A stretch of DNA of 64,000 bases from Cloeon dipterum (lineage: Eukaryota > Arthropoda > Insecta > Ephemeroptera > Baetidae). The position numbers and the translations under genes were made by a program. Where the stretch lies: positions 33,032,335 to 33,096,334 of the forward strand of contig NC_088788.1 in the NCBI RefSeq assembly GCF_949628265.1. The letters run 5' to 3'. Shown piece by piece: positions 1 to 64,000 of this stretch. Position 1 is the stretch's first letter; the number at the start of each line of letters is the position of its first letter. The notes below the pieces were generated by a model that saw only the letters and a list, made by a program, of their open reading frames with translations, did no database searches and was not told where the DNA came from.

Positions 1-366
1 TTATTTCCTAACAGGTGCAAATTATTCGCGAGATTGGTGCAAATTCATTTAAACTCCCAGTCTACAGCAAAAATATGCTATTTACATATCTAAGGGAAGA
101 ATCAAGCCACATGGAAGATGCAAGGAGCTCGAATATTTAGGAATCTTTAAATTTTTGCGCAGGTGGTCCACTTTTAAAATCGGCACCAATGCATAAGTTG
201 AATAGAAATTTCTAATAAAAACTTTCTGATTCAGGTGCCTTGTTTAGGTAAAATTGGAAGCTGCTAATCCTTTGCGAAAGATTGCCGATCTGAGTTACAC
301 AAAAGGCGAAAAGTAGATTGAAAAGTTCTTTCAGAGAACTTGGGAGGCCGTAGGAAAGAGCGGAGC

Positions 367-3163
367 CTAAGGCGTGGGCGCCGGCTCGAGGTAGTTGGGA
401 CTGGGCGTCATTATGCGGTTGTGCAGCGTCCTCAGATGGCGCATCAGGTTGCTCTTGACGTTGAAGCCCTTGTCGCAGAGGTCGCAGCGGAATGGCGTTT
501 CGCCTGTGTGCGTGCGGCTGTGGATGCAGAGCGAGGCGCGCGACGAGAAACGCTTGCCGCAGCTGTAGCACGAGTGCGGCCGCCGGGCCCGCGCCGTGGC
601 TGATTCCAATGGACCGACACGCACCTGAAATTTTTAAATAATATCTCAGTTTGACTAGACGACTAAATGTCACAGGCTGAAGGACAAAATTGGTATGAGG
701 TCAAAGAAAAACTGCACTCATACAGATCAATTAATTGTTCCACTGGAAATTTAACAATTAAAAGAGAGGAAAAAGTTTTTTTTTAATTTTACCAGCCTTA
801 CCTTCCTGCCCACGAACTTGAGCCGCTTCTCAGTCACCTTCGGCATCACCTTTTGGTGCACAGCTTGCGGCTTGGCCGGCCGTAGTGGCTCGGCCACTGG
901 CGGATGGATCTTCAGGTGGCGCACCCACTGCGCTGCATGCGGGAATACCTGATGGCATTGCTCGCACTCCAGCGGGGTTGGCTCTTCCTCATCAAAATTC
1001 TCTTTCTGCAAAAGAATAAAGTCAATCAAATTTAATTTGGCAATTAAAAACTATTTAAAAAAACGTCTTTAATATCCTAGACGGAAAGATCGAAGGATTA
1101 TTAACCTTGCTTTTGTCTTTTTGGTAGTGCGCGCTGCAGGTGGAAAGCGGCAAAGTTTGTTTCTCGGGGTTGTCAGGTTCTGCCAGGTGGTGTTGGACCA
1201 CCTGCTCCAGACTCCAGTCGAATGGCTCTTCCTTGACGCAGGACGTTTGATCTTGGTTTTGCTGCAATTCATAGTGTAATAAATATGGAAATGCGCAACA
1301 CGAAGGTGTGTTTGTCTCACCGGGGTGGGCACAGAATCGGGCCTGGCGGGTTGCATCGGAGAAGGGGTCGGCTGAGGCGGCAAGGGAGTTTCCCGCGGCG
1401 GAGCATCCTCTCTGCATAATCCTCGCACCTTCAAAATGCATAGAAATGTTCAATTTTCACTCAAGCAATACAGACCGGACGGTTTTTTTAAATTAACATG
1501 CACGAAAAATAAAGCCACAACTATTTTTAATTTTTTAATTTTAAATATTAAATAAGTCATATGTGCCACATTTTTAATTTTCACATTGTTAAAATCAAAT
1601 TTTTTCTTTAAGCTTAGGTTTGAAATTTTGCATGAAAGGGAATACAAATTGCAGTGAAACTTAGCCTTTTTTCATGACTGAAATTTTAGCAAAAAAGTAC
1701 GCACATGCGCAGGGAATAATATACATATTTAGAACTAAAAAATCAATGAGATTATTTGCAAAAAACTTTGATAACAGTCAAGCTTGTACATATCAGAATT
1801 GTAAATTTCAGTCGATCGATTATTTTACACGGCAACTGATAAAATATCTTTAGGAAAATTGATTTTTCAGGCATCTTAGAGTTAGACTAAAACCACAAAA
1901 AAATAACTCAATGCCATATATTTGAATCTTAACGATTTACAAAAATTAGAATACATAAGTAAATAACTCGCTCGGCTGTATATATGTATCAACTGTGAAT
2001 TGCCTTTTGCATTTTAGCATGTTTTGAACTGTGATAAAACTACTTTGTTTTTCTTTGATAAATATTTATTGACACTCTCTTATTTAAAAAGTTATTCATT
2101 TAAAAACTCTGTTGTCCACCTAAGGTGTTAATATTTTCACACGGAAAAATTTAACCTCTTAAAACGAAATGTTTTCTGACCTTCCATGGTAGAAGTTCTT
2201 TCCTTGGAAAATTAAAGGAAATAACTCTTTTGCAAATTTTTAAAATAATACAATGTTGGCAACATTGAATTTTAAATATTTGTTCTCATTGCTCCAGAAA
2301 TAACAATTTTTAATTGTTTTGTTTTATATTCCCAAGTCAAGCTTCTGTCTACTAGGACACTATGCAGGATAACAAAAATATTTTATCTTTCTTTTTAGCT
2401 GTCCTAATATAGCTACATATTTTTAATTAAAAATGCCTTATATAAGTGCTTGGTTAGGAAAGAATGACAAAAATACAATTTAAAAATAATGATGATAAAT
2501 TGGTACCATTTCAAAGCCTGAGAAAAGAATTTATATTAATTTAGGTAAAAAAAAAAATGACAAACCTTGAGAATGTCTCCAGCGTGGAGGACGGCGACGA
2601 GCGCGGCGTGCGGCACGTGCACCACGCCGTGGTACATGAAGGCGAGGAGCGTGCGCAGAGTGCCGAGCGACACCTCGGGGGGTAGCAACAGGACGGGGTG
2701 CACGTTGGGCGCCGCGGGCAGCGCGCTCAGCAGGCCGTGCAGGTAGGGGCTGCAGGCGGACAGCACGAGCCTGTGGGCGCGCACCATGCAGCCCTCGGAC
2801 ACCAGCGACACGTCAGCGAATGCCTCACTGGTCAGGAGGTCGCCCACCACCTGACAAATCAATCGAACTTGCTGAAATCGCTGGCTGGCGGGAGGCTGAG
2901 TTGCAAAATAATCCGACAATCCGATTATTGGCAACAATTGCACCTCATTACGAAATGTGCAAGTGACCAATTTCAATTTTTAAAATCACAAATAGACCAA
3001 TTGGAAAGGTGGAATAAATTTAAAACTGTGACATTTCCTGGATGATTGAAATTAAATTGGAAAGAGGGGTAAATCTGAAATAAACCTCGTGGAAGTTGCT
3101 CTGGTGGTTGTGCCACACGAGCTGGAAGTTTTCCTCCTCGACAGGTTGCTCGGCAAGACTCAT
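367..3163 (-). CDS. BTB/POZ domain C2H2 zinc-finger protein (362 aa)
   Basis: Probable sequence-specific transcription regulator in the nucleus. Six coding exons, all joined in phase 0: 3163-3086, 2850-2566, 1428-1321, 1261-1106, 1005-802, 624-367 (TAG). Residues 1-121 form a BTB domain. It opens with FQLVWHNHQSNFHE, close to the Ttk-type consensus, and continues with DVSLVSEGCMVRAHRLVLSA and ending near LHAGDILKV. Residues 122-209 are a linker rich in Pro, Gln and Glu. Three C2H2 fingers follow: one alone in exon 5 (CEQC...HLKIH) and two in exon 6 (CYSC...HSRTH and CDLC...HLRTLH, joined by a classic TGETPF linker). BTB domains dimerise and recruit co-repressors, and the fingers bind DNA (family knowledge). 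I cannot assign an orthologue. Start: the ATG at 3163 immediately precedes the BTB motif. The acceptor before 1428 (gaag) is weaker than the others. Confidence 0.87.
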
Positions 3164-3600
3164 GGCGACCTGGCGTCAGGGCGAGACGCGCGCGTGTGTG
3201 TGTGCCGCCGTGCGAGGCCGGGACCGACTGCGAGACGAGCCAGAGCTGCAAACCGACGATCAATTCAGCCTGGATTATCGATTTTCTAACGCCGTCCAAT
3301 AAGCACGCCCGTTCGGCCTAATGACAAAATCAATACGCGATCGCACACGTCGCAATAAGCGTGCGTATTCCATCGGCGCTGCCGCGGCGCCGACTGCCGC
3401 CACATTCGGCAATTGGCCGATCGATGCGTGCCCAGGTGCCTCCTCTGCAGATTTATCCCGCACGGCGGCCGCGTGCGCGCTCAAAACACACCTCGCTGGC
3501 TGTGTGTATGTGTGTGTGTAGTTGCGTCTCCCTCGCCCGGACTGCGTCGCGGTTCCCGTCCAAAATCAATCCTGCGCTCGGCATGAGTTGCAAATTATCA
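3164..3600 (-). promoter_or_regulatory. GC-rich 5' flank of the BTB zinc-finger gene
   Basis: A GC-rich, CpG-containing stretch directly upstream of the BTB gene's ATG, standing out from the AT-rich sequence on both sides. It includes a (GT)n-type run at 3501-3520. Probable promoter and 5'UTR by position only; I see no clear TATA box. Confidence 0.4.
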
Positions 3601-3852
3601 GCGTCGAAAAAGCCCTTTTCAATGCAAATATTGAAACAATCAATCAATTTTTATAATTATATTTATTGCACAAAAACGTTACATTCATATGCTGCAATTG
3701 ATTTCAACGAGGAATTTGCACGATCAACATCTTCCAAATAAATAAAATAGATTTGTAGAATAAAAGAGGTGTCATTTTAATTGTTCTTAGTCACTCATCA
3801 GATTTATATTTTTCACTGTTTTAACTCATGGAATTGTTCATTCGAACTTTTA

Positions 3853-3877
3853 AATATATATATACACACACACACAT
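3853..3877. repeat. TA/CA dinucleotide microsatellite
   Basis: A short (TA)n run passes directly into (CA)n. Simple repeat, non-coding. Confidence 0.8.
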
Positions 3878-4590
3878 CTTGGATTCAATATATTTCTGGA
3901 CTCAAAATCATGACGTATATACATCAAATACGATACACAACTGCGCACTAGCTTATCCATTTGATGAGATTATAATCGGTCTTTACCCAGCAGATTTAAT
4001 TTTTAAATATACAAATAATAGATCGTGTGGAAGGTACTATTAAAATCGGAGAGAATTAAAAGAATATACATTTTCCAACACAAAATTTAAATTTACCAAT
4101 TGAAATCAAATCAAGTGGGATCGTTCTAACAGAAGAGATAAAACTAACCCAACTATAAAGTTTGTATCTTTTTTAATCAAATTTAATTGACTAATTGATA
4201 GGTTTGTTAAATACTGGATGTGAAAAAATAATTTTTAAACATGAGACTGATTAATCACTTTGTTTTTGCAGTTCAAAAAGTAGTAGAAGCTTTAATAACC
4301 CTAATCACAAAATTGACGCTAACAGAATTTAGTCGAAACTGTGACATTCGTACTTTTCGTAAAATTTATTTTATTTCGTGCCTAATTCGTAAATCCACTT
4401 AACTTGCATTTTTCAAAAGAGATCTTTGAAAATATTTTTTTTCTGAACAAATTTTAATGAATTCCAAGGTTTAAATAAGCATGAATTAAATGAGCTAGTG
4501 TTAATGCTCATGCGGATTATATGATTTAAGTTCATGAGCTGGAGGTTTCGAGTAAAATTGAAACAAGATTTTGTATGGTTTTGATTGTGT

Positions 4591-6991
4591 TTTATTTTAT
4601 ACACTGCAAAATATATATAGTGCTATTACGTACTGAATAATATGATGATAAAACTTCAATAGTCAACAAAAGGAAGTAAAATATACACATTCATTATAGC
4701 CATTGATCTTGCTGGATTATTGATTTCTTGTCTGACAAGGGACTCTTCTCCATCCGAGTGGGCTCATTTACAGTACAATTTCGAGGCGCACTCGTTTTTG
4801 TGCCGTGTCTTTCACCTTTTTAGCAGATTTTCGTCATTTTCTAAGGAAACATTTGTCGCCAAACAAACAGGCAATCAAAATAGCTGAAAAAGTACACAAT
4901 TTCTTTGGTTTAGAAAACTAAAATTAAAAAAATACACAATCGCGTCTAACACTTTGTGCCAATTCGTCGTATTTCTTTTCACTTTTGGGCCGCGCGTCCT
5001 CTCTTCGTGGACTTTTCACAAAATTCCACCTTTTGTGCGAGTTTTGCGCGTGCGACTCAAACTTTTGCGAGTGACAAAAGAGAAGGCGGCCCAAAATCTT
5101 AAAAGCTAGAATTAAAAATTTCCAAGTAGAAAATACAGCTTCTCCGAGTTCTCTCTTTTTCACAAATCTATAATAGTTTCAAAAGTTCCGTAAAAAGTTT
5201 CGTGAATAAAAAACACCTAACAGTATGTTGTATAGAATAATATCTGACGCACATATTTTTAGCCAAAACGCTTTTCATCATTCATCTATTTTTTGAATTA
5301 TTTTTCATATGATTGTAAGACTAAAACACCAAAACGTGCTCGAGAAGGAGGAGAATATAATTGATTTTTGTTTCAAACTTTTCGAAAAGACCGAACCAAA
5401 GCAGTGATTGCCCTCTCTTGAATACTCCATTATCTACTTTTACAAACGGTGTGTTGATATGACAGTGTGTGTTGCGCTACTCGCTAGAGTTATAAGCTAA
5501 TTGTAAGGTGCATCAAATGCGTGTCTTTATACGGTCGTGTCCCCGAAGAAATACAAAACTATGAACTATATATATCAGAATGAAAGGGTCGGAAGTGGTT
5601 AAGTTACTTGCACTAAATTAACACCTGCGTATGTATTGCTATGTAATTTGGACCGTGTTGCGCTGCTAATTATAATTAAATGTCTATTTATGCGATTAAA
5701 ATCGTTACTCCTGCTAAATGCTAATAAGTGTCTGCTGCAAAACGTGCTTCTTTCTTTCTAACTGGCTACTGTTATAGGTACCTAATTCGCCTGTTCGGAC
5801 AGTCTGCAGTGTTAGATCACACCATGAACACGCGTGAAATTATTTTTAATACTAAGCAAATCAGCAGTGATTCGACGATAGCTTCATTTTCAACGGTAAT
5901 GTTTCAGATCAAATGCAGATGGAAAAAAGTTTTCGAATTTATTAAACATAAATTTTGCCTCTCAATGTGTCAAAAGAAGTTTTGCTCAATACAAACTCCA
6001 GGCGAACACTACGTTCTTGCGCACAGGCGAATTCGAATTTATTGCGCTTGGAGACCGCCGTGGAAATGATGTTAAGAATTTCCGCGACTTTGGTCCGGTT
6101 GGAAACAAATTTACTCGGAAACTGGTCTTATTGTGCTAAAAGATTATTTATATGTTTTGTGTTTTCACGGGTTTTTGTGCTATTGATTGTTTTGCAAGGT
6201 CCTAATCAGGGTAAAGTAGCTAGAAGTCTTGCATTTGTGTCAACTAGTCATTCTCTCTTCCGCGTGTTTCGCACGGCCAGTCGTCGATTCATCGGAGGGG
6301 AAAACACTTTAAAGTACAAACTCGCGAAAATGTAAGGGAGAGAGAGAACACCATTAGACATTATCCATTTTTAACAACGCTCACGTAGAGATGAATGAAA
6401 GTTTGAATAGAGGTGCGCGTCTGGAGCAGTACAAGAATAAATTGTTACCAACTGTCATTTAAAAAGATTCTCTCTTCCCGTTTGTTACCATTTTTTATGT
6501 TAATATTTACGTACGACATCACATTTCCTCTCTCCGCAGAAAATCCTCGCTCAGTCTCTTTGAAAACAGTGTTTTTGAATTAAAATTACACGATCAATAT
6601 ACATTTATATATATATATTATTTATCTCACATATTTATATGAAGTGATATGATCCGTGCAGGAAAACTAGAGCCTCATCTCGGCATGAATTTGAAAATTT
6701 TCTGCGCTCGCCAGGAGGTCGGTCTAGTTTTCCCTCGCGGTCAACAGCACTCATGTCTCGCGAGTTTGCTTGCTTTCGCACACACGTACTGAAATGTGAT
6801 GGGAGAACACGTGGTCCGAGGTGACCCGTGCGAGTTCCGGAATCGAAACCGCGGTTCCCTCGGAAGGATGAGAAAATATTAACAGCCATTTGTCAGCACA
6901 CGCTCTAGCTCTCGCACGCCGGCGCGCCTTCCGCGGCCGGCGTCAACAACTTCAACAACAACAGCAACAACGACAACGAAATAAAGGAGAT
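4591..6991 (-). other. Candidate long 3'UTR of Hr38
   Basis: No coding exon is visible between the Hr38 stop codon and 4.6 kb. The first exact AATAAA on the minus strand after the stop is at 4596-4591. If that is the cleavage signal, the 3'UTR would be about 2.4 kb. It contains an AT dinucleotide run near 6606-6618. A variant poly(A) signal closer to the stop would shorten it, so the extent is inferred. Confidence 0.3.
6606..6618. repeat. AT dinucleotide run
   Basis: Short (AT)n tract in the region downstream of Hr38. Confidence 0.6.
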
Positions 6992-9900
6992 CTAAAAGGG
7001 AAGGCTGGCTACAAACATGTTCTCGATGAGCGGCGGCGCCGGCACCAGCTCCTCCAGCTTCAGGTAGAAAATGCGCTGCAAGCCCTGCACGCTGAGCGAA
7101 CGCAGCTCGGGCAACTTGCCCAGCAGCCGACTGAAGTAGTGGTTCTTGCGTTGCGCCTCCGCGTTGTACGTTACGTGGTCGCGCAGCGAGCCGATAATCT
7201 TCATCTGCAGCTGCTCCACGGCGCGCGTGTCCTTCAGCCCGTGACGTTCTGTAATCCAGAGCAGACGAAACTTTTTAGTGAGTTTGACACAGGAGTAGAC
7301 AGATGCTGCAAAAGAGTTGACTGTATTGCCGCAAGAATGTGGAATGAAAATTTAAATAATGAAACGGAGATGACCCAATCAAAATCAGCTAACTCTCTCT
7401 TTTAAGAGCTAACAGGTTTAACGCATAAAACAAAAGGTTTCGGATGTTGCAAGGCTTTTTTTGCCAATTTTATATATGCCGGTATATCCAGTCTTAATAT
7501 TGTGTAGTGAGTCGTAGGTGCACAGAAAATTTAAATGTCTTGAATTTCCAATCATTCGCATGATCATAAATATTTGATGTTGGTTGAACCAATATACTAA
7601 TTTTAAAAAATATATTCTGCTGATTTTCAAAATGAAATGAATTTATTACCGCTTTTAATTCTCTTTTCCTTTTTTCGCGCAAATAATGACTTATGGCGGA
7701 GTCAAATTCAGCAAAATACTGAAAGCCCTAAATTAGTAGGTTTATATCCAGCTTGTTTTTGCTGCAAATATCTATTGGGCATTTTTATACGCATTGGAAA
7801 ATTTGTGAACTCTGGATTAAAAAATTGATTTTGTAAAATAAACTTTCAGACCACCTAAAAATATATACATTTATGAATGTGCGATCGATTTCAATAAAAA
7901 AATCAAGAAATCAATGCGGAAATCTCTAAGTATTAATTTTTCCAATGTAGTTTTCCATAATTTTTTGGATGCAAATTTAACTAGCTAAATTTTTTAAACA
8001 AAAACAGTATCTCAAGAGCAAAACATAAAAGTCATTCAAATGGTAAAAATTAATAAATAAATGCGTTATTAAAAAACACTACAGGTTTGTAGCGTTAATT
8101 ATTGTGCTGAGTTGAATTAATAGCAAGATCTAAAACGTTTTTCTCTTACCAGTAACGAGAGTGAGCGCGCAGAGGCAGGCGAAGGCTGAAATGTCGATCT
8201 CCATAGCGTGCAGCGAGGCGCAAAACTCGAAGATAGCCGGCAGCCAGTCGCCAAAGGTGCGGGCGCACTGTTGTCGGTCGAGCACCACGCCGTTACAGAA
8301 GGTGAGTCTTTGGTCCTGCGGCCGGGTCCTTTAAAGATAATAAAATCAGTTTAATTATTTAACTTTAAGATAATTCAAATTTTCGATTCTCACCTGTAGG
8401 CTAGCCTCAGGACGAAAAGCTCAAGCGATGCCGACTGGAAGAGCAGTTCCTGGTCCTCTTTTTTGAGATCGGCAAAGCCGGGGATTTTTTCCGCAAATGA
8501 GCGAATCACGTCGACAGATGTGGTCAACAAGCTGTAGAACTGACGGACCTTTTCAGCCTCTGTCTGCGGCATGATCGGCGCAGCACAGTACTGCAAAACA
8601 GCAATTGTCAACATTATATACCAATCAGATTATAAAAAATTGTAGCATTATTAAATAAGAAAAATTAGAAATGTATGCCGAAGAGTGTTTTTTCTCACCT
8701 GCGAGTAGTCGAGATTGTCGTGGTCAGGTGAGGTGTCGAGGTGGGCGCGCACGAGCGCCGTGATGAGCGAGACGGGCGGGCTGGGCGGCGACTCGTGCAG
8801 CGTCTTGGACTTGGAGGGCAGACGGCCGCGGCGGCCCTTGAGCAGGTCGGTGCGCACCACCTCCTTCACCATGCCGACGATCAAGCACTTTTGGAAGCGG
8901 CAGAACTGGCACCGGTTGCGCCGCCGCTTGTCCACCGGGCAGTTCTTGTCCGCCAGGCACACGTACTTGGAGCCCTTCTGCACGGTCCGCTTGAAGAAGC
9001 CCTTGCAGCCCTCGCACGTGCGCACCCCGTAGTGCTGGCACGCCGCCGTGTCGCCGCACACCGCGCACAACTGCGACGTCCCGTTGCCCTGCAACCGAAC
9101 CGACGCAAAAACTGTCAAGTGGTGCGCAATTGGAACGAATCGATGCCTGTAAAATATCTGCGGTGGCAGCTTCGATTTATACGCAATGTGTTTGTGCGGA
9201 AGCGTAAAATTGTGACTGTTTGATAAAGCTTCACAAATAAACATCCTGAACTTTTTAAAAGTATTCAACAGGAATAATCAAAAGCTCTTTAAAAAAGAGT
9301 GCTTTTGTAGCCTTTAAGTGTTGAGAAATTTACTTTTCGTCATTAAACTATCAAGATTTTTGATACCAAAATCACCATTTTTTGTTATTTTCTCATTCAA
9401 ATTTTTAATTCAAAATGCAAATATTTTTCTGCTATTTGTTAGAGTTTTAACAGTTTCGAGAGATTCTCACCCAGGAAACTAGAAAAAAGTGATATGTTTT
9501 ACTTTGGAAACTTATTTGAAATTACAATTATCTCTCCCACGCAGTAAAATATAGTTACAGTGTCATTTTTCACCACCTAGAAACCCTTTTTTAACGTTGA
9601 AGAAATAAAAAACTATCGCATTAAATCAAACGAAATAACATTTTCACATAAATTCGCAACAAATTTAAGATCTCACCTTATCAGCGGCTCCGCGTCGCGA
9701 TGGCGCCGATGTGGGCGCCGCGTTCGGCGAGGTTGCGACGTTTGGCGACTCTGCGGCCCTTTGGACGGGCAGCGAGGCGCGGCGCTGCCGGTGGTCGGCA
9801 GGTGGCGGCGCCACGGCGGCGCCGTTCGCTGCCGGGAAGTGCGGCAGACTGTACGAGTCATGCTGCGGGGTGTCGCCTTTGAAGCAGCCACCTGGCGCCG

Positions 9901-12900
9901 CGTGGTGCGAGTCGGCGCCGGCGAACGGGTAATCGGAGTAGTAGTCATCGGCGCCGAATTGGTAGAAGTAGTTAGACGGCGCCGCAAACTCATTGCTCTT
10001 TTCCATGTCCTCGTCTGTGTCTGAAAACATGAGGAATTTTTGTTATTGATTTAAATTAATTTCATAAATTGTTTTTTTAAATTTAATATTTAACTGAAAT
10101 GTGTTAAAAAATTCTTGGCTGTATTTTGTTTTAAATTTTACTTAAAACAATTCCTGATTTTAATTTTAAACGAAAGACAAAGATGCTTGGAATATTATTA
10201 AACAGTTTTTGGCATTTGCAACAATCATGGTAGAATTCTCACCGAGGTGGCTTGAAGATCTCAGGGTGGCCGGCTCTCCAGTGACGGCCATCTTGAAGGC
10301 GGCCGCGAGATGCAGGGTGGCCGGTGGGCTGGTACTGACGGACGGTGGCGCCGGCGACGAAGCCTGGTCCGAGTCGGCGCCGGTCGAGTCAGGGCCGCCG
10401 CCACGGTAACGCGGCGAGTACGTGTCTTGGAAACTGGGCAGAGGGCTGGGTGGGCCGTGGGTCGGTGAAGACTCGTGCTGGAAGCCGAAAGACTGGGCCG
10501 CCTCTCGAGGATGAACCTGTGAATCGAGAGAGATTCCGTGATAAACTCTCCTTTAAATTGATTTACTCAAAAGCGGTGTTTTTTTTATATCCTGGAAGTG
10601 CAAAATTTAAGCTATAAAAATAATTTTGAAAGAAATTTCTCGTATTAGTATAGATGCTAAAAAAATCAATAGCCGTCATACTTATAACACTTGCGTAATT
10701 ATTTTTCGTGTGATTTTCCGACTGTCATAAAAACCATTTTGTTTGGAATTTTGCTATCAATATTAACTCTTAAGTAAGCAGTCTCTTTATCAATACTTAA
10801 CATTCTATAGAAACCTTTACCTTTAAAAAATCAAGATTTCTTGACGAGTGAATTTAATAAAAAAAATCCGCAGTTTGTACCTGCTCAGCCTGCTGATACG
10901 AGTTCTGTTGGTAGAGTTCCACCTCCTGGAAGGCGTCCAAGGGGGGCGGGGGTGGGAAGGTCGGGGGCTCGCTCTGAGGCTGGCGGGGGTGGCCTTGGGG
11001 TCGTGCGTCCTCGGCGAAGGAGGCCGAGAGCAGGTCTACGAAGTCTGACTGGCTCTGCAATAAGACGAAAAATTGCGTGCATTGAGCTCTCTGCTATGCG
11101 GCTTGCAGGGAAAATTCATTAGGCGGGCACTTTCGGCACGCTCGGCTGATCGGCCGAGGGAATTAGCGGCGGCGCTAATTCGACGCCCGGATTGATGAAC
11201 GTCCCCTCCACGGAGTCATTTTCCGTGGCTCGCTGCCCGCGTTGACATTTCGCGTTTTATTCCGCCGCCCCTAATAAAACAGCGCATGCAACGCTCCGCT
11301 GCTTCCGCCACGCGCACCTTGCACCCCGATCGCAAAATCCGCCTCGCTAGGGAAAAAAAATTCCTCGAAGACATTATAGTTTCTCTGTTGAAAGCAACTT
11401 TTTTGTTAACTTAAATTTGAATAGAATAAAATTATTTATATCGAGTAAAAAACTGTTCAGTGCGGGTTAGTATTTTTAGGACATTAAATTTCCTCTTTTT
11501 ATAAAAATAAATGTATTAAAACTTGATTAAAATTTCCTTATCATTATGTTCAAAGGATCGAATCAACATATAATCAGGTCTACGTTTAAACCATCCCACT
11601 TAACAAGAGGGTAAAATAGGGGTTGATTAGCTGCTTTTTAGAGAACGAGGCGTGAAATCCGATATACACGCAGCAGGGTGCGTGATGAACGTGCCCATCT
11701 GTTAATCTAATGGGCCCGTTGACAAAGCGTAATCGCGCTCTCCACCCCTTTGAGTGCTCTTGTGAATGAGAGAGATTTTAAAAGAGCATCAGCGCGCCAC
11801 GGAGCGTGTCGAAAGTCAAAATATTTACTGTAGGACAACACATGTCGTCAAACAAACACTTAAGCTTCATCACAAATATACACACAGACAGAACTAGAAA
11901 ACTATAGAAAAACTCCAACCTTGAAATTGAAATTTAATTGTGGCTAGAAATACTTTTAAAAACGGATGCATTGTGTTTATTTTGAAACAGTTTCAACAAG
12001 AGACTGGATGCGTCTAGAAAAATTACTTAATTTTGTGACTTGGAATTTTAAAAACACAATTCATCCTCAATTGTAATAATTTTTTGTGGCAAAGTGTGTG
12101 AAATTTTGAAAAATAGTACCCTGATTTCTAAGGAATCTCGGAATTGCCATTAATTTATTTTTTTTAATTATTTTTAAGAAAAATTGCAAATAACAAGAAA
12201 ACGAAAGAAAATTATAGTGCGTTCGTCTTACCTGTCTAGGTCGAGGGAAGAGGCGGTTGAAGGTGGGGGTCGGGGAGGCGGGAAGCGCCGTTCTTAGCTG
12301 CGGAGACGGGCTTAGCTGCAGGGCAGGGTCATCGCCGACCGGACTCGGACAGCTGCTGCTTCCTTCTGCAACACAAGTGGGCGCGTCTGCGTTAGTGTCG
12401 GGACGCACGATCGAGTGTGTCACGTCGCTACCGTGTCTGTGGAGCGCGTTGTACATGGCTCGGGGGTTGAGGGCCGAGTGTGTGGCCCTCGGCCGGCCCA
12501 CCGGCCTTATATTCAGCCGGGGTGCCGCGCTCCGTGAGCACAAGCACCCCCAGGAGACGGCCTGATATTTAGCCGCCCCATTGTCATCTCGTTTCAATAA
12601 CTCGCCCTCTCTCCGCCGTCGAAATAATAATAAGCCGTCGATTGCACTTCGCGGGTTATAAAATCCGCTCTTTGCAAACTGATAATTAAGCCTCGCACGG
12701 ATTTATTTTCACCGGTAATTGCCTTCTGATTGCGTTTTACATTTCTGCATTAACAAGTAAAGCTATTTAAAGGAAATTTGTGAAAAATCGTTTATCCTAA
12801 AATTAAGAAAAAAGCTTACAATTTCCCAGGTTGCCGTTTAATTTATGAGAAAATCGGCCCAAAAACTTTTGCATGCTAATCAAGCGGTGAACATCAATTG

Positions 12901-15900
12901 TCTCTTTATTGTAAAATCACGATTTGTTTCTCCAGAATGGAAATTTAGCTCGTAATTCGCACACCATTAGATAGATCACGATTAGAGAGGGATCGAAATA
13001 AATTGACAAAACCGTTTAATTTTTCGATAAATTTGTCAAGATCTGAAATGTAACAGTTCCTTGGTCATGATTTTATTATAGCACATTTTAGAAATGAAAT
13101 GTTGCTTAATTTCATACAATAAGCCAATGAACTAATTACTATAGTCAAAAATATTACTAGTTTTTGGCCTCGAATTAAATTGATGCACTTTATTTGTCTT
13201 GTAAACTTTTAGTCAATGAAACCGCAATCATAGGTCTGCCAAAAGAAAAATGCATAGCTTAATTTAACTTTTGTATGTGAATAATCAAAATAGGGAGATA
13301 ATTTATAAAACAAAATGAAACATCACACTCAAAATTAATGCGCATGTGAGAAAAACTAAAACGAGCATTAATTGCACATTTTTAATCAGGTAGCCGCCTG
13401 TAATTGCTGAAACCAATAATAAATAAGTGCTTAAGTGAATTCAAATCGGAGAGGGTTAAATTGGGTGTAGCGGCGTGCCAAGTTCTTGGCGTTGGTCATT
13501 GAATTGTCCGGCAGCTGCAGCCGCCAGCGGAGAGTAAGATGCATCAAAATACTTCTTCTCTCTCGCGCTACGGCCAAAATAAACCGGCCGACAATTTACT
13601 CTCGGCACGCTGCTCCTTTTCCATTATTTTTTCCCTCGCCAAATCGCACGCGAGTGTGGAAACGCGGATCGTGTGTGAGCGATTAATTGCACCGTTTAAT
13701 CCGCCAACCAAAGAGTCAATTAGAGTGCAAATTGGTAGGTTTCTCTTTCACCTTCGCGCGCGGAGCTCGGGTTTTGGTGCTGGAGAAAAATTATCTGCCG
13801 ACTGCATTACATAATAATTCACCTGGACATAGTAAATATAAAACAATTAAAGATGATTGCGAAATGCAGGAGGAAAATACTTGGATTTTAAATACATTGG
13901 ATAATTTGAGGAACTTTATAATTATTACCATTTCCTAGTGATTGAAAATATTAGGATGACGGACGAAACAGCAAATTGCATTTCTCTTCACATTGTTTCG
14001 AATCCGAGTTTTCGGAGAACAGTGCAATTATTATCCGCGGCGACCTCTGGCACTCTTACACCGAAGATTTCTCACACTTTTCCTTCAGTATTGAAGTACA
14101 GTTTCAAATTGTTATTATTATTTAATCCACGCGCGCAGCAATTTGCACTTGCATGATTTGCCAGTCATTTTTTCGCGCTGTGTATAATCAAGGACCATAA
14201 TCCATTCTTTTTTCGCGCGAAAAATGAGTCAATCAGCTCACGCGCGCGCTTCAATTGTCCGTTTTCAACAGCGTGAAAGTGAAATTGTAATTGTTTGCCT
14301 TTCCGCTGATTAATAGTTTCGAGTGTATGACAGCACAGTCGGGATGACTGACAAAATTAGTGGAAAAACAAGTCATTGATTTCTCTCTTTACGAGATGCC
14401 TCTTTTGTTTACTTAGTTATTTGAATGACGGATTATTAAATAAAATAATAATAAACAATCTGTCACTTACATTGCATCTTATTTATGTGGAATTAGCATT
14501 TTAAAATTAATATTCAATAACGGACCAAATGGAAGTATTTTTTTCAATTGTTTCTAATTAAAATTTCTACGAAATCATCTGAAATATGATATAATTTATA
14601 GAGCAACATGACTAACACCAAGCAAAAAATCCAGCAGCTAATTTAAAAATCGGTCTTTGTTTCTGAGAAATTTTAATTCCCTGGGCAGGCCGTTTGGCCC
14701 CAATTTGTATGGGTGCCAAGCCCGCTTTCGACGGCATCAGTATTTTTGCAGCCGAATTCAATCGGCAGTCTTTGAATGCACTCATCGCTTGCACAATCAG
14801 AGAGAATCAAGCAGTGCATCTAATGCTATTCTTTCTCGCCGCGAGAAGAGACAAGGAGCGACGCACCCAACAATTCTTTTGAGCCGCTTTGGTAACAAGC
14901 AGCATTGCAGAAATTTCCTTCGGCTATTTCTGCTCGAGCGCCATTACGGAAGCAACCCCTTCGTGCCATCTGCGGTCGGCCCGGGGATGTTTTTCGCCCC
15001 GTGTCTGTCGCGCCCGTCTGACGTCATTGATTCTCCGCGCGAATCGACAGGAAAAAAGATTTGCTCCACATACATGAGGTTTCATATTCTTGCTTTGTAC
15101 AAACATGAGTTAATTATTGCAATGTTATAAAATGATGGGGATATAGAGCCGCAATTAGTGAAAAAGAATTAAAATTTATTTTAGTAATAATTGCAAGAAG
15201 TGCTTCATGGTTAGTATATTTTATTCAAATAATAAATAGTTTAGATTGAATTATTTAATGTCTATTTCAAATAATTTTTAACTACATTTTGCCACGAAAA
15301 CATTATGTGGTTTTGATCAATTCAATAATCATTATATATCTTTATTCTTTCAAAGTCAATAAACAATACATAGAAGTCAAAAGGATATAATGCGGTAATT
15401 GGCAAAAGATGAGCAAGCAAAATATTGCAAGAACGAGATAAATTACATTAAATAATCTTTAATTCACTGATCACTGCGCAAACTTGCCTCGAATCGTTTA
15501 AATTATATTTAAATGGCTTTTTGAGTATATGTATATATTGCGAAACGGCAGTTTCATAGAATGCTTTTTTCTCGAGTCAATTATTTTCACACCAAATGTA
15601 CATCAGCTGATGTAGTACTGTTGCAAAATTAAGCTACAAGTAAAAAATTGGAATGAAACGACTATAAAGAAAATTGATCATTTTCGGCGTCGGCAACAGT
15701 GGCTCTTTTTCGGCCGGGTGCAGATTTTGGCTGGAATCGATAGAGTGCGGGGGCGCGTCGGGCGGACCCACCCCCCGGCGCGTGCAGAGGCGCGAGGGTG
15801 CGCGTGAGGCCATCGATTGTGGCGGTGACGTCACCGGCAGCAAAGACGTCAGCGCGGCTGGTGACGTCACGGGGACCGTACCCTCATCCACCCCCGGCCA

Positions 15901-18900
15901 AAGCAAACGGGAGAGACCGCGTTCGTTGGTTCGTGTTTGCCTCTTTGTTCGTTTGTTGTGGGTCAACGCGCCTTCAATTCGCCCTTTCACTCTCCCGTCT
16001 GTGCGAAGGCCCAAGTTTCTCTCGCTTTTGTGCAACTCCGCCGCGACCGTGGCAATTTTGTCAATTTGGGATTCTCGTTGCGTCAATTCTGCAGTTGCAT
16101 CTTATCTCATTTATAAAAATAGATTACGGGGTTTGGAGATAATGCAGCACGCATGACTAGGGGAAAATTGGATCATCTCTCATCTACATGAGATGAAATA
16201 ACATACGGAATTGATCTAATTTCTTCATTGCCTAAATTTAATAATAAAATTCAGCTATCTCTGTGAAAAGCGAGTCATTTCTTTTTCTGTGATTAAACAG
16301 ACGGTTCTTAAATTACCTCATGTCAAAGTTCTGTTTGATACGAAAATTCATGATATTAGTACGGAGGATTTATTTTTAATGCACATTTTGTTCCTCAAAG
16401 ATCAACTTTTTATCCAACGAACTATATGTCATGAGTACCATTTGAACCAGGCAGACAGTAAAATAGTCATGCATTAAACTAGGAAACGAATACAGTTCAA
16501 CTCCTTGATTTTGACCGCAACTAGGGTGAAGTCTGGATTTAAATTTTTATTTTTAACGGAGCAATAAACCTCAAGAAGCAATCTGACATTAAAATAATTT
16601 ATTTTCTCCCGATTAAAGCAAAATTTAAAAAAATCAGAACATTACTTTTAGCAAGTCTAAAACAAGCATAATTTTCCTAACACTGAAATAAAAGAAAACC
16701 TGAAAATCATGATTAAAAAATCAAATAACTAAATCTATTCGAGTGAAAATGTTTAAAATATTATTCTGAGGATATTACAGAACTCTAAATATATAAAGCC
16801 AAACTATCCTTCCTATGGGAGCACGGAATTGATGCAAAGATTTATATTAGGAACTGAGAGAGTCAACCCCAAACGGACGGAAATGCGGGAATTCGCTCAT
16901 CAAATGCATTGTTTTATCGCGGCGCTGGAACTGGAAGTTGCGTCACCGATACGCATGCGGTGTGTCCGCGCGCCAGAGAATACAGTATACTGTGCATAGC
17001 GGCCGCGGTCAATGAGGAGAGCGAGGGAATAGCCGACGTCATTGCCGGGAAATCAATGGACCGGGGGCTAATGACGTCAAGCATGCGGTGTTTGTGACGT
17101 CATTCCAGCCCTGCTGTGAGCACCACGCTTTTATGCCGGGCTGCGGGGGTGTCATTCATGAAAAATGAATTTGCGCCCGGCGCCGCCACTGCAATCATTT
17201 TCGCTCGATTTCGGGCTTCCACTGCTGAAAAGCAAACCCTCTCGAGGCGCAGAAGCCACCCTTTGAGAAGGGGTTGAAGAGGAAAGATGCTTTCGCTTTT
17301 AATTGTGAGCCAAAAATAACTTTTTCGATGTGAATGAATAAAAATCAAATGAATCGAGAAGATTTTTCATTCATTCCTGATATTAATGATCGCGGCAAGT
17401 TGAAAAATAATTTATTTTTACAACCGGTGATCACCCCTAGAGAACACCTGCCGAAGGGTGCAGAGGCTGTTTACTGTTTGAGAAGGGTTCAAAGACCCGT
17501 TAGCATCCATCTGAGCGGCGATTGAGAAACGGAGCCAATTTGAGTGCGATTGGCCAAGCGCGGCAGCATCGGCAGGTCGCTCGCTTCCTGAGGTGAAGGC
17601 GCGATTGCTGCTCGGATGTTCCAATCTGCATAAGCGGCCGTGAAATGGGCCGTTTTTACATAATAAATAATGGAGTCGCCGAAATTAATAATAATTGCGT
17701 TACGGCGGCGCGGGACTGGTTACGTGATTTGTCTCGATATCGAGGAGGATCACTCTCTCTTTTCGCTGGAGGCGTCTGCAGCATCCCATGGCGCGGCAGG
17801 TTACCTGCCGAGGTCAGCCGGGGGTCACAGTGAAAGCTCACTCGTCTGCGTAATCGCATCTGCCTTTCCAATGCTCCTTTTCGCGGGCTGCTCCTCTTTT
17901 TTCCATCCTCGTTCGCAGGCAAGGGTAATTTAGAAAGCTAGCGGCTCGTGTGAAAATCGGTACAACAACAAAACACCTGGAAGATGCGGTTTCGGGTGCA
18001 GCTGCATCCCACGACCCCTGAAATTGAATTAATCTGCGCGAGGCAAAAAGCAAAACGCGACCGAGCTAGGAAATCTTTTATCGCTTTATGAGACCCGCGG
18101 ATGCTGCACAGCCTTAATAAAGCAATAAACATATGGGTCAGGTTCCTTCTAGGAAATTTGCGAAATTTACTGCACAGTCAAAAAGCAATTACTGCACTTG
18201 TTGTGCAATCCGATAATTTGACTTCAATTGCACTTGCGAAATTCGCATTTGGAAAGTACCCTATGACCACAGAGCTGATTTATAAAAAAAATGTTATAAA
18301 TTTCTATACTGCTTCGAATTTATTTTAAATTGCACGCTGCCCATAGTTTAATTTGACCATTTTCAATTCAGACTAACAGAGAGACACTTTTTAAATCAAT
18401 GAATCTGCAAAATACGCCATTTAAGATAATCAAATTTACCGAGTTTAGAATCAGAAGGGTTAAAAATAGAAGCTTATATGGTACAAAATTTAACTGTTTC
18501 GAATTTTCATTTTATTTTCGGACCACTCTTTATCTCTTAAATTACCTGAGCCAAGAGTCTTTTGGTTTAATTTCCAATTTGCAAATGAAAAATTTGACAC
18601 ACTCTTCAATCACTAGAATCTAAATTAGCAGATAAAAATAAAACTGCCGCATGGGAAGTGCAGTGGCCCCGAGGAGTTTAGAGAATGCGAAACCGTCATT
18701 AAAGTTCCCAAAGCAAATATGCATATATAATATATATAGGAAAGAGATTTAGCATGCTACCTGTTGGCGAGCAAAGGGCGGTCTTGTCGTCGAGCTCGTC
18801 CTCGCTGCAGTAGGGCGGCAGCGACGACGAGGCGGCCGAGGTGCTGCTCTCGAGGCTGGCCGTGCGGCCGCACAGACCGAGGAGGCGGCCGGCCGACGGC

Positions 18901-19094
18901 CGGCGCAGTGGCAGGTAGCGGTCGGCGTCGCCCACGTCGATGACTGCCGACCGAAGGTTGAGTTTGTTGATGAACAGGATGCTGGGCTCAAGCTCGTTGC
19001 CATCCGAGCCTAGCACCGAGTCCTGGCTGCTGCTGTGCTGGCTGTCCGTCCACAAGACATCTTCTCTGAGGAACCGCATGCACTCCCTCTTCAT
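6992..19094 (-). CDS. Hr38: Hr38, NR4A-family orphan nuclear receptor (long form, 760 aa)
   Basis: Ligand-independent nuclear receptor of the NR4A group (Nurr1/NGFI-B relatives) and an activity-induced transcription factor. Nine exons with consistent phases: 19094-18761, 12365-12232, 11054-10881, 10516-10243, 10020-9677, 9088-8699, 8590-8394, 8328-8150, 7248-6992 (TAG). Residues 1-420 are a low-complexity Ser/Pro/Gln-rich activation region. The DNA-binding domain begins near residue 428 ([20 protein letters not shown]), with P-box CEGCKG and an NR4A-type C-terminal extension ([12 protein letters not shown]). The ligand-binding domain spans about residues 551-760, with [47 protein letters not shown] and terminal SLPF, all NR4A hallmarks. 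The long-form ATG follows an in-frame TAG directly; the same bases (cttgtctag) could also be a splice acceptor, so a further upstream exon is possible. The identity is secure; the 5' end is less so. Confidence 0.93.
12366..12456 (-). CDS. Hr38: Alternative Hr38 first coding exon segment (short form, 679 aa)
   Basis: The exon ending at 12232 stays open upstream of the acceptor used by the long form. Reading starts at an ATG at 12456 ([15 protein letters not shown]...) and runs in frame into [14 protein letters not shown] transcript starting here would need no 18.7 kb exon; the CDS 12456-12232 plus the seven later exons totals 680 codons including stop. A TATA box lies 50-55 bases upstream. NR4A genes in other animals use alternative promoters (family knowledge). 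Use of this start is inferred from sequence only. Confidence 0.5.
12506..12511 (-). promoter_or_regulatory. TATA box of candidate internal Hr38 promoter
   Basis: The minus strand reads GAATATAAGGCC, a good TATA element, in a GC-rich setting. It lies about 50 bases upstream of the ATG at 12456, so the start site would fall near 12480. Confidence 0.45.
15019..15026. promoter_or_regulatory. CRE (TGACGTCA)
   Basis: Perfect palindromic CREB/ATF site in Hr38 intron 1. Confidence 0.6.
15826..15869. promoter_or_regulatory. CRE cluster in Hr38 intron 1
   Basis: Two perfect TGACGTCA sites (15826-15833 and 15862-15869) flank a near match, AGACGTCA (15844-15851), all within 44 bases inside a GC-rich island. 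The clustered full palindromes suggest a CREB-responsive enhancer or alternative promoter for Hr38. Confidence 0.65.
17034..17102. promoter_or_regulatory. CRE cluster in Hr38 intron 1
   Basis: Two perfect TGACGTCA sites (17072-17079 and 17095-17102) plus CGACGTCA (17034-17041). A related TGACGCAA occurs on the minus strand near 16940. Confidence 0.65.
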
Positions 19095-19270
19095 CTAGAC
19101 AAGCATGTGTGCTCGGCGCCACTCCGCGACACTCAATGCTGCCGGCCGGTAAGACACCAACTATTAAACCAGCGCTGACGTGACGTCAGCCGTGACGTCA
19201 CGCCCGCCCCTCTCCAACCCTCGCGCCGCTCGACCCCCGTCATCCGTGACGTCGTCCGCGACGTCACCAC
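19095..19270 (-). promoter_or_regulatory. CRE-rich proximal promoter of the Hr38 long form
   Basis: Immediately upstream of the ATG at 19094 lie two perfect TGACGTCA palindromes (19181-19188 and 19193-19200), a half site (19176-19180), and two one-mismatch copies (TGACGTCG at 19247-19254, CGACGTCA at 19259-19266). Adjacent CREs close to the start codon are expected for a CREB-driven immediate-early gene. I see no clear TATA box. Confidence 0.65.
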
Positions 19271-22200
19271 CCGCCCCATCGATTCGCACCCCCGCCCCTA
19301 CTGCCGCCTCACAGGCTACGTGCACCACCGACCATTTTTTCTTTCTGTTGCCGACCAGAGTCACAGCTCCAGCCGATCTCATTTTTCACAGACGACAGCG
19401 TAAAACGGATTGTTTTACCTGCAATTAACTACCTAACTTTTTATCTTTTGCTCTTCAAGTTGTGCAATTTTTACGGTCAAACATGTTTAATCCTTTCAAA
19501 ACAATTAATAATTGATCCAGCATTAATCTTGCACAAATACTCCTCTCAATATCTGTTTTTCCTGAGAAATACAAATAATATTGGTGTTTCTTCCAACAGA
19601 AAACGAAATGTTCAAAATATAAGTTACTTTAAAAATTATTTCCATTGTTAAATTTTGAACGCTCACCTGATCATTTTTTGCAAACCTGTTCAACTAATTG
19701 GTACTGCCATTGAAAAATATTTCCGCTGTTTGTGCTCAACATTTAAATTTTGTTGTTCCTCTCATCCCCCTCTTTTCGTCACATGATGAAAATGACGAGA
19801 TTAATCGGAATTTATTCCAGTTCACTGTATTTGAAATGCCCTTTGACAGAATTTGTGTGTTTTTTATTATTTGTGTTAACCACCTCCGCACTTGTAGGTG
19901 CGCGCATGACCGAATTTGATTCAAATCGAGCACCGGCCGGTTTACGCTTGCAGCGGACTAGTTGTGAACCTCTCCCAGAAATAATACTTAAAATTACTCT
20001 CAATTAAGTAATTTAAAACATCAAATGGAATAATTAGGGAATGGCGTCAAAACTAAAAGGGACATTACCTCAAAAAGGAGGGAAATTGACAATATAGAAA
20101 GCTTTTGGTCCAGTCAACTATCCTGCGTATTAATCAAATAGACTACTTGTCCTTATGATATATATTTCAATACAGCTATGCGAAAAGCCACCAACCAGCA
20201 TTTAATAGCAAATTGTCCTGTCTGAATTGAATTATAATTTAATACAATTAATTAAATTATTAAGTGTAATTAATAGATCGAAAACTGAATCCAATATTTA
20301 ATTAAATATAAATTGGTGACTGCTGAAAGAATACCTAGATAAATTTTGCTACATTCCAAATTAAACCAAGTGACAACATTTATGAGCTCACACCAGTCGG
20401 TACCGCTGGGGACAAAGCCGAAAGTAAACAGAGATGAGCCACTGTGTTCCTGTTTAGATCAAAGTTGAATCATTCATGCCTAACAGAAATACAATTTTAT
20501 ATTTTTAGTAAATAAAAGCACTAGTTTACATTTTTTCTTGCAGTTATTCACTGCTGACTTATGATTTTATCTAAAATCCTTAAATCGAAGTAATTACAGA
20601 TTAATAAAAAAACACCATGATATTTTTTTTAAATTGCAATTTAACATCATGAAACTCCAGTAATTAGTCAATTGTATTTAAGATAATATAACCCCATTGA
20701 AAATATAAAATAATCCAGTTCTATGGCTCTTGATCTGAGGGTTTGACCAAAATCGACATGTACTTCATGGTTTATCCATGAGAAAAAAATAAAATAAATT
20801 TTTTAGTCATACACACCTTAGTTTTACAGCAAAATTCATTATTGTTATTAAAAAATTACATTTCTTTCTTATTAATAAACTGTCATTCAAATGAATCTCT
20901 CAAGAGTAAAACGTCTGAAGCAAGAATTCCGCAGAATAAACCTGTAGCCTTTATCGGATTTATGAAATATATTAAAGCACGATCAATTAATAATTTCACA
21001 CCGCTTTGCTCTCTGAACGCAGGTGAAACGAAGCTCTAATCGATTGGACTAAAGTGGTTGCGTTACATGGGCGCTGCAGCAGATCAATTGATCTAATAAA
21101 AAATTACATATAACACTCTGTCGGTGATGTTTATTCAACGCTGAGGTGTGCAGCACGTCAGCCGGGCGCGCAAAACGACGTTGTATAAGTGAAATTATGT
21201 GATCTCTTCCACAACAAAATCACCGCTCGTTCGTTCGTTTGCAAATCACGACGTCTTCATCGCGCTCTCAGAGCAATGAAAGGCAGATCGGATCGCAAAT
21301 AAGCAACGCATTCCGCTTGCAAAAATGCTCAATTACCCACATCAACCATCTATTAAACGCGGCCGGAGATTGTTTGCCGCTGATTTATCGGAACATTGTT
21401 TCAATTCGCGTGCTTTCGCATCACTCTTACAACTGCACCAAGGCCGCGCGAATAACGATATGGATCCATTCGAGACGATAAACTGCACTTGGGCAATTTC
21501 ATATGCAACTAGCCACACAGCAAAGCAAGCTGGTGATTGAGAATATGATAGATTTTCAATTTAATATTTATGTTATTGGAACAGACTAATAAACATAATT
21601 CATTGTTCCATAATAACATTTAATCGCCCATGGGCAGTACAATGCGTCTATACAATACGCATCAATTAACGCAATTTATGTTAAACTAGGCTGAAGTCTG
21701 GAGAGTGTTTAGAGTAGCAGTAATTTTTGCTTCTATTTTATTCACGAGTTTCAGCGGGTTGTTTGCTAACACTATAAATACCTCATTTCTCCTCAATGTG
21801 ATTTTCTTTATTTTTATAACTGCATAGTAGTATGACTTGTTTTGGAGAAATAAATCGAATTGAACTAAACATTTATTGGCCTTCAATTTGAACAAAACAC
21901 TCCCTTAATGTTTCATTTTTTGCGAAATTATTGAAATCGCTTATTGTATTCTAACGAGTTCATTTTCCGCAGTTATTGGACGCAGTTTACTTAAGACGGG
22001 AGATGTTTCAAAATTAAATTGTGAAGACAGCTTTCATAAAATCGTGGTGATATTTTAAAAGTGGACTCTACTTGACAAAACCAATCAATCGGTGGTTTAA
22101 CAAAGAGTTTCCCTATTATGGAGTTTTTGCTTTAATTTCATTGTTGAATTGGAGTTCCCGAAAATTTTTAAAATATCAACGCTTCTAAAACAATTTTGCT

Positions 22201-25200
22201 GTGAATCCGTTTTGAATGTTACTTTAAATATTAATAATTGTAAAAATATATTGCAATATTTTTGTTATTAAAAACAGTACTTTAACAAAAACATCTACAC
22301 AAAAATAGTAGTAACAAAGAAAATGAATACATAAATATTTAATTAAATAATAATTAAGACAAATAAATTATTAAATATTAAATTTATTGCAAAGTTGCAA
22401 CAAATAAAAAATGTATTTTGAAGTATTTTTTAATTAAAATTAAAATTTTACTGTCTATTTTAGACAGCTTTAAGTTACAAATGTATTTAAATATCTAAAT
22501 TATACCAGAACGCACTTTAATTTATCTTAAATCTACCAGGCTACTATGTGTGTGTCTTTTAGGTGACTTTTGAATCATGTTATCTGATTAAAAGTATTTG
22601 TATATTATTAACAGATGTATTAAGGTAAAACCCTCCTATTTTATTATACATTTTATTCCTTTGAATTTCTCAAGAAAATCTGTAGATGAACAGAAAGTGT
22701 GCCATTCGATTGCCATATGAACAAATCTCATGCGCGCCCTTTTAATTGTTGTTATCACAAGCGGTTATAGGCGATTATACAATGGCACTAAACAAACTCC
22801 CTCTCCTGCAATTAACGCGGATCCATCTGCCTTGGCAGCAACAGATAATAACGGAGCTCCGCGAGGAAAAAAGAGAAACCCGTGGCGGCCGGCGTGTTTA
22901 GTATGTTTAGGGCGAAAAAGTGCGTAATTGCCCGCGTGCCGGATTGATTCCAATCAAAACGGTTGTTGGCTCCTGTGCGCCTGGGCATTATTTTGTTTTG
23001 ACGCGGCGCGTGATTGATCGAAGCTTTTTTATTATCTCTCTCCTTAATTAGCCGCGTGGTCAGAGGTCGCCGGCGTGCGATTTCAGAACAAGCCGGCCCA
23101 GCCAGCCAGCACCTGTCGCCGCCGAGCAATACGCACTAAGCAAATAAATGCATATTGTGCGGCGTCTTCTTGCGGTCGCTGCGGTCGCCGATTGTCAGAC
23201 AGATGCTGCTGCTTTTTTGAATCACAATCAGCCAATTCTCACGTCGGGAATTTCTTTCAAGCCGTACATGAGAGATTTCTTTGAGAATCAGACTAGACTA
23301 AATCACTGGCAAAAAATATTCAGATATAAAATAGAATATAGAAACTGTATAAATTTTATATCAGTTTGCGCAAAATCATTAAAAGGATTTCCTGAGAAAA
23401 TAAATCCAGCAAATATTCTCGAATAGATAAGGATTAATAACAATTGTCAATTTTATGTATATAATGGATTGATAAAGGAAAAATTAAATTTTAATTTTGT
23501 TGATTAAAATGAGCATAGTTGATCAGATTGTTAGTATGAACGATAATCTCACAATTTGCAATATTCCAGTCAGGACTAAGTAGCAGTTAAATTTCAGAAT
23601 TTGCCAGATTTCTTTATAAGGCTAAACGAATTTTTAACGAATGAATTTTTCTCTTAATTTCGATTCCTCTCGTTACAATCTTTTCAATGGTGTTCGAAAA
23701 CTTTGTCCGAAATAGGTGATTCAGAAATTTTCTGTACGATCTGGATCTGGAAATTATCTGAATGGAATTAATCTGAAGTGGATAGTATACCTTGAAAAAA
23801 AACAGCTTTAATCTCCAAGTTTTAGAACTCTCCCTGCAGCAGGCCGGTCACACAGAGCTACTTTCAAAGGATTAAAAGAATCAACTTTTTTGTCCTCTTG
23901 ATAAATCCTTTTTCTGGCTGAAGAACACACAACAAAGCGTTAGGTGTGAATTTTTTTTACATAATTTTCACTGCTTACGCGAGTTTCAAATTTAAAGAGG
24001 AGTCGTTTAGAGTTCATTCTGAGAAGTCACTTGTTGGTTAGAGTGGCTCTTTCGTTAATTAAAATTGGACACAGCATTTTTACACAGTTAGAACTTATCA
24101 GGCTGGCAGTTATTATTTTTTTCTTATAATTTTTTATGTGCATGGCAAAACTCTCTTGGTAAAGAACATTTTGGTTGTGTTCCATACAGGGAGGCAATTT
24201 TGCACGCAATGCAATGAAAGAAAATTCAAAATTTCGGACCACACCAATACAAACAAAATACATTTTTTGACAGATTCCTCTCTATATAGTTTTTGACTAA
24301 TTCCAAATTGGGACAATTTTTTTCGGGCAGAATATCACCCCGAATTATATGAGGTAAATTTCGTATCTCGTGAAGGTAACCCTGATTTACTGATTTTCAT
24401 TACGGAAACAGTGTTCACCGATTGCGAATAGCACGCAAAACCTTTAGTTCATTTTCGCAGAAATTTAAAACGGCAGGACTTTCAGATAATGTCGAAGGTA
24501 AATAAAAAATAATATCCAGAATATTGCAGGACATGTCCCAATTAAAAAATGCATTAAGTTGTTCGATTGTTTGAGTTATCCACTATTTATTGCATCCTAG
24601 TTACTCTTTGTTTGAATCAATTAATATGCATCTCGCACAAGAAATTCTTTCTCAGTGACTATTTCTAGTCGCGATTTATAGGAATCGTTTCTAATTCCTC
24701 AACCTGTTTTGAAAGTGTATGTCGTACAAGGTGCGAGAATTAATTGGTAGCAGCATCAACTATAAATAATGTGAGGAGCAAAAAAGCGTACTTAATCGAC
24801 GGTGTTTTAAGGCCCGAGGTCCTGAAGCAGACAGAAATAAAAAAAAACATCTCTCGTCTGTTTAATAATAACATCAATGAGTTTATGAAACTGATCAATA
24901 CCTTTTGGTGACTGTGTTTTGGAAATAAACTCGAATCGCAGCAAGTAAGCGGATACAAAAACTTTTATTTGTGCGTCAAGGGCGGGGGCGAAGTTGGAGA
25001 GCAAAAATAGAATTTCGCCTGCAAGAAAAGAGTAGCTAAATTTGACGTTATTTGTGTACATCCGCGAACAAAGGGTCAATTCGCGAGGAAGAAGTTGTGC
25101 GTGCGCGCAGGAATAGCGGTTCGCCGACAGCGCCGAGCCAAATACACGCCGCGGAGAAAGGCGTGGGTGTGTAAAATCATCAAACGCGGCAGCCTCGAGG

Positions 25201-28200
25201 ATGAGGCTGATAAATTGCCTTTCTTGCTCCATCCTTCGATTGTGCGTTGGCCAGAAAAGAAGTTATTTCACCGAAAATTTATTGGCTGCTCATCACTTTG
25301 TATGTCAAAATTTGTATGCGTCCTTTCTAACGAACGCGCAGCCATGTAATAAAAAAATCAGCTCACGAGATTAAACGCATCAATCGTTGTAGGCAGTAAG
25401 CAGACCTCCCAGGTTTTTTGTATAACTCCTGATAGAATATATTTATTGACATTTTTAAATTTTTCTGTCTGTTTGGATTATGTATTGTTTTCATTGCAAA
25501 GCAAAATAATAGTTTCCTTACTGGGATATACGCATAAAATACTTTTTTCTGTGTTTTTCCAGGATAAAAGTTTTATGATGCTTTGAAATTATTATACTAA
25601 TTATGAAAGTAACTCTTTACTGATTTAACACACGCTGGTTTTGCGGAAAACTTTGAAAAAATGAAGCTCAAGAGATTATGCGCTTCCAAGAAAACACGTA
25701 TAACTTGAAAAAAGTTGCGAAAGAACGTGGAGTGTGGTTTATTAATAAGGATGCATATTAAAGATACTGTAAAGATACTTGCCACTACCTGCATTAACAA
25801 TAATAATTCCTAAAAGATTGAGTTTAAACCAATTTACCCGAGCGCATTTGTATTTTTCGACTTTCAAATGGAGAGCACTATCTCTTCCTTCTGGAAATCT
25901 CATTTTATTTCACAACAAAAGCTGTTATATCCCCGTAAAAAGACAGGTTCAATGAGAGGAATTCAATATTATTTGCTTTCAAAATGGTCAATCATTGCGA
26001 TTTTTTTTTAGAAAAAATATTTCATTTTAACCATGCATTGTGTCTATCACTGTACTCAATCTACTGCCTTCTGAAGGCAACAATGCAAATTATTTCAGCA
26101 GCATTAATCCACTTAAAACTTGTCTCTTTTTATATTATGCTCGTGCTCACATCAAATGGGTCTGTAATGGTTTGGATCGATGTCCGAGCTATTTTGGCGC
26201 ACTCGTAAAAAGCGATTTCGATTTTATCTGCTGTGCACGTCTATTGTGCGGAGTGGACCCCTTTTATTTTCTCGATGAAGGATGGAATTTCTGCAAACTG
26301 TGCCAGCACACATTGGCAGAAAGAAACGGCGGCACTCTCGACACAGTTTTTCGCAACAGGGACGTTTTCTGACCAGGACAGGTTTGCGATGGAGAGAAGA
26401 AGAGCCATTGTCTCTCCGGCCCATAAAGGAGTAAAAAATGCGAGCTGAACAGATTCGAAAGTGAAAATCCGATTTTATTGCGGACCGGCCTTCGCGGGAC
26501 GAAAATATTTCTCATTTACGTTACGCAATTTTCATTTGAATCTGCTCACAAATCAGAGGCGCGTGTGTTTTATAACGGCGCGGAGCGGGCATCCTTTTTT
26601 TCTCTCGGCGCTTCGCGCGGCACAGCAGCATCTCAGTGAAAGGAGAATCTTGCATTATTGTCTCTCGCCGACTTTCTCCCTTTCCAACGAGTGTGTGTGT
26701 GTGTGAGTATCCATAAGGCACAACAGGTGAGATGCGTCGTCTGCCGCGCGCGGCCGCCCCGCGGGACCGTCGATTGCCAAAGTGTCAAAAAACTTGACTT
26801 GCAACTTTTTACTCGCCGCGCGCGCATCTCGTAATTAGCTCCTCTGTGTGTTATCGGCCAAGTATAAGTGTGCCTCGGCGTCGTTCTCTCTTCCAGCACC
26901 ATAGAGCACCATTTGAAACAATTTTTCACTTTATTATCTGACCATTAAATCACTTTTATTGATTATAAAATTACAGCATAATATTTATGTGGCACGCAAT
27001 GATTTTTATTCGAAGAAATTGAAAGCTAATTATTATTTCAAATGTTTTAGGGTGCTGAAAAATTGTAAAAATAAAAAACTTCATGATATTATTTGTAATG
27101 TATTCATACAGACAATTTTTTTAATTGTTGCTGTTGAAAATTAGCTCAAGACACGTCTATTATTCAAATTGCCTATCGGCCATTATCAAAAAAATTTAAA
27201 GGGGAATTAGTTTCCGTAGGTAATTAAATTACCAGATTTTCCGTGAAACAAATACTAAAAGGTGGCTTCTTTAAACTCCATCACGAAACATACGTAGGGA
27301 TCTAGTAATTTTTAAACCCATATTTTGTTCTAAATAAAAATGCAAAGGTTTATTTTTTATATTTTGCGAAAATATCGCAAATCAAACACATTCTGAATCA
27401 ATTCAAATTAAATTTGTCGGTACTTTCTATCCGGAGGTTTCGCCCCTTGGAAAAAAAGAAAGCTCCAATTGAACCCTGCCCCTGGCATGTGTGCGGCCAA
27501 AGGTACCTCAACCTGTCGAACGGATTTCCACTCCAGCTTTTCTTGCTTTTTCTCTCATCGCGCGCGTTTGGATTTTATCGTGCCTGCGACGAAGAGAAGA
27601 GAGTTTGCTCGCGACAATGAGTCGTCGGCTGCAGCCGATTTACGAAGAAGAGAGACGGAGAGCTGCAAAACTGACCTAGGGGAACGGACAGCTAGCGGCA
27701 GGGTATAATTAGCCGCGGGAACAGCGTGGAGCTCTGCATTGCTATGACAGCCCCGATTAATTAAATCTAAATTGGGATCCGTGGCGGACCCTCAAACAAA
27801 ATAGCGGACGAGTAATCACCTGCATGGACACCACTACACGTGGTCGTCTGTAAAATTTCATTTCTGTCCCTGTTTTATCTCCTGGAAAATGTTCAGAGGT
27901 TTGTTTTCATGTGTGAATTAAACTAACAAAATTTTACCAGCTCAGCGGAAAATAATTATTTTATATTCTCATCAATTATATATTATGAAGCAAAATTATT
28001 CTCTTCCACAAGATTTTACTGGATTTATAAGGGAATAAAAGTAATCTGCTTTAAATTATTACAATCAGGGCATACTGTAGTCATAAATGCAATTTTTGCA
28101 ACAGCTATTTCAACATTAATTGTTCTGATTCAATTGCCATCTGCATGCACATTCTTTTACTTTTTACGACCCTGCAGCCGTTATTTGCTCTGATTTTGCA

Positions 28201-30120
28201 TTTCACAAGGCTGCGTCCGAGGACCATCTGGCCGGGCCAAAATTTTTTGCAGAGAGAAGACGAAGAGAGCTCGGCACTTTTAGTACCACAGGGGAGACAA
28301 GTCGGCTATATTTTACGAGGTACACTCTGTCCTTCAATTTATTAAAGGATTTTTGAAGGTAAATGTGTAGGATTAAAAATTTGCTACTTTATTCACACTA
28401 AACGCATACTTACAATGAATAATTATGCTTTTAGAAGGCCAATGGCGTTTCAAACACTTAAATTATCGAGTATACTTAAAATATTTTAAGATGTGTACTA
28501 TACAACGAGATCATTCACACATATTTTTTGAGATGTGAAAACTTCAGCAGTGAGTTTATATATATTTATAAAATATATGGTTATGTCTTCATCTCATTTA
28601 TGTTCTAAATGAGCCACACATAAATTTAATATTTTAAGTGAATAAGATTTCTAGCCATAATTTTACAATCACGTCTTCCTGAACAAAAGTTGACAAATAT
28701 ATTAGCATAAAAAGTGAAAACAAATTGCGTGGTGACAGCAGCAGGTGAACGTCTCTGTCTCTCTCATCCCATATTTGGTCCTGGAGAATAGAGCTCCACT
28801 ACTTAATTAGTCTTCTTGTTTGCCTACTTTTGTAAAAAAAATGTAATGCATGCAATTCACTTTTCAGTATTATTTGGCTACAACTTAATTATCTCGATGT
28901 GCATTAGATTTTGGAAAGGAGGCTTCCGTAAGTCCAAATGTAGTGAGCAAATATAAGTCTAATTGAACGCGCAGTACCTGTGTCAAGTGCGCGGCTGAAA
29001 GAAAAATTAGCTCCTCAAGTGAACTCACTCTCTAAACTCATTCAACTTCAAACAGGAATATATTAAAGGCGCGTTCACAGATTGCAATGAGGAAATTCCC
29101 GGGGTGTTCAAGTTTGCATACTTGTTGAATCCTCGTCGGGGAAATAAATGTTAAAAGCACTTTGAATGAAAACCCTTTATACCATAATATCTCTTAAAAT
29201 GGGGAAAATACCGGGACAGGTTTGAATGAAAAATAAAACATCTACATCGCGAGCCTGTCGTATTAAATTAGCAAAACCACATAGTTTTCGGCCCATTTCA
29301 AAGCTGGCGAAAAGTGAGCGTTTCGCCGTTTGTCCTAAAATGGAAATAAAAAAGTGCGACGAACGGCACAGGTGTGTTTATTTATTGGCACGCACATAAT
29401 GAGGCTAACTATACGTCCAGGAGGGAGGGGGGATGCCAAATGTATTTATTGGTGTGTGTACTTTAATTATTGCCACTTTCTAATAACCATTATTTATGGC
29501 TCCTCTTCTCGCGGCACAATGTGTGTATGCGTGCAAAAATTTATACCTTTCTTGCTCCTCTCTCTCGCCGCAGATTATGTTGTGCAGGCACAGTAGATCA
29601 CACGACGCCTTTTACCTCTCCTCTTATATTTATTGCTTTTATTTCTGTTTACTCTCGGCCGCGAAACGAGTCTCCTCTTCTTCTGCTTCTCGCGGATGCA
29701 ATAATTTTGGGACCAAAACGTCTCTTTTTACTTTTTACGAGCAAAATGTAAACGGTGCCGTGCGTTTTTCACTGCCACCTTTTTACTCTGTGCTTACACG
29801 CAATTTAATAGCTAATAAATTGAGTTTTATCTCTTTTTCAGGCACAATTAAAATAAATCTTGTGATTAATTTAGAGAACTCCGTCAATCCTAGGCTGCAG
29901 ACAAAATTTAGCAGAGCAATAATTGCTATCATCCATCAAATCGTTTCTTACTCCCCGGTGCCTAACAAAGTGGAATCACTCGCCGCGTTGAGAGCCTTTT
30001 ACCCGACGAAAAAAAAAATAAAAGTCGTCCGTGATATTGGTTAACGAGAGCTGTCTTCTCATTTCAGCTCATTTGGAGAGGTACATAAAAGTTCAAAGGG
30101 AGACAGTCGTCTTGCAACTC
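19271..30120. other. 11 kb gene-poor interval between Hr38 and LUBEL
   Basis: I found no exon chain, RNA gene or mobile element that I could support. The stretch is mostly AT-rich and punctuated by GC-richer islands, roughly 21.1-21.5, 22.7-23.2, 25.1-25.3, 26.2-26.9, 27.4-27.8 and 29.3-29.8 kb. By position these could be Hr38 enhancers or unrecognised non-coding exons. A (GT)n run lies at 26691-26706. Confidence 0.5.
26691..26706. repeat. GT dinucleotide run
   Basis: Short (GT)n tract within a GC-rich island of the intergenic interval. Confidence 0.6.
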
Positions 30121-30126
30121 TTTATT
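30121..30126 (-). terminator. Poly(A) signal of LUBEL
   Basis: AATAAA on the minus strand, about 195 bases past the LUBEL stop codon. Confidence 0.5.
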
Positions 30127-30320
30127 ATTTGCAATACATGATGTATATAATATGTGTTTAAAAATTAGGCTGATTTTTACCATGGCTACAAAAATGTACA
30201 ATATGCTTTTTACAGAGAAAATCTTTTTATATAAAATCAGTTTAGACAAAAGAATCTTGAGGCGTCGACGTTCGATTCGGCGAACAATTACCGCGCGTTG
30301 AGCGCAGAGTGAACGGCGCG

Positions 30321-33300
30321 CTATGCGTCCAGAGGAATTTCTTCTTTTACAACCTGAAAATCAAACACGGCCATCAGATGCCTTTCTATACACCACATAA
30401 TCAAGCGTTCAGCATTTTTCATGCATAATTGGGAAAGAGGCGCGCGCGGTCAGGTCCCAGGTCGATTTTCCCTTTCGACGCGCGGATTGCTATCGCCCAT
30501 CGCGATCGGCAGAGTGAAATTTCAGACTAGTTTCTTCCTTTTCGCTATCTCGCTCCACCAAATTAAAAACGTGCTCGCGTTTAATGCTTTAATCATGCAT
30601 GCACTTCTGGCTGTAGCAAAAACGGGAAGTAAAAATAAAACCTATATGGCATTAGAAAAATTCAATAATGGGGATTTCGGCTTTAGCAAGATTTTATTTT
30701 AGCAATAATTTAGAAATAAAACCATTTAAGAACAAGTAACAAACTCTAGTTATTAAATATGGATTGAATTTTTACTTTTATTTGACCCAATTTTATTAAA
30801 ATTAGTCTTTATATGAAACAACAACCCCCCACTTCCATGAATAATTGATTGCAAATTAGGCAAAATGAAAAGTGAAGGTGTGATTGGTGTTATTAAAAGA
30901 ACGATCATTATGAACGCGTAAAGTCTAGTTAAATAATTAGCTGCGTGGATGCTAATAGCCAGTAATTCGCGAAAGTGGAGAGTTCCGGGTGTCCAAATTG
31001 AAAAAATTGTTGAGTAATTGGAAACAATACGCGAGATGCTCTCGATGTGCTCGTGCGGCGCGGTGGAATTAAAAGAGAGCGAGGGCAAAAGGGCGAAATT
31101 TCAGCCGATAAGCCATCGCCGCGCTTTTCACGCCTCTGCCAGGCGAAACACTCGCTAACAACCGGCATAATAAGCGTGCAGAGTGCTGGAAATTAGAAAT
31201 TGCACCAAGCTAGAGAACGTCGTGAAGCGTCTCTCACAATCGGAACCCTTTCTCCCAACTCTTCGAAATCAGCATTTGACCAAGAAGTCCTGGTTTCCAA
31301 CACGAAAATCGCAACTTGGAATTTAAAAATTCAATGTCTCCTTTGACTTAATTGTGAAAAAACTATTCGCCAATTGTGAGATATCTTGGAACTTGTATGA
31401 GTATAAAATCATAAAGTTTTTCCAATTTTCTTTTAATTAAACAAAAAAATTGAACGAACCCTTTTAAACCTTTCACGAATTACGCGTTGAAAACTCAGAC
31501 TTTCCGTCTTTGGTTTCTAATTAATTTTGCAACATGCAAAAAGTGAGTGTTTGAGGCGTACAATCGTGTACATATCGGACTCTCACCTTGAGGAGTGCCT
31601 CGCGGTAGATGGCCTCGCTCATGCCGTAGGACCTGGGCGGCAGACGCTTGTGGGCCCGCCGCACGATCGTCTCCAGGTCGTCTGCAGAAAGCACGATCAC
31701 TGGGTCCAGCGCATTGTCCCGCACCAGCCCGCACAGGTACTCGATGTAGTGTGCCCTGGAAACACAGAACAAATCGAACTTGTAACGCATTGCCCCAGAT
31801 TTGCATCTTATTGAACACCGGCTCTCTCATGGACAAGATTCCCTATACCTATGCGCATGAGAAATACTGTTTGGATATAGGCAGAAATTTTTCTTAAATA
31901 ATTTATAAAAAATACAGGAAATAAAGAAAAATTAATTAAATAAGGTATATATATTAACTGGGGATATCACTGATTATTATGCATCACAGTTGTAAGAGTT
32001 ACTCTAAAAGCTTTCCTAGAAAAAAATACAATGAAATTTTGGGTTGTGCCACGTGAAGAGCACAAAAGGACACAAACGAACACACATACTAAACTTTGTA
32101 TTGGTCTGATGATAAATAATTAAACTGTTTAAAAAATTGTTAACTTGATCTACATTTGAAAGAGGGCAAAAATTTAATTAATATATTTTAGCGCTCTTTA
32201 GTGTTTTTTTGTTGAATCATAATAAATTTGAAAACTGTTATTGTTGGTAAAACGCAGATTTGATTTCTATGCTAAACTTTTCGAAGTGCTTTTTGCTTGA
32301 TTTTATATGTATTCAACTCAGGTTAAAAAAATCTTCTTGTGCAGCCGCAAGACCGTAACAATCATGTCCGTGAGAATGTATCACAAAGTTGAAAGTCAAT
32401 CACTCATCGTCGTCACTGGCTTCAACTACCTGTGTTCAGAGATTGGTATCGACTCGCATAATAAATTGCGAGACGCGTCTATCACTCGCTCACGAGAGAG
32501 AAGAAAGAAGAAAATTGCAGGTTTTAACCTGATTGAGATTTATTGCTTGTGAATTTAGGCTATATTGAAAATTAAGATCTGTATCACACTCGTTGAAAAT
32601 GTTAAATTAGGTGGTAAATTTGTAGTTTCGTTTCATACTAAACCAGATGAGTGCCTTTTATTCATTTTTATCGTGCACGCAGCTGTTGGCTGGACGGCGA
32701 AAGGCTCGAAATTATAAATTAGCTCATCACATATTATCTTAAATGCAATGAGGAAGCACTTGAACGTCAAATCTAATCGCTCACTTTTTGAGATTGAGAG
32801 AATTAAAAATTGCCGAACGAACAAACACTCTTGGTAGGTGTATTTCAACTCGAGACCCAATAAATTAATAAAGTAAGGCGTGAACTGCGAGTTAGAAGTG
32901 CTCGAGTCAATTAGATCGACGGCACGTTCTGACTCTCTCAGCGGGCGCAAGGCGTTTTTCACGAAAGATATACAAGTAAAAATCTCGTCTTTCACTCTCT
33001 CGCGCGCCGCACTCTTACTTTTGCGCATCTCTGTAGGTGCATCTCATTGTTGGCTAATCTTAATTCGTAATCAAAAGGAAAATGGGCGGAGATCGGGGGG
33101 TTCAATACCTGCACAGTCCGGCGTGACCCTTCTGCACTTCCTCATTGCAGTACGTGTCGAGCAAACCCGCGGGAGTTTCCCGCTGCAACTGCACGCGGCA
33201 CTTGCTGCCCTCTTCCTCGCCCTCTCTATCCGTGTTGTATTTTATTTCATGCACCTGTAAACGGCAAAGAAAGTTTTCTATACTAGACTGCAATATCATT

Positions 33301-36300
33301 TACAAAATAAAAATTAATTTGTAGGACACAAAATTTATTATTTTTGTTTTATAACAGGGATGGATTCCAGAAAATAAATATGTCATCTCGTATACATTTC
33401 ATTATTTACTCTGCTAAATATTCTCACTTTTGAAATTTTAATTAGAACATTCCATCAGTAATTTTTCTCAGAAATGCTTACAAATAAGGGATATATTGAC
33501 TTAGAGAGCGAGTATCAAGTCGTGTTAATCATTTACAAATTTTAATTTGGATTGTCGTTTTCCAAATCATAAAAAATGTAATATTACACAATAATTAATA
33601 GTCACAAGAATTATAAAAACAATTCTCTGACACGCACTAGCAGTCATGATTAGCAGATAAACCATATACGCACATTGAGCAGGTGGTGGAGCTCGGCAGG
33701 TTCCTTGTCCCTGAGGTAAAAGAGGCAATTGCGAGGGTGGTGCGCGTGGAGACCGAGTCTGGCGCAATTGGGGCTGACTTCGCAGCGGGCGCCCATCACG
33801 AAGCGGCGGTTGCAGCCCGAGCAGAACTCGAACTTGCACTGTGGACACGTGAAGTGCATGCAGCCACCCCTGGCCAGTGCGAAGCGGCTCAGGCACTGCG
33901 GACAAGTGATGCCGTGCTCGGCCAGGTGGCTCTCCAGACCCTTTTTCTGGTTGTCAGGGTCGTTGGCCGCCTGCCACTTGGCGAACTTCTCGCAGCTGAC
34001 ACCTTCGTGCTGCTTCATCCACTAAGAAAATAATAAAAATAGGAATATTGACCCTAAAAAAGAATAGAATATACACAACTGACAAAAATGTCGAGTGTTA
34101 ATTATTGAAAAATAATTAATTTAACAATATGACCCTTTTTACTGAAGATTTTTTTACCCTGATGAAAATAAAAATATATTGAGAAGGTTCTGCACTGCAC
34201 AGGCCAGTCTCTACCATCATAGTTAGACAATAATTAAAAAATAAATCATTTGAATTATTCGGACCGCTGATAAAGCAATTAATTAGACATAATAATTAAT
34301 TCCATATTGATAAGTATGTGAATAAACACATTTAAAAATTGTTAACTGATTTTTGAATCCAACAAAAAGATTTACCGGCTGTCGACACTGTCCACAAGTG
34401 ACCGATTTGCAGTCAGGACAGACCAATCTCTTCTGCTTCGGGTTTGCAAAGTACCCTGATGAGCACTGCAAACGTAAAATGCTAATTAAAGAGAGACAAC
34501 TAGCAATACGATAGAAATTCTGACCTTGATGCACCACCTGAAGCTTGGGTCCTGCATCAGGGTGAAGTCTCTCAGTTTTCTCTGGAAAAGCTCGTGGACC
34601 TCTGCGTCCAGCACATTCTTCAACAGGATGTCCAAATTGCTAAAGTACTCGAGAGCTATGTCGTCGCTGCAGACAGAAAGTTAGTTAAAAAACTGCGTAT
34701 ATGCTCAGCTAAAATGCAGTTGTTCAAACCTCTGTCTTGCGTTGAGGTCGGAGGGCTCTTTGCAAAAAGGACAGACAGCATCAACGATGCTCCTGTCCCT
34801 GATTTGGATGCTGAAGTAATGTCGTACGCATTCTCGGCAGCAGCGGTGTGTGCACTTGAGCATGCTTATCATCTAGTAAAAAAGCAAGGTGAATTGGATT
34901 AATTATTGAACCTTCGTATGCAACCGGCACGACTTTGGTGCCCACGCGGTTGCAGATGTAGACCTAATCTTTTCTCTATAGCAAGATACATAGAAATTTC
35001 AATGATATTTATTGCGAAAAGATGGATAAAGATTCCATTATTTGTAACATAATAATTTAAAAATTGATTTGTAAAAATCCAACTTGCAAAAAATATTGTT
35101 AATTTGAACACCATATCTCTTACATCAGAAGCGGTTGCTTTGGCCATACACAGTTCACACTCTTGCTGCAGAAAGGCGAGGGCCGAGTCGAGGGACGTGC
35201 ACTCCTTGGCCGCCATCAAAGCATCTTCTCTGCTGAAACCTTCACCCTGAATGCTAGCCGTCAATTCCGCCTTTTCGTACGTGTCAATTAGTCCCTCAGC
35301 GAGCAGACGGCGCACTTGACGCTACAAAGAAATAAATGCGGAACAGAAATTGATTTTGTGATATAAAAATTAAAAATTGAAAAGAGTGTGATTTTATTCG
35401 AAGTTTTGAAGAAATATACCTCAAATTCGTGCTGCTTTAGCTGCTCCTTGCTCATGGTAGAGGGAAAACTGGCGGCGTCTAGGCTGAGACCTCTTCGCAG
35501 CAGGCCCAGAGTGGGCAACGGGTTTCCGCTGTTCATCTGTGGCAGCTTTTTCACGGTCAATCTGGCGACGCTGGCATCAATTTCATCGATCATGCTGACG
35601 TTCATCATGCTCTGCGCAAACATCAGTGAACCACCTGAAATCGCGATATCAATATTTTGACATCACCAATAAAAGTACAAAATGTTGGGACACTTGAAAG
35701 GTATTTTGAATTTGGAAAATCGTCCACAATTTAATTTTATTTCGAGAGTAAATAATATATATTTTCCTCATTTGCACGTTTCTCTAGATCAAGGTTATTA
35801 TGTATTTACCTGTTGCTGTCATAATTTTTCCGTGCGGCCTCCTCTTCAAAGTGCTCAGTTTTTCTGACACAGAGTCGTCCTCGTTTACTGAGTCCTCATC
35901 AATTGGAGATACAGGTGGTGGTTCTGGTTTTTGGTCCAATTTCTGGGCTTCCTCTGTAAAAGGTGGTTCCTCTAGGGGCTTCGCAGTATTTTCCATAGGA
36001 ATATCTGCGGGCTTCAATGGGGTTTCTTCGGGGTTTTTCAGGCTTTCTACACGAACTGAAGGGATTTCCGCAGGGGCTTCTGCAGACTTTGCAGATTTCT
36101 CTTCAGACTTCACGGGGGTTTCTACAGTTTTAAAAGGGTTTGCAGGAATTTCTGCAAGTTTCCCGGATTTTTCTTCGGGTTTATTTGTGATTTTTTCCTG
36201 AAGTTTTGCCGTTTGTTCAGGAGATTTCCGCTTCGGTTTGGGAGTCAACTCGGTGCTCTCTGCTTTGGCGATGGGCGCTGCTTCCTTCGTTTCCGCCACT

Positions 36301-39300
36301 TCAGGAGCTTTTGCAGCGACTGGTGGTTGCGGTGCTTTCGGTTTTGGTGGAAGCTGCGGCGAAGATGGAACAGCCTCAGGGGATTTTGGCTTTGGTGGCA
36401 GCTTGGGCGCGGGTGATTCCTCTTTTGGAGGCAGCTTTGGCACGAGTATTTCCTCTTTTGGGGGAAGCTGTGGCACGGGTGGCTCTACCTTTGCAGCCTC
36501 GACAGGCGCCGGGGCTTTTGCAGGTTCAGGCTTAGGAGGGGGCTGCTCCACTTCTGGTGCTTTCGCTTGCACCGTGTTCACTTTCAAACCCGATTTTTGC
36601 GGTCCTTCCTGCTTTTCAGACTCCTTTTTAGGCACATCAGTTTCTACAACTACTGGTTTTGTTTTTTCTGGACCTTTTTCAACAACTTTCACTGCCCTTA
36701 CAGCCGGCTCCACGACCTTCTTCTCGATTTTCGCCTCCTGAACTTCCACTTTGGCCAGAGTAGTGACCTCCACCTTGGTGGTGGAAGCCACCTCCACCCT
36801 GGCAGGCTCAACCTTCACAGGCGCCGACGAATCAAGCGGCTTTAACTTGCTCAGGTTGAGAATATTCTCGACCAGATTGGAAATGTCCTGGGCCTGCAGT
36901 TGGATGTTCCTGGAATAGTCGGTGAATAGGCGCATCGAGTCGTTGGAATTGAGCAGCAGATTCTTTACGTCCTCCAGGTCGGAGTTGGGCATACTGGAGG
37001 TGATCGAGGCCACTTCCAGGTTGATTTTTTCCTGGGAGGCCGAGGAGCTGGATGTGGAGGGAGTGGTGGGCAGCGGCTCCTTGGTCGGCGACGGCGTTTT
37101 CGCGTGTACAGACGCGGCGTCGTCTTTCGGCAGCTCCTCGGTGATGTCAATGTCCGACCTCGCGTCCGAGAACTCCTGCAGAGATTCTGTATTGTTTTCA
37201 TCTGAAAATAGTTGTGCACCCCATGCAATATCCAATTTTCTACCTTTTGCGGTTGTTATGCTGAAGCAATACAATAATTTATCTCGCTACGATTTTGAGA
37301 AAGCCATAAAAGCAGCAAACAGACTGACACGAAACGTTTAGACATAATGTAGTTATGTGAAATTCTGACTAAAAGTAAAAGATTTGTGTTTTTTTCAATT
37401 TCATATAAAAATTTAGATTGTCATATAATTATTTATGGTTATAGCTGTTGACTGTTTTATAGCCTCGGGAAAAAAGTACGCAATGCTGAAAATAAGTAAT
37501 TTAAATTTAAGCAAGTTCCCCATTTTCAAACATTTTAATTTTTTCCTCGCAATTAATTAGCCCGCGCGTCCGAATTTCACTTTTGAGGAACGTAGCTTTG
37601 ATTTTTACCTGCAGCGATCGATTGGAAGTTGGCATCTTCGTTATCATCTTCTTGACTCGGCGGGCCCCATATCCGCATGAGAAAGGGTTTAAGCTGCGCC
37701 TTGTTGAGCTGGATCAGGGCAGCTTCAACGTTTCCTTGGTTCGCCTCAAGAGCGGCCACTGCTTCTTGGCGAGTGAAGTTTCCCTTGCTAATCAGCTCAG
37801 CGTACTAAAATTAGCCAACAATTTTATTACGACTGAGCGTTTAGTTTTTTCAACCGTAATTCCGGCACATGTTACAAGTAACTGGACTCAAAACGGACTA
37901 TTTATATCAAATATTCTACGAATTATATATTTTAATTTTTTGGTAAGCGATGGTTAGCAATGTATGTTTATTACTGCACTGAAAATTTAAGATGGAATAC
38001 TGGCTATACTAGACTAAATTTTCATTAACAGAAAATTAGCTCATAGTAACACTCTCTTTTTTCAAGAAATTCTCAAACTAACGGAAACCCCTTTAATATT
38101 AATCTTTACTATCACAGTTATTACCTAATTATTTTAAAACCGAAAACTTTTTCAATATGAAACAGAATCAGCAACAATTTGAACGAATTTAACTTAAAAA
38201 ATTGAGTAAAAATGGTTATATAACCATTTTTAATTTGCACCAAAGTCAGTAAAAAATTCTTTTAAAACCATGCATATTCTTACAAATATTTCTAGTTTAA
38301 ACAATTGCAAGCATATTCGTAAAAATTTGTATTTTTTAAGTTATTTATAACAATCTATTTCGAAGGGCAACCCACAAACTAAAATAATTTTGACCTCAGA
38401 AATTAAACTAGAACGCGCACTCTCTCTGTTTTCCCCTCTGACCTTGCTCTGTCGCTGTTCAACGCAGTGCGTGACCGCAGACCAGACGTTGCCCTTCTTT
38501 TGTCTCAGGGCATCCCTGGCCTCCAGGGCCGACACGACGCCCACCGTGTTTTCGGCCCTCTCGAGGCCGTAGTTGGTGGCGAGCGTGGCCACTGTATCGA
38601 TTAGATTGCGCCAGTGCTGCCTGAGCCAGGTGATCGGGTCCTGGCCAGGGTTTTCACCATCTGCCGTTTGCTCCAGTGCCACCTGAACGTCTTCCGAGGT
38701 GAAGCTGTGCTCCTCCGCTTCCTGAAATATTCACGTGGCTTGTAATTTTTTTATTTGCAGATAATTATAGTGGCAGCAAATTAAAAAAATTGCCTGATAT
38801 GGCAGACGATGGACTCGTTTTGTTATCGCACTGCAATTTACTGCGTGAAAATGTCTCCGCACTTCCTTTTCACGCGCCTTGTGCTCAATTAAAGTGTCAC
38901 ATTTTAAAAGCTTTGTAAAGCAAAATCGCGGTGAAATAAAAAAAAATATTTAAATGTTTTCACCATTTCCGAAGTGCAGGCCGACCTGACAAATGAATTT
39001 GATAAATTGGTGGCACCTCAAGGCTAACCACGACGCGCGTTTCAATTCTCCTGATTAGGAGGGAGATGCGCGGGTACAAAAAGGGCCTGGCGTAGTGTGC
39101 GTTATGTCATTTTAGTACTGACCCACGAACTGACAGTAAACGTTTCAGATTGATTCCAGACATGGAGTTCTTCAAGTTAGCAGCCTTGTTGGCATTCGTG
39201 GCACTTGCGGTGGCCGATCCACTGCCCTCGATGGAGGAGGAAGAAGACGCGGAATCAAAAGACAACCTGGCGACGGAGCCTGATTGGGCCAACTTTGGCA

Positions 39301-42300
39301 AAAACTGTTTCATCCAGAACAGCGAGAAGATCGGACTGGTTCAGGGCGAAGAGCACACACTGCAAGCCAAACTGCCAGTTTTGGACTCCGATTTCGCCTA
39401 CTGGTCCATCAAGAAGTGGCAGTTGGACGACGGTGAGTTCTTTGAGATTCAGAACGATGACAGCTTCGAGTTCATCGGCGTGATAAACGATGGAGACGAG
39501 GAGAAGGACGACTACCAGATCATCACCACACCATTCCACTACCTCTTCAAAAATCCGGGTAACTTGTGGCAACTGCAGCGCGAGCCGAGTGGCCAGTACA
39601 TCATCAAACACATGAACACCGAGCTTTTCCTCACCCTTGACTCGGAGAAAAAAATCAGCTTGGAACAAGCGACGCCGACCAAGTGGTCTATCATCTGCCC
39701 GCAGTAGAATTCAATTTTGTAAATTTTTGCTTTAAAAGTTTCGATAGAATCTATTATATTGCATTAAACCACTAACCAATCCAATTCTTTCTTGATGCCT
39801 TGAATAAAAATGTATAGATGCAGCCATAATTTTCGTAAATTTTTAATTATTTCACGGCGATAAAAATTCGTTAAAAAATAGATGGAAATAATTAAAGCAG
39901 CTAGTGTGCTTGAAAAATGCTTACCCTTAATAATCGGACCAACTCATGGCCTTGGAAACTGGTTTTGCTCTTCCTTGTACGTCCGATCTCCGGGGGTTGG
40001 CTTCCTGACCTGATTGAACCACCCTGTAATGGATGCAAAATTTAATATTTTAATTAAACTTTCGCTTCAGCAGCGGCAGCATGGTTGTAATTTCACATAG
40101 CTCTCACTCACGTTTGTTATAACCACTCTAACTAAGTAAGCATTCGAGATAGTTAAGAACACTATTTCTACAATTATTAAAGTCACACAAAATCATTAGT
40201 AAAGGAATGGATCTCCAGCGTCTGTATGCGTTTCAGCAGGGTGTCCCTAATCTTGCAGGAAATTTCAATGCAATAGCGCATCAATATATTGAATTAACTC
40301 CGATTTTTTTTTTAAACTTCACAAATATCTATGTGCTGGGCATTGAAAGATCCATAAAACCGGGTCGAGGTTTAGGGTGCAGCCAGGCTACCCTGATATT
40401 GACGTTGCCACTGGTGAGGGTGCTGGTGCGCGAGTCAAAGGCCCTGCTGCTGGGCGTGCGCAGGGACGACATGCTGCCGCCGTGCAGGCTGCTCGACAGG
40501 TCCGAGGTGGACATGCCGCGCACGCCTCCGCCTCGCCGCGACGACCGACTGATGTGCTGGTTCGACTCGTAGGCCGGCAGCGGCTCGTCCAGCTCGGGAC
40601 TCGTCTCCCGAGAGGACATCGGAAGGCTCTTGAAAGACACACGCATTAATGTGCAGACTGTGCGTGACCAAGGAATAGTGGCGAGGAGTGAGGAAATTTA
40701 TTATTTTCCAATACTGTCCATGTTATGGTGATCGCTTTTTTTAAATTGATATTTTATGTTGGAGAAATGAAGCAGAGTTGTATAAATAGAAATGAAGTGG
40801 AATATGTGTAATAAATAATTTAGATGATTGATTTTGTTAGATATAATAATCATCATATTAGCACGAAAAATGCTGATTCATAGATTTTTTAAATTGCCAA
40901 CGACTGCCTAAACATACCTTTTAACACAAAATAGAAGTCAGACACTTCATGTTGGCAAAATATCATTTGAAATCTAATTTAAAATATAAAAATTCCCTTA
41001 GACAGTATTAAGTATTCTTAAATTAAAAAAGAACATGGTCAAAAGTACTAACAAATTTTGTTATGAATAAATAGTAACTAATATTAAAAATGTATATAAT
41101 TTGTTTTCTGCTAAAAATAATTAAAAATCAAGAATTTAGCTATATTTCCTTGCTTCTCTCGCCTTGTGAAAAACGCAGATTTCAGTTTTAGAAAGCACGA
41201 GATAGAGAATTACAAATAAATAAGGAGTACGGTATCTGATGTTAATATTAAGCTTGAGAGAGAATGAGTTAGATCGAAGCATACCTGTGTGTCACTGAGT
41301 CTGAGTGACTGTTTGCTGAGCGTTCTTCTGAGAGAGGAGGTTGGCGCTTGCCTTTCGTCGTCGCCCCACAGAAAAGCGTGCATTTCTGGAGTGTCCATCA
41401 GGGTTTGAGTGCCCGTGTGCAGGGACATGGCCCTTTTGAGTCTCGGCGACGGTGCCCTTCGATAATACCGAGGGCTTCTAGAGGCGGACTTTGGCGGGGA
41501 CTGCTCCGCCTTTGACATTTCTGCTGGAGCCTCGTACGTCTGGAAGAGAAAAATTCGTTGAAAAACGACAGAAGCAAATAGTATTATATATTTTGTACAC
41601 ATTTTCATTGTAATATATAAATTAATAATCGACGAAAAGCAATGTATCAGAAGATATTATTTGACATTGTGTAATGTCTATGAGAACAGGAAATATCTAA
41701 AATACCTGAGTTCCAATTTCTCTGGGCGGCGGGGAAGTGCCCGTCGAAACTGAGTGTTTAACCTTGGCCTCCGGTTTCGGCGACTCCACTATGACGACGG
41801 GCGAGCTGGGAACCTCCAGTCTGGCCGGTGTCTTCTCTTTGGGCGGTGGCTCGGCTTTTTCGGTTGGCAGCTCGCGCATCGGCGAGGTGGAGCATGAGAC
41901 AAAGTGGCGCGGCGGCGTCTTCTGCTTGACCGGCTCCCTGGGCGGCGAGCAACCCACCGCCGTCGACACCTTATCCTTTTTCTTCCGCGGCAGGGTTCTC
42001 GGCGACGACGGCGGTGTCGGCGTGGAACTGTACGGCACCTTTGTGGGACGACGATCCTTGCTGGACTTGCGATCCTCCTCGCTACTTTCTGCTTCTGTAA
42101 ATTTTAAGACAATTCTTAAGACAAGATAAATTTTCAAACCAGGATTTTCTTTTAAAACGACTGTGATTAACTGTGTTTTACTGAAAGGAGCATCAGGCAC
42201 AAATCTCTTTAGGTTTTAAAATATGAATTCACTAAAAAAAATTGAAAATATTCTAGGCTTATAATTTTTTGTTATTTTCCGTGGCTCTTGTAAAACCATA

Positions 42301-45300
42301 CAAAAATTATTCGTTACAGAATTGATTTTTTTAATAATTTAGACTTTTTTAGACCTAAGCCAATATGTTGAAACTTTGCTGATAAATAATTTTTTTTTTA
42401 AAGAAATATATTTATTTTGAAAGCTACAGAAGCCCAGCCAATTCTGGAGAATTAACGGCTGGTGCTTATTCTGCTACACAAGGCAGCATAATTTTAGTAC
42501 ATTAGTAAAATATAAAATAAAATAAATCAATATTACCCTTCCGGAAGTTTAATTTTGAATCCAATTAGTCAACGATGTTTCTAAACTCACCAAATTTATG
42601 AAATTATTGATAATTTCATTTATCTAATGAGACGGTTAAAAAAAATTCAAATGGACCCAATGAAAAAATACGAAAATTATTACCTCTGTGCCTGCTGTGG
42701 CCTTTCGTTTCTGCGTAGCCGTTGGTTTCTGATTTGCTGCTCTTCCGCCTGCGCTGCAGACTCCTCCTGCCCATATCCGCGTGTTCGGGCTCCCTGACGT
42801 TCTCCCTGACCTCGGAGGTGCGGCGGCGCTCCTCGTTGGCACGCATCTCTCTGCGATTCGCGATCTGCTGCTTGGCAGTGCCCCTCCGCAGCGACGGCTT
42901 GATGGTGCGCCTCGCCTGCATCTGCGTGTCCGGCGCAGGGAGAAAGTCGGCACTCGGCGTCTTGCAGCAGATGGCGCACACCCTGGTGCCCTCGGGGTTG
43001 ACATACGTGCAGTGCTCGCACTCCCAAGGGTACGGCGAGTTGTCCGGCGTCTTCTCCTCGCCGCCGCTGCCCTGGAAGTGGAAATTTTTCTGATAAAATA
43101 AAAAACTTGATATTATTTAGACACTTAAAATATTACAGTTTTGGAATTTGTCTTTTTACACCGGAACAGATTGAAGACGTTTAAATGTTTTGCATAGAAA
43201 ATTTTCTTTTGTTATTCCGTGTTATTTTTTTTCAAGTTTCAATTTTTAGAGTGCTACATAAAATGCTTCAGAGGCTTGAAGCTATTAAATATTTATTTTT
43301 ACCCCAAAACTGTCTTCCTCCTCTTCCTCATCAGACGAGTCTTTTTGCCCAGGCAGAGACTTGCACTTAGAGTGAACGCTGGCGGTCGGCGACGAGGCCA
43401 TCGCCCTGCGGCCGGTCACGCCGCTGATGGTGGAGAAGTCTGGCTGCCGGCTGCGGCTGTACAAACTCGTGTTGCTGCTTGAGCGGGTGAGTCGGGGAGC
43501 TGGCGCCGGGGCTGGGGCTGGGGCCTCCTCGTAAGGGCGGGTCGGACCAAAGTACTGGGGTGCCATCCACGGTGGCTGCTGGTAATTCATGCCCATCATT
43601 GAAGGGTGCATATGCTGGAATAAATTAAATTTTATTAAATTAAAAATCTACTAAATGATCATGATCAAAGTTGCGCAACATGTCTGTTTAACAATTTGAT
43701 TTCGAATTTCCAAAGATTTTTATTAATAAAAATAAAGACAGTCAAATTTTAAGTCGTTCACCTGCTGCTGCTCTGCAAAAAGCGCTGCCTGCAAGTGACT
43801 GCTGTGCAGTTCATGGACACTGCCGGTCAGAGGCATTCTCTGTGGTGGTCGCGGATTGTAGCAAAACTGCTGGACCTCTCTCGCTGGCGGCTGCATTTGC
43901 TGCTGGTGTGGCTGCTGTGGCTGTGACTGCTGTTGCTGTTGCGGCTGTTGCTGCTGTTGGGGGCCGCTGTTGTAGCCCATATAGGGGTTGGTCGCCCTCC
44001 TCCGGCCGGTGGTGGCGAATGGCGACATGGCACCCTCGTACCGCGAGTAGCCCATTGGCATTCCCCGGTAGCCAGCGGTCTCTGGCACGATTGCTGGCTC
44101 CACTGATTGCTTGTAGTTTTGGAAGTCGTAGCTCTGATACAAGTGCGAACAAAAATGAGAAATAGTTAAAGATATACAAGTTGAATAGATTAATTGTTTT
44201 AAAATCAAGTGAATGACTTAATAAATAGATTAATGTTCGCATGCGTCTGCGGGTTAAAACAAAATATTTTCGTGATTAAAAATAATTAAATTTAAATGTA
44301 GTACCGAGTTTCTGTTATTGTTAGGGAGGTTGGCCACGCTGATCGAATGACTGAGTGCCGCCCTGTTTGCTCTTTGAGGGGGTTGTATGCTAAAAGGGTT
44401 GGGCGAGTAGTTCGCATTCCCCTCAGGTCGATCAATGTTTTCTTTTCCGCCGTTCATGTAGTTTTCCACGGGAACTGGAATACCTGCAAGCGAAACTAAA
44501 TTCCTTCCACCTCTTTTTGTCAAGGAGTTAGTTTTCAGTGGCGCAAATCCGATTTTTTTAAATTAGATACGCAAAAAGGTATGAGAAATTCCCGACCTGG
44601 AACTTAAAGTACGAAAAATTCGAATTTAAATTCCAACTTCATCAAATAAAATCGTTAAGAGCATAATTTTATATTTTGGGACAAGAAGTTACGCGACTGG
44701 GATTGTCAAAAAGTAAGGTTGCCTTGAGCGTCGAACTGGACCCTGGCGTTCTGCTCGTGCATCTGCTGCGGCGTGGGTCTGGGCCGGCCGCTCATGAAGC
44801 GGCGCAGACTGTTCATCTTTTCGGCCAGCGAAAACTCCTTCCTGGGCAGCGCCGGCTTCATCTGGTCAGCCCCGTAACCCCGGCCCTAATCCATCATCTC
44901 ATTAAGTGGTTTCTAGCGCTAGCACGCAGCGGTGGTTGCATTTCGATAGAGCTCTGCTAGCATTGCTTCTTTGTCTAATTTTTATAAGATAATACACATC
45001 TTGACTTAAAATAAAGAGTTTAATTGGTGAATTTTCCTTTGAATAATGCATCTAATCTAAACCAAGGAATGATTAAAAATGAAATTATGTGCCGCCTTGC
45101 ACCGCACTCACATAATGCTCATGCCCGTCACCAAATCATGAGAATTGAAAAGAAAAGACAGGGATAGTAAAGGATTAAAAAGTGAGTGAGTGAGAGCCGC
45201 AACGGATTGGTACCTGCGTCATGTGGTTCATCTCCTGGATCATCCGAGGTATCTCTGGACTTGGCGTCGAAGACCGCATGTCCTTTTTGTTCCTTCGCGG

Positions 45301-47146
45301 CGGTGGAACGGGCACAGGGGTAAAACCACCCTTCGGAGGCAACGGAGGCCGGAACGTTTGGAATCCATCCATAGTCGTTTGCAAAGTCTGCGTGTACACG
45401 AATTTGTTAAAATCTTTAGGATGCCCGAGATATCAAGAATACTAACATTTTTAAAATTCATAAAATGTATTATCAAATTTATAAATGAGAACGCTAATAT
45501 GCGAGTCAAATTCCTAATTAAAAATTGGCTGTTAAATTATTTTTAAATTATAATAACCTTTCGAATGTGAGCTTGTCGTTTGGGATGTCTGTGGTACATG
45601 TCGTCGCAAGACAAGCAGAAGATCTGCTTGTTGCAGTCCTCGCACCGGACTGACGGCTCAGTGCAGCCGCACAGGTCGCAGTGCTTTCCATCACCCTTTC
45701 GCCTGACTTCATTCCCTGCAAAATAGCATTGCTGAAAAACTGCATTCTGAGCATCAGAAGTGGAAAACCTGTGAACGAATGGGGTGATCTGGCAGTGGTT
45801 GCTGCTGCTGCTGCGTGCGTGTTGCCCATTTTCCTGTAGTCAATCACCTCATACTCGGGTTCAGGAGGTGGCGGCAAAGGACGCATGGACAGGTGGGCGC
45901 CAACTCGCGTCTGCAACATCGTCCAGCAGTGCAATGAATGCGAGTGCCAGCAGTAGTAATAGTAATAATGGCAACACGTTGTCCGCATATTTTTGTGCAT
46001 CGAAAAGAACAGAGGCGAAAGAATGCACTAGTGGACCGACCGGCGCGCCGCATTTTGTGTTTCGTCAGCTACTATAGGCCTCTCGAGTTTATGGAGCTCG
46101 TTAAACACTCATCTCTCTGCGAAGCGTAAATTGGATAAAAATAGGTGCCAAGTTTTTGACTGAAAATTTCGTTGCTGTTAAAGAGAAAATTATCAATTAG
46201 AATAAAATGTTTAATTCAATTCAGAAATTTAATAATCACATTTACAAAAGAAAAAAATACGGATTATATTAGGAGCATTTAGTTTTCACATTATTTTATC
46301 TACTGGTTAAGGATAGTATTTAAATTTAAATACTCCGTTTTTCACGGTTCTGATATCGTGACACGCTGAAAACGACTACCAATTTTGATTGAACTTGTCA
46401 ATCTGTAAATAGAAGAGAAATAAAACTTTTAGGAACCAAATTTTTCTCGCAGCTTTCAAGCTACCTAGGTCTGATAGAGCAATTAAAAGAAAAATGTAAT
46501 TATAGCTGATTTAGTCAGGTTTTTGGCACGCTCTTAGGCAATTTTTAACCGTCAAACGTCTTCACTCGCGGAGTTCCGAGTTGTAGGGCCGCAGCAAAAA
46601 AATATTCAAAAAAATACTGTTACAATTAATTGTTAGTTATGGTGACATCTTAGTTTTAATTGAACTTTTAATTTAATCTTAAATTTTCCAACAAAACTTT
46701 TCTAATGACATAATATTTGCAACTTAAACAGTCGCAACGCTGGATTTGCTTAGCGATCATTCCAGAGAGACCAAATCATTCGCCAAATGCAAACTCGTCA
46801 GTTTACACTTCGGCTCTTCTAAAAACACACTCTCAGATTTCTGTCTGATAGGCCCAAACATTTCTAGCGCATCTCCAGCATCAGCAGCTCGGTGGCCAAT
46901 TTTTTTGGTCCATCCAGCAGTCAGGCGTCCAAAATAGCTGCGCGCCCCTTTTCATTGGGTCGCGGCGCGGCCGGCGAAAAAAGCTGCGAGTGCATGTGCC
47001 GATAATTATAGCCCCGAGTTGGCAGGCCGATTAATTAGTTATTACGCGCATAGAGTGGGCATGTCGACTGCAAATCGGGCCCTCGGCGGTCTCGGCTGCG
47101 ACTTTCGGAAAGGGGCACAGCTACTCACGAAAAAGCCGTTCCACAT
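30321..47146 (-). CDS. LUBEL: LUBEL, HOIP-like RBR linear-ubiquitin E3 ligase (about 2084 aa)
   Basis: Builds Met1-linked (linear) ubiquitin chains; in Drosophila LUBEL acts in immune and stress signalling. Coding exons: 47146-47129, 45910-45769, 45715-45558, 45387-45214, 44885-44723, 44483-44305, 44133-43762, 43614-43303, 43089-42684, 42094-41706, 41539-41285, 40628-40392, 40023-39925, 38721-38443, 37804-37609, 37201-35810, 35634-35420, 35321-35124, 34872-34730, 34666-34525, 34465-34376, 34021-33674, 33254-33109, 31755-31587, 30353-30321. Their sum, 6255 nt, stays in frame. Domains: B-box (residues 65-103), polyQ (exon 7), NZF zinc finger (528-547, [10 protein letters not shown]), UBA-like segments around 970-1110, disordered Pro/Glu/Lys exon (1127-1590), UBA-like (1665-1715), RING1 from C1717, IBR, RING2 with the likely catalytic Cys near 1907 (ARGGCMHF), and the linear-chain-determining region ending [10 protein letters not shown]. 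One intron appears to be GC-AG. The RBR half is certain; the N-terminal exon joins rest on phase agreement. Confidence 0.92.
35810..37201 (-). other. LUBEL: LUBEL 1.4 kb Pro/Glu/Lys-rich exon with LPPK repeats
   Basis: This exon codes 464 residues of predicted disorder. Within it, short motifs of the form (V/A/S)P-x-LPPK-(E/P) recur at least five times in about 55 residues (LPPKEE twice, then LPPKPK twice, plus related copies). They look like tandem proline-rich ligands for SH3 or similar domains. The C-terminal part is rich in EEK and EKSAK blocks. Confidence 0.7.
39162..39707 (+). CDS. Nested intronless secreted acidic protein (181 aa)
   Basis: A single-exon gene inside a LUBEL intron (38722-39924), on the opposite strand. 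The ATG at 39162 begins a clear signal peptide ([18 protein letters not shown]). An acidic stretch ([10 protein letters not shown]) and a 130-residue globular region follow. The globular part has three loosely repeated segments ending in W-containing strands ([22 protein letters not shown]) and just two cysteines, one at each end (NCFIQ, IICPQ). This suggests a beta-trefoil-like fold closed by one disulphide, but that is inference; I do not recognise the family. A TATA-like TACAAAAAG lies near 39075 and AATAAA follows at 39803. The signal peptide, codon composition and complete flanking signals argue for a real gene. Confidence 0.75.
   Translation: MEFFKLAALLAFVALAVADPLPSMEEEEDAESKDNLATEPDWANFGKNCFIQNSEKIGLVQGEEHTLQAKLPVLDSDFAYWSIKKWQLDDGEFFEIQNDDSFEFIGVINDGDEEKDDYQIITTPFHYLFKNPGNLWQLQREPSGQYIIKHMNTELFLTLDSEKKISLEQATPTKWSIICPQ
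39803..39808 (+). terminator. Poly(A) signal of nested gene
   Basis: AATAAA about 95 bases after the stop codon of the nested secreted-protein gene. Confidence 0.6.
42424..42476. other. Stem-loop in a LUBEL intron
   Basis: CCAGCC at 42434-42439 pairs with GGCTGG at 42457-42462. Inside it, AATTCT and AGAATT pair around a GG centre, with a three-base bulge. Further outward, GC and AGAA pair with a few bulges. The element is GC-richer than the surrounding intron. It is too short for a typical pre-miRNA. Confidence 0.4.
47127..47146 (-). other. LUBEL: LUBEL candidate first exon 1a with donor
   Basis: The short coding segment ATG TGG AAC GGC TTT TTC (MWNGFF) ends exactly at a strong donor, GTGAGTAGC, in phase 0. 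That matches the phase-0 exon at 45910, giving [21 protein letters not shown]. If this exon is not used, translation could start at the internal Met of RPLPPPP at 45889-45887. Confidence 0.5.
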
Positions 47147-47389
47147 TTGCAGAAATTTGGTCGGGCGGCGGCAGCGGCGCGGAATGTGTTATTGGTGAGC
47201 CGATCGTGAGCCGATCACTAAAAAATACACACTCACTCGACAACACACAAAGGCAAAACGTGGCTAAAAATACCGCGATTTTCGCTTTTTCTGCTGGCGG
47301 CCGCTTCAATGAGACACGACACTCGTGGGACCCAGACGATTCACCCCCCGCGGCCGCCCCCGGGGCCTCCGAAAGGGCTGTGGCTACTC

Positions 47390-47400
47390 ACGGGCAACAT
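47390..47400 (-). CDS. LUBEL: LUBEL alternative first exon 1b (MLP)
   Basis: About 254 bases upstream of exon 1a, ATG TTG CCC ends at another GTGAGTAGC donor, also in phase 0. This would give [11 protein letters not shown]. The donors share their first nine bases and the intron starts beyond them remain similar (CCCTTTC), so the two may descend from a local duplication. The surrounding DNA is GC-rich. Confidence 0.4.
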
Positions 47401-49050
47401 GGTGCGGCTCAGGTGCAGCGGACGCGGCGCCGCATGCCTCCCAAATCAGCCGGATAACGTGCAAATATGAGAGAAAAGTAAGTCGGTCCGCCACAGCTAG
47501 ACACACGGCTAAAATTAGACCGCTCTTCTTGACTCGCCGCCAACATTCACGGCAAAATGATTCCGACTCGCGGGCATGAGCGAGTGCGACAATCGTGGGC
47601 CCCTATTTCCTCTTTCCTACCCCCCTTCGCCCTTTCGTCTGCGTGATGCACTTCTTCCAGCCTCCGATGCATCTCAAGTGGCAAAGTCGAGGATCAAGTG
47701 AAGTTCGCGGTCTGAGTCTGGACGAATTTACGACCGCTATGATGAATTTGAAGGGTTTATCGCGTTTGTTTTCTTGAGTTTCTATTTTGTAAATTTAGTG
47801 GCGATGAATAAAAAGTTGCTGTTGTAAAATCTAGAGATTCCTTAAAAATTACTGTTGGAATAAGAATTTGAATTCTGCGTTCTTACAAATGTTTTTCTGG
47901 GGTTCCCTGTTCTGATTTCACAAAGATAAGCAACTCCGTCTTAGACAATATAAAGACACCTAGTTTGAATGCAACACCAAACTACAGAGCTTTTGTTATT
48001 TAATATATCATTATTATATGTTTATCTTTTCACAATATTGAGAACTATTAATATTTCAAATATATTTAGATTCAAATTTTAAAATAAAGGAAGCAAGTGA
48101 ATTTTTATCTTGCCTAGCATTTTTGTTGCAGTAATTGTTTAGAAGAATAGTGTTAAGCTTTGATAAACTCGGTTCAAATAACCCCTACTTAATCAAATTC
48201 CTGTAAAAAATATATTTTTGAGTTATTTTCTTTTGACCTGCCCTGGTTTCAATTCAAATTAGCTGTTTGTCATTCCTACTTTCCGATGCTGCGGCTGAGC
48301 GAAACGCAGTTCGTGCGTCAAACGACGCAGGTGCGATTGCAAATCACATTGTTGAGCGTCAATCTGAAGCGCAGCGCCGCTCCCCGACTTTAACAGCTTG
48401 ATCCGAGAAAGCGTGGATTATTTCTGAGAAGCCAAAGTTTACATTCGCGTGCACTTAAGCCTAATGTGCGTGGTCCCTTGTGATACCAATTAAGCCATGA
48501 GTCAAAGTCTGAAATGGACTGGTCAGCAGATTTTTTTTCTATATTTTTGAGAATTTATATGTCTCTTCCTAGGCAAATGCATGAAATTTATCAAATAAAT
48601 TAACATTAACTCCGTTACAGGTTATGTCATGAAAAGAAAATGTACGATCTGTCATGGGTTTTAATTAATGTTTAATGTGTACTAAATATTATGATTGATT
48701 TTGTCAAAATCCATGCTGTGTTTTATATTTTATTTTGTCTAAAATTTATTAAATTCAAAGATTGTAGAAATTAAATATTAGCTTAATCTAATTTATTACT
48801 AACTTGAATCATTGAAGTAGAAGGCATTGCACAGCCCCACCGTTAGTTCCAATAATTAGCCGAATCTAATTTAACATTGCTGCGCAGCGTGGGTCTCTCC
48901 TTACCCGGCCGTTACTCCGATGAGTAATGGATTAATGCATCTAAAAAGCTGCTTTTTGTGCTGGGAACAGAAGTTGTGAATTCTCCAAGGCCGGTGACGT
49001 AATTTCCACGGTAGGAGGAAACAACAGGTCTTGCGGTTCGCATCCTCTTA
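47401..49050. other. Divergent intergenic region LUBEL / CLIP protease
   Basis: The left end (to about 47.7 kb) is GC-rich and probably the LUBEL promoter. The rest is AT-rich, with no exon seen. A CRE-like TGACGTAA lies at 48995-49002, just upstream of the protease TATA box. Confidence 0.4.
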
Positions 49051-49061
49051 CTTTATATATA
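49051..49061 (+). promoter_or_regulatory. TATA box of CLIP protease gene
   Basis: CTTTATATATAG lies about 40 bases upstream of the protease ATG at 49097, placing the start site near 49080. Confidence 0.55.
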
Positions 49062-49096
49062 GTTTAGTGCTCAATTAGTGTGGAAGAGAGCCGGAC

Positions 49097-51352
49097 ATGC
49101 TTTTCGCCGCTGTGCTCGTCGCCTTCGCCGCGCAAACCTCGGCCCAGCTCTTCAATGGCAGGTTTCATTCCAAGCTCAGTTATCGCAGCTAGGTCACGCC
49201 ACGACCCGACTTACTCAGCTATCACGACAAGACGTGACTTTTAGTCTCAAATTGTGCAAATAATAGATTGATATAATTTCAAAAGAGCGATGGTTTGGCT
49301 AATTTTAGTTGCACAATCTATTAAAAGTCTCTATATATTAACTTATCATTTGCTCTAATCCTATTTTAATACTCGACTCTAAGTACGGAATTTTTAATTT
49401 ATTTTTTCTGTTTAATGGGTTAAAAATTTGAGAGCAAAGTTATGGGTATAGAAACATTTACCAACACAAGCTAAATGGTGTTATCATAACAAGGATGAAG
49501 TTTAATTTGTTCATAAAATAAGCCTCTCTGAATTCCAAATATGGGTTTGTTATCATAACTGCGGTTTACCCTAAAATTTATAATCAGTGTTGAATGAAAT
49601 AACAGCACTAGCTTCACATCACTAAACAAAGCGCCGTATTATTTATCAGTAAATTTTCGTTCTAGGAGACGCTTGTTCGACCTACTTTGGAGTGCCGGGC
49701 ACGTGCTCGCCTTTGCAGAACTGCCCTTCTGCTCTGCAGGACCTGCGTGCGGGTCGTCGCCCTCGAATCTGCAGTTTCCAGTTGAATCAGCCTGTCATCT
49801 GCTGTCCTGGACAGAGGGGACAACCGCAGAATAAGCCAGGAGCCCAGCGGCCGACGCGGCCTCCAGTGACCACCACGGCCAAGCCATTTAATTTGCCACC
49901 TTCAGCGCTGAGTACCAAGAGCGAAACAAGTTTGTTAATTTCGTTGGCCATGCACGAGAAAGTTTTAACTGGTTTTCCATCACCTGGCGACCTGCATAAC
50001 CTTGGCGTTAAATATACACACAAATTTATCGGAATGTCGAAAATTTTTGAACTCCTGCTCTTTCATATAGATTAATTTAACTAATATGTCGCTCAAAATG
50101 AATAAAAATAATTGGTTTGTTCAAGAGTGCCGTGAGTATGCAAAAAGCGTGTACATGCTGCAAGCACCTCCAACGCTCGCAGTTGATGACGACATTCAGT
50201 ACATCAACATATCAACGTGCGCGGTCATCGCCACACCACTCGTGGTTGGCGGAGAGCCCGCCGCCCTCAAGGAGTTTCCGCATATGGTGAGTTGAAAAAT
50301 AGCCTCCAGAGGACAATGACGGCTTTAATTCCCTCAATTAACTCAATTTTCTCAAATGAAAAATCCTCCTCAGGCCCTTCTCGGCTACGGCTCTGACACC
50401 GATCCTGCGTGGTACTGTGGCGGCTCCTTGATCAGCGAGCGGTTTGTCCTGACTGCAGCGCATTGCGTCTCCAGTCGAGACGAGTATGTGTCACCACCCA
50501 ATGTGGTTTTTTTAATTTTTATAAATAAACCCCCTTTAGAGGACCCGTGCGGGTCGTCCGACTCGGCGATTTGGAGATTTCCAATGACCAGGACGGCGCG
50601 AGGCCGCAGATGATTCCGGTGGCCGAGCGCATTCAACACCCCGAGTACAAACTACCTGGAAGGTACAACGACATCGCCCTGCTGCGCCTGGCCAGGGACG
50701 CCACGTTTGATGCCTTCGTGCGGCCAGCCTGTCTTCACAGGGTAAAACAGTTGCCTGGACCGGGCGAACAGATCAAGTTCATCGCCACTGGCTGGGGCAG
50801 AGTTGGATACTGTGAGTGCAGCACGACCTGCTCAGGGTGACTAATCTGATCAGTTTTCCCGCGCAGCGGAGGATACGAGTGACAGACTGCTGAAGGTCTC
50901 CCTGAGTCCGATCGAACACCCAGTCTGCAACCAGACGTACAAGACTGAAGCCACCACTAGCAAACTGAGACGCGGCATTGACGACGATTCAATGGTGTGC
51001 GCTGGCGAGTTGCAAGGAGGCAAAGACACTTGCCAGGTATGTATCAACCTTGAATATGGCGTAGCTGAGGAAAACAGTAGAAGAAAATCGTCCTCGTAAT
51101 TAATTTTGTTAGAGTTACATTTTTTAAATTGTCCTTCAAAAACAAAAATTTCTCCACTCTGAAAATTATTATTTATCTCAGGGCGACTCTGGCGGGCCTC
51201 TGCAGTTTGTGAGGAAAGATCCTTACTGCATGTACAGTGTGGTTGGTGTGACGTCTTTTGGCAAGTTCTGCGGATACAGTAACAGCCCAGCCGTGTACAC
51301 AAGAGTGTCCAATTATATTAGCTGGATTGAAAGAATTGTTTGGCCAAACTGA
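49097..51352 (+). CDS. CLIP-domain trypsin-like serine protease, snake/CLIPC type (402 aa)
   Basis: Secreted zymogen of the kind that relays extracellular cascades in insect immunity and dorsal patterning. Exons: 49097-49157, 49666-49929, 50126-50286, 50374-50483, 50540-50811, 50867-51036, 51182-51352 (TGA); total 1209 nt, in frame. Signal peptide [20 protein letters not shown] domain with six cysteines (24, 34, 40, 56, 66, 67). A Pro/Thr linker follows, then C140 for the interchain disulphide. The catalytic triad is H192 (TAAHC), D243 (NDIALL) and S349 (GDSGGP). D343 six residues before the Ser predicts trypsin-like cleavage after Arg/Lys. The activation site reads ATPL|VVGG, with Leu before the cut, as in Drosophila Snake and CLIPC relatives, so the activating enzyme is unlikely to be a simple trypsin. 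Intron 1 fits only with a GC donor; the first exon is the least certain part. Confidence 0.88.
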
Positions 51353-51700
51353 CGAATTATAATTTAGTGCATGTGACCACAGAATCGCGCAAAAACTGAC
51401 AGGGCGTGCAGAAAACTATTGCTATAATTAAATTGAAGCAAGAGAGACCCTTCTTTTTAAGTTATTCACCCAGGGAAATATGGTAAAAAATCCAGGAAAA
51501 TTTAATTTTAAATTACAGTAAACCCCAAAATACGGTTGAATATTGGTCTACTTGCTTTAGGTTTTCCCTGCTGAGCGAGCTCTGGATGAGCCTTTGCAAT
51601 CTCAAGAGGCAAAATTTATCAAACTTATTAATGCATTTATAATAATTTTTTAATAACAGTACATTCTGCATGCTTGACTTCGCGTTTCTTGCCATTCAAT

Positions 51701-51706
51701 AATAAA
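51701..51706 (+). terminator. Poly(A) signal of CLIP protease gene
   Basis: AATAAA about 350 bases past the protease stop codon. Confidence 0.45.
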
Positions 51707-51830
51707 ATTGTGGATGTTTGTAGCAAGTTAGCTATTTGAACATGTAATTAGGGATTTAACGAAACCTTAATTCCTGAGAGGAAAAATCCCTTTATTAGAA
51801 GTTAGATAATTAGAGATGACGGAATAATAG

Positions 51831-51846
51831 TAAAATAAAATAAAAT
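51831..51846. repeat. TAAAA short tandem repeat
   Basis: Three or more TAAAA units in the convergent space between the CLIP protease and PPT2. Confidence 0.6.
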
Positions 51847-51895
51847 AATAGTAAAAATAAGGTCTGAATAAAATTCATTGTTTCATGAGACGTTA

Positions 51896-51901
51896 TTTTA
51901 T
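51896..51901 (-). terminator. Poly(A) signal of PPT2
   Basis: AATAAA on the minus strand about 150 bases beyond the PPT2 stop. Confidence 0.5.
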
Positions 51902-52048
51902 TAAAAAAAATTGTGCTGTCATGGATAATTGCAATCGAACTTAATCAACAGAATCACACCTCCATTGAACTAGGAAAATCAGTTTCAGTCATGCACTACA
52001 ATAATTATCCTCTCTCAAACAAAACAAGAAAAGTGAGTGTCACTAAAC

Positions 52049-53599
52049 CTAGTCAAGATGGGGTATGATGTGTTTGTCAATCACTGAGAGGTTGATGTGC
52101 CAGCTGAAGTGGTCGATACCAGCTTGTGTAATGATCTGGATGCGGCCACTCTCGTCCAGAGTCTTCAAGCCAAACATGTCTTGCTTGTAGATATCTTGAT
52201 CCTTCATGTCGATCACAGTTTCATTTTCGTTGTAGTAACCAAAGTGGCTAAGTGAATAAAAGAGAGAGTTGGTAGTTAAAAGGACGTACTAGAGGTGAAA
52301 ATACGAGGAATTTCCTTTGATCACTGACTAGGCAATTTTCGTTATCAATATAGGTAAGTAAGTCAGGTCAATAGATTAAAAAAAATATTATTTTTTCTGG
52401 CCGATTTTTTGAGGTCGATGAAAATTTATTGTAACTGGTTGTGAGGAATATTGGAGATTGTGAGTTATACTAATTTATAAAACAAAAATTGTAATAGCCT
52501 CCTGAATTCAAACTAAAATTTTGTAATAAAAGAACAGAGAGATAATTCTAAATATTTCTATCAGGAAATAGATCCCAAATTAAATAACCAAGATAATGAG
52601 ACATAGCCTGAATGGATCAGCTCACCTAGACTGCCATGGAGTTATAACCTCATCATCTGGTCCTCCAATCAAAACCAACTTCTTCAGCTTCCGGAAACCC
52701 TGTTTGTAAATTGCGCTCTGGTTTGACGCCTTCTCGTTGTTAGCGTAGGGCAAAAATACGCTGTAAACATGTAAAAAGTAATTACGTAACACTCATCTTT
52801 TGATCCTTAAGCCTCTCCCTAACCTGTATTTATAATAAAGTTTTTGGTGATGGGGATCATTCCAATAGTTGGCCACTGATGTGTACTGACCGACATCTGA
52901 GTAGAATATCTCAAAGGCCGTCTTCAGCCACAGGTTAGGGAAGTAGAGGTGCAAAAACTTTGCTGCAGAAATTGTAATATAAATTATTGTTATAGGTCTG
53001 GCAAATTTAATCACATACTGCCATATTGACCAGCTTGAGGAGAGCTGAGAGAGATGAAAGTCTGCACGTTGTGCTCAGGGTACTTCTCCAGGATGGCTCT
53101 ACTGACTAGTCCACCTTGCGAGTAGCCTGACAGTGAATTTTAATGAAAATTGTTTTACGAATGATTTATTTAAGTAGCATTGAACACACCGACGAGATGG
53201 ACACCCTCCGGATGTGCCTTGGAAATGTTCAACAGGTCAGCTGCCAGGGCGTCTACCTGATGCCACATGGGAGCCAGGCTGGACCACCCGGTAAACCTGT
53301 CAGTTGCGTAAACCACGGTGCCAGGGTGAAGCTAAAAAATGGGAAAAATGAAATATCTATTTAAGAGAATGGAATATGACGTATGTAATTTTTCATAAAG
53401 AGTGGATTGAAAAGTACACAAAAGAAAGCTAATGTCTAGAATATCAAGAGCTTGTCACCTCTTTGATCCTTTTGGCAACAACATTCATGCAGCCCTTGTC
53501 GGCCAGGATGCCGTGGACGAGGACGACAGGTTTGTAGGCGACGCTCAGCTGGCAAAAGAGGCCGAAAAGGAGCAGCAACATCCACGGCTTGGGCAACAT
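52049..53599 (-). CDS. Ppt2: PPT2, lysosomal thioesterase (287 aa)
   Basis: Lysosomal hydrolase that cleaves thioesters of fatty acyl-CoA-like substrates. Exons: 53599-53459, 53331-53190, 53126-53019, 52962-52824, 52760-52626, 52247-52049 (TAG); 864 nt in frame. The signal peptide ([21 protein letters not shown]) leads into [15 protein letters not shown], the oxyanion region. The nucleophile is S97 in GYSQGG, the acid is in [14 protein letters not shown] (about residues 209-222), and the histidine is in GIDHFSWH (265-272), completing an alpha/beta-hydrolase triad. The GGPDDxVITPWQSSHFG block favours PPT2 over PPT1. Length is close to other PPT2 proteins. The gene lies head to head with NUBP2, and its 3' end faces the CLIP protease. 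Confidence 0.93.
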
Positions 53600-54121
53600 G
53601 TTAGTAGTGTCTGCGTAAGCGTACGATAGGCAAGGAAAGAGGCAAGCTGACCCTCAGGCCGCAGAAGATGAGCATGAATGATTGTGCTTGTGACGCCGAT
53701 ATGAAGAAAGAACAGAACAACGACAACGCTCTTTGTTTACTATTATTGGCTCTCCAGGGAACGCATGATCCGCATGATCTGAACACAGCCACGCCTCTGT
53801 CTCTCCCTGCTCACTCAGATCAGCTGTGTTGTGTAAGCTGTAACACTCGTCTCGTCCAATTTCGAAGTGCTTCGATTTGGTCTTTTATCCTGCTGACGAT
53901 ATTTTTTGTCATTTCCATCAAATAAATAAAGAAATATTCGTCTGTTTCACCTTTTGTGAGGTAATGTGTATGTTACAAAACTCATAATACATATGTATGA
54001 TGTTCAATCGGTCTACTAATAAAATACATATTCCTTTTTATTTCGTAGAATCGGTAGAATCATTGAAAGAAGAATTGAGAGTTGAGTGGTGTCCAAAATA
54101 ATTGCACACTTTTTGTTAAGA
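53600..54121. promoter_or_regulatory. Divergent promoter region PPT2 / NUBP2
   Basis: The two start codons lie 522 bases apart on opposite strands with no other gene between, so the genes probably share a bidirectional promoter. I see no clear TATA box. Confidence 0.45.
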
Positions 54122-55520
54122 ATGCTTGACGGCGTGAAGCACATCATTTTAATTTTGTCGGGGAAAGGAGGCGTCGGAAAATCAACTGTCAGCACACAAC
54201 TTGCTCTTGCTCTAAAGGACAAAGGGTTTAAGGTACATATTTACACATACATAATATGTATGTCATAAATTTTAGAGCTAGTGAAATGTGAGCAATAGTT
54301 ATTGATTTGTAATATGCGTTTAAAATTATAGGTGGGTCTTTTGGATATTGATCTGTGTGGACCCAGTGTTCCTTACTTGCTACAGCTCGAAAACAAGGAA
54401 ATTCTTCAATGTCCAGAAGGGTATGTTGAAATATTCACCGTCATAAATTTAGCAACATTATTTATAAACATCCAAAAAACGTTTCTGTGGATTTTTAACC
54501 GTGGACTCTTGCACAAATTTTAAAATTTGGGAACCGTCCTCAATTTTTGGATTCATCCACACTTCCACAGAAATATTTTTTCTTCCCAGATTTTAGATCT
54601 TTTTAAGTTTTGGATGCAAAGAAATTGTAGATGTTGCTAACTTAAGCATCATAAATAATCGCACATCATTTATGGATTAGATTTGTGAACTTAATTAAAT
54701 CATTAAGCCCCTTTAAAATTATTTTTAATAGTGGAAAATTGGGGAAACCGAAATGAAATTTCACAATTTATTATATTCTTCCAGCTGGGTACCGGTTTAT
54801 ACTGATGCTGAGCAAAAACTGGCAGTCATGTCTATGGGATTTATCCTGCCCAATAGGAACAACGCTGTGGTTTGGAGAGGGCCCCGGAAGACTGGTATTT
54901 TATATAGAAGCTTCACAAATTGTTTTAACTGTAATCACAAATATAGCCATGATTCAACAATTTGTTAACAACGTTTGCTGGGGAGAGCTTGACTACCTCA
55001 TCATTGACACACCTCCAGGCACCTCCGACGAACATATTACCGTTATGGAAAATCTAAAGTAAAGCTTTTTTATTAATCAATGCTGTTATTGCGAGATCTA
55101 AATTTTTAACTACAGGACTGTCAAATGCGATGGGGCGCTGATCGTCACAACTCCTCAAGCAGTGGCCATTGAGGACGTTAGAAAGGAGGTGACATTTTGC
55201 AAGAAGACCGGAATCCCTATTTTGGGAATCGTCGAGAACATGAGCGGATTTGTCTGTCCCCACTGCACTGTAAATTTATTTAAATACAAGGCGTTCTCTT
55301 TTAATCAAACCATTAATAGGAATGCACCAACGTCTTTGCATCTGGAGGAGGCCAGTCCCTGGCTGATACTGCCAAGGTGCCGTTCCTTGGAAGCATTCCA
55401 TTAGATCCTCGACTCGGACAGTGCTCACAAAAGGGAGAAAGCTGCTTGATAGCTCTGAAAGATTCGCCGGCGTCCGTGGCAATCGAAGGAGTAATAACTA
55501 AACTGCTTGATGAAAATTAA
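54122..55520 (+). CDS. Nubp2: NUBP2, cytosolic Fe-S cluster assembly P-loop ATPase (258 aa)
   Basis: Scaffold ATPase that, with NUBP1, assembles 4Fe-4S clusters for cytosolic and nuclear proteins. Exons: 54122-54232, 54332-54420, 54785-54894, 54947-55058, 55116-55269, 55320-55520 (TAA); 777 nt in frame. Deviant Walker A GKGGVGKS (residues 14-21), then [26 protein letters not shown] and [15 protein letters not shown]. The CPHC pair (C188, C191) supplies the bridging-cluster ligands. The N-terminal cysteine cluster typical of NUBP1 is absent, which supports NUBP2. The 3' end faces ECSIT, only 90 bases between stop codons. Confidence 0.95.
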
Positions 55521-55553
55521 CATGGCATAGAAGCAAAAAATGTAAAACCAAGA

Positions 55554-55559
55554 AATAAA
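55554..55559 (+). terminator. Poly(A) signal of NUBP2
   Basis: AATAAA 33 bases after the NUBP2 stop codon. Confidence 0.65.
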
Positions 55560-55573
55560 TATTTTTTGTTAAC

Positions 55574-55579
55574 TTTATT
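55574..55579 (-). terminator. Poly(A) signal of ECSIT
   Basis: AATAAA on the minus strand, 31 bases after the ECSIT stop codon and 14 bases from the NUBP2 signal, so the two mRNAs overlap tail to tail. Confidence 0.65.
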
Positions 55580-55610
55580 ATGCTTTTCACAGAAAAAACA
55601 CCGACTAGGA

Positions 55611-57140
55611 TCAGTCACTCAATCTCTGTCCTTGATTTCCCGCGCTATCATTCACAGGCACTACTTGCCCAAAAGGTGAAGTCATAGAAAACAGCACAGG
55701 TATTCTGTCCAGCGGTGGGTTTGTCTTCTGCAAAAATCTAATCCACGATAAAAGCGAGTCTTTGCTTGAGGTGCCTGTCGCTGCAATCGCGATGATGGTG
55801 CCTTCCGCTTGCTCGTGAACAGTTCGCAGAGGCTCGAGAGTCTTTTCAGCTGCTTCCTCGTCAATATATGGAGATTTCAAATTGGAGACATCTGATCAAC
55901 GTTAAGATCTTTAAAACCATTGGCCTCTGAAAATCAATAACAATTTACCATCAATCTCGTCCATGGTGGGGCGCGGCTGGTATGGCTTTGGCTTTCCTCT
56001 CAACACGAAATACTGGACACATTCGCTTCTCAGCCAAATTTTAAAAGCACCTTCCACATACAAAGGCTGGTCAGAAGGAAGCCTTCCCAAGATTTCCTTC
56101 TGCAGAGGACTTTGAGCACTCAGAATCCAAGTCTTGTCTAATGAGTCTTCCAGGTCTTTAGACTACGCATATATGAAAAATTCAGATTTTTTAAAACGTT
56201 TAACGTATAACAGACAACAAAAATTATGACTTTTCATTACTTATTTTGCCCATGCACACTAAAAATTTCTTTTTGGAAAAAATTCTCAACGAAATTTGAT
56301 TCTAAATTGTGCAGGGCGCAATGAACAATGCGGAAAATAATATTTAACTAAGTAAATCTTTTTAATCAATAAGGAATTGATAATATTAGAGCCATTCATT
56401 TTGAAACAAATTTATACCGCATACATCAAAGGTGTTGATCTTGGTGAGAAGATCCACACTTGTTATCCTTTGCAAAGCTAATTTTGCAAGTTCGAAAGGG
56501 TCGTCAGGCACAGGCTTTGGAAGAGGCCAGGGTGACAGGTTGTTGAATTTCGGCATCCAGTAGTACATCCTCATGAACTTGCGCACTGGATGGCCAGTTT
56601 TGCCGAAAACATTGGTTAGCATTACTTCGACTTCCATGTCAGGAATCACTCCTAAAATGCAATATAATTAAAAAAAGGCATGTTGACAGGATAAATCCAA
56701 CCATTTTGTTCCATTTTCTCTAAGATATCAGTAGCACATTGCTGGTGTTTTGGGTAATGCTGGAACGCCTCTTGAAATAAGTTGCGCGGAATCATTTTGC
56801 CTTTGGGAAAAATGCCTATGAGGGCTTTGTACACTTCCAAGTCTTTGCTGACGCCGAATTCATCCATGTGCTTCATCGCCGCATAAATAAACTCGACATG
56901 GCCTCGCTTGAGCACATTCCTCTCGTTATATTTTCTGACCATGTCAATATAACTGTTCTTATTCTTTTCTTTCATGTCGAAGATGCTCTTGGCGACCACT
57001 TGCTTTTGCTCTTCTTGTTCACTGTCATCTGCCTTCTTCAGTAGGAAATTCGAAACACCAAAATTTCGGGACGACTGCAGCCGATCTGCACCTCCTGTCC
57101 ATCGGGCAAGGACGCCGGACAAGAGCCGTGGCCTCAGCAT
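55611..57140 (-). CDS. Ecsit: ECSIT, mitochondrial complex I assembly / Toll signalling adaptor (386 aa)
   Basis: Mitochondrial complex I assembly factor, also described as an intermediate in Toll signalling. Exons: 57140-56702, 56651-56425, 56162-55949, 55891-55611 (TGA); 1161 nt in frame. The N-terminus (MLRPRLLSGVLARWTG) is basic and lacks acidic residues, as expected for a mitochondrial presequence. Family blocks seen: KRGHVEFIYAAMKHMDEFGV, IFPKGKMIPRNLFQEAF, HYPKHQQCATDILEKMEQNG, NVFGKTGHPVRKFMRMYYWM, LPKPVPDDPFELAKLALQRI and the C-terminal EGTIIAIAATGTSS...RIPVLFSM. Length is close to mammalian ECSIT. Confidence 0.94.
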
Positions 57141-58137
57141 TGCAAAGCGAAATAAAAATAAAATGTAGACTGTCGGTTATTATAAAGCAAATCGGCACTA
57201 AATCAATTTTTTTCAAACTCTCAAGCGGCCTCACTCAGTGCCATTAAAGACTTCAGACCTGATCAGCATGTGCAGGCATGACATGTGCGAATGCGAAGCT
57301 TTGTTTTGAGCTACCAGCTGAGACTGAGAGCGGTCGCTGAGTGCTGCCACCTGCCACTGCAGAGAAAAAAGTCGTAAGGCGCAGTAATTCCATTTCCGCA
57401 TTTACACATTCCACACTCAACATTCCACACTCCTCATCCACAGCGGATGTAGCCCGTGCCATTCATAAGCTGCGCGTACCTAGACGGGCCTTGTTAACTG
57501 CACGCTTTATTGATCGAATTGCGCTTTGATTGTGTCTGATGTCAGTTGGAATGTGAAAACCGTCAAATTGAAGAACGTTCAGCAAAAGTTAGTTGTGCGA
57601 TTTCGGTTTTCGACTGATCTGGCCAGCGCCCGAAAAGAGGAAGCAAGCTGATCGACCGGTGATTATAAGCCGACAATTTTATGATTCACAATCAAACCAA
57701 TACCCACACATATAGATATCTATATTATGTATATATGTATCTATTTAATCTTTTTTTAAAGCAAAACAAAACGCGTCATTATACATACATGAACGTATCA
57801 AATAAAATAGAGGTTAATAAATATAGTGTAATGTAGTGCAATGCTGCAAAACATGTGCCGTAAAACTGTCAAAGAATCAAAGTCAAGGTTGCGGTCAACC
57901 TCGTTCTTTAATTTACTCATATATGTACATATTCTCAGCACGAGTACGTATGTTTTCTCAGCCAATATTATTTTTCTGCAGCACAATGAAGACGTCTCAC
58001 GTTACAACAACCGTATTACGTGGTTTGCACTCTCCTTTCACTCTCACTCCTCCGGCCCCGAAGAGAGGTGCTATGCCGCTGTTTGACTAGTCAGTGCGTG
58101 CTGCATACGCGGTGTCGTGTTCATATTTGCGCGGAAT
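57141..58137. other. Divergent intergenic region ECSIT / TTC39C
   Basis: Holds the 5' regions of both genes. An AT-rich tract with repeated TATG/TATC steps and the palindrome ATAGATATCTAT sits at about 57711-57750. No coding exon seen. Confidence 0.4.
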
Positions 58138-61125
58138 ATGGAGCACCAGCAGATGAACAGCCTGGAGGAATACGGCGGCGGCGTCGACGAGGAGGACGAC
58201 TGGCACCTCGCGAAACAGGGCATCCAGTTGTTGTTGAACAACAAAATCGACGAGGCCGAAACATTGTTCAGGGATCGGAAGGAAAATGTCCAAATGGCAG
58301 CGGGATACTGCTATATCACTTTTATGGTATGAAATATTTACCAGCCAGCCCGTTTAGGTTTTTTTTTGCAATGGATTTTTATGTTGAATACTTTTTGATG
58401 TGTTCATTGTTTATTATCGTAGAATGCTGTGATGACATTTGAGGAGGAAAAACTGCAAGAAGCCGTGCAAGTATTGAAGGACATGGAGAAACGTTGTGCC
58501 CAGGATATGGGTTGGATTAAGACTGTGAAAAACAAAGTGTTTGGTGCTTCGAATGTGGTGGGATATTCACTCAACAATTATTCAAAGCCGCAACTTAAAT
58601 TTATATTACAGAATGAAGAGCTACTAAATCGACTTGAAGAGCAAATTATTTTAGCTGATACACAAGTGTGCATGGCGCTCCTGACTTTTCTCCAGCATGA
58701 TCTCACTGGATATGTGCGCGGTGGCTGGATTCTACGCAAAGCATGGAAAGTGTACCAGCACTCATACAATCAGGTGCTCCAGCTACACAGAAGGACTTTC
58801 GGCCATGAAACTGAAGTTCCAGGTACAACATTTCAAAATTTGGTTTTGAAAAATCGCGTCACTTGTTAAACTTAGGCTCTCAATTTCCATCCTGGTCTGT
58901 GATTGTGAGGGATTCAAGCCAGTCAAATTTATTATCTCCAAGCTCACCTGATTGGACTGTGCCTTCAACCTCTACAACTCCCAGTCAAGGCCTCCGGTCG
59001 CCCCTAGCTTTTTTCTCCATGTTTGGCTATGGGAAGCCAAATGAAGAGTAAATTAAGCAGCTTTTAATATAGAATTTGAGACTTTGGTCCCACTTGTTTG
59101 GCTATTTTTTTCCTTTCAACAGATTTTCATTTTACCTAAATTAATGGATTGATTAGGATAATAATTAGATAATTATGAAGGCGGGGATAGATAAAGAACG
59201 TTAAACTCATTTATTTGTAATGTTAAAATCATAATTGTAGCATATTTTAACAATGTCTAAGACAGCCACTGTCAAGAGTTTAGTTAAAAAAATTAATTCT
59301 AAATTACTAAGAGTCAACTAACAGGATCCATTTCCCATTTCAGACCTCTCGCTCCGTCAACAGTCTCTCGTTTAATGGCTGCTGTCAGTTTTGGCTACGG
59401 AATATTCCAGCTCTGTATTTCCCTTCTGCCACCTTCTCTGCTGAAATTGATCAGCTTCCTCGGCTTTGAAGGAGACCGAGACACCGGCATCGCAGCGTTG
59501 ATGTACGCGCGACAGGGACAGGACATGCGCGCCCCCTTAGCATCGTAAGTGGTGTCAAAAAGTCAGGGTTGCATTTAATTTTCAGCAGCCTTTGTGTTCT
59601 GCCTTTTTAGTGCCATGGTTATTAAATAAATAATACATTTTGCTACTTAAGTAAGTATAAGATTTTATGTAATTACTGTTTGAAGTTATGGATCCAAACT
59701 CTTTTTAACTTTTGCCAGTTTTTGATCCTCAAATTATAAAAAAATCGATAGATAAAAGCATTATTTTTGCCTGCTAAATTTGTAAGTTTCAAATTATCTT
59801 AAAATTGAAATACCATTTTGTTTCAGGTTGTCGTTGCTGTGGTATCACACAATAGTCCGTCCCTTTTTCGCTCTTGACGGCTCCAACGTGCAGGCGGGAG
59901 TCGCAGCTGCTGAAACGCTGATCTCCGAGTCCCAGGAGACATACGGCCAGTCAGCGCTGTTCCTTTTTTTCAGAGGACGTGTCGAGCGACTCAAGGTTGG
60001 CTTGCTGCCGTTCAAATTTGTTCAATTCTTAATTCCGTGCATTTTCGCCCCAGTCAAACGTAAGCCAGGCCCTGTTAGCATACCAGGCTGCGGTAAAAGC
60101 GTCGCCTCAGAGAGAGATCCAGCTGCTATGTCTGCATGAGGTCGGCTGGTGCCATTTGATTTTGCTACACTGGCCGCACGCGCACGTGTCGTTTTTGAGA
60201 CTGAAAAAGGAATCCCGGTGGTCCAAATGTTTCTATGCTTACCTAGCTGCAGGTTGGTTCTAAAAAATTAATGGTTTTGGCCATAAGTATAAATTTATAT
60301 AATTTCCCTAAATTGAAATTGACCTAATTTGTATTTATTTATTATTTACTTTTCTACGATTTGCATTGCAGTTTGTCGAGGCGCTGCTGGAGATGAAGCA
60401 GGTGCAATCCAACTCGCTCAAGAAGCACCAAAGTTGTCAACAAACAGACAAACTCAGCTTGAAGTTTTTATTGCACGCAGAACATCTCAACTTCCTCTCG
60501 AGTGTTACACCACAACTGGATGCAAACTGCTCGCTTTTGAACTGCTATTCTTGTGGAACGCCTTGCCGTCTTGCAGCGCTCTCCAGTTACAACAGATAAT
60601 CCAAGGTGAGATTCATATTACCATTTCTGATATTACAGGCGATTTGTTTCAATATTTAACCCGAAAAATTGTTCTTATAGAATGTGACAGCACAAGTGAT
60701 CCACCTCCAATGCAAGGCCTGCAGTACCTAATAATGGGTGCCACGTACGGCTGCCTGGGCCAGGCCGCGGAAGCCATCAGCAACTTCCGGGCGTGCCTGG
60801 AGAGCCGATCAGAGATGTCGAGAATCTCTGCAGACGGTGTCGAGGGTCTAGGGGACCACCACATTGCCGCCTTTGCTTCATACGAGTTGGCTGTTTTGCT
60901 CTGCATGGATTCTGAGGTAGGAACCGATTTTTTGCTTACTTCCCTCATCTGTCCTTTCCTCGACACATTGAGTGGCGGACCGACTTAAATGGGAACGTTG
61001 AAATGTTGCAGACTCAACAGGAGGGCATCGACTTACTGTTGGAAGTTCAAAATAACTACCGCAATTATGATTTTGAAAACAGACTCAACGTAAGAGTTCA
61101 TTCCGTTTTGAAAAACTTCAGATAA
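58138..61125 (+). CDS. TTC39C: TTC39C-like tetratricopeptide repeat protein (637 aa)
   Basis: Member of the TTC39/IML2 family of TPR proteins. Exons: 58138-58326, 58423-58822, 58876-59047, 59344-59544, 59827-59995, 60054-60252, 60372-60605, 60681-60916, 61012-61125 (TAA); 1914 nt in frame. Family blocks: LAKQGIQLLLNNKIDEAETLF near residue 25, NAVMTFEEEKLQEAVQVL, YVRGGWILRKAWKVYQ, GYGIFQLCISLLPPSLLKLI, GFEGDRDTGIAALMYA, FFRGRVERLK, LHEVGWCHLILL and a closing NYDFENRLNVRVH. The GGWILRKAWK form favours the TTC39C branch. Residues near 200-250 are a Ser/Pro-rich, weakly conserved insert. Function is poorly known; TTC39C has been linked to cilia in vertebrates. The last exon keeps an unused strong donor at 61090. 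Confidence 0.9.
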
Positions 61126-61629
61126 TCTCGCACATCTGTTCAAACCGTTTCCCCTGGAAATCCGTCCATATTATTTGATTTTCATCCAATCATATTTGCT
61201 CATATTCTATTGGTTATACTCATCCATGACATGACGAATCTCAATGGCTTTATCGCTGCTTAATTTCCGACAATATATGTACTAAGCAATCGATTTTCAA
61301 TCAAGCAAACCCCTATCCTATGCATATTAATTATTATCAACTGAAATATTTGCTCTGACGAATTTTTTACACATTCCATCTACTTTATTTAATATTTATT
61401 TCTTATTCCTTGTCACGTTATGTGTTTTATTTATTATATTATAATAGTGATACCGACAAATATTTACTTGATATATCTTAAAAGAAGAAAGTGAAACGCC
61501 TGATTGTGGCGCAAGTATGCAACCTGCGCGGCAGACGCGCCGAGTAAAATGCATACAGCGGCCTGGCTGCCAATCAATGTCAAAAAGAATGTCAGCGTCG
61601 TTTCCCACGCCGTGTAAAACGCTTGCAAA

Positions 61630-61635
61630 AATAAA
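61630..61635 (+). terminator. Poly(A) signal of TTC39C
   Basis: AATAAA about 500 bases past the TTC39C stop codon, the first exact match I saw. Confidence 0.4.
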
Positions 61636-61653
61636 CTTGTTTATCATGCCAGC

Positions 61654-61659
61654 TTTATT
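61654..61659 (-). terminator. Poly(A) signal of the C-type lectin gene
   Basis: AATAAA on the minus strand, 38 bases after the lectin stop codon; it is 18 bases from the opposing TTC39C signal. Confidence 0.55.
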
Positions 61660-61697
61660 TTACGTCATAATTACAACCAACTTGAAAATCGTAAAAA

Positions 61698-62845
61698 TTA
61701 AGGTCTCAGATCTTCGCAAACAAAGAAATACATTTCGTTGCATGGAAAATCTGCCAGGCTGCCATCGTAAATTGCCAAACACACGTCTGAGTCGTATCCA
61801 TAGCCGTTCGGCTGGCCTGCTTGAAACAAATCCTCTAAAACCTTGGTACCGGTGAGCCAATAAAAGTCTCCAGGGGTTTTACTTTGATCTGTGCCCGATG
61901 TCCAAATATTGCTCCCTGTAAATTGATACCAATACCGACATCTCACTTTTTTGTTGTTTGGCCTGGTTTAATGGTACTCACGGCTATATGTTGACGCGAA
62001 TTTCCAAACTTCGTGCGCTTTAGTAGCATTCTGGATACTTATCAACTGAAATCCATGCCGTTTGCAGAGTCTGTCCGCTTCGTACCAATTCGACTAAATC
62101 ATTTTGATTTTATTTTTGATGAAAAATTATATCTTTAAATAAAAACAACAGCGAAAAATAAGAAGTGGGAAACGTTGGAATGACCCCTAGATTTTTAATC
62201 TAAGCTTTGACAAAAGGCTAGCAATTAGGACACCCTTTGATAAAGATGACATCAACATGTAGCGATCGCTTTTATGCATCTGCGGCTGATTTTATTTTAT
62301 TCAACATTTTCACAATCATATTTTTCTGCTGTTGGAATTTAATGTTTTCTAAAAATCACTACGCAAAACTTGATTTAGCCTTACTACAAATTTGCTTAGG
62401 AGCAATTTAGGGAAATTCTTGTTGGTAATGAACGCATTCACTATCAGATGGACATCGTTTTTTGCGTCTTGCAACCGTCGGTCGGCGTTTGAAAAGACGC
62501 TTTGATTGGTAGCATCTATCTTTCTGTGCAACTCCTTCAAAGAGTCGGTGAGTGCTTTAATCTCGTTGCCGATGTCATTTTTGATTGCCAGCAGCGTATC
62601 ATTCAGCTCTGCTGCTCTGTACGAGGTAGATTGAAACTGGTTTAATCGGTAGTTTACACAAGACATAATCACCTGTTGGAAAACTCCCCCGCAGAAATAC
62701 AGTTGCAGTGTACTGGCGTCTCGCTTCCCGCGTTGATGTTGATCGAGATGTTGCTGACCGCCTCAGATACTGCGGAATCGGCAATTGCGAGTGAGGCGAA
62801 AAGCGAGGTAAAGATCGGCGTGCTCATTAGCAAACCGCGTCGCAT
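61698..62845 (-). CDS. Secreted C-type lectin with coiled-coil stalk (244 aa)
   Basis: Probable secreted sugar-binding or recognition protein. Exons: 62845-62673, 62616-62385, 62093-61982, 61915-61698 (TAA); 735 nt in frame. A signal-like hydrophobic N-terminus (MRRGLLMSTPIFTSLFASLA) is followed by a Cys pair (HCNC). Residues about 60-130 form a heptad-like helix (LNDTLLAIKNDIGNEIKALT...LKELHRKIDA), likely an oligomerisation stalk. The C-type lectin domain runs from about 135 to 244: NWYEADRLCKRHGFQLISIQ, FYWLTGTK, QPNGYGYDSDVCLAIYDG, CNEMYFFVCE. The four core cysteines are present. The calcium/sugar loop reads QPN instead of EPN or QPD, and the usual WND is ADF, so calcium-dependent sugar binding is doubtful. 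The exon 2 donor (GTAAGG) was chosen by phase. Confidence 0.83.
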
Positions 62846-63383
62846 GGCTTTGTTCACGCTTCTGATGCGACACTAACTTGCAAATTGAACGGAAGCACGA
62901 TTTCGGCCACGGTCAAGGTGAATCTCATTATTAATTCAAATTTTTTCCATATCCCTACTCGCACTTGAAAACCTTGCGCACTCCACTATCATTTAAATTG
63001 ATTTAATCACGAGTTTTGAGAAGGGCACTCTAAAATTCTAATGGTTTAACACTTGCCGATAAAAATCACATCAAGTGTCTTAAATGAAGACCAAAAATAT
63101 TGCCGCCGCAGTAGATGGCGTAATATGTAACACCATTATTCGGATCGGCAGTCACTTTTAAGTCCGAGCATATATCATGACTGTTAATTTACGGGCCGTG
63201 GAGGAGCCCCAAGCTGGGTATTTCATTAATTTCATCAATTAATCGTATTTTACGGCACATTATTTGAAATCGGATATTAAACAGAGGTATTAAAAAATTT
63301 CTGCCTTCGCAGAATTGCAAAACATTTGAATTTTAATAAATAGTCTTTATTGGCATTACTTAAACTAGCAATAATATAAAAAT
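62846..63383. other. Intergenic region lectin / cadherin 3' end
   Basis: AT-rich, with no exon seen. It should contain the lectin promoter and the cadherin 3'UTR; AATAAA on the minus strand lies at 63351-63346. Confidence 0.4.
63346..63351 (-). terminator. Poly(A) signal of cadherin gene
   Basis: AATAAA on the minus strand 33 bases beyond the cadherin stop codon. Confidence 0.5.
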
Positions 63384-63852
63384 CTAAAGGTACGTCGCTG
63401 GCGTATCGAGATCGTAGGGCACGTCTGATTTATCTACGTCTCCGTAAAAGTTGCCGTACGAACTCTGGAAGTTGTCGTTGTTGTAGGCAAAGTCAGGTTT
63501 GTCCTCGACCCCAATCAATTCAGAATCTCCACTGTGTTGACTGTAAACAATAAAATAGAGTCTCGATAAAAACACTCGTGTAACGGTAACATTTGGAGCA
63601 AAAGCTTTTAATTTATTCAAAATGATATATTTTATAATGAATATTTTTCCGTGTCCAATTCATCAACCGAAAGTCTAGATTTCGGAAACTCGCCTCTGGT
63701 TGTCATAGTTGGGCACATCTTCGTTCCATACGGGATTCGACCCTTCAATGGCGTGTTTGTTTGTGTTTGGAACGTTCATGGAGATGCGATTCAGTCCGGA
63801 TTCTTGCGACCCAAATTTGGTTGTAGACAGAGCCTCAAGCCGTCTATTTAGG
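63384..63852 (-). CDS. Cadherin-family protein, C-terminal cytoplasmic tail (partial)
   Basis: The last two exons of a gene that extends beyond the right edge: 63852-63694 and 63540-63384 (TAG). The peptide contains RISMNVPNTNKHAIEGSNPVW and ends SDVPYDLDTPATYL. EGSNPVW is a block known from the cytoplasmic tails of CDH23-like and related insect cadherins, so I infer an atypical cadherin of that group. No extracellular repeat is in the window. Exon joining needs a GC donor (AG|GCGAGT at 63693-63692); the only nearby GT gives a frame that stops at once. The tail is rich in Asn, Asp and Tyr. Confidence 0.65.
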
Positions 63853-64000
63853 CTGTAAAATGCATGATTTGGTTAGGTCACGATTTGTAGTGCCCTTTTT
63901 ACACATAGCGATTGAAAAAAATTTAGTTAATTAGAATAAGCTTTAAACTTCAATTCATTTTTGTTAATTTACATATTCGTTTTTTATTTGAATGGTTTGA

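Follow-up and report, generated by a model that had tools for sequence, protein, structure and literature searches.

Clustered perfect CREs at the Hr38 gene of the mayfly Cloeon dipterum suggest a multi-module CREB input

The Hr38 gene and its putative first exons

We analysed a 64-kb stretch of the Cloeon dipterum genome (the window). It contains a minus-strand gene that is Hr38/NR4A by its encoded domains, in agreement with the first-pass annotation of this DNA. The best solved matches of the DNA-binding domain are NR4A2 and NGFI-B, which points to the NR4A type; the next best matches to this domain in the genome are 61-63% identical. The features of the locus are collected in Table 1.

Table 1. 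Hr38 coding features and CRE sites (window coordinates)
Feature	Position	Strand	Details
Hr38 ligand-binding domain exons	6995..8629	-	best solved match Drosophila HR38 (1pdu), as top match of two pieces, 6995-7351 and 8393-8629
Hr38 DNA-binding domain	8816..9073	-	Pfam zf-C4, 3.6e-30
Likely shared N-terminal exon, Hr38	10881..11054	-	3' end read by eye
Likely internal first coding exon, Hr38	12232..12456	-	starts MYNAL; donor CAG/GTAAGA, phase 0
Site D, lone perfect CRE	15019..15026	.	GC-rich island 14801-15100
Cluster C	15826..15869	.	perfect CREs 15826 and 15862 (gap 28); GC-rich island 15601-16100
Cluster B, first intron	17034..17102	.	perfect CREs 17072 and 17095 (gap 15); near-CRE 17034; GC-rich island 16901-17300
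Likely distal first coding exon, Hr38	18761..19094	-	starts MKREC; donor ACAG/GTAGCA, phase 1; predicted from its frame and splice phase
Cluster P, proximal CRE cluster	19176..19266	.	perfect CREs 19181 and 19193 (gap 4); near-CREs 19176, 19247 and 19259

Two first coding exons are predicted. The donor of the distal exon scores below the cut-off used. The internal exon has the sole donor above the cut-off at 10.5-20.5 kb, and a TATA-like GAATATAAGG is found by it at about 12514. The phase of its inner acceptor (exon start 12365) fits that of the distal exon. Further first exons beside clusters B and C were considered and set aside, as no donor exceeded the cut-off there; this is a weak argument, since the donor of the distal exon is also missed by score.

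Cluster P lies just above the likely distal first exon, its lower edge being 82 bp above the predicted ATG, and clusters B and C and site D lie in the likely intron that follows. The first-pass annotation had described one proximal cluster and two intronic modules. This layout is consistent with the sequence, but it had missed that a first exon probably also begins internally, at 12.46 kb. Given that exon, the "intronic" sites are also upstream of a possible second promoter.

Seven perfect CREs in four GC-rich islands

Perfect CREs (TGACGTCA) occur seven times in the window, at the sites of Table 1 and nowhere else in the 64 kb, exactly as first reported. Whole-window shuffles (n = 100) gave a mean of 0.73 and at most 3. 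Shuffling of 15001-19300 in 200-bp blocks, which preserves local GC, gave a mean of 0.045 sites and a maximum of 2 (n = 5000). The number of CREs at Hr38 is higher than composition predicts. Chance in GC-rich DNA is therefore strongly disfavoured and hardly credible as an explanation: the CREs do sit within GC-rich islands, but the island-preserving block shuffles never approached seven sites, and the other five islands at 10-21 kb (10201-10600, 10801-11400, 12201-12700, 13501-13800 and 17401-18000) have zero perfect CREs.

The three clusters contain five one-mismatch CREs in total, at least one in each. Near matches had been claimed beside each group of sites; this holds for all three clusters, whereas the single site at 15019 has no adjoining one-mismatch CRE. 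The near-CRE of cluster C, at 15844, is halfway between the two perfect CREs, giving 18-bp steps. Clusters P, B and C are unlike one another in spacing and flanks. Cluster P may itself be a diverged local duplication (19179-19227 versus 19245-19298): the local alignment score of 25 was reached in 0 of 1000 shuffles, although the CRE cores in common inflate this score.

CREs in the rest of the genome

Genome-wide, there are 6403 perfect CREs in 190.1 Mb, or 2.16 per 64 kb; the earlier chance expectation of about one per 64 kb was thus too low. The reversed word, used as a control, occurs 2625 times. The CRE mean exceeds chance partly because repeat families contain the motif, and this makes CRE counts per 64 kb misleading in this genome. 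Over the first 2.97 Mb of C1, which hold 70 sites, five sites start a 64-kb stretch holding 7 or 8 CREs, so the Hr38 count per 64 kb is unremarkable. None of the same 70 sites starts a 4.2-kb stretch with more than two. Among the examined parts of the genome, the seven CREs within 4.2 kb at Hr38 are unusually clustered.

We also inspected stretches of 3-6 kb around non-repeat CRE pairs at 17 further loci and counted 2-4 CREs at each. One of them, L009, has four CREs in 1.2 kb, which counts against the CREB proposal made below, and the CREB gene has four perfect CREs in 3.6 kb. An equal density at many unrelated loci was the outcome that the first-pass annotation had set against its own reading; the 4.2-kb clustering was matched neither at the start of C1 nor at the 17 pair loci.

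Complete lists of CRE pairs were obtained for gaps 4-13, 15-17 and 28-30, 43 pairs in all, and Hr38 contributes one pair to each list. At non-repeat loci besides Hr38, these lists contain no second pair within 20 kb; the uniqueness of Hr38 in this respect holds for these three ranges, and some of the pairs with gaps 0-3, 14 and 18-27 were listed as well. By eye, 26 pairs were counted as non-repeat. This number is an upper bound, because a dispersed repeat may adjoin the pairs at L032 and L041, which have a reading-frame fragment in common, and because the pair at C5:29398048 is a near-perfect hairpin. Close CRE pairs outside repeats are few and indicate plausible targets. The genes beside the pairs at L005-L009, L032 and L040-L049 were judged by eye alone. 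A 22-base unit is common to Hr38 and C3:7280864, from which no named gene was reached.

The controls for pairing were mixed. The CpG palindrome of the same composition, TGTCGACA, gave 0 pairs at gaps 4-13 versus 21 for the CRE. The reversed word exceeded the CRE in that range, with 34 pairs, but gave 0 versus 5 and 0 versus 17 in the other two complete ranges and 47 versus 236 at gaps 0-30.

Many of the listed genome pairs are repeat copies, and cluster P possibly contains a local duplication. Both points would fit clusters that are mostly mutational or transposon leftovers. We regard this as quite improbable, since the Hr38 sites match the listed repeat families over at most about four flanking bases (by eye), spacing and flanks vary between clusters, and the four groups occupy four separate GC-rich islands. 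A transposon origin of the Hr38 CREs is disfavoured, on flank inspection only.

CREB as the probable input to Hr38

The genome has a CREB gene (pKID, 1.2e-15, plus RRPSY) and a CRTC gene (TORC_N match, 7.8e-13, 37 of 63 positions). At the CREB gene, a CRE pair is found some 4 kb above the exon encoding pKID, in a 6-kb stretch with four perfect CREs; such a pair is expected there if pairs mark CREB targets.

Mouse Nr4a1 and Nr4a2 are each listed with six CREs, and CREB is bound at Nr4a genes before stimulation, CRTC1 being recruited afterwards (PMC5740062). At nur77, three of four upstream CREs are required for the forskolin response in PC12 cells (PMC7156746). These data agree with the premise of the first-pass annotation that vertebrate NR4A genes are CREB-driven. 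Like Nr4a1 and Nr4a2, mayfly Hr38 is an NR4A gene with several CREs near its promoter, which is a predicted one in the mayfly. The sites differ in kind: in the mouse table (PMC5740062), Nr4a1 has half sites throughout and Nr4a2 a single full one, whereas each of the seven sites at mayfly Hr38 is a full palindrome and five fall within the putative first intron. Strong induction has been linked to CRE/TATA promoters, which Nr4a1 and Nr4a2 have (PMC5740062). In contrast, a minus-strand scan of 10-20.5 kb gave no TATAAAR near cluster P, and by eye just TTTAATAG at about 19166 was seen there; this may count against CREB.

Relatives of this insect-type Hr38 gene are markers of recent nerve activity. 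The Drosophila ortholog was top-ranked following neural stimulation (PMC5148613), and at its TSS embryo CrebB ChIP overlaps mushroom-body ATAC peaks, that is, open chromatin (PMC12572301). Two reports count against CREB: one study of fly activity genes picked out motifs for Lola, Eip78C, Rel, br and Cf2 (PMC5148613), and Mef2 induces fly Hr38, according to a title cited in PMC12572301. MEF2-type sites, of which a loose pattern finds 47 in the window, were uninformative. As judged by titles and abstract openings, none of the papers listed dealt with CRE layout at Hr38.

Taken with these precedents, the seven CREs probably constitute a multi-module CREB (CrebB) input to Hr38. CREB dimers would occupy the palindromes prior to stimulation, and calcium or cAMP signals would then cause CREB phosphorylation and bring in CRTC/CBP. 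The promoter-proximal cluster P would drive the distal first exon, and the intronic clusters would increase strength or drive an internal promoter. Reports on mouse Nr4a and on CrebB ChIP in the fly agree with such a putative CREB/CRTC input, divided into promoter and intronic modules.

Several bZIP families besides CREB bind TGACGTCA. The palindromes could thus be true regulatory sites for another bZIP protein (Atf-2, AP-1, CrebA or Atf3), carrying stress, secretory or developmental rather than neural-activity input. The gap-4 pair at C3:32961402, which by eye adjoins a transporter-like reading frame for which no role in activity is apparent, would fit. We consider this unlikely, though worth keeping in mind, since fly and mouse tie Hr38/NR4A to CREB (PMC12572301, PMC5740062), a CRE pair lies in the CREB gene region, and 14.5-19.5 kb has zero AP-1 sites (TGACTCA/TGAGTCA).

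An extended form of the CREB proposal is doubtful and put forward as speculation. Here, Hr38 would be the genome's strongest distributed CREB target, with paired full CREs and a preferred 12-bp step forming a cooperative grammar over promoter and intronic modules for two first exons, and the CREB gene, with its like pair, would feed back on itself.

The CREB-NR4A type of switch is already known; the Hr38 clusters would be a further case, resembling the switch of the vertebrate relatives. If the clusters work as proposed, they would support an old CREB-to-NR4A link common to vertebrates and insects and would provide short activity-response elements for the mayfly. We know of no reporter for this animal.

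A second immediate-early promoter allows comparison and is counted in favour of the CREB proposal. The core promoter of insect egr-B (Gryllus and others), as reported for basal insects and Daphnia, has two CREs joined with an SRE (PMC6140108), whereas 14.5-19.5 kb at Hr38 contains no SRE, CC(A/T)6GG. The mayfly Egr gene is similar to egr-B in layout, with a CRE, a CRE half site and an SRE within one GC island.

Clustering of perfect CREs at Hr38

The palindrome TGACGTCA, a perfect CRE of the kind bound by CREB, was found exactly seven times in the window, at 15019, 15826, 15862, 17072, 17095, 19181 and 19193, as counted in the first-pass annotation. Dinucleotide shuffling of the whole window (100 shuffles) gave a mean of 0.73 and a largest count of 3. 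Because the CREs occupy GC-rich DNA, we also shuffled 15001-19300 in 200-bp blocks (5000 shuffles), which yielded a mean of 0.045 and a maximum of 2, compared with the seven real sites. The clustering at Hr38 is real and well placed. The sites form three clusters (P, B and C) and one single site (D), and each of these four groups has a separate GC-rich island. Near matches had been claimed beside each cluster; five CREs with one mismatch do lie within the three clusters, whereas none adjoins 15019. Cluster P may be a local duplication: its alignment score of 25, raised by the common CRE cores, was reached by 0 of 1000 shuffles.

Hr38 lies on the minus strand. Its zinc-finger exon matches zf-C4, with NR4A2 and NGFI-B as the best structure matches, and two ligand-binding pieces match Drosophila HR38 best. 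The next-best DNA-binding-domain matches in the genome were 61-63% identical over 60-70 residues; there was therefore no sign of a second NR4A gene. From its reading frames and splice phases, Hr38 seems to have two first coding exons. The distal exon is predicted to join, in matching phase, an acceptor before 12365 within the internal exon, and both predicted first exons would join the shared exon at 11054. Since B, C and D precede the internal ATG by 2.6-4.6 kb, the earlier description of intronic modules is correct for the distal likely promoter but not for the internal one, for which they are upstream. Elsewhere in the window, the IBR-domain and RanBP-type exons presumably belong to an RBR ubiquitin ligase.

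Features of the window and of loci fetched for comparison (G000, whole genome; C1 and C3, contigs)
Feature	Position	Strand	Remarks
Cluster P	19176-19266		Directly above predicted distal ATG
Cluster B	17034-17102		In intron below distal exon
Cluster C	15826-15869		In intron below distal exon
Site D	15019		In intron below distal exon
Predicted distal first coding exon	ATG 19094, donor after 18761	-	Phase 1; weak donor
Predicted internal first coding exon	ATG 12456, donor after 12232	-	Phase 0
IBR-domain exon and weak RanBP-type zinc-finger exon (under Pfam cut-off)	33650-34021 and 42616-43116	-	Pfam
BTB-domain gene, ECSIT gene, TPR39-type gene	2536-2979, 56652-57176, 58423-58869, 60323-60988	-, -, +, +	
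L009	G000:C1:15465755-15468781		Perfect CREs at 852, 1501, 1520, 2025
L039	G000:C3:30996501-31002500		6 kb above pKID exon; four perfect CREs, gap-8 pair at 30998677
L035, Egr promoter-like GC island	G000:C3:25706001-25716000, ~25711440-25711860		CRE, CRE half site, inverted CCAAT, SRE, TATA-like word (SRE and TATA-like words read by eye)

Genomic background and other CRE-dense loci

The genome (190.1 Mb in 10 contigs, with the window at C3:33032335-33096334) contains 6403 perfect CREs, against 2625 copies of the reversed word. The rate of 2.16 CREs per 64 kb means that the chance figure of about one per 64 kb proposed initially was too low. Several repeat families swell the genome-wide count; in these, at G000:C1:36-43 Mb and in other places, TGACGTCA is part of 11-bp sub-repeats or of ends that resemble hairpins. 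Among the 70 CREs listed up to 2.97 Mb of C1, five start a 64-kb stretch holding 7 or 8, and none starts a 4.2-kb stretch holding more than 2. A plain Poisson estimate of at least seven CREs in 4182 bp is ~2e-10 per stretch, merely a guide because real CREs are clumped.

We also read 3.0-6.0 kb at each of 17 other loci with a non-repeat CRE pair (L005-L009, L032, L039-L049). Two perfect CREs were present at 13 of these, three at two (L046 and L049) and four at two: L009, with four in 1.2 kb, and L039 at the CREB gene, with four in 3.6 kb. Hr38 is therefore not the sole locus with several CREs, and L009 is denser than Hr38 across 1.2 kb. An equal density at many unrelated loci, which would speak against a special status of Hr38, was not encountered among the 70 listed C1 sites and the 17 loci, the parts over which 4.2-kb clustering was compared. 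L009 is a further candidate CREB target on its sequence. Its CREs adjoin reading frames including, as judged by eye, an LDL-receptor-type repeat.

Close CRE pairs

At gaps of 0-30, the whole genome holds 236 CRE pairs versus 47 for the reversed-word control. Many of the listed pairs are repeat copies, and the analysis was therefore confined to three fully listed gap ranges (43 pairs in total); pairs at gaps 0-3, 14 and 18-27, listed in part, lie outside this set. CRE and control pairs numbered 5 and 0 at gaps 15-17, 17 and 0 at gaps 28-30, and 21 and 34 at gaps 4-13. The reversed-word excess in the last range counts against the CRE-pair reading; no pairs at gaps 4-13 were found for TGTCGACA, a further control palindrome that matches the CRE in composition and has a CpG. 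By eye, 17 of the 43 pairs were repeat-like and 26, an upper bound, non-repeat. Hr38 accounts for three of the 26, one per gap range and all inside 3.4 kb, and the three complete lists contained no second non-repeat locus with two pairs inside 20 kb. A gap of exactly 4 (a 12-bp step) recurred in 6 of 16 non-repeat pairs at gaps 4-13 (binomial 0.003 for ten equal gaps, a test picked after the data were seen).

At L032 (G000:C3:7278900-7282900), beside a gene, positions 1964-1985 hold a 22-base CRE pair identical, spacer included, to the Hr38 promoter pair. A gap-4 pair at L040 (G000:C3:32959401-32963400), ~90 kb from the Hr38 clusters, is close to a minus-strand reading frame that looks transporter-like by eye.

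CREB, CRTC and Egr

Six CREs are listed for each of mouse Nr4a1 and Nr4a2, one of the 12 being a full site, and activity brings CRTC1 to CRE/TATA promoters (PMC5740062); nur77 in PC12 cells relies on CREs near the TSS (PMC7156746). In the fly, embryo CrebB ChIP sites coincide with mushroom-body ATAC peaks at the Hr38 and sr TSSs (PMC12572301), and Hr38 was the top-ranked induced gene in the brain under one optogenetic protocol (PMC5148613). For its reporters, that study picked the motifs Lola, Eip78C, Rel, br and Cf2. Cricket hr38 was termed a delayed neuronal immediate-early gene (PMC6140108). Judging by titles and the starts of abstracts, none of the papers listed in our literature searches dealt with CRE layout at an insect Hr38. 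CREB/CRTC control is the likeliest reading of the Hr38 clusters, and quite a probable one; the CREs are a strong case of a known arrangement, and no new kind.

The genome has one pKID match, with RRPSY, and one TORC_N match. At the CREB gene, one of the 26 non-repeat pairs lies ~4 kb above the exon encoding pKID, as measured from that exon and not from the gene start. The CREs at L039 point to possible CREB self-regulation.

The Egr gene, which matches the finger query at 92% identity, carries 2 perfect CREs within the 20 kb analysed. One of the two shares its GC island with a CRE half site and an SRE, an arrangement resembling the core promoter of basal-insect egr-B (PMC6140108). From this layout, Egr looks like an immediate-early promoter of the expected type; Hr38 far exceeds it in full CREs.
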